A stretch of 64,000 nt of DNA, taken from contig OX387186.1 in the NCBI GenBank assembly GCA_947561395.2, forward strand, positions 48,131,220 through 48,195,219. Reading direction: 5' to 3'. The number at the start of each line of letters is the position of its first letter. The first letter of the stretch is position 1. Position numbers and translations under genes: made by a program. Shown piece by piece: positions 1-64,000 of this stretch. This stretch comes from Buxus sempervirens (lineage: Eukaryota > Streptophyta > Magnoliopsida > Buxales > Buxaceae). The notes below the pieces were generated by a model. It was given only the letters and a program-made list of their open reading frames with translations, was not told the DNA's origin and made no database searches.

Positions 1-1387
1 TCACCCATAATTAAATGAATTAAAACCAGGTTAAATAATGAAGAGGGTAGTCCAAGTAATAATGAGGGATCAAAATCATCCATCTTAGGACCTTTAGAGT
101 CATCCCCAAATGCCTTTTCTTCCAGAATTAACCATGTTATCCACTGTGCTCAGTCTCAGTACTTGTGCTGACTTCTCTTCAATCTTGGATCCCATGATCA
201 ACTCAACCTTTGATATATTTTTTTTCTTTTTCTTCTTTTTTTTCCTTGCCAATATTGCCCCTAGCGCCAGTTATGGTTTTCACTAGGGCCAGCTTCTGCA
301 TTCCATCATCACCAATTTCACTCTGAAATTTGAATGAACATACTAAAATCACCAAGGGCTTAGAAATAGGACAAAACAAAGGCTAGGCTTAGTTTATGAA
401 AGAAGAGGTATTAAAGGCTCAAAAATTTTCAAATGTGGAAATAGGTCGACCGGACTTACAGTCATGATGAATCTAACCCTTTTTCCCCAAATTGCATTCT
501 TTGCATCATTTTCACACTTGACTTTCATTTGCCATTTTTCTTTTTTTCTTTATTTTATTTTTTTTCAATTGGCCTTGCCCCAATTTGTTTTGCCCCAGTA
601 TAAGACTGTAAGTCTGGTTTAAGTTTATCAAAGAAACGAACTGGTTCAACTTGGCTAGACTAGGGATTAAAATTTTGAAGGAAATAAAGAAGGATGGCCT
701 CGGATTATTTCCTAGTAATGTTCAATCAAGGAAAATACCTTTTTACTTCATCAGAGTTAATCGGTTCAGGAAAATCTGTCTCGTCCATTTCTGTCCAGAT
801 AAGTGCACCCCCTGACAGGACCTTCTTGATGACATACGGCCCCTCCCAATTTGGCTTGAACTTACCACGAGGATCCTCCAAAAATGGTAAGATTTTCTTT
901 AGCACCAAGTTTCCCTCTTGGAAAGTTCTGGGCCTCACTTTCTTATTGTAGGCCCGGGCCATTCTCCTCTGGTACAATTGGCCATGCCAAAGCGCCTTCA
1001 AACGCTTTTCTTCTATCAGGTTGAGTTGATCATGTCTTGACTGTATCCATTCAGCTTCTTCCAATTCAGCCTCCATGAGAACTCTGAGTGATGGGATTTC
1101 TACTTTCACTGGCAAGACTGCTTCCATTCCATAGACTAGGGAATACGGGGTTGCCCCAGTTGAAGTCCGGATAGAGGTTCTATAGGCATGTAGAGCAAGT
1201 GGCAACATTTCATGCCAATCCTTGTAGCTCACTACCATCTTCTGAATGATTTTCTTTATGTTCTTGTTTGCTGCTTCTACTGCCCCATTCATCTTTGGCC
1301 TGTACGGAGCTGACTTGTGGTGGGTGATCTGAAATTGCTCGCACATTCTCTTCATGTCCTTGTTCTTAATTTTTGAAGCGTTGTCTG

Positions 1388-4300
1388 TGTGCGCACCTGA
1401 AAAACAGTCGCACTAGTAGAAAACGGGAAATCGGAGTCGCCACCCGCCTGATGGGGTGCAAGCGGACACCTGGGTGCCTAGTCTTGTCTATTAGTCTGGT
1501 CTGCAGCTTGAGATTCTAAGTCGATTCTCGGTTGTGGTCGGGGGAAGTCCGTAGACACCCCAGTCCACCCCGTCGGATGACGAGCCCGTGGGTTCCTTGG
1601 TTTGAGTTAGCTGTCTATTTTGGTTCTCACCCGGTTCCTAATCCAGCATGCCATTTTAGTTAGGTCTCGGCGGGACCACCTGAGTGGTGTAGGTCCCTTT
1701 AGTTGATTTTATCTCGCTTAAATTAGGTGATCTGTGTCTGATGGTGTGGGCCCCGTTGGAAGGTCCACGGTGTCCTTGGTGGGCTGGGGTAAGCCCAGGT
1801 ACCTATGTGGGCCTTTGTCTAAGCCTAGGAGGCCCTGTAGGCTTTGGTGAAGTGAATTGATTTTACCTTAAAGTTTAATTTGAGCATTTATGTAATTTCC
1901 CTGTAACAAATGGGTCTGCATTGATTTGCGGGCCCCTAGGTGGACCCCCATGATGGTTGCCAAAACGTTTTCAAATTATCTTATTTAAATTCACCAAAAG
2001 GTTATGGACATTGGGGCTTGGGGCCCGTAGTCCAATCTTAGGCTTGCAAGCTCGTGTTCCTGAAGTTTAGGGTTTTAAACCCTCACTTGGTTGGTTGGTG
2101 GGCTTTTACCGGCCCGATAGGCCCTTGCCCTTGGTCTCGGCCAAACCACGCAATTTAAACATCATTCCACAAACAAAGTTAGGGTGGGCCGCATTAGGTT
2201 TGGCCCATCCGATTTGATTGGTTAATTTCACTTAATCTTGCTTATTTGCATGCTTACCGATTCATCGGGCTTGGTGGGCCCCGTTGGAAGGCCCACGGAT
2301 GTTCCAAATTGGACCGAGGGTCCAGGTCCCATGTCGGGTTTCCGGATGACCCGGAAACCCTATCGGTTCGCTTGGTTCACTTGTGAGGTTATTCAAATTA
2401 ACAAAAACCGAAAAACACATCCAACCATGCATTTTTAAGGGCTTTGCAATGGGGGTGGTTTTTAGGCCTCCTAGGAGGCTTCTACAAGTCATGTGGGCCC
2501 CTAGGAGGGCCCACGTTGGTTCAGGTATGGGTGGTGCACCTCCTTTGAGATTCCCCCACCAAGTGAGATGGCAGTGCGGTTGCTGCCCCACATCCATTCC
2601 CCAGCAACATGCAGCAGTGGGATAGGGGTCTTGGTACCCCCACCTGGGTGTCTCCACTTCACAAATCCATGGGCTGTTCACAGCCCATGACCAAGCCTTC
2701 ATATCAAGCCAACCAATCACAAAGTCAATGCATTACAAAGCAGCGAACAGCAATGACAAGGGACAAAATAAAAGCCCACATGAAGAGATTAGGCATTATC
2801 AAGTAAGCTAGAGATGCATGGAGCTTGAGGGAGTGACCACTTAATTTCATGTACGAACTTGAGGGTCATCTTAGGGAGGCAAACATGATGGTAAACCTGT
2901 TGGGAACAACAGCAAGCAGTGAGAGATTATTGCTGTCCCTAGCAGCAACTCTCTTGGGTCCTAGGATGGTTTAAACAGCAAAGATAAGGAAATGAAAGGG
3001 GATAGGGTTCCAGCCAATGATGTCGACCAGTGGGGTATGCTATGTAGGCTCATGAAAGTAAACAAAAAAACTACAATCTCCTATAGGAATCCAAGCATGC
3101 TAAAACATGGGGTCACAGAGGTAAAAGGGTATGCTCACACTCAAAATAGTAGGTTAGCGGGTGAGAGGGACATATGCACACAACCACAAACCGGCAAACC
3201 AGCAAAATCATAAAAATAGGGCAAGGAAAGAAAAGGAAACAAACAAAAAAAACAAGATAAAGAAGGGTAATTGGGGGGTACGTGGGGGGTACATTAGAAG
3301 GATTTAGAGATGTAGGGAACATACTCCCTTATTAAAAGAAGTAGAACAAAACACAATGAGGATAAACAGAAAAGTAACTATAAAAAAAACAGAAAAGTAT
3401 GTAGGAGACCCTCTCTCGTCTTCCCTTAAGCTCACCCATCGGGTTCTCCCTTACTTAGAGAACCCATGGCAGTTGAGCAAGGCACAAGCAACCAGAAAGA
3501 CCATGCATACACTGCAACTTTCAGAGGATATTAACCCAACCAAATAATCATGGTGTAGAAGCTCATTTCCACATATATTGCATAAAATGCCACGAGGAAA
3601 CATACCTAGGGGTGGTGACAAGCCTGGGGTACTGTGTGAACTCCTCTTCGCACAAAACAGGGGCTAGAAGCCTCCTTTACAGCATCAACAGCAGGTGGCT
3701 CCTCCTTGTGTTGGGGTAAAAATGAAGAGAGAGAAGGAAGAGAAGAGTGGAGTGGCTTAAGGGTGGTGTGGGAGAGATATGTTGGGAAAGAGGTTAGGAG
3801 AGGATCTGGGAGAGATGGAGGGAGAGGTGGGGAGTAGTTCGAATGGGAGAGAGATGGGAGAGATGGAGTTAGGAGAAGTGTGAGAGATGGAGGGATGACA
3901 TGTGTCATGGAGAGAGGGGTTGGGAGATGAAGAGGTGTTGGAAGATGGAGGGTTGGGTTAATGGAGATGGTTAGTGGGGTGTTGGGAGATGGAGGGTTGG
4001 GTTAATGGAGATGGTTAGTGGGGTGTTGGGAGATGGAGGGTTGACATGTGTGATGGAGAGAGGGGTTGGGAGATGAGGGGTTGTGTTGGGAGATGGAAGG
4101 TTGTCTTGGAAGATGGAAGGTTGGGTTAATGGAGATGGTTAGTGGGGTGTTGGGAGATGGAGGGTTGAGTTAATGGAAATGGTTAGTGGGGTGTTGGGAG
4201 ATGAAGAGGTGTGTTGGGAGATGGAGAGAGGGACATGTGGCAATTGGTTAGAGGGGTGTTGGGAGATGAAGAGGTGTGTTGGGAGATGGAGAGAGGGACA

Positions 4301-4773
4301 TGTGGCATCCAATGTGGAGCTCCCCTTGTGCACACGTGGCATCCAATGTGGAGCACCCCTTATGCACACGTGGCATCCTACGTGGCATTGCTAAAATTCC
4401 AGTAATACCTTTAGCTTTGACTGTTCATATCTTCTTCATCCGGACTCTGATTTGAGCAAACTCAATTGCATTGGAATCGTATCGATATTCTCTATCCAAT
4501 GGTATAGAGCAAGGTACTTGGCACGGAAATCAAGGAAAAGTCAACTCTCGGCTCTTCCTCAAGTTTGACCGCCCGCAGAACCTTCATCCGGACTCCGATT
4601 CCTGCCAACTCCATTGCGTTGGAACCATGTCGAGATTCTCTATCCAATGGTATAGAGCAAGGTAGCCAGATTTCATTTGATCGAAAGGTCAACTTTCGAC
4701 CCTTCAGGGTTTGACTTTTTAGCAGGGTTCTGCATTTTTGGCTTTTTGGGAGCGCAAAAATGAGGTGCTTACA
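1388..4773 (-). mobile_element. Solo LTR (3.39 kb) of a related Tat-type family
   Basis: The insert begins TGTGCGCACC and ends GGTGCTTACA, the TG...CA ends of an LTR, and is flanked by the 5-bp duplication GTCTG (1,383-1,387 and 4,774-4,778). Removing it restores the integrase sequence seen in element B. Near 1,420 it has the GGAGTCGCCACC block that lies near the 3' end of the A and B LTRs, and its other end resembles 39,545-40,068, so it reads on the minus strand. No primer site, internal region or second LTR was seen, so a solo LTR left by LTR-LTR recombination is the simplest reading. The short open frames inside it have no recognisable content. Confidence 0.8.
3720..4310. repeat. G-rich, almost C-free minisatellite inside the solo LTR
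   Basis: The + strand is nearly free of C and is built from variants of GGGTTGGGAGATGGAG and GGTTAGTGGGGTG. The clearest unit is 44 bp long (copies starting near 3,951 and 3,995, another near 4,125), with shorter derived units around it. GGG and GGGG runs are closely spaced, so quadruplex formation is possible. Confidence 0.8.
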
Positions 4774-5141
4774 GTCTGATACTATGGCACTTGGCTGTCC
4801 ATAGCGACAAATAATGTTGTGCTTTAAAAATTTAATAACATGGTTGCTTGTGATATTTGCATACGAGGCTACTTCCACCCACTTAGTGAAATAATCAATC
4901 GCTACCAGGATGAATCTGTGCCCGTTCAATGCCTTAGGTGAAATCATGCCAATGACGTCTATGCTCCACATGGAGAAGGGCCATGGTGATGTCATGTTGT
5001 GCAACTCACTTGAGGGTGCATGCTTATTATCTACATATATCTGACATTGGTGACACCTCCTGACATGTATACAGCAATCATGCTCCATGGTCGACCAGTA
5101 GTATCCCAACCTTAGAATCTTCTTTGCAAGCATGTGTCCGT

Positions 5142-7703
5142 TCATATAGGTCCACAGACTCCTCCATGTGCAGTCTCAATCAGCCTTTCTGACTCAGCCT
5201 TAGCAACACATCTGAGTAGAATATCGTTGTGTGATCTCTTGTAAAAGTGTCCACCACTTAGCAGGAACTGACCAACTAATCTCTGTATTGTCCTTTTCTT
5301 AGTAGAAGTGGCGTTTTCTGGCAAACTCCGGTTGTTCAAGAAAATTTTCATATCTTGAAACCATGGTGCTTCTTCTTCTGGTGCTCTCTCTAGAACGAGA
5401 CAATAAGTCGGTTCATCCCTAACCTCAATTTCTAGTGGTTTGATGTCTACCCCTTCTGGCATGCTGACCATTGAAGCCAATGTTGCTAGAGCATCCGCAA
5501 ATTGATTTTTGGCCCTCGGCATATAGTTGAAAGAAATTTGAGTAAAATTCGTGCTTATTTCTTCCAAATACTGGTGATAGGGGATCAATTTGTGATCCTT
5601 GGTTTTCCACTCACCAGTTGTTTGGAAGATGATAAGACTCGAATCTCCGTATACGTCAAGTTCCTCCACTTCATGATCTATGGCGGCCTCCAACCCAATT
5701 ATACATGCTTCATATTCTGCAATATTATTGGTGCACTGGAATCTCAGCTTTACTGCAATCGGAATGTGTGAACCATCTGGTTTGACCAAGACTACCCCTA
5801 TTCCATTTCCATTCATGTTGGTGGCCCCATCGAAGAACATCTGCCAAGAACTTTCACTTTCCTCTTCTTCAGTAAACAGAATTGCCTCATCGGGAAAGTT
5901 GGTCTTCAACGGTTGGTATTCTGGCAAAGGATGTACAGCCAGGTGATCAGCTATGGCTTGACCCTTGATCGCCTTCTGAGTGATGTACGTGAGGTCAAAC
6001 TCGGATAGTAGTAGCTGCCATTTCGCCGTTCTGCCAGTTAGTGCTGGTTTCTCAAATAAATACTTCAGAGGGTCCATCTGGGATATCAATAATGTGGAGT
6101 GACTAAGGAAGTAATGCCTTAGCCTCTGAGTTGCCCACACCAAAGCACAAAAGGTCTTTTCCAACGATGAGTACTTGGCTTCATATTCCGTGAATTTTTT
6201 ACTCAAATAGTAAATTGCCCTTTCTTTTCTACCAGTCTCATCATGCTGCCCCAAGACACATCCCATCGATGTTTCCAACACTGACAAGTATAGGATCAGT
6301 GGTCTTCCTGGAGTTGGTGGCACTAGCACAGGTGGGTTCAGCAAATACCTCTTTATTGTATCAAATGCCTGCTGGCAATCCTCATTCCAGACCATCGGGT
6401 TATCCTTCCTCAGAAGTTTGAAAATTGGTTCACAGATAGCAGTGAGCTGTGCTATGAACCGGCTTATGTATTGAATTCTTCCAAGAAAGCCCCTGACCTC
6501 CTTCTCTGTTCTGGGTGATGGCATTTCAATTATGGCCTTGGCTTTAGCCGGGTCAATTTCAATTCCTCTTCTGCTCACTATAAATCCCAACAACTTTCCT
6601 AATGTAGCCCCAAAGACGCATTTAGCCGGGTTAAGCCGTAGACTGTACTTTCTGAGTCGATCAAACACCTTCTTCAGATTGATCAATTGGTCCTCTTCTT
6701 TGCATGATTTGGCAATCATATCATCCACGTAAACCTCCATCTCCTTATGGATAATGTCATGGAATAGTGCGGTCATGGCCCGCTGGTATGTTGCCCTAGC
6801 GTTCTTAAGCCCAAATGGCATGACTGTATAGTGGAATGTGCCCCAAAGTGTGATAAACACTATCTTCTCTTGATCTTCCTTAGCCATTTTGATCTGATTG
6901 TATCCCGAGAAACCATCCATGAATGAAAATAAGCTATGGACCACAGTATTATCAACCAGAATGTCAATGTGTGGAAGCGGAAAATCATCCTTTGGGCTTG
7001 CCTTGTTCAAATCTCTGTAGTCCACGCACATTCTGACTTTCCCGTCCTTCTTTGGTACCAGCACTATGTTTGCAAGCCACTTGGGGTACGTGGAGACTGC
7101 CAGAAATCCTGCTTGGAATTGTTTGACCACTTCGTCCTTGACATTCAAAGTCCATTCAGGTTTCAATCTTCTCAGCTTCTGCTTGATTTGCTTAACCCCT
7201 GGCAAAATTGGCAACTTGTGCACCACCATGTCAGTGTCCAACCCCGGCATGTCCCGATATGACCAAGCAAACACATCCTTATAATCTACCAAGAACTGAG
7301 TCACTTCAACACGCTGCACATTTGATAAACATGCCCCAATTTTCACTATTTTTGGGTCATCTTCGGTCCCAAGATTAATTGAAATGGTCTCCTCAATATT
7401 AGGTTGGACCCCCTTTTCATGACGTTTCAATTGATATTCAATTTCTTTTGGGACGTCTTCTTCTTCGACCTCGGTCTCTTCTTCGATCCCCATGAGATCA
7501 AAGTCGAGCTCAAAGTCGAAGTCATATTCAACCTGGTCCAATTTGGTTTGCTTATACAGTTCATAAGTGGTTTGGACCTTTTTGAAAAATTTAAATTTTC
7601 TAGAAAAAATAGAAAAATCTTTTTGGTTTTTTTGTGAGCCTTCTAAACATAATTCCCCTGAAGACGAAGGCTCATTAGGACCTTCAGGGAAATGGCATTC
7701 CAC
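5142..7703 (-). pseudogene. Element A reverse transcriptase and dual RNase H region
   Basis: A long open stretch of 853 codons. From its N-terminal side it has an acidic linker, the RT core with the YVDD catalytic box, the usual Ty3 RNase H (near 5,950-6,330) and then a second RNase H that starts FFDGATNMNGNGIG near 5,840. The second, archaeal-type RNase H is the mark of the Tat lineage. This is the best kept coding block of element A. The integrase region follows directly. Confidence 0.88.
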
Positions 7704-9303
7704 TATTGGAGTTTTTTTTTGGAAGCCACGTTAGTTTTCCAAACAAACGCTGCTTCAAAGATAATGGGAGTTTCCTCCCAATTGTTCAATATAAAATTTT
7801 TGGGAGTAGGGGAAATAGGGAAAGCCTGCTCCTCCAGCCCAGAATCCGATGCCATCATCACCGGGTGGGTACTGCCCTTTTTTGGTACGGGGCCCAGTCC
7901 AGATATGACCTCATCCGGAATCTTCACCGCCGCCCAGTCAATGAATGGCAGGTCCATGTTTGCTCTTGTCTTATCGCCCTCAGTCATGGCGAAGAAAGCC
8001 CCAACATCTTCAGAGAAGTCTGTCTGCTGCTCTGGTTGTGGCCCAGGCCTGTCCACTGTTCCCAGTATAGAAGATGGGTTGTATGGTTGCAAGGTCGGAA
8101 CAGAAGGCTTTAGATAAGGGTTGATGTTTCGGTAAGGAGGCTTGGATCGGTCCATGGGGGGAGACAATTGGATGATGCAAGAGGGTTTTGGAAAATTGTC
8201 CCTTAGATGAGGGAGTTTTCCTTTGCTTCTTTTCTCTCCTTTTTCGTACTTCATCTTCCTCCATCCTCGGGGTTTAAACCCCAACCCCACTTTAGGAACC
8301 AGTTTCTTAGCCCTGATTGGCTCCACCATTCCCTGCAAATTTATTCCTAGGCCTTTCCCCGGGTGAAAGTGGTATTTTTTCATCACTTTCTTCACCATTT
8401 CTTCTGCAGTAGTCTGTTTCTTTTCTTTTTTCTCACACCCCCAGGTATGAAATTTACCGCCTCAAATTGAAATGAGTGGAATGCAATCTTGTCGACAGTC
8501 AGGTCTACATTTATCAAGGGTACATCAGGTGACACAATGGGAGGCACCAAATTCTCAGCCATGACTGTTATCACCCTTTGCCCTCTTATGTATTTCACCC
8601 TTTGGTGGAGCGTGGATGGTATTGCCCTAGCCGAGTGTATCCACGGCCTTCCTAGGAGCAGATTGAATGCTGCTGGAATATCCATCACTTCAAATGTGAT
8701 GTTGAAAATATTTGGTCCGATTGTGACCGGAAATTCAATCTCCTCTAGGGAGTGTGTCTTAGAGCTATCGAAAGCCCTCACTATCCTCCCATTTTGCTTA
8801 ATCTTGGACTGATCCAGACCAAGCTTGACAAAAGTGACTAACGGGTAGACGTTTAACGCCGACCCGTTGTCAATTAAAACCCGTGCGATCATGCTGCCCT
8901 TACAAAGGACTCTGATGTGCAAAGGGTCAACATGATAACACCCACCTGGGCTTATCTCACCTTCAGAGAAGCTTATCACATTATGTGACAAGATTTGACC
9001 AACCATTTTGCCAAGTTGGTCCGGATCAATGGTCTGGGATACATGTGCACTCAGTAGCACCCTTAACAATGCGTCCCGATGCTTTTCAGAATTTAGCAAA
9101 AGGCCCAGTATTGAAATCTGGGCCAGGACCTTGTTCAGCTGATCCATAAGATTGAATTCACTTTTCTTTATTATTTTTATGAGGTCTGATGCCTCATTTT
9201 CTGTACCCTGGGGGGTGACTTCTCCTATTTTTGTTTTTTTTTCTTCTGTTTCTTTTTTCTCTCTCTCTACCTCTGTTTCTTTTTCTCTCTCCTCCTTCCA
9301 CAC
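7703..9303 (-). pseudogene. Element A protease and G-patch-like region
   Basis: The part near 8,500-9,000 holds a retropepsin-like domain with the active-site block LIDNGSALNV (DNGS in place of the more common DTGS/DSGS) and the later LLGRPWIH block. Near 8,250-8,390 a G-patch-like stretch (HPGKGLGINLQG) follows; such a segment is seen in other plant Tat polyproteins. The same order is present in element B. Confidence 0.8.
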
Positions 9304-9337
9304 ATTTCCTCGACCTCGTCATGAGGTTCACCTCCTC

Positions 9338-11415
9338 CTAGTTCTGGTCCCTGACCACTGGAACCGTCGCCATGACCCCCTCGCTGTAATTCCATGGTAC
9401 AGCTGTCTCAGAATAGGCTAGTCTGGGGACGTTTACTACCAACAGCTGGAGTTTGGACCGGGATGTATGGGCCGGTCTAGGGATACTGTATGAAGCAGGA
9501 ATGTTTACAACCATGGGTTGGAGTTTGGACCCATATATGGTTGGTGGAACTGAAAAGGTGACGGATGTGGTAGTGGGGTTGAGGTTGACGACCAATGGAG
9601 CCTTTGATGGCTTGACTAGAGTATAGGTGGGTGGATTGCAATTGAAGACCGAAAGAGGCCTTGCAATATTTATCTGGGCCATAAGAGAGGAGACCCGGTT
9701 CAAGGAGGAGCTAATGTCCTCAGCAGCATGATTGCTTTTCTGGGAGACCATATTGATCTCATCTTCTTCTTTTTCTTGGAAAAATGGACCGTGACCGTGG
9801 TCCCTATGGGAGCTATAAGTTGCGATGGGTCAAAGGCCCTTCTCTTGGTGGATATGGCAGTGATGGAGTTGGATGGGCCTGCCCCATTGTGGTACGGCAG
9901 AGGGTTTTGCCCAATATCATTCCCGGACTGGGCAGGTGCAGCAGTATTGAAAACTAGGGCCTTCTGGTCCAACAGGTCCTGGACCGCATGCTTCAGCATC
10001 GAGCAAGTATCAGTAGAGTGCCCCGGTGCACCCATGTGATAGTCGCAAGTGATGGCTGGATCAAAATTCCTCCCCTTCGGGGCATTTGGGTTAGGCTCCT
10101 TCAGGGTCACATACTCCCCTTTCAGCAGTGTAGGTAACAATTGGGAAAGAGACACAGGAAGGGAAGTAAAGACTCTGTTCCTCCTTGCTGCCATCCAGGT
10201 CTCCCACTCCTCCTTAGTAAAGGCCCTCCTCTGGTTTGTAGGCACGGAAGGGGAGAAGTTGACATTGTGTGGGGTCTGATAAGCATGCTGGGCTTGTTGG
10301 GCCTGCTAGAGTTGCTGGGCTTGTTGAGGTATGGATATGTTGACATGGAGTGGTTTCTTGGCGGGAGGAGCTTGTACCAGGTTCACTTCCCCTTCCTTCC
10401 TAGCTCCATTCTTCTTAAACCCAGTTCCCTTCTTCTGTGCCAGGTAAGCAGAGGAATCAGATTGCCCAGTTAAAGTAGAATAGTCAATGAGCCTTCCTGA
10501 CCTGACCCCCTCCTCGATCCGGTCTACTATCTGTACCAAGGTTGCAAAATTGGTGATGATCTGCCCCACCAAATGGTTATAGAAAGGCTGCCCCAGTGTG
10601 CCCATAAATGTTGATATCATTTCAGGTTCCAGCATGGGCGGCCTGACCTGGGAGGCGGCCTCTCTCCACCTCTTGGCATACTGCCGTACAGACTCATCTT
10701 TCCCCTTACTCATCCTCATCATGTCGTACCGGTCTGGCACGATCTCAGAGTTAAACTTATATTGATCCAGGAAGGCGTCTGCCAAGTCCTTCCATCTTCT
10801 GATCATTCCGTGGTCCACCGTGGCAAACCACCTCAAAGCTGACCCTGTCAAGCTCCTCTGAAAGAATTGGATCAGCATGCCGTCATCCCGGCCAAACTAG
10901 CACAAAGCGCCGCAGTACAATTTCAAATGGCTCAATGGGCAGCCCGTGCCATCAAATTTGTCGAAGTCCGGGCACTTGAACTTGGCCTGTAGACATACAT
11001 CCGGGTACATGCACAGGTCGTCGAAGGTGGTACCTCCATTGCTATTTCCCCCCTTCACCTCCTTCAGTTCTTCCTGGATCCTCTCTATCTTGTGCAGGAG
11101 TTTCCTTTCCATCTCCTCTCTGGCCTTTTCTTTCTTCATTTCTTTTTCAGATTCTCCAGTGTTTTCCCTAATCAGGATAGGCTCAGGGACCGGTTCAGAA
11201 ATGGGCTCAGGCATGGGTTGAACCGGAGGCGGAATGTAGGCCTGAGGTGGTGGTGCCTGATGAGAAGTCGATGCTTGATTTTGAGCCTGGGCCTGTTGGG
11301 CCTGAGCCGCCAATAAGTCCCCCAGCATTTTGGCTAGACCGGCCAGTTGCTCTTGCAGCTGAGCAAAGTCTTGAGCGGGTACAGTGGCCTGAGCTTGGTT
11401 CTCTTCAGTATTCAT
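9338..11415 (-). pseudogene. Element A gag region
   Basis: Begins MNTEENQAQA at 11,415. A Q/A-rich and P/E-rich N-terminus is followed by a retrotransposon gag domain (blocks LTGSALRWFATVDHG and QYAKRWREAASQV) and a short zinc-knuckle-like motif (CDYHMGAPGHSTDTC). The same order is found in element B from 22,050. The region is broken. Confidence 0.85.
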
Positions 11416-11619
11416 GGCTCAGGCTTTGGATCTGGTCACGGGAGCAATGATGGCAAATATGTGTACCTGGAGAAGGAAAATCAAAGAAACATATCAGCTT
11501 CCATTTAATTTGAGTTACACCCCTATAAATGTAGACGAGTAGGTTAGGTGAACACAAGTCCAGATTTATTTGTTTTTTTATTATTTTATTATTTTTTTGT
11601 GTTTTTTTTGTTTTCTATT

Positions 11620-11930
11620 GGAATATTCTAGGGCTTCCAAATGTCCCCCAAATGTTTTGATTTGATTGGTAAAAATAACCAACTAAAGGTTTATTGGAAT
11701 ATTCTAGGGCTTCCAAGTGTCCCACAAATGTTTTGATTTGATTGGTAAAAATATCCAACTAAAGGTTTCTTGGAATATTCTAGGGCTTCCAAGTGTCTCA
11801 CAAATTTTTTGATTTGATTGATAAAAATAACCAACCAAAGGTTTCTTGGAATATTCTAGGGCTTCCAGGTGTCCCACAAATGTTTTGATTTGATTGATAA
11901 AAATAACCAACCAAATGTTTCTTTTTTTTT
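11620..11930. repeat. 76-bp tandem repeat, about 4 copies (element A leader)
   Basis: Four head-to-tail copies of a 76-bp unit with the words GGCTTCCAAGTGTCCCACAA and TTTGATTTGATTG. It is the reverse complement of the ten-copy array in element B at 21,090-21,850. Confidence 0.92.
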
Positions 11931-12186
11931 TCAGTTTTCAAGTTCAAAAGCTTGATTGAAACATGTTTGAATTGAATTGGTATCAAAAAATATGACACCT
12001 TAGTTTGCCTTCATGAATTTCAAAATTAAGTTAAATCCTGAAAGAATATCTTATTTTTTTATTATTTTTTTTATTTTTGGAACATTTTTATGTTCTTTTT
12101 GGGGTGCCTAAGGATTATCCACAGTATTTTAGGCATTTTATTCTGAAAATTTGGGCTGAAAAATCAATTTGTGCAATTTTCTGCAT

Positions 12187-12328
12187 GTATCCGGCACGAA
12201 ATGTCGGATAAGGCTATGGTTTATTGTATCCGACATAATTAGCCGGATACACGCATAGGCCTTTGTAACCGATAATATATGCCGGATATGAATAAAAGTC
12301 TTCTTAACCGACCTGAGTTGCCGGTTAA
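12187..12328. repeat. Palindrome cluster 1 (element A leader), 4 units
   Basis: Four imperfect inverted repeats of the kind GTATCCGR-(about 7 nt)-YCGGATAC, one every 35-40 bp. The last is a variant, TTAACCGAC...CCGGTTAA, in which both arms have changed together. Six more clusters of this kind lie in the window. Confidence 0.85.
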
Positions 12329-14034
12329 TGTCGAAATGGCCCTTTTTGACTCATTTTTTCACCAGATTGTGTTATTTTCATTCCCACTTGATGTTCACCT
12401 TGACTTGGCCTTTAAAACTTTCCCCAAATTGGGCTTTGACATCATTCTAGCTAAAATTCCCAAATTCATGAGGGTACTTGTACCCTCCAAAGTTACATAC
12501 CAATTGTTGGACTTTGTACACTTGGTTGCCTCTTGCTTGGACTGTGGGTAGGATGACCATTAAATTGAGCTGGAAACTCATCCTATAGGTTACACAAACC
12601 TTAGGCTATATACATTTTTGGGAAAAATTTCATCTCAAGCATATGGACACCATGGCTTTTAATTCACATGAAAAAGAATACATGGCTTTACCTTGCCACC
12701 TTGTGTTACCTTCAATATGGTATTATACCTTGGCCTGTGAAACATGCAAACGGCCTTCCCACATTTACACCCAATTCCCCAAACGCAATTGTGTACTTTT
12801 TGTTGAAAACGTGTTTCTCCACCTTCAAGCGTATGGTTTTTGGGTTTTGGCTTAATTGGCAACTTAGAACTTAAGTCTAGTGATGCCCGGAATCGAATCA
12901 CAGATCCCATTGTCATCACATCATTGACTCAAATTCTAAGGTGAATGTTTTCACTTTCGCTTTCCGAAGTATCGACCTCGGTGCGCCAAGCTACCCACAT
13001 TCATGGTTCAACTTCCTATAGGTAATGGGTAGGTTGTGCAAATAGTTTAAAGTGCTCAAGTGCATTTGAAATTCAAGGTGCATTCATAACGTCCCAGCCC
13101 CTTGCCACTCTTTTTCGTAGCTATGCATACAATTCCAAGCCAAGACATATACGCTCATCATGTTGGAAGCAAAATACAAGCCAAGCAAGGTAGTACAAGC
13201 AAACATGCTCATGACCAAAAGTGACACCAAAAACATGTTATTGTACAAACCAATTAAAACATGGAAGGCATGCTTGAAACCCCAAAAGTGCTACCCAAAT
13301 TTCCAGATTTTCAAGCTTCTTCTCATGCTCAAAGTGTACCATTTCTACCCAAATTGAAGCCTAAAAATTCAGCAACTACTTGACATGGTCCAAAAAGTGT
13401 TTCAATTAGGTAAAACATGCTTGAAATCTCCCAAAATATACACTAAATTTCCAGATTTCGTGTTCTTTATTTTTATGCTCAAGTGACATTGTTTTATGCC
13501 CAAATCCAAGCCTAAAAATACAGCACCTAAATGTATTGCCCAAGAGGTGTTTTGTTTGAGGAAAACGTGCTTGAAAACCCCCAAAAATGGCTACTGAATT
13601 TACAGATTTTATGCCCATAATTTTTCTTGATTAACATGGTATTAGAGCCCAATTTAAAGCCAAAAAATACAGCATTAATCACATGGCCTAAAAAAGATTT
13701 AATTTAGGGGAAACTTGCTAGAAGGCCCCCAAAATATCCATTAAACTCCAGATTTCATGCTTTCATATTTCATGTTCAACTCATGGCATAAAAGCTCCCA
13801 TTAGAGCATGGTACAAGATACATCCAAATCATGTTTCAACATAGGCTTCCTTTAGACATATTTCTAGACAACATCAAGCAACACATACATGCTTTTATCC
13901 AGGTAAGTTTCAAAGCATTCCAATCAGATTTGAAATACCAAAATATGCACAAATAAAGTAAGAAAAATAGCAAGCATTCAAAAATAAAATAAAAAGCATG
14001 AACAAAATACATCAATCATGGCTTAAATCCACAA

Positions 14035-14053
14035 GTCCCCAGCGGAGTCGCCA
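14035..14053 (-). promoter_or_regulatory. Primer binding site of element A
   Basis: On the minus strand it reads TGGCGACTCCGCTGGGGAC, two bases after the LTR end. It is of the type complementary to the 3' end of tRNA-Arg, as described for Ogre elements. Confidence 0.8.
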
Positions 14054-16122
14054 GTTGTGAGACATGGGAAAAATCACCGGGATGATTCCCCTTCGTCAAC
14101 ATACGGGGCTCAACATAAAAAGTTGGAGAGTTGCCACCATTCAGATTTTTGAGGTGTGAATGGACACCAAAAGATTCAAAAATAAGCAAAAAAAGCTAAA
14201 AGGCAAATTCTAGAGTAAAAATAACTCTACTTGAAAATCAAATCCAGAGATGGGGAAGGGGATTAGATTATGAACTGGGGAAGGTGTTAGGCACCCCCAT
14301 TCACCCACACAAGGTGGTTGCCAAGTATTTGTTCATGCAGAAAAGATAAGAAAGCTTGCTAAAAATCATTAAAAACCTTGAAAAAGGACAAATGTATGAT
14401 ATCTTCACATGAAGATCCAAATGAATTCCAGATCCTCTTTTATGTCAATATCATTTCTGGAATATCAACAATAAATGGAAATCAAAGCAAAGATTGCACA
14501 AAACCAAGTTGAGTCAAATCCGGAAAATTCGGTAAAAGATAATGCCATTTGTCTTGAAATCATTCAAATCCAATTTTAAATTGAATCAAACCAAATTCAT
14601 TTGAAAGATTATGGTAAATAAGAGACTCATGCAAAATTTTGATTGAATCCGGTTGAAATCCTAGGAGTTATGCCTCCTTTAAAATTGCTGCTGGAGATGA
14701 TTAAAAGTGGCAAGTAGGCAAGTTTGGAAAATCACCTAGCAAAATCGGCTCCATATAAATTCATGAAATTTGGTGTGAGTGAAGTCTGTATGGCCATATT
14801 TCAAATGAAACTAGCTTCATACAAAAATTCATTCGGATGTGCCTTGGTGGTCTCCCGAACAGGCCCCGAAGATCACAGATTTACCCAGAAAAGTGCTGTT
14901 GACCAGCTCTGAGTAAATTTGTTGCTCACGACACAAATGGAGTCAAAAAATTATGAAACCAATTGGATTTGAAAATAGACTCATAAAGGAGTGCCCAAAA
15001 ACAAAAATACTCAAATTTGATTTAAGGCGAACACATGGCGCTCGGTCGAAGTGACAGGTTCCGTATTCAGATCTGAATTGACCTATCAACTTCGACAGAG
15101 AGGTGTCAAAAATATGCTCTAAAGAAATTAATGACATTTGGCAGACATAAACTAGACAGCCTCACGTTTCCCATGGTTCTAGAATCACTCCAAAATTCAT
15201 CCGGACGATGAAGTTATGAGTGTCCAAAGTCGGGGTACAGTTGCTGTCAAGTTAAGCCATTTTTGAAGAAAACCAACTCCAAATAGTGATAAAGTGTGTG
15301 TGATCCGTGCAAGATTAATCAAAATCCTTTGAAAATCATTTGAAAACATTCCAGAATTGCTTGGGGCTATTTATTTCAGATTTATCACAATAAACGCAAT
15401 AAATCCAAAATATGAGCCTATCCCGCCAAAATCACGTGCCATGTATGTGTATGTGTAAAAATCATTCCAATAACATAGCAAAGATAGCATGCATTCATAT
15501 CAATCAAAATAGGGTTCTACAACAACCTAGGGTTCCGTTCCATTATCGTTTCTCTTAGTTCTCTCTCCCCGTTAAACACGGTTCTTCAAGATAATTTTGG
15601 GATACTTTGAATATGAAAGGGTTTCCATAGAATCACAAGGCTTATAGCATGCATTTGGATCAATAAAAAAGGATCTAGAACACCCTAGGGTTCCGTTCCA
15701 TTATCGTTTCCCTTAGTTCTGTCTCCCCGTTAAACACGGTTCTTCAAGATAATCTTGGGGTACTTTGAATATAGAACGGTTTACACAGATTCAAAAGGCT
15801 TATTCAAAAGAGGTTCTAGAACTAGGATCAATCCCAAGTCTCGTTTCTCCTAGATCTTGCCTTCACGTTTTACGGCTAGGGAGAGTCTTGAGATACTTTG
15901 AGCCGGGGAAGGGTTTTCATACACACATCAAGGCCTTATTCTACAGATAGGTAGAAGAAGAGATCTAGATCTAGAAATGTAAAAACAAAAAATGAAAAAG
16001 AGGTTTGAGGCTTACCTGGGTTCTGGAAGCACTTCCGCAGCGGTTTCCCTCTTCTCTTGGAGTTCTTCTTGGCAAAAGTTCTTGACAAGAGTTGTTGGCC
16101 ATTTGCTTAAGGAGGAGCCTCC

Positions 16123-16130
16123 TATTTATA
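16123..16130 (-). promoter_or_regulatory. TATA box of element A LTR
   Basis: TATAAATA on the minus strand inside GCCTATAAATAGGAGG. The same block is present in both LTRs of element B. Palindrome cluster 2 lies about 170-310 bp upstream. Confidence 0.7.
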
Positions 16131-16296
16131 GGCAAAGGCTAGGGTTAGGGTTGGTGAGATGGTAGGCACAACATAAGGTCCATAGCCCACCAACCTTAAC
16201 CCTAAGGCTATTTCCGAGATTTCCACCCATTTAATGAGGGATATGATGGTAAAAGGTGAAAGCTCTCAGAAAACCCTAATTTTGAGCAAAACTAAT

Positions 16297-16438
16297 GTAT
16301 CCGACATGTCAGGTCGGATACACTAGTGCCTATGTGTATCCGACATATGTTGCCGGGTACATTAAGGGCTAATTGTATCCGGCACTTTCCATCGGATACG
16401 AAGAAATACGCTTGTATCCGACCTGAGTTGCCGGATAC
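16297..16438. repeat. Palindrome cluster 2 (element A LTR), 4 units
   Basis: Four inverted repeats with arms such as GTATCCGAC and GTCGGATAC, about 35-45 bp apart, upstream of the LTR TATA box on the minus strand. Confidence 0.85.
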
Positions 16439-16919
16439 AAGGAAAAAACTCATTTTCTCAAATTTTGTGTTCGTTTCCAAGGAGATAGTGATTTTTACTG
16501 ATTATTAATCATTTTTACTGTGGGAGAAAGCAAAAAGAGGAGAAGAGAAGGGGATTTTTTGTTGCTTTAGAATTGTGGGGGGGGGGGGGTGGCCCCCCTT
16601 TTATAGTTGAAAAAAATGACAAAAAGTGAATTTTAATCACCTTTTGTAACTGAATTTTAATTTCATGTTTAACATAACTCAAACTTAAATATTTTTTATT
16701 CTTATCTCTCCAACTCATCTTATCCTACGAATGTGGTTAGTAATTTTTGTTCATTTTTTATTTATTTTAATCTTAATATTCTTTTAAGTTTTATCATTAT
16801 TTTATTCTTAAGATTTGTTTGTTAGAAGATGTAGACACCCCAAATTGCACAAACAATCATCAAAAATCATTATCGCCTTGAAAGCCAACACAAAAATTGA
16901 AGAAAATGAATTTTTACTC

Positions 16920-17022
16920 GTATCCAGTGACAAATACCGGATACAAGCAATCCTTAGTATATCTGGTATTATATACCGGATACATTAAGACCCTTGTGTA
17001 TCCGGCCTGACATGCCGGATAT
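16920..17022. repeat. Palindrome cluster 3 (element B 5' LTR), 3 units
   Basis: Three inverted repeats, the middle one TATCTGGTATTATATACCGGATA, about 170-270 bp upstream of the LTR TATA box. Repeated in the 3' LTR at 37,301-37,403. Confidence 0.88.
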
Positions 17023-17189
17023 GCTAGTTTTGCTCAAAATTAGGGTTTTCCGAGAGTTTTCACATTTTACCATCATGTCCTTCATTAAATAAAGGGAAAT
17101 CTCGGAAATAGCCATAGGGTTAAGGATGGTGGGCTATAGACATTATGTTGTGTCTACCATTCTCACCAACCCTAACCCTAGCCTTTGCC

Positions 17190-17197
17190 TATAAATA
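17190..17197 (+). promoter_or_regulatory. TATA box of element B 5' LTR
   Basis: TATAAATA in the context GCCTATAAATAGGAGG, kept in the 3' LTR (37,571-37,578) and in the LTR of A. Transcription would start roughly 30 bp further on. Confidence 0.7.
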
Positions 17198-19110
17198 GGA
17201 GGCTCCTCCTTAAGCAAATGGCCATTAACTCTTGTTTTGAATTCTCGCCAAGAAGAACTCCAAGAGAAGAAGAAAACCGCTGCGGGATCGCATCCAGAAC
17301 CCAGGTAAGCCTCAAACTTTTCTTTTATTTTCTGTTTTAACATTCCTAGATCTAGATCTCTTCTTCTACCTTTCTGTAGAATAAGGCCTTCTTTGTGTGT
17401 GAAAATCCTTCCCCGGCTCAAAGTATCTCAAGACTCCCCCTAGCCGTAAAACGTGGAGGCGGGATCTAGGAGAAACGAGACTGGGGATTGACCCTAGTAC
17501 TAGAACCTATGTAGCATAAAGCCTTTTGATTGATTGTAAACCGTTTCATATTCAAAGTACCCTTGATTATCTTGAAGAACCGTGTTTAACGGGGAGAGAG
17601 AACAGAGGAAAACAATAATGGAATGGAACCCTAGGCTGTTTAGAACCATATTTTGATGAATATGTATGCATGCTATTGATCTTGTTTGGCTTTTCACACT
17701 TGCACATACATATCACTATTTTGGCGGGATAGGCTCACATTTGGGGATTTATTACATTCATTGTGATAAATCTCAAATAAATGGCCTCAATCAATTCTGG
17801 AATGTCTTTGGATGATTTTGAAAGGTTTTGTGTTCATCTTGCACGAATTGCACATACTTTGTCACATTTTTGCATTGTTTTTCTCCAAAAAGGGTTTAGC
17901 TTGACAGCACCTGTACCCTTATTTCGGACACTCATAACTTCATCGTCCGGATGAATTTTGGAGCGATTCTAGAACCATGGGAAAGGTGAGGCTGTCTAGT
18001 TTATGTCCACAAAATTTCATTAATTTCTATCAAACGGATTTTTGACACCTCTCTGTCGAAGTTGATTGGACAGTTCAGGTTTAAATATGGAACTTGTCAC
18101 TTCGACGGAGCGCCATGTGTTCGTTTTAAATCCGATTCGAGTGATTTTTGTTTCTGGGTACTCCTTTATGAGTCTATTTTTAAATCCAGTTGGTTTCATA
18201 ATTGTTTGACTCCGTTTGAATTATTGGTAACAGATTTTCTTAGAGCTGCTCATTAGTACTTTTCTGGGCAAATCTGTGATCTTCGGGGCCTGTTCGGGAG
18301 ACCACCCAAGGCACATCCGAATGAGTTTTTGTATGAGGCTAGTTTCTTTTGAACTATGGCCATACAAACTTCAATCACACCAAATTTCGTGGGTTTTTAT
18401 GGAGTGGATTTTTCTAGGTGATTTTCCAAAGTTGCCTACTTGTTGCTTTTAATCATCCCCAGCAGCAACTTTAAAGGAGCATAACTCCTAGGATTTCAAC
18501 CGGATTGACTTGAAATTTTGCATGAGTCCCTTATTTACTAAGATCTTTCAAATGGATTTGGTTTGGTTCAATTTAAAATTGGATTTGAATTATTTCAAGA
18601 CAAATGGCACTACTTTTTACCAAATTTCTCGGATTTGCCTCAACTTGGTTTTGTGCAACTTTTGCTATGATTTCCATCTTTTTGTGATATTCCAGAAGTG
18701 ATATTGACATAAGAGAAGATATAAAATCCATTTGGATCTTCATGTGAATATATCATACACTTGTTCCTTTTTTAAGGCTTTTCATGATTTTTTAGCAAGC
18801 TTCCTATTTTCTTTTAGCATGAACAAACACTTGGCAACCACCTTGTGTGGGTGAATGGAGGTGCCTAACACCTTCCCCCGTTCATAATCTAATCCCCTTA
18901 CCCTTCTCTGGATTTGATTTTCAAGTAGGGTTATTTTTACCCTAGAATTTGCCTTTTAGCACTTTTTTGCTATTTTTGCTTATTTTAATTCTTTTGGTGT
19001 CCATTCACACCCCAAAATTCTGAATGGTGGTGACTCTCCCATTTTTTGCGTCGATCCCCATGTGTTGACGGAGGGATGATCATTCCGGTGATTTTTCCAT
19101 GTCTCACAAC

Positions 19111-19129
19111 TGACGACTCTGCTGGGGAC
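19111..19129 (+). promoter_or_regulatory. Primer binding site of element B
   Basis: TGACGACTCTGCTGGGGAC, two bases after the LTR end; tRNA-Arg type, with two differences from the site in element A. Confidence 0.82.
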
Positions 19130-20177
19130 TTGTGGATTTAAGCCATTTTGTGTATTTGTTCATGCTTTTTTATTTATATTGAATGCTTGCTATTTTAATT
19201 TTTTTATTTGTGCATGTTGTTGTATTCTAAATCTTATTGGGATGCTTTTAAATTCTACATTGATAAAGGCATGTGTATATGGTTGGATTATGCTTAGGAT
19301 TATGTTTAGGGCCTTACCTTGTTGTGCATGCCTACTTGTTTTTTTCCTACCTTGTTTTAGGAGGTTTTTAGTGCCATGTTTTGAGCATGAGAATAAAGTG
19401 CAAAAATCCAATAGCTCAATGTATATTTTTGGGGTTCCCAAGCATGTTTTCCCCCAATTCAAACCTTTCTTGTGCCATATTTTAGGTATTAAATTTCTAG
19501 GCTTTGATTTGGGTATGAATGAAGCATGTTGAGTACCAAAGATGAAGAATACAAAATCTGAAAATTCAGTAGATATTTTGGGCTTCTTCAAGCATGTTTT
19601 CCTCAACAAAACACCTCTTGTACAATACATTTAGGTGCTATATCTTTAGGCTTGGGTTTGGGCATAAAACAATGTCACTTGAAAAAAAAAATGAAGAACA
19701 AAAAATCTGGAAATTTCAGTGTATATTTTTGGGGTTTTCAAGCAAGTTTCAACCATCAAAACCTTTCTTATATCATGTCAAGTAGTTGCTAAAATTTTTA
19801 GGCTTCAACTTGGGTAGAAATGGTACACTTTGAGCATGAAAAAGAGCATGAAAATCTGGAATTTTAGGGAATGCTTTTGGGTTTCAAGCATGCTTCCATG
19901 GTTTAATTGTTGTTTGCGCCAAATAACATGTTTGTATACCACCTTTTGGGCATGTAATATTTTTTGCATATTTGGTTGCTTTGGTTCTCTTGCTTGCTTG
20001 TATTTAGCTTCATTATATTGTCATATGTGCCTTGGCTTGAAATTGAATGCATGGCTACGAAAAAGAGTGGCAAGGGGCTGGGACATTGTGAATGTTACCA
20101 CAATTTTAAATTGCACTTGAGCACAATAAACACTTTGCACAACCTACCCTTTCACCTATAGGAAGTTGAACCATGAA

Positions 20178-20300
20178 TGTGTGTAGCTTGGCGCACCGAG
20201 GTCGTGACTTCGGAAAGCAAAAGTGAAAACATTTACCTTAGAATTTGAGTCAATGATGTTATGACAATGAGATCTGTGATTCGATTCCGGGCATCACTAG
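20178..20300 (+). repeat. tRNA-like or SINE-like patch in the leader
   Basis: TAGCTTGGCGCACCGAGG resembles a Pol III A box, and GTGATTCGATTCCGGGCATC, about 90 bp further on, resembles a B box (consensus GGTTCGANTCC). The same patch is in the leader of A (12,884-13,010, reversed), so it predates the split of the two copies. It may be an old tRNA-derived SINE or chance. Confidence 0.3.
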
Positions 20301-20651
20301 ACTTGAATTCTAAGTTACCAATTAAGCCAAAACCCAAAAACCATACGCTTGAAGGTGGAGGAACACGTTTTCAGCTAAAAGTACACAATTGCGTTTGGGG
20401 AATTGGGTGTAAATGTGGGAAGGCCGTTTGCATGTTCTACAGGCCAAGGTACACTATGAATGCCATATTGAAGGTAATACAAGGTGGCAAGGTAAACCCA
20501 TTTTCTTTTCATGAATTTCGGGATTCTGCAAGTATGATGTCCAAGCCCAATTTGGGGCAAGTTTTGAAGGTCAAATTAAGGTGAACATCAAGTGGGAATG
20601 AAAAAAAACCTAATCTGGTGAAAAAATGAGTCAAAAATGGCCATTTCGGCA

Positions 20652-20794
20652 TTAACCAGTAACTCAGGCCTGTTAAGAACAATTATCTTCATATCCGGTA
20701 CATATTACCGGATACAAAGGATTATGCGGTATCCAGTCATTGTTGCCGGATACAATAAGACATATCCTTATCCGGTATTTAATACCGGATATAT
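20652..20794. repeat. Palindrome cluster 4 (element B leader), 4 units
   Basis: Three clear units (such as TATCCGGTATTTAATACCGGATA) and one degraded unit at 20,652-20,676. It is the counterpart of cluster 1 in element A. Confidence 0.85.
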
Positions 20795-21089
20795 GCAGAA
20801 AATGCATAAATTGGCTTTTTCAGCCCGAATTTTCAAACTTAAGATGCCTAAACACTGTGGATAATCCTTAGGCACCCCAAAGAAAATATAAAAATGTTTC
20901 AAAAAAAATAATATAAAAAAAATAAATAAAAAATATATTCTTGTAAGATTAAACATAATGTTGAAATTCAAAGAGCAAGCTAAGGTGTCATATTTTTTAA
21001 TATCAACTCAATTCAAACATGTGTCAGTCAAACTTTTGAACTTGAAAACTGAGAAAATTCAGCAAATTTGAAAAAAAAAAAAAAAAAGA

Positions 21090-21850
21090 AACCTTTGGTT
21101 GGTTATTTTTATCAATCAAATCAAAACATTTGTGGGACACTTGGAAGCCCTAAAAAATTCCAAGAAACCTTTGGTTGGTTATTTCTATCAATCAAATCAA
21201 AACATTTGTCGGACACTTGGAAGCCCTAGAAAATTCCAAGAAACCTTTGGTTGGTTATTTTTATCAATCAAATCAAAACATTTGTGGGACACTTGGAAGC
21301 CTTAGAATATTCCAAGAAACCTTTGGTTAGTTATTTTTATCAATCAAATCAAAACATTTGTGGGACACTTGGAAGCCCTAGAATATTCCAAGAAACCTTT
21401 GGTTGGTTATTTTTATCAATCAAATCAAAACATTTGTGGGACACTTGGAAGCCCTAGAATATTCCAAGAAACCTTTGGTTGGTTATTTTTATCAATCAAA
21501 TCAAAACATTTGTGGGACACTTGGAAGCCCTAGAATATTCCAAGAAACCTTTGGTTGGTTATTTTTATCAATCAAATCAAAACATGTGTGGGACACTTGG
21601 AAGCCCTAGAATATTCCATGAAAACCTTTGGTTGGTTATTTTTATCAATCAAATCAAAACATGTGTGGGACGCTTGGAAGCCCTAGAATATTCCATGAAA
21701 ACCTTGGTTGGTTATTTTTATCAATCAAATCAAAAAAAATGGGACCTTTGGAAGCCCTAAAATGTTCCATAAAAACCCTTGGTTGGTCCTTTTCGTACCA
21801 ATCAAATCAAAAATCTGCGGGACCCTTGGAAGCCCTAAAATATTCCAACA
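21090..21850. repeat. 76-bp tandem repeat, about 10 copies (element B leader)
   Basis: Head-to-tail units beginning near 21,090, 21,166, 21,242, 21,318, 21,394, 21,470, 21,546, 21,622, 21,698 and 21,774. The inner copies are almost identical and the last three drift. Three units (228 bp) make a whole number of codons, so overlapping open frames arise in all + frames; these are by-products of the repeat. Confidence 0.95.
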
Positions 21851-22049
21851 CACCAAAAAATAAAAAAAAATAAACAAAAACAAAAAAGAGAACAAATAAA
21901 TCCGGACTTGTGTTCACTTAAACCATTTATCTACATTTATAGGTGTATGACTCAGATTAAATGGGAGCTGACATGTTTCTTTGCTTTTCCTGATCCAGGT
22001 ACAATTATTTGCAACCATTGCTCCCGTAACCAGATCTAAAGCCAGAGCC

Positions 22050-24232
22050 ATGAACACTGAAGAGAACCAAGCCCAAGCTACTGTCCCCGCTCAAGACTTT
22101 GCTCAGCTGCAGGAGCAAGTGGCTGGTCTGGCCAAGATGCTGGGAGACTTACTGGCGACTCAGGCCCAACAGGCCCAGGCCCAAAATCAAGCGTCAACTT
22201 CTCATCAGGCACCACCACCGCAGGCCTACATGCCGCCTCCGGCTCAACCCATGCCTGAGCCCATTTCTGAACCAGTCCCTGAACCCATTCTGATCAGGGA
22301 AAATACAGCAGAATCAGAGAAAGAGTTGGAGAAAGAAAAGGCCAGAGAAGAAATGGAAAAGAAAATTCTGCTCAGAATAAAAAGGATCTAGGAAGAGCTA
22401 AAGGAAGTGAAGGCAGGAAGCAGCCATGGAGGCACCACCTTCGAGGATCTGTGCATGTACCCTGATGTATGTCTACCGGCCAAGTTCAAGTGCCCGGACT
22501 TCGACAAGTTCGATGGCACAGGCTACCCCATGAGCCATTTAAAATACCCCATGAGCCATTTAAAATTATACTTCGGGGCCCTATGCCAATTTGGCCAGGA
22601 TGACGGCATATTAATCCAACTCTTCCAGAGTAATTTGACCGGGTCAGCTCTTAGGTGGTTTGCTACAGTGGACCATGGAAGGATCAGGAGATGGAAGGAT
22701 TTAGCTAATGCTTTCCTAGACCAATATAAATTCAACTAGGAGATCGTGCCAGACCGGTACGACATGATGAGGATGAGTAAAGGGAAAGATGAGCCGGTAC
22801 GACAGTACGCCAAGAGGTGGAGAGAGGCCGCCTCCCAGGTCAGACCACCTATGCAAGAACCGGAGATGATCTCCACGTTTATGGGCACACTGGGGCAACC
22901 CTTCTACAACCATCTGGTGGGTCAAATTACCACCACCTTTGCAGCCCTGGTGCAGGTGGCAAACCGGATCGAGGAAGGGTTCAGGTCAGGTAGGCTGATA
23001 GACTACTCTACTCTGACTGGGCAGTCTGATTCCTCTGCATCCATGGCCCAGAAGAAGGGAACCGGGTTCAAGAAGACAGGGGCCTGAAAAGAATGAGAAG
23101 TGAATCTGGTCCAGGCTCCTCCAGCCAAAAAACCGCTCAATGTAAACATCTCGGCACCCCAGCAGGCCCAGCACTCTTATCAGACCCCACACAATGTCAA
23201 TTTCTCTCCCTCCGTGCCAGCTAACCCACGGAGGACTTTTTCCAAGAAAGAGAGGGAGGCCTGGTTCGCAGCAAGAAAGAACCGAGTCTTTACTCCCCTT
23301 CCGGTATCTCTTTCCCAATTATTGCCAACCCTGCTGAAAGGGGAATATGTGACCTTGAAGGAACCAAGCCCGAATGCCACTAAGGGGAGGAATTTTGATC
23401 CGGCAGTCACCTGTGACTTCCACATGGGTGCACCGGGGCACTCTACAGATGCTTGTTGGGTGTTGAAGCATGCAGTCCAGGACTTGTTGGACCAGAAGGC
23501 CTTGGTTTTTAACACTGCTGCACCCGCACCGTCCGGGAATAATATTGGGCAGAACCCTCTGCCTTACCACAATGGGGTAGACCCATCCAACTCCATCACG
23601 GCCATATCCACCACGAGAAAGGCCTTTGACCCATCTCAGCTTATAGCACCCGTGGGGACCACAGTCCAGGTCCATTTCTTCCAAGAGGAGGAGGAAGAGG
23701 AGATCAACATGGTCTCCCAAAAAAATAATAATCCTGCTGCTGAGGACATAAGCTCCTCTTTAAACCGGGTCTCTTCACTCATGGCCCAAATGAATACTGC
23801 AAGGCCTCCATTGGTCTTCAATTGCAGTCCACCCACTTATTCCCCATCCAAGCCATCCAAAGCTCCATTGGTCATCAACCTTGACCCCACCATTGCTTCC
23901 ATCACTTCTTCTGTCCCCGCAAAATCCAAACTTCAACCCTTGGTTGTAAATGTATAGCCAGCCCAGACTATCCCTAAACCGGCCCATACATCCCGGTCCA
24001 AACTCCAGCCACTAGTGGTTAACATCCCTAAATTAGCCTACTCTGAGGCCGCTATACCATGGAATTACAGCGAGGGAATCACGGCTACGGTTCCAGTGGT
24101 TAGGAACCCGAACCAGGAGGAGGTTAACCTCATGATGAGGTCCGGGAGATGTGCAAGGGGTGAAGAGAAAGAAAAGGAGACAGAGGCAGAGAAAGAGAAA
24201 AAAGAAAATGAAGAAAAAAGAAAACAAAAATG
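22050..24232 (+). pseudogene. Element B gag region
   Basis: Starts MNTEENQAQA at 22,050. A Q/A-rich then P/E-rich N-terminus leads into the retrotransposon gag domain (22,510-22,930), a P/Q-rich linker, a zinc-knuckle-like CDFHMGAPGHSTDAC motif near 23,410, and a charged Glu/Lys-rich tail. It is closely related to gag of A (9,338-11,415). Broken fossil. Confidence 0.85.
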
Positions 24233-24242
24233 AAAAAACAAA

Positions 24243-25079
24243 GTGGGAGAAGACACCCCCCAGGGTGCAGAAAATGAGGCAGCCGACCTCATAAAAATCA
24301 TAAAAAAAAGTGAATTCAATCTTGTGGATCTGCTGAACAAGGTCCCGGCCCAGATTTCAATACTGGGCCTTTTGCTGAATTCCGAAAAGCACAGGGATGC
24401 ATTGTTAAGGGTGCTACAGAGTGCACACGTATCCCAGACCATTGATCCAGACCAGCTTGGTAAAATGATCGGTCCAATCTTATCACATAATGTGATAAGT
24501 TTCTCAGAGGGTGAGATCAGCCCAGGTGGGTGCTATCACGTTGACCCTTTGCACATCACAGTGCATTGTAAAGGCTGCATGATTGCACGGGTACTAATTG
24601 ACAACGGGTCGGCGTTAAACGTTTGCCCGTTAATCACTTTTACCAAGCTGGGTCTGGATCAGTCTAGGATCAAGCAGAATGGGAGAATAGTGAGGGTTTT
24701 TGATAGCTCCAAGACCCACTCCCTAGGGGAGATTGAACTGCCGGTCACAATCGGGCCGAATATCTTTAACATCACATTTGAGGTGATGGATATACCTGCA
24801 GCCTTCAATCTGCTCCTAGGAAAGCCGTGGATACATTCGGCTAGGGCAATACCATCCATGCTCCACCAAAGGGTGAAATATGTAAGAGGGCAAAGGGTGA
24901 TAACAGTCCTAGCCGAAAACTTGGTACCTCCTATAGTGTCACCTGATGTACCCCTAATCAATGTGGACTTGACTGTCGACAAGATTGCGTTTCACTCATT
25001 TCAGTTCGAGACGGTCAATTACATACCTGGGGGTGCGAGAAAGAAAAAAGAAATGGGACCACTACTGAGAAAATGGTGA
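24243..25079 (+). pseudogene. Element B protease region
   Basis: Retropepsin-like domain with the active-site block LIDNGSALNV and the LLGKPWIH block, as in element A. In Ogre elements protease and RT are known to be separated by an intron or frame change; whether that applies here cannot be told from the sequence. Confidence 0.8.
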
Positions 25080-25930
25080 AGAAAGTGATGGAAAAATACC
25101 ACTTTCACCCGGGGAAAGGCCTGGGAATCAATTTGCAGGGAATGGTGGAGCCAATCACGGCTAAGAAACTGATCCCCAAAGTAGGGTTGGGCTTCAAGCC
25201 CAGAGGTTGGAGGAGAATAAAGCATGAGGAAGGAGAGAGCAAAAGCAAAGGAAAGATCCCGCATCTGAGGGTGAATTTTCCAAGATCCTCCTATACAATC
25301 CAACTGTCTCCTCCTATGGACCAGTCAAAACCTCCTTACCACAACATCAATCCATTTCAAAAGCCTTTTGTTTCGGCCTTGCAACCCTATAACCCATCTC
25401 CAATACTGGGAGCAGTGGATGGGCCTGAGCCACAACCAGAGCAGCCGACAGACTTCTCTGAAGATGTGGAGGCTTTCTTCGCCATTGGTGAAGGCGAGAA
25501 AACTGGTAGTGACAACGAGCTACCATTCATTGACTGGGCTGCAGTAAAGATTCCGGATGAGGTTATATCTGGACTGGGCCCCGTAGCAGAAAAGGGCAGT
25601 ACCCACCCGGTGATGATGGCATCGGACGCGGGGCTTGAGGAGCAGGCTTTCCCTATTTCCCCTGCTCCCCAAAATTTTATGTTAAACAATTGGGAGGAAA
25701 CTCCCCTTACCTTTGAAGCAGCGTTTGTTCGGCAAACTAACGCAGCTTCCAAAAAAAAAACTCCAATAGTGGATTGCCATTTCCCTGAAGGTTCTAATGG
25801 GCCTTCGTCTTCAGGGGAATTATGTTTAGAAGGCTCACAAAAAACCCAAAAAGATTTTTCTATTTTTTCTAAAAAATTTAATTTTTTCAAAAAGGTCCAA
25901 CCACTTATGAACCATATAATCAGACCGAAT
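25073..25930 (+). pseudogene. Element B G-patch-like segment and linker
   Basis: Begins with a G-patch-like motif (HPGKGLGINLQG) in the first 30 residues, followed by a Pro-rich and then acidic linker (FSEDVEAFFAIGEGE) that leads to the RT region. G-patch domains bind RNA or RNA helicases in host and retroviral proteins; the role here is not known. Confidence 0.6.
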
Positions 25931-28000
25931 TGGACCAGGTTGAATATGACTTCGACCTTGAGCTCGACTTTGACCTCATGGGGATCAAAGAAGAGATCGA
26001 GGTCGAAGGAGAAGACGTTCCAAAAGAAATTGAATACCAATTGGAACGTCATGAAAAGGGGGTCCAACCTAATATTGAGGAGACCATATCCATAAATCTT
26101 GGGACCGAAGAGGACCCAAAAATTGTGAAAATCGGATCATGCTTGTCTAATGTGCAGAAAAATGGAATGTCACAGTTCTTGGCAGACTACAAAGATGTGT
26201 TAGCCTGGTCATACAGGGACATGCTGGGGTTGGACACGGACATGGTGGTGCATAAGTTGCCAATTTTGCCAGGGGTTAAGCCAATTAAGCAGAAGCTGCG
26301 AAGATTGAAACTAGAATGGACCTTGAAGGTCAAAGACGAAGTGGTCAAACAATTTCAAGCAGGATTTTTGGCAGTCTCTACGTATCCGGAGTGGCTAAGG
26401 ACGATTTTCCGCTTCCACACATTGACATTCTGGTCGATAATACTGCGGTTCATAGCTTGTTCTCGTTCATGGATGGTTTCTCAGGATATAATCAGATCAA
26501 GATGGCTAAGGAAGATCAAGAAAAAACAGCATTTATCACACCTTGGGGCACATTCCACTATACAGTCATGCCGTTTGGGCTTAAAAACGCTGGGGCAACA
26601 TACCAGCGGCCCATGACTGCACTATTCCATGACATGATCCACAAGGAGATGGAGGTCTATGTGGACGATATGATTGCCAAATCATGCAAAGAGGAGGACC
26701 ACTTGATCAACCTGAAGAAAGTGTTTGATCGGCTCAGGAAGTACAGTCTACGGCTTAACCCGGCTAAGTGCGTCTTTGGGGCTACATCAGGGAAGTTACT
26801 GGGATTTATTTTGAGCCGAAGAGGAATTGAAATTGACCCGGCTAAAGCCAAGGCCATAATTGAAATGCCAGCACCCAGAACCGAGAAGGAAGTTCGTGGT
26901 TTTCTCGGGAGGATTCAATACATAAGCCGGTTCATAGCACAGCTCACTGCTATCTGTGAACCAATTTTCAAGCTTCTGAGGAAAGACAACCCGACGGTCT
27001 GGAATGAGGATTGCCAGCAGGCCTTTGATACGATCAAGGAATATTTGCTGAACTCACCTGTGCTAGTACCACCAACTCCAAGAAGACCACTGATCCTGTA
27101 CTTGTCAGTGTTGGAAACATCGATGGGATGTGTCTTGGGGCAGCATGATGAGACTGGTAGAAAAGAAAGGATCATTTACTATCTGAGTAAAAAATTCACA
27201 GAATATGAAGCTAAATACTCACCATTGGAGAAGACTTGTTGTGCTCTAGTGTGGGCAACTCAGAGGCTAAGGCATTACTTCCTTAGTCACTCCACACTAT
27301 TGATATCCCGGATGGACCCGCTGAAGTATTTATTTGAGAAACCGGCACTGACTGGCAGGACGGCAAAATGGCAACTACTACTGTCCGAATTTGACCTCAC
27401 GTACATAACCGAGAAGGCGATCAAGGGTCAAGCCATAGCTGATCACCTGGCTGCACATCCTCTGCCAAAATATCAACCCTTGAAGACCAATTTTCCCGAT
27501 GAGGCAATCTTATACACTGAGGAGGACAGTGAGAGTTCTTGGTAGATGTTCTTTGATGGGGCCGCCAACATGAATGGAAATGGAATAGGGGCAGTCTTGG
27601 TCAAACCAGATGGTTCACATATCCCGATTGCAGTAAAGCTGAGATTCCAGTGCACCAATAACATAGCAGCATATGAAGCATGCATCATTGGATTGCAAGC
27701 CACCCTGGATCATGGGGTAGAGGAACTTGACGTATACGGGGATTCGAGTCTTATCATCTTCCAAACAACTGGTGAGTGGAAAACCAAGGATCACAAATTG
27801 ATCCCCTATCACCAGTACTTGGAAGAAATAAGCACAAATTTCACTCGAATTTCCTTCAACTATATGCCAAGAGCCAAGAATCAGTTTGCGGATGCTCTAG
27901 CTATATTGGCTTCAATGGTCAGCATACCAGAAGGAGTAGACATCAGACCACTGGAAATTGAGGTCAGAGATGAACCGGCTTACTGTCTCGTTCTAGAGGG
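25930..28000 (+). pseudogene. Element B reverse transcriptase and dual RNase H region
   Basis: RT core with the YVDD box near 26,656, Ty3-type RNase H near 27,100-27,340 (KKFTEYEAKYSPLEK), then the second, archaeal-type RNase H from 27,546 (FFDGAANMNGNGIG). It matches the 853-codon block of element A. Broken fossil. Confidence 0.87.
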
Positions 28001-28239
28001 AGCACCAGAAGAAGAAACACCATGGTTTCAAGATATCAAAATTTTCTTGAACAATCATAGTCTGCCAGAAAATGCCACTGCTACTGAGAAGAGGACAATA
28101 CAGAGATTGGCTGGTCAATTTCTGCTAAGTGGTGGACAGTTGTACAAGAGGTCACATAGCGATATTCTGCTCAGAGGTGTAGCCAAGGCTGAATCGGAAA
28201 GATTGATTGAAATTGTAAATGGAGGAGTTTGTGGGCCCC

Positions 28240-29270
28240 ACATGAGCGGGCACATGTTGGCAAAGAAGATCTTAAGGCTGGGATACTACTGGACAACCAT
28301 GGAACATGATTGCTGTATACATGTCAGGAGGTGCCACCAATGCCAAATATATGCAGATAACAAGCATGCACCCCCGGGTGAGTTGCACAACATGACATCA
28401 CCATGGCCCTTCTCTATGTGAGGCATAAATGTCATCGGCATGATTTCACCTAAAGCATCGAACGGGCACAGATTTATCCTGGTGGCGATTGATTACTTCA
28501 CTAAATGGGTAGAAGCAGCTTCATATGTGAACATCACAAGCAACCATGTTATTAAATTTTTGAAGCACAATATCATTTGTCGCTATGGACTGCCAAGTGC
28601 CATAGTATCAGACAATGCTTCAAACATTAAGAATAAGGACATGAAGAAGATGTGTGAGCAGTTTCAGATCACCCACCATAAATCAGCTCCGTACAGGCCT
28701 AAGATGAATGGGGCAGTGGAAGCAGCAAACAAGAACATAAAGAAAATCATTCAGAAGATGGTAGTGAGCTACAAGGATTGGCATGAAATGCTGCCACTTG
28801 CTCTACATGCCTACAGAACCTCGATCCGAACCTCAACTGGGGCAACCCCGTATTCCCTAGTCTATGGAATGGAAGTAGTCTTGCCAGTGGAAGTAGAAAT
28901 CCCATCACTTAGAGTGCTCATGGAGGCAGAATTGGAAGAAGCTGAATGGATACAGTCAAGACATGATCAACTCAACCTGATAGAAGAAAAGCGGTTGAAA
29001 GCGCTTTGTCATGGACAGTTGTACCAGAGGAGAATGGCCCGGGCCTACAATAAGAAAGTAAGGCCCAGAACTTTCCAAGAAGGAAACCTAGTTCTAAAGA
29101 AAATTCTACCATTTTTGGAAGACCCTCGTGGTAAGTTCAAGCCCAATTGGGAAGGGCCTTATGTCGTCAAGAAGGTCCTGTCAGGGGGTGCACTCATCTT
29201 AGCAGAAATGGATGGGTCAGATTTTCCTGAGCCAATTAACTCCGATGCAGTAAAAAGGTATTTTCCTTGA
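28240..29270 (+). pseudogene. Element B integrase region
   Basis: H2C2 zinc finger (CIHVRRCHQC near 28,315), DDE core (DYFTKWVEA, SDNASN, PYRPKMNGAVE) and C-terminal domain ending ...DAVKRYFP. No chromodomain was recognised, as expected for the Tat lineage. Confidence 0.87.
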
Positions 29271-30218
29271 GTGAATATTACTAGGAAATGATCCGAGGCC
29301 ATTTCTTTTTATTCCTTTTAAAATTTTAATCCCTAGTCTAGCCAAGTTGAGCCGGTTCGTTTCTATGATAAACCTAAACCGGATTTACAGTCTTATATTG
29401 GGGCAAAACAAATTGGGGCAAAGCCAATTGGGGCAGAGTTGAAAAAAAAAAGAGAAAAAAAGCAATGAAAAGGGCAAATGAAAGCCAAATGTAAAAAAAG
29501 ATGCAAAAAATGCAATTTGGGGGAAAATGGTGAAATTCATTATGACTATAAGTCTGGTTGACCCTATTTCCACATTTGAAAATGTTTGGGCCTTTAATAC
29601 CCTTTCTTTCATAAACCAAACCTAGCCTTTGTTTCGTCCTATTTTTAAGCCCTCGGTGATCTTAGTTTGTTCATTCAAATGTCAGAGTAAGATTAGTGAT
29701 GACGGAATACAGAACCCGGCCCTAGTGAAAACCGTAACTGGCGCTAGGGGCAATATTGGCAAGAAAAAGAAAAAAACAAAAATATATATATAAAAGAAAA
29801 ATCAGAGGTTGAGTTGATCATGGAAATCTGAGATTGAAGCAAAATCGGCATGAGCAGAATGGGGTCAGTTTTGGCATTTGGGGATGACTCTAAAGGTCCT
29901 AAAATGGACGGTTCTGATCCCTCATTATTTTCTGGACTACCCTTTTCATTATTTAACTTGGTTCTAATTCCTTTAATTATAGGTGATTAAGTGCATGGAC
30001 CAAATTTCAAAAAATAAAAAAAATATAAAAAGAAAAAAACTATACTTTGGCCAGTGATGATAAATCAAATACTTTTCATAAAACCTTTGTTTTTACAAGC
30101 ATCTGAGCATTCTGAGGCCAACAATATAAAAATTTTATTTTGAATTAAGTCCTTTGTCTTTCCACTATTGGAGTTTGCTTTTGTACAAAGGTAGGAAAAA
30201 AATGTGTAGGAAATAAAG
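29271..30218 (+). other. Element B 3' non-coding segment
   Basis: Lies between integrase and the antisense units. It contains a short repeat of TTGGGGCAAA-type words (29,398-29,440) and A-rich stretches (29,760-29,800, 30,005-30,035). The same sequence forms the left edge of element A (1-725, reversed). No gene seen. Confidence 0.7.
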
Positions 30219-32030
30219 CTAATCTCTGTCTCCTAGCCGCTCCCGAATCCGAGCTGCTTGAGCTGCGATAACTCCAGAAGCCCCCTCTGCAGCGGGATCA
30301 CTCAAGAAGGAAATGACCTCATCTGAAAGAGTCTGCCTAATCCGCATGCTCCTAAGGTCGGCTAAAGCATCCTGGTGCTTCTGCCTCAGTGCTCGGACTT
30401 CAAGACAGCGGGCCTGCCTATGTTCCTCAAGTTGCTTCTCCATAGCCAGACGGCGAGATACCTGCTCTGCAAGTTGCCTTTCCATGTCAAGGTCCCGTAT
30501 CCTAAGCTCTTGGGCCTCTCGTACCCATATCTGCTGAAGTCGCTTGTGAGAAGCTCTCTCAGACTCTAAAATATCCTCATAAGTAGGAGCCAAGACTGCA
30601 GGAGGATCTTCGGGTACTGGTGCCTGACTCTGTATCTGCTCCTGGATCCAGAAGAGATAATCCTTCACATGGGCTTCTGAGAAGACGGGGCCACGCATGA
30701 AGCGAACATAGGACCACTCCCTCATCAACCAGGCATTCAGCTTCATGGTATCTGGAGAAAGGGGCCCAAGATGATCGTCATACCCACTTGGGATGATAAT
30801 CCCTTGGATCGCTCTGAACTGACGAAGGACCCGCAAAGGAAGGTAAAGCACTGCATGTCTCAGGCCAGCCAGAACCAGAAAGTTGCAGTCTCGGAAGCTA
30901 ATCACGGTCTCTGCATTGGGTTGATAGGTACCAGGCCACCTCACATGATCATCCTGGAGTGAACCCAAGAAAGTAAACCAACCCTGTTTACCCCCTGGAA
31001 TGTCAGGACACCCTCGGTTGCTCATCAAGATGGGGACTTTCAAGCTCGGGAAGAAGTGTCGATTGATTTCCTCAATCTGACTCAAATGATCAAGTAGCCA
31101 AAGCTGCAAAGGAAGAGAGATATATCAGCACATTGTAAAAGAAAAAAAAAGCAAAAAGAAAGAAAAAAAAGCAAAAAGAAAGAAAAAAAAAGCAAAAAGA
31201 AAGCAAGAAAGCAAAACAACAAAAAAAAAAAAAAATATAATTTTTTTTACCTGCAGGAGCTGGGCACATGCTAAGAAGCGTTTCGACTTCCTATTGTAGC
31301 AATCAGTCAAGGCCTGATACATCCCAACCAAAATCATAGGGGCCAACCTCTCCTACTCCCTAACCTAGCATATCACTGAAATCAGGGCCAAGTCCACCTC
31401 GTCATCATCTCGTGGGAAAAGTAGCTGGTTGACCACTATCAGGGTCAAGGCGTTGAACCGGGCTTCCTTATTCTCCCCCCTAAAGAGCTTCTCAGTCAAA
31501 AAAGCCTTAGATAAAGTCAAAAGGGTGTCAGAGTCTCCTAAGTCCTTCTTCCCTATGCCCAAGAATGTAGAAGCTTCTTTCTTGTAACTGGGCCTAAGAG
31601 GTGGATTCACTACCTTCTCTGCAAACCTCAAACCAAAGATAGTTTCCACCTCTTCTATGGTCGGGGTCATCTCATGGTTCCCAAAACGGAACAAGTTGAG
31701 GTCGGGAACCCAGTGACCAATCATGGCCTCTATAATCTCCCACTTGAAGGGAACCTTGGGAATGATCAGGGTATGGCCTAGATTAGTAGAATCCCATCTC
31801 CTTTCCTCATCTAGGGTCATAGAGTTAACCCATCTTGTGTAAAAGGAATCCACAGGGTTGTACCTAGTGAGATTTGGGGGTTTTGATCTGAAAGGTTGTT
31901 TTGCAGGGGAGGCAGTATGGACAGACAATAATGGGGCAAAAGATGATCCGGAATCCATTGGAGTGGATGGAAGCAAGCTAGAACTCAAGAGGAAGAAGAA
32001 AAAGGCGAAAAAGGGGGTTTCTAAACTCAA
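30219..32030 (-). pseudogene. Antisense unit a of element B, PMD-related
   Basis: Two coding-like stretches on the strand opposite to gag-pol: 31,365-32,030 (Ser/Pro-rich start, then blocks WVNSMTLDEERRW and TIEEVETIFGLRF) and 30,219-31,109 (QLWLLDHLSQIEEIN, then a long Gln/Arg/Glu-rich coiled coil), separated by a low-complexity, intron-like stretch. The blocks resemble the plant mobile domain (PMD) and related families found in MULE-type transposons and in host proteins such as MAIN. Extra antisense ORFs are a known trait of the Tat lineage. A TATA box lies about 40 bp upstream. It belongs to a fossil element; its role is not known. Confidence 0.65.
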
Positions 32031-32069
32031 AAACTCGTAAAAAAATGCTCAAATCCCGAGGCTGGTTGC

Positions 32070-32079
32070 ATTTATAGTA
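32070..32079 (-). promoter_or_regulatory. TATA box of antisense unit a
   Basis: ACTATAAATG on the minus strand, about 40 bp before the first ATG of unit a (32,030) and directly downstream of palindrome cluster 5. Confidence 0.55.
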
Positions 32080-32088
32080 TCTTTTAAT

Positions 32089-32230
32089 GTATCCGGTAAC
32101 TCAGACCGGATAAACAAGGTTTTATTCATATCCGGTATACTTAACCGGATACAAAGGAGGCCATGAGTATCCGGTATATTATACCGGATACAAAGAACAA
32201 TCAATGTATCCGGTATATCAGACCGGATAC
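32089..32230. repeat. Palindrome cluster 5 (upstream of antisense unit a), 4 units
   Basis: Four near-perfect units, such as GTATCCGGTATATTATACCGGATAC, about 35-45 bp apart. It sits 10-160 bp upstream of the TATA box of unit a. Confidence 0.9.
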
Positions 32231-32439
32231 AAAGAAAAACAGCAAAAAAAAGAGCAAAGGATGGAAATCCGAATTTTTTACCTGTTTTACCTGTGTACAA
32301 GTCATAATTGCATAAAATTAAGAACAAAAGAAGTGCAAGACAAGAGAGAATGAATAAAAAGTTTTCTTTCATATATAAATGCAAGTCTTTTTGTACAAAG
32401 GATGATGGTATAAATACAAAAAAAAAATCCTAATCTACT

Positions 32440-35187
32440 ACTCCTGTGCAGGATCATCCCCGCATCCTCGACCGCGTCCACCTCTATGGCCTCTACCTCG
32501 AAGCGCTCGACCCCTAGAGTAGGCCAGAATGCGCTCGGCTGCATGACGAGGATGCCGACCCACCACCTGCTGGAGCTGATACTCCAAGCAATACTCCTCG
32601 AGGTCTGGGGGCAGAGCAGGAGCAGAATCTGGGGAGGAAGCCTCTGGCTTAGCAGCAACCGGCCCAACTGGGCCCTCAGCCATAGCAGGCTCTGCTCCCG
32701 CAGCTCCAAAAGGCCCGGCAGCAGGAGAATGGCCAGGAGCAGAAACATCTGGATCAACAAAAAAAAATCAGAAATGAAAGCATCAGAATGAACCAAAGAG
32801 GGAAAAATTAAAGAAAACATACCAGGGATATTTACAGCAGGCACTGGGGGATCCGGATCCACTGGGTCAGCAGCAGGGACCTCCTTCAGCTCAGGAACCA
32901 TCACTGAAGATGAAGGAGCAGCTGGGGCAACACCAGGATCAGCAACTGGGACGTCCATAGGATCAGTAGCCCGAGCGGGAGACGGGTCAGGAATGAGGAA
33001 ATCATGCTCAAAGGCAGCACCATGATCCGGGACCGGGCCTTACAAAAGTCAAACTGGTATATCAGAATAGCAGAATAGCAGAATAGCAGAAACATGAAAG
33101 AGATGAAATTACAAGAAAACCATATACCTGTCTAGCCTGGAGCTCAGCAACCAGAGCCTCCAACTCTCTGATCCTAGCATCCCGCTGGGCCACGACCGCA
33201 TCGTGCTCGGCGATCATATCATCGATCACAGCCCGCTGGCTCTCGAACCGGTCCCGGATAGTATTCAGCTCATGTACTTGCCAACAAGAACAGAAGTAGG
33301 GTTAGAAATACATCAGGGAAGAAAAGATGAGGAGTACAAGACTTACCGTGTCCTCATGGATCCGGATACGGATCCCGCCGATCTCGGTCACCCCGGCATG
33401 AGTGGGTCGATCCATCAAGCACCCAATAGATACTCTCTGGAACCACTCGTCGTAATCCCTAGCGACCGTGAGCCCCTCCACATCCAGGAAATGATCGAAC
33501 TGATCCACATCAAAGCCCGGCAGGAGCATGTCGGGACCCACAGGAGGAGGAGGAACAGGGATACGAAGTGCACCGGTGTGCTGATGGTACAGGCGCTCTC
33601 CCAAGTACATCACCCTACCAAGGAAGCACTGGTAGGGCTAACGTCGCCGATCTCTATCAAAGGCGTCTTGTACTGCCATCTCACGGGCCACTCCGACGTC
33701 CACGTCATCAAATCGGGACAGGATGAGCTGCAAAAAAGAGAAATAGTCAGATGCAATCAAGATGCAAGAAAAGAAATAAAAGGAAAAAGGATAAAGGGTT
33801 TACATCAGGTTGGCGGGCACGGTCCAAGTGCACCCGAGCGGTGCGGGGCTGACTCCTATCAGCATCCCGGACCTGGGCCGACCATCGCAAAGCCTCAGGG
33901 AAATCCGCGACCTCAGGTACCGGGGATGGGCGGAAGAAAGTCATATAGGTGTACATAAACACCTAGCAAAAGAAAAGAATCAGTCAGAGATAAAGAAAAT
34001 AAAGCCTAAGGAATTAAACCAGACAGATGAATTCGATATCTGTAGAATCTGCCAGAAGAACCGGCTGCTGACTCCATCACCTCTCGGGGATGCCAGGCCT
34101 CGAACCGCTCGGCACAACCCAGCTAGGATGGTCCCATAGATGAGTCGACCCCATGCTAGCTGGCGGGTCTGATGGAAATCTCTCAAGGCGTCCAAAAAGA
34201 GCGGACTGACGCTGGTCGTATCCTCCGGAAAGAAGCAGCTCCCAAGCATCAACAGGAAAACATGCCGGAAGATAGGTGCAAAGGCTGCATCCTCCACAGA
34301 GACGGTCGCATGTCTCCCCTCATAATGTCGAGCTAGGCTCTTCCGCAGCCAACTGATAGAGAGGCGACCACTCCGCCCATCCCAAGCAGCATGAGGCAGG
34401 TCCTGATACCCCAGAAGGAGGCCGATGTCCTCCGTAGAAGGTCGCTCCAAGACAATGGTCCGCCCCGTCAAGGGAATACCGGTGATCATCACAAAATCTG
34501 AGAGACAGATCCCTAGCTCCACGTCCGGAAGATGGAATGACTGCGTCTCTGGGAAATATCTCTCCATCATGGCGAAGATGAGTGGACGGTCGGCTCTGAA
34601 GGATGGGATGCTAAGGAAATGATCCAAATGGCACCTCCCAAACTCGCGCCTGAGGGCCAGAGAAAGTGACTTGGCCAACTCACTGAATCTCCCCCAACTG
34701 CCTCGTAAATGGGAGGAGTGATACGGAAGAGGCACATCTGCCCTGATGCACATGGAAGGGTGGATATCCAAGCCACGGAGGAGCTCTGTATCATGCACAG
34801 ATGCCCTCAACTCCTCGGAGACCCCTGACAGAGCTACAGCAGTACCATCCTGAGCCGCACCTCTGGCTCTGCCTTGGCCTTTGCCACGGCCTCCCTCTGC
34901 CTCAGGGGCTTGATCCTGAACTCTGCCTCGGCCTCGGCCTCGACCTAAAGCAGGTGCAACCACGGGCTAAATTTCAAAGGAACAGTGTGAAGATTTGTGT
35001 AGAAAGGAGAATAGAAAAAAGAAAAGAGAGAAAGAACTTGAAAGCCTACCTCAGCAGAGCTCTCTCGGGAGTCGCCTAATGGCTCGGACAAGGTGGCACT
35101 AGAACTCACCTCTGTCCGAGCCTGCGAGGTGGAGGGCTGATTAGTAGGGTCAACCTCCTCTCTAACACAGGAACGACTCCTAGCCAT
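32440..35187 (-). pseudogene. Antisense unit b of element B, PMD-like
   Basis: A series of coding-like stretches on the minus strand, separated by short gaps that have GT and AG at their edges. In order: a Ser-rich N-terminus (from 35,187), an RG-rich patch and PMD-like core (about 34,965-34,050; blocks HLPDVELGICLSDFVMITGIPLTG and LAWGRLIYGTILAGL), a segment near 33,960-33,805, one near 33,729-33,347, a coiled coil (33,283-33,128), a Pro/Asp-rich stretch (33,040-32,822) and an RG-rich tail (GRGHRGGRGRG, ending near 32,445). PMD proteins occur in MULE transposons and as host silencing-related proteins. The unit is part of a fossil and is broken. Confidence 0.65.
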
Positions 35188-36500
35188 CTACACAGGGAAG
35201 TGTTTTGTGAATTTTAATTCAAATTTTCCTTGCTTATGATCTATACTTCAGTCTCATCATAAATTGTGTCTTACTTCTATTCTCTGAGTCAATGCAAAGT
35301 GTTCTGATCCTAAAACCCCTTTAATATTTCCTAGTTTGTGGTGAATTTAGGATATATGCAAAGGGGAAGAATAAAAGCAAAATCAAGGCAAGAGTGACAG
35401 ACAGAGCTACAAATTCAAGAGTTGACAAGGCAAGTCATAAAGTCAATCGGAAGAATTCACAACCGGGTAGGGTGATGAGTTTGAGAATCATGCCAGTAGT
35501 AATCAACAATTCCAGGGGGAAATATCACTGGCAGATCAATCCTAAAGAACTGCAAAGAATCGGATCAAGGTTGGGAGGTCCAAGCCAATTATAGAAAAAA
35601 AAAAGAAAAAAATCGAGCATCCAATTAGCAGTTCCATAAGTACCATCGGCAGGCAGTCCTAAGTTCTTGGACACTATCAATTCAAGGATTGCACAAGCCA
35701 CAGTTATATAGGCAGCTCCAAAAAGTGGCAAGATAAAATTGAAAGTCAAAGAAAATTTCAGAAAAACAGAAAAAATCACATGGCATTAAGTCTGAAAATT
35801 CTATCATCGGCTATATGGGAAATCATGCCAGGAGCAATGCAGTTGTGAATTAGCACTGGCAAGTAATCCAAACAAGTTGCAGGGATTATCAGAAATGCAA
35901 AAATCTAGTTCTTAATTGAGAGGTCAAACACAGCAAAAAGAAAAGTTGTCACTTACCAATGTGGTTTGCCCGGAGAAATGGATTGCCGGTTAACAATGAC
36001 CAAATCCAATCAACAATAACCCAGGCAAATCATAGAATAGTGTGTAAGACAAAATCAAACAAAGACATACTTGGAAATGGCAAATTCGGTGAAGCTATGC
36101 AAAAAAAAAAAAAAAAACACACATGCTTGACTGAATCGGATTCTACTCACTGGTTAAGCGGCAATGAAGTACTAGGTTACAAGAAGATAAGTTGGGCAGG
36201 TGAAGAACAATTCACCGGAACTCAGAGAAGATCACCGGAGCAAGGACAATGGCGTCGGGTTGAGAAAACCACCAAGAATCTGAAGAAATCGAGCTAGGGC
36301 TTGACCACGGCCAAGAATGGGCGACAATGGAAGTCGCCGAAGTCACAGGCCGTTGCCGGCAGCAACAGAGGACGCCGGAGCTGCTGGATATCGCCGGAAA
36401 AGAAGGAAGAGCCGTCGGGGACGAAGGAGAAGGGAGATGTCCGGTTTGAGTAATCGAAGCAGGAAGAAAAGAATGGGAACAGTCGCGGTCGCGCGCGACT
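35188..36500 (-). other. Probable 5' leader of antisense unit b
   Basis: No gene on either strand. Read on the minus strand, 36,480-36,200 is rich in TCTTC/CCGGCG words like a plant 5' UTR, and the rest is AT-rich, intron-like sequence. A TATAAG box lies at its upstream edge. Confidence 0.4.
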
Positions 36501-36504
36501 TATA
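36499..36504 (-). promoter_or_regulatory. TATA-like box of antisense unit b
   Basis: TATAAG on the minus strand inside GGCTTTATAAGTCGCG, about 10 bp downstream of palindrome cluster 6. The same hexamer region also gives TATAAA on the + strand, so direction is uncertain. Confidence 0.4.
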
Positions 36505-36513
36505 AAGCCGTGT

Positions 36514-36577
36514 GTATCCGGTAACTCAGGCCGGATACACACGAGCCCTGCCTTATCCGGTATGTAATACCGGATAC
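36514..36577. repeat. Palindrome cluster 6 (upstream of antisense unit b), 2 units
   Basis: GTATCCGGTAACTCAGGCCGGATAC and TATCCGGTATGTAATACCGGATA-type units beside the TATA-like box. Confidence 0.85.
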
Positions 36578-36581
36578 AAAA

Positions 36582-36812
36582 GAAAAAAGAAAAAAAAAAG
36601 AAAAAAAGAGAAAAAGAAATGGAAAAAGGAAAAAAGAAAAGAAAAAAAAAGAAGGAAAAAGAGAAAAAAAAAGAAAAAAAAAGAGAAAAAGAAATGGAAA
36701 AAGGAAAAAAGAAAAGGAAAAAAAAGAAGAAAAAAGAGAAAAAAAAAAGGAAAAGAAAAAAAAAGAAAAAAGAAGAAAAAAAGAAAAAGAAAGAAGAACA
36801 AGAGCAAAAATG
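36582..36812. repeat. Purine-only low-complexity tract
   Basis: About 230 bases made almost only of A and G (GAAAAAG-type words with occasional ATGG). It gives long Lys/Glu frames on + and Phe/Ser frames on -, none of which is a gene. Confidence 0.9.
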
Positions 36813-37196
36813 TGCTACAAATTCCACTATTTTCTCACAAAATCCTATTTTTGCCTTAAAATCCACCTCACAGCCACGAGAGCTCAGCGGAATTTAGGAC
36901 AACCTTGGGAAATGTGCTGGTCAAAAGGATGATATCCACTAAATTTTAACTTGGTTTGATAAAAAATCAGTTTTCAAAAATCCTATTTTTGGGCTTAAAA
37001 TCCACTTCACAGCCACGAGAGCTCAGTGGAATTTAAGAACTCTTAGAGGGATGCCCCCCGTAAAGTTAGCGCTTTTTGGCAAATCTCCACACAAAAATTG
37101 CTTTTTACAAAATTGAATTAAATCAAGCAAATCATGCTTAAGGGAGTGCAATTTGGGCTTGTCTAATCTTTGCAGCTCACTGCTTCGCAGCTCCCG
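36813..37196. other. Element B sequence before the purine tract, no gene
   Basis: Holds a diverged direct duplication: CTTAAAATCCACYTCACAGCCACGAGAGCTCAG at about 36,854 and 36,994 (period near 140 bp). Nothing else seen. Confidence 0.6.
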
Positions 37197-37210
37197 CAAA
37201 GAGGGGCAGT
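37197..37210 (+). promoter_or_regulatory. Polypurine tract of element B
   Basis: CAAAGAGGGGCAGT directly before the 3' LTR; the expected position and composition of a plus-strand primer. Confidence 0.7.
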
Positions 37211-39429
37211 TGTAGACACCCCAAATTGCACAAACAACCATCAAAAATCATTATCTCCTTAAAAGCCAGCACAGAAATTGAAGAAAATGAATTTTTACTT
37301 GTATCCGGTGACAAATACCGGATACAAGCAATCCTTAGTATATCCGGTATTATATACCGGATACATTAAGACCCTTGTGTATTCGGCCGGACATGCCGGA
37401 TACGCTAGTTTTGCTCAAAATTAGGGTTTTCCGAGAGTTTTCATATTTTACCATCATGTCCTTCATTAAATAAAGGGAAATCTCGGAAATAGCCTTAGGG
37501 TTAAGGATGGTGGGCTATAGACATTATGTTGTGTCTACCATTCTCACCAACCCTAACCCTAGCCTTTGCTTATAAATAGGAGGCTCCTCCTTAAGCAAAT
37601 GGCCATTAACTTTTGTTTTGAATTCTCGCCAAGAAGAACTCCAAGAGAAGAAGAAAACCACTGCGGGATCGCATCCAGAACCCAGGTAAGCCTCAAACTT
37701 TTCTTTCATTTTCTGTTTTTACATTCCTAGATCTAGATCTCTTCTTCTACCTTTCTGTAGAATAAGGCCTTCTTTGTGTGTGAAAATCCTTCCCCGGCTT
37801 AAAGTATCTCGAGACTCCCCCTAGCCGTAAAACGTGGAGGCGGGATCTAGGAGAAACGAGACTGGGGATTGACCCTAGTACTAGAACCTATGTAGCATAA
37901 AGCCTTTTGATTGATTGTAAACCGTTTCATATTCAAAGTACCCTTGATTATCTTGAAGAACCGTGTTTAACGGGGAGAGAGAACAGAGGAAAACAATAAT
38001 GGAATGGAACCCTAGGCTGTTTAGAACCATATTTTGATGAATATGTATGCATGCTATTGATCTTGTTTGGCTTTTCACACTTGCACATACATATCACTAT
38101 TTTGGCAGGATAGGCTCACATTTGGGGATTTATTACATTCATTGTGATAAATCTCAAATAAATGGCCTCAATCAATTCTGGAATATCTTTGGATGATTTT
38201 TAAAGGTTTTGTGTTCATCTTGCATGAATTGCACACACTTTGTCACATTTTTGCATTGTTTTTCTCCAAAAAGGGCTTAGCTTGACAGCACCTGTACCCT
38301 TACTTTGGACGCTCATAACTTCATCGTCCGGATGAATTTTGGAGCGATCCTATAACCATGGGAAAGGTGAGGCTGTTTAGTTTATGTCCACCAAATTTCA
38401 TTAATTTCTATCGAACGGATTTTTGACACCTCTCTGTCGAAGTTTATTGGACAGTTCAGGTTTAAATACGGAACTTGTCACTCCTTTATGAGTCTATTTT
38501 TAAATCCAGTTGGTTTCATAATTTTTTGACTCCGTTTGAATTATTGGTAACAGATTTGCTTAGAGCTGCTCATTAGTACTTTTCTGGGCAAATCTGTGAT
38601 CTTCGGGGCCTGTTCGGGAGACCACCCAAGGCACATCCGAATGAGTTTTTGTATGAGGCTAGTTTCTTTTGAACTATGGCCATACAGACTTCAATCACAC
38701 CAAATTTCGTGGGTTTTTATGTAGTGGATTTTTCTAGGTGATTTTCCAAAGTTGCCTACTTGTTGCTTTTAATCATCCCCAGCAGCAACTTTAAAGGAGC
38801 ATAACTCCTAGGATTTCAACCGGATTGACTTGAAATTTTGCATGAGTCCCTTATTTACTAAGATCTTTCAAATGGATTTGGTTTGGTTCAATTTAAAATT
38901 GGATTTGAATGATTTCAAGACAAATGGCATTACTTTTTACCAAATTTATCGGATTTGCCTCAACTTGGTTTTGTGCAACTTTTGCTATGATTTCCATCTT
39001 TTTGTATTATTTCAGAAGTGATATTGACATAAGAGAAGATCTAAAATCCATTTGGATCTTCATGTGAATATATCATACACTTGTTCCTTTTTTAAGGCTT
39101 TTCATGATTTTTTAGCAAGCTTCCTATTTTCTTTTAGCATGAACAAACACTTGGCAACCACCTTGTGTGGGTGAATGGGGGTGCCTAACACCTTCCCCCG
39201 TTCATAATCTAATCCCCTTACTCTTCTCTGGATTTGATTTTCAAGTAGGGTTATTTTTACCCTAGAATTTGCCTTTTAGCACTTTTTTGCTATTTTTGCT
39301 TATTTTTAATTCTTTTGGTGTCCATTCACACCCCAAAATTCTGAATGGTGGCGACTCTCCCATTTTTTGCGTCGATCCCCGTGTGTTGACGGAGGGATGA
39401 TCATTCCGGTGATTTTTCCATGTCTCACA
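37211..39429 (+). mobile_element. Element B 3' LTR
   Basis: 2,219 bp, TGTAGACACC...TCTCACA, a little over 2% different from the 5' LTR. Contains palindrome cluster 7 and a TATA box (37,571-37,578). Confidence 0.93.
37301..37403. repeat. Palindrome cluster 7 (element B 3' LTR), 3 units
   Basis: LTR copy of cluster 3. The first and middle units are closer to a perfect palindrome here than in the 5' LTR. Confidence 0.88.
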
Positions 39430-39434
39430 GAAGA

Positions 39435-40068
39435 CACATGTGTTTTCTACTTTTCATTTTATTTTTGATTTAGTTTAATTGTTAGATATTTACAAAATAT
39501 TATTATTTTATTCTTAGATTTTTATTTCTTTTTATCCTTTCTTCAATCTTGCCACATGTGCAGATTTTCTGAAATTTTTGACTACTCATAACCCTCTCAT
39601 TTGATACCCGATTTCAACAAACTTGGTGGCGTTGGAATCAGGTTGAGATTCCCTATCCACTAAGCTAAAGTTTGGCAGCAAATTCGGGCTTTTTAGCAGA
39701 AGTGCGAATTCGCGTCCCGGAGCTAGTTTTGCTCATATCTCCTTATCCGGGACTCCGATTCCAGCAAACTCAGTTGCGTTGGAGTCGTGTCGATGTACTC
39801 TTTCTGCTGATGTCCAATTGAGCAGCTAATTTGGAGTTTTGCAGAAAGCTGATTTCTGCTATTTCCAGATTTGACCAGCCCATAACTTCTTTATCTGGAC
39901 TCCGATTTGAGCAAACTCAATGGCGTTAGAACCATATCGGAATCCTCTTTCCAATGGTATGAAGTTTGGTAGTCAATTTGCACCTGATCCAAAAGTAAAA
40001 ATTTTGACCCCTTCAAGTTTGACTTTTCATTTTCTTCATTTCAGGGGTGCAAAAATCAGGTGTCTACA
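39435..40068 (-). mobile_element. Probable distal part of element A's 5' LTR
   Basis: On the minus strand this starts TGTAGACACC at 40,068 and is cut at 39,435 by element B. It contains three diverged paragraphs with CCGGACTCCGATT and TTGGAATCRTRTCG words that also occur in the solo LTR (4,430-4,770). With B removed it would be continuous with 14,056-16,829, giving an LTR of about 3.4 kb, close to the 3,386-bp solo LTR. A's other LTR is outside the window, so this is inference. Confidence 0.55.
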
Positions 40069-41393
40069 ATTGGAGTCAAATTTCTTTGCTTAAATCCTTT
40101 TGAGTTCATTTCAACTCATTTTATGTGGTTTCAATCCAGATCAATCGAATCAAATACACACACTCACCGTTTTGATTTGATTTCACTGAAAGTTTTCAAA
40201 TCTGGACAGAACCTGTACCCTGTCTTAGAACACTCACAACTTCATCATCCGGATGAATTTTTGAGTGATTCCAAAGACATGTGATAGGTGAAGATCTGTA
40301 GTTATTGCCTGTAAAATTTCATCAATTTCTATGAAGCCAATTTTTGATACCATCTGATCAAAGTCGGCAAGTTAGTTCAGGTCAGATTACTGAGCTTGTC
40401 ACTTTGATTGAGCACCAATTACTCATTTTTACTCTGTTTTAAATGATCTTAATCTCTGTGTCTTCCTTGATGAGTCTATTTTCAAACCCAACTAATTTCA
40501 AGAGTTTTTACTTTGTTTTGTGTCTTGTGTGTTTGATTGACTCAGAGCTGCTCAATAGCAGAGTTCAAAGTTAATTTGTGATCCTCTAGGCATGTTCGAG
40601 AGGTCACACAAGTCACAAATGGATGGAGTTTTGTGTGAGGCCTATTTCATTCGAAATATGGCACCTCATACTTCATTCACGCAGGTTTTCAAGGATTTAT
40701 ATGGAGCCGCCAATCTCCACGAATAGAGTTTCAAAGTTGCCTACTTACCACTTTCTCTAATTTACAACAGTAGATTTGAATGAGTGTTTCTCTTTCATTT
40801 TAAATCGGATTAATTTGATTTTTTTTACTGAGTATTCTACTTCATATCAGCTTTCAAATGGCTTTGGTTTCATTTGATTTGAGTTTAAATCGAAGGATTT
40901 ATGATTGATCGAAGTTTTTAAGCAAAAATAGCTTCATCTTTTATTAAACTTTCTAGATTTGTTTTTGTTTGATTTTCTTCAATCTTTACTTTGATTTTCA
41001 CTTAATCATGAAGGCCTAGAGGTGATATATCCATGGAGAGAGCCCAGATTTTATTGGACTACTCATATGGAGGAATCACACATGTGTTTGTTCCTTTTCA
41101 AGCCTTTTTGATTATTTTGATTAGCAAGCACTTATTTGAGCATGAACAGCATATGGCAACCATCTTGTATGGATGAGTGGGGGTGCCTAACACCTTCCCC
41201 TACTCATAACCTAATCCCATTACCTGATCTCTGGATTTGACCATGGATTAGAACTACTTTTGGCTCTATATTTACATTTTTATGATCCCTTTGGTGTTGA
41301 TTCACATCTTAAATTGAATGGTGGTGATTTCTTACCTTTGTAAGCCCCGTGTGATGATGAGGAAGTCATCTAGGTTATTTTTCATGTCTTACA
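40069..41393 (+). mobile_element. Older, diverged Tat-type LTR, right part
   Basis: Follows the right half of B's LTR paragraph by paragraph (ACAGMACCTGTACCCT, AACTTCATCRTCCGGATGAATTTT, GGGTGCCTAACACCTTCCCC) but at much lower identity, and ends CATGTCTTACA at 41,393 where B's LTR ends CATGTCTCACA. No primer site follows, so this is the right part of an old solo LTR, cut on its left by element A. Confidence 0.7.
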
Positions 41394-42488
41394 AGTACAG
41401 AAACTTACAATGAATGAAATTGAAAAAAAAAATTAAAAAAAAAACTACTCGTTGAATAATTTCTGCACAACTTTATTATGTGCATTTTTTATTTTTGCTT
41501 AGCCTTGTTTAATTTGTTATCATTTCTTTTTGGGTTCGCCTATCAGAATACTCTTTGTAGGCTTGGTTAAGTTGCTGCTTCTTCCAAAGTACTTGAGGAC
41601 TGAAAGCTCTTCCAAAGTATTTATTTATTTTCTTTAAATAAATATGACGGAAATTGATCACAAATCTGCATTTGAGATAAACCAGCCCTTGTTCATGAAA
41701 TTATTAATCAAAAGAATATTTTCCAAAGATAAATTCAATACAAAATTGATATTTTAGGGTCTTGCAAATCGAAACAAGCAACACAGATTCTTGAATAAAC
41801 ACCTCATTTGGTAGGTCTAAACATAAAATTTTGCATACCCATCTTTATATATCATAGTAATAATTAAGAGTTCAAAATGGATAAATAACTTTTTATAGAA
41901 TTTTTAACTTGAGAAAAAGTCCTTATTTGGGCAAAAATGGGACCAGTTCTGAAGAACCTAAAGTCTCATATACATTGAAATCTCATATACCTTCTTCATC
42001 GATTCCATCTAAAGAACCTAAAGTCCATGCTTGATCTTTATCATAACTTAGGAATTGAAATTTTCTCAAAAGCACTTTCATTTTCTCTGTTTCACTAACA
42101 TCAAAGGGACTTAAGAAACATCTGATCATCAAAGCATCATTCAATTCAACCATTCCTTCAATTTAGTGGCATCCAGAGAAATTTGCAAAGACCTAGAATG
42201 AAAAGTTTCCAAAGCAAAATTTATAACCTGCAACCAGATCCTTAAAAGTATTGACCTCCATACAATTGAAAATTTTAATAGATTCATGAAAACAAAAAAT
42301 CGCTAATTCCTCAACTAGAATTAGCTATGCCGATGGAAAAAATCAAAAATAAGTTTTGCAATGGAAAAAATGGGAGAAGCAAGTGTAACCCTTACTTGGA
42401 GGTCGATTTGCTCAACTGCAAAGCTCAAACCAAGAATGGGAACAAACACAGTGTGAAGACTGAAGAAAGGTGTTCATATCGGGTGGAA
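41394..42488. other. AT-rich stretch without recognised genes
   Basis: No known gene or element recognised. On the minus strand, about 42,160 to 41,990 is open for some 57 codons and looks protein-like (ELNDALMIRCFLSPFDV, KVLLRKFQFLSYDK), with further pieces up to 42,300; it may be the remnant of an unidentified gene. The CACTA element begins at 42,492. Confidence 0.4.
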
Positions 42489-43046
42489 ATTCACTACAAA
42501 AAATATTGGATACAGTGGCGGACCTCCCAAACTGCTAAAACACTGGACATTATTTTTTTGAGACCCTCTTATCAAAAAAAAATTTTTTTAAGACCCCACC
42601 AACCCTCTCTATTAGTTCCACTCCACCAACCTAAAGTCTCTTCTCCACCTCTCAATCTCTCTCACTTGCAGCAGTTGCTGGCGATGAGATCAAGGGTTTG
42701 AGGCCTCAGCGAGCAGATACCTTTCAGAAGCTCGATAAGCTTTTGAAGCCCTAATTCTAAGATATGATTTCTCTGATCCTTGTTCTAACCTTGTTTCCCC
42801 TCTTTTAGTTTTTTCGTTTTGTTTTGATTGCTGCGAATCAGTTGTCTGCCTTTGTCAAGGCAGGAAATTTTCCAGTTGTTATCTTTCTTATTTTATTATT
42901 CTCAGTGCTGTCTTCCTCTTGTCGAAGACGCTGTCTCCGTCCTCGGAAACGTCATTGCGCGATGTTTACACCACTGAATTGTGAAGTTGGAAATCGAAGT
43001 AGATTACTCTAAATAAAGGATTGTTGGTGGAGGAAAAGAGGGAGAT

Positions 43047-43442
43047 ATGAGCGTGATGGGCATTGTAATGCGAGTCGATTCGATCTGCAAGAAGTACGAT
43101 AAGTATGACTTCGACGAGCAAAAGGATCTAAACGTCTCCGGCGATGATGCTTTCGCCTGTCTTTATGCTTCGATTGAGGCCGACATCGATGCAGCTCTCC
43201 AGCTCTATCACTCTCTTTAATTTAACTGATCTAGGGTTAGGGTTTCATGGTTGTTAATTAATTTGATTCACTCACTTTGTCTTGATCTTTTTTTTATTTA
43301 TTTTTTATTTAATCAGAAATCAGAGGCTGCATCTAAGGAGAAAAATAGGGCTTCTGCAGTTGCTTTGAATGCGGAGATTCGACGAACCAAAGCTAGATTG
43401 CTGGAAGAACTTCCGAAATTAGAGAGATTAGCTCTCAAGAAG
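43047..43442 (+). pseudogene. SYP71: SYP71-type syntaxin fragment, first two coding exons
   Basis: Exon 1 (43,047-43,202) encodes a start MSVMGIVMRVDSICKKYDKYD and SGDDAFACLYASIEADIDAAL; exon 2 (43,317-43,442) encodes KSEAASKEKNRASAVALNAE and IRRTKARLLEELPKLERLAL. This is the N-terminal part of the plant Qc-SNARE SYP71, a membrane-fusion protein of the ER and plasma membrane. The exon 2 donor (AAG/GT) is kept, while the exon 1 donor position reads CAG/CT instead of GT. The SNARE helix and membrane anchor are missing, so this is a captured fragment, with introns. A transcript from it would give at most a truncated N-terminal piece. Confidence 0.85.
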
Positions 43443-43964
43443 GTTGATTTCCCAAATCCTTCATCTACATTTGTTCACGTGATATATGATCTTAAATTGT
43501 GACTTTTAGTTGAATTGATTTCCTTCTAAGTTGTTTTCTTTGTGTCTATCTCTTTAAGGTGTTTTTTTGTTGCAATTCTTTGCTCTAGAAGTCGTTCTAT
43601 ACCTGAGCTTCACAGGCAAAAAATCTTCAACCTCAATTTGGTAATCTCTCTCTCTCTCTCTCTCACACACACATTCATTACGTGTTCATCTTCTCTATTT
43701 CTTTATTCAACAAATATAGGAGGTCTTCTGTCAATTGTATTTCTATGGAATTGTGTTATTGTTCAGATTCTCTATTCTTTCATTGGCCTCCAACAAATTT
43801 TTCATTTTATTTCTATAAAATAGGTTTCAATGAAGAAAATAAATTGATTCGTTTGAATATCACTTATTATTGTTCAGATTCTCTGCTAATCATTTATTCA
43901 ATTTTCTTGGGGTCAAAGTTCTTGTTCTTGGATTTTATTGGGACGATCTACGTTTGAAATGTAG

Positions 43965-44522
<558 letters not shown>

Positions 44523-44798
44523 GTATATGTATCCGACCTTTACCATCCTCATTATCTGTTTCATGAGTTGTTTGAAGTCACTACACCTGGATCTTGGGTG
44601 CTGAAGTGAGAGTCTAATTGATGATATATTAGCTTGAAATTTACACCTCAGAATGGTAGCACATGCCCTAAAGCCTTCAAAAAACCTTTTGAGGCCTAAA
44701 AAATTGAGCCTAAAAATGCAACCTCTTTTACTGAAATTTGATTGAATTGAAGCAATTACCAGGAACTGACTTGTAGCGGGGTTTCAAAACATTGGCAG

Positions 44799-45117
44799 TG
44801 GGATTTAGCAATGATGGAAGACTTATGCTTTTGACCACCACTGATGGGCATGTTCATGTACTTGATTCATTCCGTGGCACACTTGTAAGCTTTTTGGCAC
44901 TTTCAGAATTTTTAAAATTGACTTTGCATGGAACATTCATGGACAACATCTGATTAAAATATTTTCAGTTGGTGGACTTATGCATGCATATGGTGCTTTC
45001 TAATGTGTTTTTTTCATCTAATCTCTATTTAGTTATCCACATACAATGTCAAGCCAGTTTCAAGCAATTCCACTCTGGATGCATGTTTCAACCCTAAGGG
45101 AATGTTTGTTATAGCAG
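44799..45117 (+). pseudogene. SWD2/WDR82-type WD40 protein fragment, two exons
   Basis: 44,799-44,884 encodes GFSNDGRLMLLTTTDGHVHV plus LDSFRGTL, and 45,033-45,117 encodes LSTYNVKPVSSNSTLDACFN plus PKGMFVIAG. This looks like two neighbouring WD40 blades of the plant SWD2-like (S2L, WDR82-related) family, which works with COMPASS histone methyltransferase and RNA 3'-end factors. GT donors follow both pieces and AG precedes them, so the introns were captured too. The family call is from memory of the motif order and is less certain than SYP71 or MCM6. Confidence 0.65.
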
Positions 45118-45809
45118 GTAAGAAAAGCTCGCAGTCCATTTTTTGTCCTACTTTCTTTTTTGAATAGATGTAATTGGATCATATTAAAACAAGAATCAAG
45201 GTACTGGAATAAAATCTGAAATGGATACACACCATGGACCTCATGACCTGCAGTAAACCCTAGACATGGTGGAAGCACAATGTGCTTACAGTTTGCTCCT
45301 AATATATTTGCAAATAAGTAATGTAAAAAGTTTATGTAGTCTTAAAACATCAACAATGCTTGAGGCATTCTAACAGAAATTTTAAAAAATGAAATAAATG
45401 AAGAAAAACTACAAAATGACAAAAATCCCATCAAATTAAGGCCCCAGGAAGGATGAACACTATCCTCTATAATAGGATGGTATACAGGTCCTGTGAAGGT
45501 CTGCCTGGGTGCTATTGTTGATGTTAGATAGCCTGAAAAGGCAGGAGATTCTCCATCCATAATTTAATGACCAATTCTCCATTCTCATGGTAATAAATTG
45601 ATCTGATTTGGTCAGGGAAGTATTCCAATATATTTAGGTTCTTTCAGCTTTTTATATTTATCCTTGTTGTGTGTTTTTCATCGTTGTTAGAAGTTCTAAT
45701 TGATATTCATTGCCTCTGCACATTCATGATAAGAATTTATTCATTTTCATTTCAGTTTTATGGATTTGTCTTAGCAGTGGAGCTTGAAGGTTTAAATTGT
45801 GGATGTCGA
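45118..45809. other. CACTA interior without recognised gene pieces
   Basis: AT-rich, intron-like sequence after the WD40 exons. No further exon was recognised. Confidence 0.5.
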
Positions 45810-46045
45810 AGCATCAAATGGTCGTGAAACATGGCTATTTTATTTATTTATTTTTTTTGTAAGGGTTGGAGATTGATTTTGTACCATCAAATGGTCATGA
45901 AATAGGTTTTTTTTTTTTTGGTAAGATTTGGTGATGGATTTTGAACCATCAAATGATCATGAAATAGGTTTTTAATTTATTTTTTGTAGGTTTGGAGATA
46001 GATTTTGAACCATCAAATGGTCATGAAATAGGTTTTTTTTTTTTG
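45810..46045. repeat. Imperfect tandem repeat of about 70 bp, 3-4 copies
   Basis: Units contain GATTTTGAACCATCAAATGG and TCATGAAATAGGTTTTT separated by poly-T. It lies inside the CACTA element near its right end. Confidence 0.85.
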
Positions 46046-46444
46046 TTTTGTTTTGGCTATGTACTAATGCTGTAATGGAAGGTGAAAGTTATAAATTAAT
46101 GCAAGTTTTTTTTCTGTTTCTATTGAATTCTGGCTGGACCGGACCAGCTGGGTGGGTGGGTGGTTGGGGGGCGGGCAGGGGCAGCTTTACGGCTAGTAAT
46201 ATGCATGGGTTTTTTAAAATAAAATATAAAAGCTTGGGGGAATGAGTAGGGGGTCTTTTGAAAAAAAATAAATAAATGGGCTTTAGCAGCGGTCACGCTC
46301 GTCGCTGTATCTGTCGCTGAAACATTCAGCGATAGAGCAATCAGTGGCGGACATGTGTTGTGATGAGCTGGATTTAGTGGCGTGCTTTGCTGATTTAGTG
46401 GCGGTCTGAGCTCGCAGCTAAAAGCCCCCTATTTTGTAATGATT

Positions 46445-46650
46445 GTTGCAAAACCACACCGTGAAGAATGAACGAGGTGGATTGCATTCAATTCGTTTGT
46501 AATGGAAGAGAGAGGAAGACATACTGTAAACGTTGAAGAAAGTGAACAATTCGAGTTCTCCATCCGATCGTTACAGAGCAAATAAGAAGCGACATGATGA
46601 GTGAAGAAGAATGGACTGAACTTGCGAAGTGAGGGTTTTGGTGCATTTCT
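46445..46650. other. Short stretch between CACTA element and LINE
   Basis: Pre-insertion sequence that continues at 52,650 once the LINE is removed. No gene recognised. Confidence 0.5.
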
Positions 46651-46702
46651 AACCTTACGAAGAGTTTTTTTTTTTTGGTAATCAACTCCGAACAAATTAA
46701 TA

Positions 46703-49700
46703 TTAAGGCAGAATAACAGTTCTAATAGTAGTCTCGCCCATGAAGTCAGCGAACAAAACAGAGGAAAGGAAAGCAGGTTGGGAAACTGCCCAATAGCATG
46801 GGAAGTTGGCGAGGGAATCCGCTGCTCTGTTCGCCTCTCTGAACATGTGGGAAAAGGAGATGAATTCAAAGGATCTGCACAAGTGTTTAGCTTCTCCAAG
46901 AATGTTCGCTATTGACCAAGGCATGTCGACAGCAACCTCGTTCATTGACTTAACGATCTGTGCCGAATCACTCTCGACTTCAATCCTCTTTTCTCCTCTG
47001 GCAATAGCGAGTCTTAGTCCCTCCAGAACACCATGCGCTTCCGCCACAAGCGCCGTCGTACTTCCCAAGTCATGTGCAATAGCCGCACGGAATCTTCCAT
47101 CAGGACCTCTGCAAATTACGCCACACGCAGCTCTGCCGAAGGTGCCACGAGCAGCACCATCGACATTAATTTTGGCATTTGATCCTCTCGGCAGCTTCCA
47201 CCTAACTGCAACTTCCTCTTTCCGCCCTTTTCTCTGTTTTTTATTGAAGAGATTCTCTGTTTCCCCCTGCAAAGAAAGAAGAAAACCCAGACTTAAATTG
47301 ATGCTAGGGGTACGAGCTTCAAATACCACCTGATTGCGCGCCACCCAAACAGTCCAGCAAAACATGGCCCATCTTGCCGTGATCATAGGATTAGCAAGGT
47401 TATCCTGGATTCTTTGGAACCACCATAGCTTGATATCTGAATTGTTCTCAGTTGTGTCGAGGAAACCACCATTTGCAGCGAACCACAGTGCCCTCGAGAA
47501 AGGGCACTCCACAAAGAGATGATAGGATGATTCGGGCCCATTACCACAAAATACACACTCATGTTGAGGCACCCCCAATCTGCTGTGCATGACATCCGAT
47601 GTTGTTATCCCATTTTGAAGAACTTTCCAAACGAAAAACCGAATCTTCTGTTGGCATGGAATAGTCCATAGGCTCTTCCACAGTTTGTTCAAATCCATTT
47701 GGTCCTTGTCACTTAAAACATCATAAGCTGAGGAGACCGTGAAATTACCATTGTTACCTGGCCTCCAGATTGGAGAATCCGAAGCTCCTGAGTGGCTGGG
47801 ATGAATAGCTTTGATGAACTTTACAATGTTGGGCTGCCAAATCTTATTGATCAACCTGAAGTCCCACTGCTTACTGTCACTGTTAATGAGATCAGCGACT
47901 GACTGGACAAATGGCAAGTTTTGGAGATTTGGAACTTTGCTCAGCTGAGGAGGGCCTGGGATCCATGAAGTGTCATTTATGGGGATGGAAACTCCATTGC
48001 CCACCTTCCATCCCAACCCCTTGGAGATAGTCCCTTTAGTGCTGTTAAGGTGCTTCCAGATTTGGGAATGATTGCTCTTAGTAGTGCTGTCCAAGAAAGA
48101 CTTGTTGTGGAAATATTTGGTTTTGAAAAAAGATGTCCAGAAACTCCCTTTGTCCACCGTGAGCTCCCACCCTTTCTTAGCCAATAAAGCCTCGTTAAAA
48201 CCCTTGAGTCTCTTCACATTTAGGCCCCCTGCTTCCTTAGGTTTGCAAATAGTATCCCAAGCTATCGTATGCATGGTTCTGTCTTTGTCAGGTTGGGACC
48301 ACAGAAAGGTTCTGGCTTCTTTCTCCATGAAGTCCGTAGTCTTCTTGGGTAGTTTCATGCAAGACATAATGTGTATGGGCATTCCCATGACGACAGAATT
48401 AATCAATGTGGTTTTACCTGCTTGGTTGAGCAACTTACCTTTCCAAGAAGCCATTCTTTTTCTCATGCGATCAGAAATCTCTGCAAACAAAGCATTAGAT
48501 ATCCTACCATTTTGGAGGGGAACCCCTAGATATTTAAGGAATTTAGGCTTAGACTTAACTCCAAATAATCTGCACATGTTACCCTTTTGCCTACCCTTAA
48601 TGGAGGGGCTCAGGATGAGCTCCGTTTTGCCCATGTTAATTTCATGCCCTGCAGAAAAACAGAAATCACTAATGACTTGGAGGAAATGCATACCTGAGTT
48701 GAGCGAGACTTTCCCAAAGATTAACAAGTCATCTGCGAACATGAGATGGGAGATCTCCGGGCTTCTCCTGCTAATTTTAACACCCTTGATTTGACCGGAA
48801 TTTTGGGCCTCTTGCAGTGCTTTGGATAGGACCTGTTGGGTAAGAATGAATAGGTAGGGGGATAGAGGGTCCCCCTGTCTAATGCCTCTCTTAGGGATGA
48901 TACAGCCCGCCGGGTTACCATTAACCAGAATAGAATAATTAACCGTAGTAACACACTGCATAATGAGAAAGGTCCAATGGTTACAAAACCCAGCAGCTCT
49001 CAAAGATTTCTGGATAAATTCCCATTTCAATCTGTCGTAGGCCTTCGAGAGATCCACTTTGAGAGCAAAACAACCCGAGTTGCCAGATTTCTTCCCTTTG
49101 ATGTGATGCAAAATTTCTTGAGCCAGGATGATATTATCGTGAATTGATCTTTTAGTCAAGAATGCACTCTGGTTTGGGGATAAAATTTTGTCCATGAGAG
49201 GCCGCATACGAGTAACCATGATCCTTGAGATTATCTTGTAGGAGAAATTGCAAAGGCTAATGGGGCGGAAATCAGAGGTTTTGTAAGGGTGGTCAACCTT
49301 GGGGATCAGAGCTATGAAAGTATTATTAATACCTTTTTCAATAAATCCACATCTAAAAAATTCCTGAACCATACAACAGATTTTAGGACCCACGATCTCC
49401 CAAAATTCCAAGTAAAATAGACCTTGAAAGCCATCCGGGCCAGGACTCTTACGCAGGCCCATGCTTCTGACAGTTAGGTAAATTTCCTCATTCGTCACTT
49501 GGCGCATAAGATCACTGTTATCCTCATCTGATATGGTGTGATCAAGGTCTAACTGTTCCTGCGAGAATAAGTCAGTAGCATGATCCTGGAAAATATCTGA
49601 AAAGTAATCAATAAAACAAGCTTCAATACTTTCCTGGTCGCTATGGATCACATTATTACCATCCTTAATTTGAGTGATCCTGTTTCTCTGTCTTCTATTC

Positions 49701-50802
49701 AAGGTGGTGACGTGGAAGAACTTGGTGTTAAGGTCACCATGCTTGAGCCAATTAATTCTGGATTTCTGCTCCCAAAGAACCTCTTGTTGGTTTAGAACAT
49801 GGAAGTACTCCTTCCTGAGGCAACTTTCTCTGAGTTTCAGCCGGCTGTCATTAGAAGATTCAAGTAGATTCTGAAGTCTCTTTAGTTCAGAAAACAGAGA
49901 CTCAACACGGTTGTGAATATTCCCAATGTTAGTTTTATTCCATCTTATGAGCTTCCTGCTGAGGTTCTCATGCTTGTCGAATAAGGACTGTTTGTTGCAG
50001 TTTGGATCACCCAGATTCCATTCCCGAGCAATTATATCTTGACAATCAGCCTCCTCCAACCAAAGAAACTCAAATCGAAAAGGCTTTTTCTTATTCAGCT
50101 TAGGGGGTTTCAGTTGAATTATGGAGGGACTGTGGTCAGAACCGAGAATCGGTTCTTGAGAAACTGAGGTGTTGGGATACTTCAGCAGCCAGTCAGAATT
50201 ACAAAAAGCACGATCTAATCTTTCCTTTATGCGCCCCCCTCCTTCTCTTCCGTTGTCCCAAGTGAACTTAGGCCTTTTTCAAAGAGTTCCATTAAGTTGC
50301 AGTCTTCAATTAATTGCCTTAATAGGTTGGCTTGACCACTTTTGAATTTTTTCCCTCCCTGCTTATCATTTGGATGCAAAACAACATTGAAATCGCCAAG
50401 TAAGAGCCACGGCTTGCTTTGAGTACAGGCTATTCCTCTTATCACTTCCCACTGTTGACTTTGCAAGGTATAAACATGACTAGCGTGAATAAAAGTAATG
50501 GCCGTCTCCCTAGCAGAGTTCCGATTAGCAACAAGATGGATAACCCACGAATCTTGAAATAAAACATCAACAGTAATTGCATTGTCCCATAAAATCCAAA
50601 AACCGCCCGAGAGACCCCTGGCGGCAAAACACAGTCTGTTGGGGAACCCAAATTTCCTGGACTTTTTGAGGGAGCTTTCATCCGAGGCCATAGTTTCCGA
50701 TAGCAGGATCAGATTGGGCTTGTGATTTCTAGAGAGAAATCTCAGGTACTGCTTTGTCGAGGGCTGCCCAATCCCTCGACAATTCCACACCAAGATATTC
50801 AT
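46703..50802 (-). pseudogene. LINE ORF2: endonuclease, reverse transcriptase, RNase H (one frameshift)
   Basis: Starts MNILVWNCRGIG at 50,802, overlapping the ORF1 stop as ATGA, which suggests stop-restart translation. The APE-type endonuclease fills the first 180 residues (LLGDFNVV block). Near 50,270 the frame changes: the first frame runs on to 50,227, while the GRIKERLDRAF...SDHSP end of the endonuclease lies in the frame that continues as RT. The long frame (to 46,703) has the RT core (KVDLSKAYDRLKWEF, FADDLLIFGK), a zf-RVT segment (CVFCGNGPESSYHLFVECPF) and a C-terminal RNase H (NVDGAARG, EAHGVLEGLRLA, ESDSAQIV), as in many plant L1 elements. Apart from the single shift it is intact, so it is young. 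Confidence 0.93.
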
Positions 50803-52400
50803 GGGGGGTGGGGGGGATCAAACTGTAAGGAGTGATCGACTTCCACACAGTCCCACTGCCTTGTAAGAGCACGAGCTTTTTTGATCACCGTCACTAGCTC
50901 TTCTTCTGTAGTCTCTGTCCTTTTTCTTTTGGTATCAGCCTCCCTCCCATTTACTGTCAAGTTTTGGTTGCTACTGCTGCTGCTTGCTTCCAACATAACC
51001 CGATCACCTCTGTTTCTGAGCCTGTGTTTCCTTGGGGGGGTAAAGCGGCAAGAAATAGATTGACCAGAGGGAAACAGTTTTTCCGAAATGAGACTTAGAG
51101 TAAGGTGCGGAGAGGGCTTCCTGGATTTGTGTCTAGAGATTGGGTTACGTTGGGCTCCAAAAGCAAATAAATTGATGGGGGACGGATGAGCCAAAGGTAA
51201 GGAAGGATCATGGGCTTGGCTGGGGCCAGACGGCTTAATAAGGAAATCCGGAGGGGAATAGTTCTGTTTAATATGGGCCCACCAGTTCTCACACAAGGAA
51301 GGGTTGGATTGGTGGGTTGGACCCGGGTTACCACCCAGACTTGGCTTACAAGATGATGGATCGTTTGGGTAAACTTCCCACCAAACCTGACCATCGGTAG
51401 GATCCGAAACCGCCTGGGGCACGACCTCCAAAGGACGTAAGGACGTCAGAACAGCAGGGGGGCTCATGGCAGGGAAAATAGACCTCGATCCATCCCCCGT
51501 CCGTTGGGTTGAGTCCATACCGAGCTGAGACTGTTGGGTTAACTCGGTTTGCTGAGTCGGGCTTGGGGGCTTGGCAAGACCTTTCACCAGAGGGTTTCGT
51601 CTCCGCAGAGGAGACGCGAAGATAGCGGAGCTATATTGCCTGTGGCACTCAAGCTCACCTTCGTCCCCATTCTCAGAGAAGAAGGGATTAGAACAATCAA
51701 CTATAGCATGATCTATCAGACCACACGAGAAGCAAACTGAAGGGAGATTTTCATATTTAAATTCCAGCCAGACCTTGTGCTCCTCATCTTCTTCGAAATA
51801 CATCCCGGCCGGGATGGGCCTATTGACAGGAAGGGAGATACGCACTGCAGGGATGCTGTTGATGTTCGTATTCTGTGCTTCAACCTCCCACACTCGACCA
51901 CAATCGGACACCATTTGTTCAATGATTTTGGGATCTCTGTAGCGCAGCGGCATATTGTGGATCTGCATCCAAACAGTGATGGTCTCCGGACTTGAGTGAG
52001 CAGCCTCAGAATCTTTTGATATCTCCACAAAGCGCATCAATTGACCATTAATGGTCCAAGGTTGAGCCTCAACGATTGCAGCTCTGTCTTGACTATTTTT
52101 AAAACCAAGCAGAAAACGGGTTTCTGCAATCTGGGTAATGGATGTAGTGATCACCGGTTTCCAGACCCTACTAGTGAAATTTCGGATGGTGTTTATGTGG
52201 ATTTGAGTGCTAGGAATGACGCAAACGAGAAGGGAACCCCACTTCTCGTCTATCCTGGCCTTATCTTCCGGGGAGGGTCGGTAGGAGGTCTTGGGTCTTG
52301 GGGGGATGAGGAGATGTTTCATCCGATTAGTCAAGGCGTCCATTGAGATAGCGAGGACAAGGGGAAACGAACCAACAAATGAAGGGGACGAAGAGGACAA
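50799..52400 (-). CDS. LINE ORF1: DUF4283 nucleic-acid binding protein
   Basis: 533 codons, uninterrupted. A DUF4283-type domain covers about residues 50-200 (WKPVITTSITQIAETRFLLG, TVWMQIHNMPLRYRD), followed by a CCHC zinc knuckle CFSCGLIDHAIVDC and a long Pro/Ser-rich tail with a basic cluster near the end (TKRKRTETTEEELV). This is the gag-like ORF1 of plant L1 elements, which binds the element RNA. A second in-frame ATG (MDALTNRMKH) lies 19 codons downstream and could be the real start. ORF2 follows with a 4-base ATGA overlap. Confidence 0.9.
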   Translation of the reverse strand: MSSSSPSFVGSFPLVLAISMDALTNRMKHLLIPPRPKTSYRPSPEDKARIDEKWGSLLVCVIPSTQIHINTIRNFTSRVWKPVITTSITQIAETRFLLGFKNSQDRAAIVEAQPWTINGQLMRFVEISKDSEAAHSSPETITVWMQIHNMPLRYRDPKIIEQMVSDCGRVWEVEAQNTNINSIPAVRISLPVNRPIPAGMYFEEDEEHKVWLEFKYENLPSVCFSCGLIDHAIVDCSNPFFSENGDEGELECHRQYSSAIFASPLRRRNPLVKGLAKPPSPTQQTELTQQSQLGMDSTQRTGDGSRSIFPAMSPPAVLTSLRPLEVVPQAVSDPTDGQVWWEVYPNDPSSCKPSLGGNPGPTHQSNPSLCENWWAHIKQNYSPPDFLIKPSGPSQAHDPSLPLAHPSPINLFAFGAQRNPISRHKSRKPSPHLTLSLISEKLFPSGQSISCRFTPPRKHRLRNRGDRVMLEASSSSSNQNLTVNGREADTKRKRTETTEEELVTVIKKARALTRQWDCVEVDHSLQFDPPHPP

Positions 52401-52739
52401 GAACCAAAAAAACAGGAATAAAAAAGGAGAGAGGGGCAGGTTGGGCTAGGAAGGACCCCACAAACCGCAAGGACGAAGCCAGGGAAACCCAAGCAGACTC
52501 AGCAGCAACACTCCAAAACTCGCAGTAGGGAGAGAGGCCGAATGAGCTCAGCCAACCATGGTCACCGGAAGCAACGAGTCAAAAACGGAAAGAAGCGCAC
52601 AACCAAAACCAAAACTTTAAAGCGAGATCATCAACCTTACGAAGAGTTTGAAGTATGTGTTTTGTTTGGATGTGTAAGCCCCATTTTTTAAATAAAAATA
52701 AATAAATAAATAAAAATAAAAATTAGAAACTCCTCTAAT

Positions 52740-53070
52740 TAGAAACACTAGGTTCAATGAAGATATCTGTTTTGTTGACTGCGTTGAATGAAAGATACGT
52801 TTTTTGTCTGCGATCTACGTTTTTTTCATTAAAAGAACAAATCCACTTTTATATTGTCCGGGGTTCAATGAATGTACGCTTCGTTTGGTAATCAATACAA
52901 TTTTATATTGTACGGAGTTCAATGACTGTACGCTTTGTTTTGCAATCAATGTATTTTTATATTGTCCGGGTTCAATGATGGAACGTTTTATTTCCGCTTT
53001 TTTTTTCGTTTTTAAATTCCCCGAGTTAGGGACAACCGAAGAAGGTTCAATGAAAAAAACATTTTGTTTC
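52740..53070. repeat. Imperfect tandem repeat of about 60-65 bp
   Basis: Repeats of TTTTATATTGTCCGGGGTTC, AATGAATGTACGCTTCGTTTG and GCAATCAATACA words; three clear copies (52,850-53,000) and more diverged ones on each side. Confidence 0.75.
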
Positions 53071-53099
53071 CGCCTTTAATAGACCTCTCATATCGTCCA

Positions 53100-53490
53100 A
53101 CAACAGAGGAGACAAACAAAGAGGTGGAAAAGAAAGCACAGATTGGAATATTGATCGATAGCAAAGTTAGTTAAGCAGTCTGCAACACGATTACCCTCCC
53201 AAAAAGGTATGAGAAAATTGGACACTATCAAATGAGGCACACAAGTCTTGAATCTGAAAAACAATACCCAAAATATGCCAAGGAATAGAGAGGATTGCTT
53301 CGGTAGAATTTGAAGAGATTTGGGGTCACCTTCAAAGATAATATGAGTAGCCTACAGATCTTTAGCCAAAAGTAAACTTCCAAGAGCAGCTTGAGCCTCC
53401 ACCATGAGAGCTGAATCTTATACGCAAACTGAACCAAAACCTCCAATAAAAAGGCCATCCGAATTACGAACAACTCCTCCAATGGCAGCC
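53100..53490 (-). pseudogene. RNase H domain remnant (old LINE fragment)
   Basis: On the minus strand, AAIGGVVRNSDGLFIGGFGS, EAQAALGSLLLAKDL and HIIFEGDPKSLQILP follow the plant RVT_3 RNase H pattern, ending near NRVADCLTNFA. There are in-frame stops (near 53,418 and 53,354), no RT upstream and no start, so it is a fragment, probably the 3' end of an older LINE unrelated to the one at 46.7-52.6 kb. Confidence 0.75.
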
Positions 53491-53671
53491 TTATATTGGG
53501 TTCTTCGTACTGGTGGGTGTTTGGGTTCGGAGGAAAGAAAGAAATAACAAAATTAAAGACAAGGCTTGGACTGGGCCTATGCGAGAGTTGGGTTAGCGTG
53601 TAGACTTCTGGCTTAAAACTAAATGAACCTATCTCTTACCAACTCACCAGGCCCTTCGATCCAACGTGTCA

Positions 53672-55090
53672 TCATCCCATCACGAACTCTTCGATCAATC
53701 GTCCCAAAGCATTGAACGAAGATCCACCCTCCTTCAAAGCGCTCCTGCTCATCTCCCCCATCTCCTTGACCTTCCTCCTCACCTCACTCTCACTCTCCAT
53801 CAACCTCCTCACTCCCCTCTCCACCTCCTCCCCCTTCACCAAATCACCACCGTCAGTCCTGTAATCCAAGCGCATCTCCACCGCCAACCCCAACTCCTTC
53901 ACCATCACAAATGCATTCAACTGCTGCTCTGCGTAAAGCGGCCATGTCAGGATTGGCACACCGTACCACAAGCTCTCCAAGCTCGAGTTCCATCCGCAGT
54001 GAGATACGAAGCCTCCCGTCGCCGGATGCGCCAGGATCGCCACCTGTGGGACCCACCCACAAACCAAGCCCTTCCCCTCCGTCCTTTCCATGAATCCTTC
54101 GGGTAATACTTCTTTGAAATCAGTGTATTCGGTCGGCGTTTTTGAGTTAGACTCTTTCTTTGCCGGCTGACGCAGCGACCACACGAAACGGTGGCTGCTC
54201 CGTTCGAGCCCAAGTGCGATTTCTTTGACCTGGGCTGCATCAAAGCCCCCCATGCTTCCGAAACACAGCAGTACCACCGAAGACGGAGGTTGGTCGTCTA
54301 GCCATTTCATGATCTCGTCGTGACGGTCTTGGTTCGACCCGTGGTGGGGCTGAGAATTGAGGTCAAGTAAAGGTCCAACAGAATAGACCGGAGGTTTCTC
54401 ACAGTCGGCCATGGAATTAAGGGCGTGTGGCTCCAGCTCGGCGAACGTGTTGATGATACTGCCCTTCACTTCCTTGAACCTTCGACCCATATTTACGAAC
54501 GTCTCGTATATAGCATCCCTCTTCAACACGACCGACGGCATGACGAGTGGGGGAACTGGGTTCTTTAAGGACGGGATCATGAGCTCCGTGTCGGCGTCTT
54601 TTATGTCGGTAGTGATCTGCTTATCAAGAATTGGGAGATGGAGGGTGAGGCCGAGCATCATTGCAGCAGAGGTGAAAAAGAGGTAGGTAGAGATACCCAG
54701 TTCGTTTGCGACGTCCATCATGGTGACACAGAACATGTCGACGACCAGCCCGGCGAGGCGAGAGGAGGTGGATGACATGAGGTGGGTGATGGCGTCTTTG
54801 ACGTGGGGCTTGTGACTTTCGATGAAATTGACCATGGATGTGAAGGTAAAAGGAGATTTCTCATCTGATTGAGATGGGGGTTGGGGGAGATCGATGAATC
54901 GGACACTGGCTAGAGAGGTGGAGAGGGATTTGATGTAGGGATCGACGGAAGGAAAAAAGGGAGCTCTCACAACGAGAACGGTGATTGAGAAGCGATGATC
55001 TCGCTGGATAAGGTGTTTAGCGAATTCAATGGTTGAGACAAGGTGGGTAATTCCCGGAGACGGGACGAACACCAGCTGTACTTTCTCCAT
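53672..55090 (-). CDS. UDP-glycosyltransferase, UGT71 type (group E)
   Basis: A 472-aa, single-exon family 1 glycosyltransferase that moves a sugar from UDP-sugar to small acceptors such as flavonoids, phenolics or hormones in the cytosol. The start MEKVQLVFVPSPGITHL puts the likely catalytic His at residue 16 and the assisting Asp at 118 (VVDMFC). The PSPG box covers residues 346-389 (WVPQVAILAHPATGGF ... WPLYAEQ); the final Gln favours UDP-glucose. Blocks such as STIEFAKHL and TFAELEPHALNS are typical of UGT71 enzymes. Length and motifs are complete, so the coding region looks intact. The frame is open 37 codons further upstream, but that part lies mostly inside the Helitron; MEKVQ is the family's normal start. 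The Helitron end is 22 bp before the ATG, so the original promoter is displaced. Acceptor cannot be predicted. Confidence 0.93.
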   Translation of the reverse strand: MEKVQLVFVPSPGITHLVSTIEFAKHLIQRDHRFSITVLVVRAPFFPSVDPYIKSLSTSLASVRFIDLPQPPSQSDEKSPFTFTSMVNFIESHKPHVKDAITHLMSSTSSRLAGLVVDMFCVTMMDVANELGISTYLFFTSAAMMLGLTLHLPILDKQITTDIKDADTELMIPSLKNPVPPLVMPSVVLKRDAIYETFVNMGRRFKEVKGSIINTFAELEPHALNSMADCEKPPVYSVGPLLDLNSQPHHGSNQDRHDEIMKWLDDQPPSSVVLLCFGSMGGFDAAQVKEIALGLERSSHRFVWSLRQPAKKESNSKTPTEYTDFKEVLPEGFMERTEGKGLVCGWVPQVAILAHPATGGFVSHCGWNSSLESLWYGVPILTWPLYAEQQLNAFVMVKELGLAVEMRLDYRTDGGDLVKGEEVERGVRRLMESESEVRRKVKEMGEMSRSALKEGGSSFNALGRLIEEFVMG

Positions 55091-55124
55091 TTTCTTTGTT
55101 TCTACCTTTCTACTAGCATTGGGA

Positions 55125-55141
55125 CCCGTGCTACGCACGGG
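55125..55141 (-). promoter_or_regulatory. Helitron 3' terminal hairpin
   Basis: CCCGTGC, 3-base loop, GCACGGG. In Helitrons such a hairpin just before CTRR acts as the transposition end signal. It can also be read as part of the 5' UTR of the UGT gene. Confidence 0.88.
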
Positions 55142-56534
55142 AAATAAGTTTAATAAATTTTTATAAATATTATAAAATATAGGAAAAACAATTATTAACA
55201 TTGATATTTGTATAATTTTTTTTTACTTTGCACAAAAATAGATTTTTATAAGTTGTAAATATTTTGTGTACCAAATTTCTATATTTTTCAGCTATTAAAA
55301 TTAGTTAAAGATGTTTGAAAGAACATTAAAGAATATATGAATGAGGAAACATTCTTTAAACGTCAAGTGCTTAGTATTAAAATTTTGAAAGAAAATGGTT
55401 GCTAATTAGATGGTGGTGAACATGGGACCAATTAGTAATTATAGTTTAAATTAGTTGTTGAGCTATGAAAAATGTTTATGATAGTTTTGAAAAAATGTAA
55501 TAATCATTTTATGGTAAAATATAATTATAGTTTTTTATGGTAAAATATAAGTCAAAAAGCATCATTTGCTCTTTCCAAATTTATTGAAATTTTATGAGAG
55601 GCATAAGCTGTTGGAATGAAATAATCTATGTTTATCGGTGTAATATTTATGAGGTAATAAAGTTCAACTCAATATAATAATACATCAATATTATTACATT
55701 TTACATTGAACTTAATCACTAATCTATAAAACTCTACATCAATATAACACTACATCAATATTTGGATTGCCCCAACTACCCTTCCTAACAACAGCTATTA
55801 CTAACTTGTTGGGCAATCTTTTCATTTAACCTGCAATGCAAACTACTACTAACGCCATAATAACAATCATTTAATGAAAGGAACAACTCTATCTTAAAAT
55901 AAAATTAACACAGCCATTTACATAAAAAGGACTTTAAATGAAATTAAAATTAACACAATTACCTTAGAGGAAGAGTTGGATGGGGGTGACAATGGATGGA
56001 GTGAGGGGTGAAGAGCTCCGGAGGACCCCTTGCAAACGGCACATCTCGTAAGTGACGGGGTCTGAAGTTCGAAGTTCATTAGTCATGGGGTTCGGAGGAT
56101 CCCTTGCGATCAGCACATCTCGTAATCTTTGCCAACTAAATTGCATTACATTACAGTTGCCAATGTGATGGTTTAAAATAAGAAATTATTGATAGCATCA
56201 CAAACCACTGAGAGTTATTTGTTGGAGGAAGAAGCGAATGCTGATAGCAAGCATTCGTTTGTCGGGCAATTGAAGATAATTTTTTAAGAGTCGTGGCCGA
56301 GTGTAGCAGCGAAGTGTAAAAATTAAACACCTTAAAGAGGAAACAATGAAGAGTAAAAATTAAAATTATGTAATTATCATGCATTGAAAGGATGAGTGCA
56401 TGAAAGATGAACACACTAAGATGGGACATGAGGAAAGGTATTTTTTGTATTGTTCAACAAAAAAACAAAAACACCTTGTGTGTATTGTTAAACAAAAAAG
56501 AGGTTTGTATTGTTCAACAAAAAACAACAGCTTT
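55142..56534 (-). other. Helitron 3' non-coding segment
   Basis: AT-rich, no gene. Between 55,985 and 56,130 a short diverged direct repeat (GATCCTCCGAACCCC / GGTCCTCCGGAGC with CGAGATGTGC) was noted. The A/T-rich part at 55,140-55,200 includes TATAAAAA on the minus strand about 70 bp before the UGT ATG. Confidence 0.6.
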
Positions 56535-59500
56535 CTAGTTAGAATCTGTTGAATTTGATCTTCGTTTACGTGTTGGGCTACTGGTAGTCTCTTTTGAAAG
56601 ATAGTGTTCCTGAAAAATGGTGAAAAAAATAAAGCAAGTATTAGTTTAGTTGTAGGTACTTGTATACTTAAAGTTATGGACAAAATTTGTTGACAAAGTT
56701 TGCTCTATAGTTTGAGAAATACAGTGAGTTATAAAAACAGTTTATGTTGAAAGTTTATTGTGGATTGATAGAAAAATTAAAGTAAGAAAAATACCATGGA
56801 CATAGTTTCTTGTGCATGAGTTGGTGAATTCCATCTTCGCTTCTTTGCTGAGCTACTTGAAGTTTCAGCTACAAAATTTGGATCCTGCAAAATGAATTTA
56901 ATATCAAGGTAATATTAGTTTCATTATGGAGGTGGAATGTATTTCTGTTGAGGTTGTATAGTTTGTAATGTCGAAAACAAATGGTGAAGAAAGTGAGTAA
57001 TTTACATGTTATGACAAATTTAAAGAAGGGAAAAGAAAAATAAAGAGTGAGTATGCATAGAATGATTTTTGCTGAATTTCATGCGTTTTTCTTAAGTTCG
57101 TCAAAGATTTGTTGTATAATTTAGTAAACTGTCATGCGTGTATATGTAGTTTTCTAATAATTGTAGATACATTAGAAAGCTTGAGATCATCTTATGACTA
57201 ATAACATGATATTAAACATATTTTCATTGTGAAGTTCTGCAAAGACGATATTGAAACAATATAAACTTAATATGCACCAAAGATCACTCGAAGGGAATCT
57301 AATTTGAATAAAAAAAAACCTAAATTGTCAATGGAATATAAAATATGAGATTCATATTAAAGTTTGAACATTCTTCATGCAAGGGAAATGCAAAGTTGAT
57401 GTTAAAGATGTTTATACCTAATACTGGCATTGGGTGCAAGTATTAATATGAGGGGTTAATATAAAATGAGACCATCGATATATGAGTTGTGAAAATGTGA
57501 AACCACATAGAACATTTTATTTGAAACAAAATGTTGTATTTTACTTATATCAAATGGTAAGAAATTACTTGTGTGCGATCAAATGTATAAAACTAATATA
57601 AATAGTAAGAAACTAAAAAATTGTAGAAACTAATTATTTGTAGATAAGTACCTGTTCTTCCTGTTGTGCCTTAACATTTTGTTTTGTAAGACTTGGAAGC
57701 ATTTGATGCTGCACGATTAATTGTGAATGGGTAGGGGAAATTGTTAGTTTGAAATTTTGATTAGAATTGATTAAATAAGCGTTTTATGTTGGATGATGAA
57801 GTGGTTTGAATAAATGCAGAAAAGATCACTATAAGGCAAATTTGAACAAAAAAACATGAATTGTCAATGGAAAATAACATTAAGGTAAATGATGTAAGAA
57901 CAAAGAATAATTTGAAAGCAAATTTTGTATTTTACTTATATCACCTATTTTATAGCATTAACATAAACAACATCACAATTTGATGTAATGTTCACAATTA
58001 GTGTACCTCTTTTTGATGCTAACAATATGATATACATTGAAATGAGGCAATTGATTAGAAAATACATAAAATAGTATATCGAACTGACATTTATTTAAAT
58101 TTTTTTTTTACATTGTGATGCAAACAATAAATCTAAAAGTTGATGTGAAAGATCTATATGAGGAATATTGACATTGACTGGAAATGAAATGTTGTAAGAT
58201 AAGAATGAGAAATTATGTGTGATTGAACGTATAAAATTAGTAAAAATGATAAGAAATTTAAAAATAGTACAAACTAATTATGTGTGTAGATAGGTACCTG
58301 TTCTTCCTCTTGTGCTCCAGCATTTTCTTCTGTAAGAGTTGGAAGCATTTGACGCTGGATGATTAATTGTCAGGGGGTAAGACAAATTGTTAGTTTGAAA
58401 GTTTGATTTGAATTAATTATATAAGCATTTGATGTTGCATGATTAAGTCGTTTGAATAAATGCACAAAGGAGAGTGGGATGCTTTAATGCAAGGAAATCA
58501 TACCATTGGAAATTTTTGATAACTTTCAATTTGTTGAAGAAGTTCCAAACTTTCGTAAGACCAATTAGGATCTAGAATTGCACATACTGGAAATGAAGGT
58601 CTTCTGATTGATGAAGTAGGAAAACTTGAAGATGCAATAATGAAAATGTATGGCTTCCACAACCTTGTTGTCATGTATCGATCCAGTAGTTCAATGCCAT
58701 TGTCCTGTAGAGGTCATATTTATTATACTATTTAAATTAGTTTTATAATTATTGTTTGTTTACAATAAGATTTGGATTTACCTTTGATGACAGTTCTTTA
58801 GCATTTTCAGCAGTGCATCCGATCAGGTATTCAGCTTCTTTATCAAACAAAGTGAGTACTGCTTCTTGGAGAGAATCTTGAACAGTTGCATGAACAATGC
58901 ATCTGAAATAACACTTGTTATAAATATAATGAAAGTTATATTGTCATGTAAATGATATAGTATGTTATGTTTATTTTACCTCAGGACTACATTTGCATTT
59001 TCTTTTTTGCATGGGTAACAAAGATACCTCCCATTTGAGAATTGAACTTTCTTGTTACATTGTGAGCAGGCATCATACCACAATGGTCGGCTTGTGTCTA
59101 TTTGTGTGACATGAGCCAGCATGCGATAGTAGTATATCTGTAAATAGGATATCATTGGTTTGTGAAAATGTTCCTATGCATATAGTATTATATAAAAAAG
59201 AGATTAATACCTCAGACGATTGGGAGAGTAAGTGCATTTGCAAATGCATTGTGGAGATCCTCTTTGATTTTGAGAACATCGTCATCCACTGTAATGAAGG
59301 TCTTGTATTTTGAATCCAATGTATAAAAAATTTGACTGTTTCATTAGTGGAAGACCTGAAATCTTATAGGTTAGTGATGTGTTGTTTTATAAACAATGTT
59401 TAAATGAGAATTGCATATTATGGAGTTTGTGGAATTACCATGATTTCAGCTCATTCGCTTCATATGTAGTTGGATCAATGATGAACTTTGAATGTACTGT

Positions 59501-60824
59501 GCTTGTAATTGACAGGCCTGCAAGAGATAGAAATGTAAAATAAAATTAAAAAATTATTATAGTAATTAATGGATGGGTAGGTGAATAATGGATTGTTTTT
59601 AGATGCGAGTTGTATAATTTTAAAATAGAAAATTTGAAAGTTGTAAATCATACCTCGATAACGGTTTTGATTAAGTGACAAACCGATTAGGATGGGATTG
59701 TTTTCCATGCTTTCTTCTAATTGTTTGCCCTCGTTTGAAGCAAAGTTGTTCCACAAAGTTAAGACCAGAGGATTGAAGCTGGATGAAATAAGCAAAAAAG
59801 GAATGTTTTTGTATTAGGATGTTTTAAAAGATATTAATGACATTATTTATAAATAATTAATTAAATATGGGAAAAAAGTTGAACGTACTATACCTTTTGT
59901 CAAGTAGTATGACATCCCTTCTCAATGCAGTGCTAGTTGGACGAACTGCAGATGTGTGAACTACAACTGCAATGAGATCTGTAAATGATATATGTTATTA
60001 TGAATTAATGGTTTAAATTTCATATAGATATTATGAAAACAATAGAAAAGTACCTATGTAAGTGTGCTCTGGCATTGTTTGTTCGCAGATTTCATTGAGT
60101 GGAGTGAAATTGTATTTCAAGTCTGGAATTTCGGTGCACTCATTGAATACCTCATCGATAGAGGTCTGGTCAGTCAGTAGTAGCTGCTTATCATTTTGAA
60201 GAATTCTGTACCTTCTATCAGAGTCAATGACCTTAACAGCAGATAATGCATAGACTTTGCCTTCTTGGAACTGCGTTTGAAACTTTGCAATTACTTCATT
60301 CCACATAATAGCTTCCATTTCCTCTCCCTAAATGAAGAAACAGTCAAGTAAATAAGGTAAGATAAATGTGTAAATATAAAATTTGTTTTTAAGTACATTA
60401 TTAAATTTACACATAAATGAACTTACCTCTTGATCCATGAAGATTATTTTCCAAACATGCTTTCTAGAGTTTCCTCTAACAAATGTATGGACATGTGGAA
60501 GCCGAACAATTCTTGCCTTGATTTTCCATCGTGGTTGAAATTTGTGTAAGAAGCGAAATGGTGTATAAGATTGAAATGCCATCCTGTATATTTGAAAAAA
60601 GAGTATTAATAAATTATTACAATAATAATATTTTGTACGCAATTGATAATGCATGGTAAATAAAGTTATGAAGGAATGACGCATTTATGAAGATATTGTT
60701 ATTGTAGAGCGTACTGTTCATTAGATATCTCGTTTATGTCAGGCCTGATTAACTTCTTCAGTTGTGTTAATGGCATCTTTATTGAAAAACCCCATGTTGG
60801 ATTGTACACAACTATCTTTGGCAT
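56535..60824 (-). CDS. Helitron RPA1-like single-strand DNA-binding protein, 14 exons
   Basis: Exons (minus): 60,824-60,715; 60,583-60,427; 60,327-60,054; 59,978-59,894; 59,778-59,654; 59,517-59,439; 59,355-59,211; 59,137-58,980; 58,902-58,782; 58,704-58,504; 58,354-58,298; 57,708-57,652; 56,884-56,795; 56,609-56,535. All junctions are GT/AG and the phases agree, giving about 577 aa from MPKIVVYNPTWGFS to a TAG stop. OB-fold blocks resemble RPA70 (KARIVRLPHVHTFV, WNEVIAKFQTQFQEGKVYAL), and a C4 zinc finger (CSQC...CYPC) lies in exon 8, as in RPA70 DBD-C. The tail has two basic, NLS-like patches (AKKRRWN, TRKRRSN). In exon 7 another frame (TFITVDDDVLKIKED) reads more naturally, so a small frame slip there is possible. 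RPA-like genes are common in plant Helitrons and probably coat single strands during transposition. Confidence 0.82.
57640..58480. repeat. Tandem duplication of an exon with its introns in the RPA-like gene
   Basis: 57,640-57,840 and 58,286-58,480 are diverged copies (period about 646 bp). Each carries a 57-nt exon (HQMLPSLTKQNVKAQQEEQ and RQMLPTLTEENAGAQEEEQ) with matching intron sequence on both sides. Confidence 0.85.
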
Positions 60825-61546
60825 CTGTTAGATGGCATGGGGGAAATAAAATTAATATGAATTTTATTTAGCAAGAAACATATTTCAATTGAAAAATAGC
60901 AATTAGCTTGTATTATTTCATTCTTTTAGAGTGTAGGTCGAAAATGTAGGTACTATGTTGCTCATTTGCAAAATAAAAGATCTTATAGAGAGCACAGGTA
61001 AGATGCAGTTTATATTGTAAAACTTTTTTGCTTTGTATGCTTATTCAGGAAAATTTATAAAGGGCATTATTTTTTGAATGATGTGTTTGAAGTCAATAGT
61101 TAAAGAGAGCATGCATAAGATGTGTAGTTTATATTGTATGTTTTTTTTATGATTATAATGGGTTCATGTAAGTGATGTGTTTGTTGTCGCGAATTTAACG
61201 ATTATGTAAAATTCGTTTTATAACATAATTGTATTGTTAATTTGTCTTTACAGTATTTTAATTTAATAGTTGTAGAGAATTAAGATAAGATATGTAGTGT
61301 ATGTTGTATAATGTTTTTTTTTAATTTAGTATAGTACTGGAAGAGTTATGCATCTTTGAAAACCTATTATGAAAGCTTTAAAAAAGAAATGAAGATATAT
61401 TATCAATGTAATAGAGCACAACAAAAGTTAGGAATATATAAATACATTATCAAGATACATTATGGTTAGAATGGATTTATATATTGCTTAGTTTTGTTAT
61501 GGAGAATTTGTACCTTCCATATCATGGAATCTTTTGATTGAAGCAT
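60825..61546 (-). other. Spacer between RepHel and RPA-like genes
   Basis: AT-rich, no gene or clear signal. It must hold the promoter of the RPA-like gene if that gene is transcribed on its own. Confidence 0.6.
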
Positions 61547-64000
61547 CTAGATTGATCTTGTGGTTGATATTTGTTGAAAAACTTCCTTGAAGACAACATT
61601 CTTTGTATAACCATCTGGTTTGTCATGATTTTGTATCAAAATTTTCAATCCTTCTCGTGTTGTAGTTCGTGACACAGCTACATATAGTTGGCCATGAGAG
61701 AATACAGGATTTGGTAGAAATACACCAACTTTTTTGAAACTTTGTCCTTGGCTTTTGTTAATTGTCATTGCAAAAGCTAGCCGAAGAGGAAATTGCCTTC
61801 TTTTGAAATTGAAGGGCATATCAACGTTGGAAGGAGACATGATAATCCTTGGAATCAAAACTGTTTGGCCTCTGCTCATGCCTGTGATTTGTTTTGCTTC
61901 AATGACATGTCTCTGTAACTTATGAATGATAAGTCTTGTACCATTACAGAGGCCAATTGACGGATTAAGATTCCGTAGTAAGACAACAGGTGCTCCAACT
62001 TTCAATTCTAATCGGTGATTTGCTAGGCCACTAAGATTCAAAGAATTTAGATATTCAATCGGATGCATATTATCCTGGTGATCTGTATTTCCTTCTATGG
62101 GGCTGCTAGTATCAGCACTGAAGAAAATTTCAATACGTCCAGGAAGCATTGAAAGTATTTTGTTGTTTATGTTATCGACATCTTCATTCTTTGGTGCTAA
62201 AATAGCACGTTCTTCGAAAAAAGAAGGTTCTTGATATTTTTCTTGTAACCGGAAGTAAATATGATCAATTAGTGCCTCAATGCCTGATGTGTTATTTCTG
62301 ATAAGTAAGTCATCAGGAATTTTTATCCAATCAAATTCACCATTATGTGACAAATCAAGCCCCGGTATGGAACCATTTCCTATGTCAAGAACCCAATTTC
62401 TGAACCTTTCAAGCTCCAAATTGCTTGGATTGGAGGCATTATTGGAGCGAATCCGCATGTTTGTCTTCAAATGAAAGATTTGGCAATGTGTCCAAAGAAT
62501 TGATCTTTGAATTGAAGATGATACAATCTCTTCTCTTCCTCCTTTTTGAATGACTGGTAATATTTGTCTGAAATCTCCTCCAAGAAGAACTAATTTACCG
62601 CCATAAGGTTTATACATTGCATTTGGAGTAGTTTGCTTCATGAGATCTCGAAACGTTCGATCAACTGCTTCAAAAGCATGCCTGTGTATCATCGGTGCTT
62701 CATCCCAAATTATGAGCTGTGCCTTTCTTATGAGTTCTGCTAAATGAGTTTGCTGGCTAATTGCGCAAGTTGAAGTTTCATGTAATTCTAATGGAATTTT
62801 GAAACGTGAATGTGCTGTTCTGCCACCAGGTAATAATAAGGAAGCTATCCCTGAAGATGCTACAGCAAGCACGATTTTCCGTTCGCTTCGTAATTTAGCA
62901 ATGATTGTCTTCCATAGGAACGTTTTTCCTGTACCTCCACTTCCATAAAGGAAGAATAGTCCCCCAGACATATTAGCAGCTGTATCTATAATGGTATTGA
63001 AGACTAATTTCTGTTCAGCATTTAATCGTGCATGCATTTGTTCAAATTCATCCTTTAATAATGCTGCATTGTAATTTAATTCTTCAAGGATAAGACTATT
63101 CTGAATGACAGAGATAGATCTTGGTAAAGGCATGCCTTGAAATTGTTTCAACGATGTTCCGTTTCGGTTTAGAATTTGTTCAATCTCATGAAGAGCAATG
63201 TTTTGTAAGTCATCAGAAGGCAACTCAAGGGAAAAATTACCTGCTTCTCTCCTTGCTCTTGAAACAAAATCATCTACAAACTTCTCCCAATGAGCATTCC
63301 ACAGTTGATATGGATTGGAAATTTCACAAAACATGAGCATTGATGCAAACATGTGGCGAAGTTGGTATGAAGATGCCCATGTGTTTGCTTCTGAAAGAGC
63401 ATCGTTCCATTCATTATCGTCATCAAGGAGTCCAAGTGCAATGCAAGCTGACTTGAAACTGGGATATTCAATTCCATTAACTGTACGTATATCTTTATAG
63501 GAAGTTGCACCACATACAATGTGCAAGAGCATACGTAGGTAATAACGTTCACCTGATGTTGGGTGAGCAAAATATAACCTTCCAATGCAGTCATGAGATT
63601 GTCGCCTACTCCATTGTTTTCTTTTGTTGCTCCAAACCCAGAATCTAGGAAAGTCAACATATGTTAAAGTTCGAGCATCCGGATTTATTTTGTTGGCCTC
63701 AAACCACTGAGTTAACATTGTTTTCCCAATATTGCTTCTTGAAAGAACTTGATGTAGATCATTGTTGTCATTGAAGACAACCACCTGTTGATTTTCCAAG
63801 TGATATTCTAGTCTCTCAACTGCTGGATGTCTTTGATGTAAGTCAAATTCAAAAATTCTCCAACAGGCTTCTGATGATGATATGTAACGACAATCTAAAT
63901 ATTGCTTAACTTCATCAATGTGACTATATTGATGGCCTTGTGTAGTGTCATGAGCCTTGTCATTGTTCTCAATTATAATGGTTGCTCGATCTGGTCCTTT
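61547..64000 (-). CDS. Helitron RepHel, helicase half (5' end outside window)
   Basis: The frame is open from the right edge to the TAG at 61,547-61,549, 817 codons. The first part (VKQYLDCRYISSSEACWRIF, ERYYLRMLLHIVCG, FKSACIALGLLDDD) is the conserved region linking Rep and helicase in plant Helitrons. The rest is a PIF1-family SF1B helicase: Walker A GSGGTGKT (near 62,944-62,921), Walker B IIWDEAPM, LLGGDFRQILPV, and the C-terminal block MTINKSQGQSFKKVGVFLP followed by YVAVSR. The visible part has no stops or frameshifts and all core helicase motifs, so the element may be recent. The HUH endonuclease domain is expected further to the right. Confidence 0.93.
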   Translation of the reverse strand, partial: KGPDRATIIIENNDKAHDTTQGHQYSHIDEVKQYLDCRYISSSEACWRIFEFDLHQRHPAVERLEYHLENQQVVVFNDNNDLHQVLSRSNIGKTMLTQWFEANKINPDARTLTYVDFPRFWVWSNKRKQWSRRQSHDCIGRLYFAHPTSGERYYLRMLLHIVCGATSYKDIRTVNGIEYPSFKSACIALGLLDDDNEWNDALSEANTWASSYQLRHMFASMLMFCEISNPYQLWNAHWEKFVDDFVSRARREAGNFSLELPSDDLQNIALHEIEQILNRNGTSLKQFQGMPLPRSISVIQNSLILEELNYNAALLKDEFEQMHARLNAEQKLVFNTIIDTAANMSGGLFFLYGSGGTGKTFLWKTIIAKLRSERKIVLAVASSGIASLLLPGGRTAHSRFKIPLELHETSTCAISQQTHLAELIRKAQLIIWDEAPMIHRHAFEAVDRTFRDLMKQTTPNAMYKPYGGKLVLLGGDFRQILPVIQKGGREEIVSSSIQRSILWTHCQIFHLKTNMRIRSNNASNPSNLELERFRNWVLDIGNGSIPGLDLSHNGEFDWIKIPDDLLIRNNTSGIEALIDHIYFRLQEKYQEPSFFEERAILAPKNEDVDNINNKILSMLPGRIEIFFSADTSSPIEGNTDHQDNMHPIEYLNSLNLSGLANHRLELKVGAPVVLLRNLNPSIGLCNGTRLIIHKLQRHVIEAKQITGMSRGQTVLIPRIIMSPSNVDMPFNFKRRQFPLRLAFAMTINKSQGQSFKKVGVFLPNPVFSHGQLYVAVSRTTTREGLKILIQNHDKPDGYTKNVVFKEVFQQISTTRSI

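Follow-up and report, generated by a model that had tools for sequence, protein, structure and literature searches.

In several families of giant plant LTR retrotransposons we observe regular arrays of dyads ahead of many promoters, with one geometry throughout but a half-site spelling that changes from family to family; this suggests a single dimeric regulator for all promoters of a family, possibly encoded by the element itself. In the window (the whole 64-kb stretch of DNA that was analysed) we found 24 dyads, each 25 bp long, that form 7 clusters (4+4+3+4+4+2+3; Table 1), with the unit type GTATCCGGYA-N5-TRCCGGATAC and the common form CCG-N11-CGG, which bears out an earlier note on this DNA that had placed about 24 palindromes in these seven clusters. 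Its spacing of 35-45 bp can now be sharpened, the step within clusters being 39 bp in 16/17 cases and 38 bp in 1/17, while the one-base gap that it had assumed between the arms has to be given up, as that form has 0 matches in the genome and the 8-bp arms are separated by 9 nt. Twenty-two of the 24 units score 17-20 of 20 template positions, and in ten dinucleotide shuffles of the window, taken as the chance level, 116 sites reached a score of 13, 13 sites reached 14, a single site reached 15, and no site exceeded that. The leader units at 12304 and 20652 score just 14 and 13, which is the level of the chance sites, and are counted because they lie exactly 39 bp from neighbouring units.

Element B, at 22.6 kb, was delimited and assigned by its LTR alignment, ends, target duplication (GAAGA at 16825-16829 and 39430-39434) and domains, its two LTRs being 97-98% alike when aligned. 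It is very long, carries PMD-bearing antisense ORFs between pol and the 3' LTR, and has its domains in the order RT, RNase H, additional RNase H (RVT_3) and integrase, all as in Tat/Ogre elements; the same domain order was found in family C. The RT-RNase H-integrase order is that of Ty3/gypsy, so B does not belong to the Ty1/copia Sireviruses. As had been proposed, arrays lie upstream of the LTR TATA boxes of A and of both LTRs of B (about 165-167 bp away in each) and directly upstream of those of both antisense units, with one cluster in each leader; a TATA box was looked for beside the two leader clusters and none was found. The box of antisense unit 1 is kept in 21/21 aligned copies, and the TATA-like box at 36505 appears to belong to the PMD2 gene. 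Arrays precede such TATA-like boxes by 8-26 bp both at antisense promoters in B and E and in the LTRs of C and D. The PMD1 ORF is open in 137/150 genomic copies (the 150 best-scored). Single-sequence structure models of the two antisense ORFs are of low confidence (pLDDT 43.6 and 37.4), a search of solved structures returned nothing usable, and we know of no DNA-binding fold in DUF7745/PMD.

Table 1. Dyad arrays and associated features of elements A and B in the window
Feature	Position	Strand	Remarks
4-dyad array, leader of element A	12187..12328	-	last unit bears a paired arm change
4-dyad array, LTR of element A	16297..16438	-	precedes TATA at 16131(-)
Element B, Tat/Ogre-like LTR retrotransposon	16830..39429	+	
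5' LTR of B	16830-19108	+	
3-dyad array, 5' LTR of B	16920..17022	+	precedes TATA at 17189(+)
4-dyad array, leader of B	20652..20792	+	without adjoining TATA
Antisense ORF 1 (PMD1)	31365..32048	-	DUF7745 passes its cut-off at 41.6 bits; PMD, at 24.2 bits, does not
TATA box of antisense unit 1, CTATAAA	32071..32077	-	12 bp from array
4-dyad array before antisense unit 1	32089..32230	-	
Antisense ORF 2 (PMD2)	33980..34966	-	PMD 59.2 bits, over cut-off
TATA-like box of antisense unit 2, weaker TTATAAG	36499..36505	-	8-9 bp from array
2-dyad array before antisense unit 2	36514..36577	-	
3' LTR of B	37211-39429	+	
3-dyad array, 3' LTR of B	37301..37403	+	precedes TATA at 37570(+)

The array of antisense gene 1 is retained in 20/20 sampled genomic copies, with 3-4 units each; the PMD2-side array and the LTR array are both present in 7/10 sampled copies, and an array is carried by 8/8 E promoters and 2/2 F promoters. 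Variability was 0.043 in the arms vs 0.135/0.145 in cores/spacers at B PMD1 (21 copies; flank 0.070), 0.049 vs 0.143/0.200 in family E (8 copies; flank 0.123) and 0.068 vs 0.197/0.211 at the B LTR (16 copies, an alignment that takes in element A; flank 0.089-0.098). Cores and spacers are 3-4 times more variable than arms in all three alignments (0/5000 permutations each), although flanks are only 1.3-2.5 times more variable than arms, and since the arms lie only moderately below the flanks, raised variability of cores and spacers accounts for some of the contrast. CG sites were changed in 9/334 cases within arms vs 85/828 outside, and CHG sites in 8/334 vs 93/946. Some of the palindromes had also been thought to have changed on both arms together, and this holds in part: the paired change TTAACC..GGTTAA is genuine in the last leader-array unit of A (its counterpart reads ATAACC..GGTTAA in 5/5 other leaders), a few whole-unit changes occur, and arm position 9 co-varies (89 matches vs 73.2 expected, 0/2000 permutations) in a set of 130 distinct units with scores of 16 or more, a threshold that itself restricts variation. 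The remaining arm positions of these units scarcely vary or are uncorrelated. General covariation is therefore weak, and the stronger signal is that of fixed arms against drifting cores and spacers.

The module had been taken to be confined to one element, but we found its geometry to be common to at least six DUF7745-encoding families with half-sites in four spellings, namely TATCCGG at a period of 39 (families B and C), and GCCCGTA (D and E), AACCGYA (F) and GWCCGCA (G), each at a period of 28. Genome-wide, CCG-N11-CGG-N11-CCG occurs 28,546 times vs 323 at a shifted spacing. B uses TATCCGG at its LTR, leader, PMD1 and PMD2 alike, and arrays of the GCCCGTA type occur within and before the LTR of the E copy L104, as at the E PMD1 promoters; in B and E, the two families with several promoters read, the promoters of a family share one spelling, and one factor could therefore serve both the LTR and the antisense genes. 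The LTR of F was not found in 2.4 kb at L105. Arrays co-occur with DUF7745/PMD genes: family C was found via its array and later seen to encode DUF7745/PMD, while D, E, F and G, four of the six array families, were ascertained via DUF7745, so that for these the co-occurrence is tested one way only. Arrays are not a property of all PMD genes, as they occur at 0/30 other PMD loci, host-like ones (L016-L020) included; 10/10 array-free loci scanned for the domain are not DUF7745, and a scan of other PMD loci for long strict dyads gave no clusters.

We put the probability at roughly 0.45 that, judging from sequence, the arrays serve as operators close to the promoters and are bound by a dimeric factor specific to the family, which may be the DUF7745/PMD protein. 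Such a sequence-specific factor would occupy the evenly spaced dyads upstream of core promoters and would switch on the LTR and antisense genes jointly, or shield them from silencing; were it the DUF7745/PMD protein that the element encodes, the array in front of that protein's gene would serve for feedback. Promoter association, dyad symmetry and arm constraint are supported, as is the idea in the earlier note of one factor for many promoters of an element; a simple VANC-like code is complicated by spellings that cut across DUF7745 kinship. The ORF1 proteins of C and D are 72% identical and their spellings differ, whereas B and C, with proteins only 38% identical, have spelling, period and core in common. 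Spelling differences track protein differences among the PMD1-type B, E, F and G but not in C/D or B/C, and a strict one-to-one code from protein kinship to spelling is unsupported between ORF1-type and PMD1-type proteins. By analogy with VANC, we would tentatively suggest that the DUF7745/PMD proteins of giant plant LTR retrotransposons could be dimeric, family-specific regulators that recognise CCG-N11-CGG at the promoters of their own family, that of their own gene among them, and so form a self-encoded regulon, with operators exchanged between families; such exchange would let one element live off the activator of another. The arrays offer the antisense genes of PMD type in Ogre elements a concrete candidate target, and the four spellings with their matched protein families make specificity swaps directly testable. 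Should the protein prove to bind, LTR retrotransposons would turn out to encode a sequence-specific regulator of their own, with a bearing on the silencing escape of giant elements and on where the PMD silencing genes of the host came from. The spacing rule also offers an easy way to recognise such families in the genomes of other plants.

The main rival, which we regard as quite possible, is a host transcription factor family binding CCG-N11-CGG as dimers, the flank preferences of its paralogues giving rise to the spellings, and elements picking up or exchanging sites. Known plant LTR promoters rely on host factors, the shared sites ({B,C} and {D,E}) cross the closer DUF7745 proteins ({C,D} and {B,E}), and B and C have cores and period in common as after array exchange. 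However, DUF7745 is present in every array family examined (though with the ascertainment of four of six noted above), the non-DUF7745 PMD loci are without arrays, and to our knowledge there is no plant factor with this spacing.

We consider it improbable that the palindromes function as hairpins, in RNA or as single strands, whether as small-RNA sources or as packaging or dimer signals of the genomic RNA. Sirevirus palindromes are described as small-RNA hotspots in maize in the available part of PMC5311732, and the inverted cores that we observe (6/21 copies of one unit) resemble hairpin-mediated flips; against this, arm sequence is fixed beyond mere pairing, arm changes (26 C to T, 20 G to A) show no preference for those compatible with wobble pairing, and array-TATA distances are fixed at several promoters. 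Still less probable, and already disfavoured, are neutral tandem repeats homogenised by slippage, conversion or palindrome correction. Tandem arrays are frequent in these elements and the core inversions show that exchange occurs, but homogenisation should include the cores and spacers, which vary several-fold more than the arms, and location, period and TATA distance are retained across copies.

Among known systems, the regulators of VANDAL elements come to mind in the operator reading, in which the family's own protein would bind the dyads. In that anti-silencing system VANC, which the element encodes, binds short motifs that stand in tandem in the non-coding sequence of one element family and removes DNA methylation, with related families having different motifs (PMC5735166, in part), and we likewise find family-specific short motifs in non-coding tandem arrays, in four spellings across six families. 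VANDALs are nevertheless DNA transposons (MULE) with a VANC gene, whereas ours are LTR retrotransposons with DUF7745/PMD genes; the VANC motifs YAGTATTAY and AGTTGTCC are not described as dyads in the available sections of that paper, and the VANDAL binding protein is element-encoded whereas the binder here is putative. In Ogre surveys PMD is present in 57% of elements, Grande is reported to have an antisense promoter of its own and to give a nuclear product, and Retand TRP28 is predicted to bind DNA, its extra ORF being Transposase_28 rather than PMD; operator arrays are not described in the accessible portions of this antisense ORF literature (PMC6317226, PMC7264820, PMC11963269). The host PMD proteins MAIN/MAIL1, with PP7L, resemble the present case in being tied to genes with a common promoter motif, as they are required for expression of genes sharing the DOWN motif; in the excerpts available the authors do not decide whether they recognise it directly (PMC7156037, PMC9899485). 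A link to DOWN itself is ruled out, since in those excerpts the motif of the MORC1 promoter reads CATGCAGTTT, unlike the dyads.

Our literature searches found no description of the CCG-N11-CGG geometry or its diversification in Tat/Ogre elements, which agrees with the earlier note, but that note left the closest precedent unnamed: a similar cis module is already known in Sireviruses, where numerous palindromes built around CGG-CCG are clustered ahead of the LTR TATA box and again ahead of the env-like gene (Bousios 2010, PMC2829016, in part). In the window, too, multi-copy palindromes with such a core precede the LTR TATA, and the arrays at 32089 and 36514 stand before extra genes between pol and the 3' LTR. 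Sireviruses differ from the present elements in being Ty1/copia and in having a sense env-like extra gene where ours is antisense PMD/DUF7745, and the accessible text describes no family-wise code with fixed N11 and 39/28-bp period. Their listed motifs in that text have a shorter half-site gap, N6 in the Citrus one vs N11 here, and this Citrus motif, AATCCGGCTWRCCGGATT, resembles the arms of B.

Scanning the window with a 25-bp template of two arms around a core, we found the palindromes in all seven clusters where the earlier note had seen them, 24 dyads in total. Of these, 22 score 17-20 of 20 positions, against a single site at 15 and none above in ten dinucleotide shuffles of the window; the two others, both leader units, score 14 and 13, which is the level of chance sites, and were included because they stand exactly where the array spacing puts them. 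The units share the form CCG-N11-CGG, which is exact and clustered in 18/24 and short of one base in the rest. The regular spacing claimed earlier was borne out, its range narrowing to an exact step of 39 bp in 16/17 cases and 38 bp in one. The LTR arrays have a TATA box at a distance of about 165 bp, and those of the two antisense units of element B have one at 12 and at 8-9 bp; none was found in the window beside the leader arrays. We infer that the array and TATA box near 36505 serve the second antisense ORF. Element A, of which the window contains only part, runs on the minus strand and is 84-91% alike to B. PMD is already known from Ogre elements, at 57% of those in one survey (PMC6317226).

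Features of the window and of further array-bearing families (positions are in the window unless a locus is named)
Feature	Location	Strand	Description
Element B	16830-39429		5-bp duplication; RT, RNase H, RVT_3, integrase domains
Antisense ORF 1 (PMD1)	31365-32048	-	DUF7745 over cut-off; PMD below cut-off
Antisense ORF 2 (PMD2)	33980-34966	-	PMD over cut-off
Long purine-rich (A and G) tract	36578-36800		Directly adjoins PMD2 array
76-bp tandem repeat	11618-11923; 21086-21848		4 and 10 copies; between leader and gag, same place in A and B
Probable solo LTR, family C relative	1388-4774		Nested in A; 44-bp minisatellite repeats where palindrome arrays would stand
LINE-like reverse transcriptase ORF	46703-50059	-	RVT_1, zf-RVT, RVT_3
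PIF1-type helicase ORF	61547-63799	-	Helitron origin possible
Second array, family C	L087 1569-1710		LTR region
Second array, family D	L089 2791-2891		LTR region
Family D	L089; probably L073 (second copy)		C-like; GCCCGTA-N7-TACGGGC; period 28 (27 at times)
Family E	L091 and seven more		PMD1-like; GCCCGTA-N7-TACGGGC; period 28 (27 at times)
Family F	L090, L097		AACCGYA-N7-TRCGGTT; period 28, one larger step
Family G	L103		GWCCGCA-N7-TGCGGWC; five decayed units exactly 28 apart

GTATCCGG-N9-CCGGATAC has 20,444 matches in the 676.5-Mb genome, and its backward-read control none. PMD1 gave 5276 first-look candidates, with a stop-free match in 137 of 150 scored copies, these being the best-scored and hence biased to intact ones. 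In 20 stop-free copies fetched from 14 contigs the array was at the same place in every case (four units in 19, three in one), and 7/10 copies fetched further upstream had both the PMD2 and LTR arrays; of the remaining three, L070 has another element's array and two lack any of B spelling, one of which (L073) bears arrays of a second spelling. All five leaders carry four units, the first doubly changed. Over 59 clusters with 220 units (one cluster belonging to family C) the step is 39 bp 146 times, 38 bp ten times and 76-104 bp five times. None of 30 loci from a PF10536 search, which comprise MAIL-like host genes and other PMD genes, showed clustered CCG-N11-CGG sites, although these loci reach only 1.5 kb past the match, so that arrays in distant LTRs would escape; no B-type unit scored above 15, and one score-15 site was common to four related loci. 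In the ten of them scanned, PMD matched and DUF7745 did not.

The alignments show that the arms are held more constant than the sequence between them. Measured as the mean frequency of non-majority bases per column class, variability of arms, cores and spacers, in that order, was 0.043, 0.135 and 0.145 in PMD1 promoters (n=21; 60-bp flanks 0.070, TATA/leader 0.052, the gene's first 100 bases 0.030); in family E promoters (n=8) 0.049, 0.143 and 0.200 (flanks 0.123); and in B-type LTRs (n=16) 0.068, 0.197 and 0.211 (outside the array 0.089-0.098). The difference between arms and core plus spacer was matched by 0/5000 column permutations in each alignment. From these values the contrast of arms with flanks is smaller than that with cores and spacers, which are unusually variable themselves. 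Moreover, CG sites changed in 9/334 cases in arms versus 85/828 outside and CHG sites in 8/334 versus 93/946, roughly four times more rarely in arms, and arm changes in units scoring at least 16 had no bias to the wobble-compatible type (26 C to T, 20 G to A).

Other families carry the same module. The L070 array lies in a nested LTR of family C. LTR pairs of this family, in some cases spaced about 18 kb, led to an element with gag, RT, RNase H, RVT_3 and integrase domains. Its RT stretch has 70-72% DNA identity to A and B, its LTR array ends 11 bp upstream of TATAAATAG, and upstream of gag it carries a sense-oriented DUF7745/PMD ORF; since C was found through its array, this gene is an independent hit. 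A DUF7745 search (5751 candidates, 118 scored), sampled at 3 and 12 places, yielded families D to G. In the larger sample CCG-N11-CGG is present at 10/12 loci, at three of these as a single site, and none was found in the other two, which are of the sense ORF1 type with the LTR outside the fetched stretch. TATA position is equal within a base or so in eight E promoters; variants of the E spelling occur in the LTR of the E copy L104 and upstream of it, and likewise in an E-like LTR (L009). No LTR was found in the F copy. In C and D the second array lies about 0.9-1.1 kb downstream, has no clear TATA box and is comparable to the B leader array.

Among clustered CCG-Nn-CGG sites (n of 0-24) in the window and nine loci, selected after arrays had been seen, n=11 gives 42 and any other n at most 9. 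Across the genome the forward and reverse counts of CCG-N11-CGG-N11-CCG are 28,546 and 28,631, versus 323 and 367 for the shifted CCG-N10-CGG-N12-CCG; with these patterns read backward as controls, in which the CG-poor triplets are absent, the counts are 2,450 and 2,651, and 2,475 and 2,444. Fully spelled arrays of GCCCGTA (4280 and 4222) and AACCGNA (835 and 844) have no matches in controls, and the large remainder beyond spelled arrays suggests further families.

Taken together, constancy of sequence and period, dyad symmetry, closeness to TATA boxes and a shared spelling point to a dimeric factor that would bind DNA and serve the promoters of one family jointly. The DUF7745/PMD protein, whose gene is the extra one present in all six families, is the candidate; if it is the factor, the array upstream of its own gene would be a feedback site. 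We tentatively give such an element-encoded factor a probability of roughly 0.45. Arguing against a simple code, the ORF1 proteins of C and D are 72% identical with different spellings, and the B and E proteins are 54-84% identical over short stretches, also with different spellings, yet B and C proteins, only 38% identical, share spelling, period and core. This B-C likeness suggests transfer of the arrays themselves from one family to another. A host factor family acting on the arrays, which we consider possible and somewhat less probable, accounts for the sharing of spellings at least as well.

Several precedents are reported. Sireviruses have CGG/CCG palindromes upstream of the LTR TATA and of the env-like gene (PMC2829016), which in maize are small-RNA hotspots (PMC5311732), and in VANDAL elements the short motifs bound by VANC proteins are repeated in tandem in a family-specific way (PMC5735166). 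An antisense promoter of its own and a nuclear product are described for maize Grande (PMC7264820), an antisense-encoded, predicted DNA-binding Transposase_28 protein for Retand elements (PMC11963269), and, on the host side, the DOWN motif of the MORC1 promoter is given as CATGCAGTTT (PMC9899485). Among the open-access papers found by searches on Ogre palindromes, Ogre PMD and DUF7745, no title or abstract opening describes such an array module.

Lastly, 6/21 copies (L047, L048, L049, L053, L056, L060) have the asymmetric core of the first PMD1 array unit (unit 1) in inverted orientation, as a flip via a hairpin or cruciform would leave it; with arms and flanks unchanged, the orientation of the core seems unimportant.
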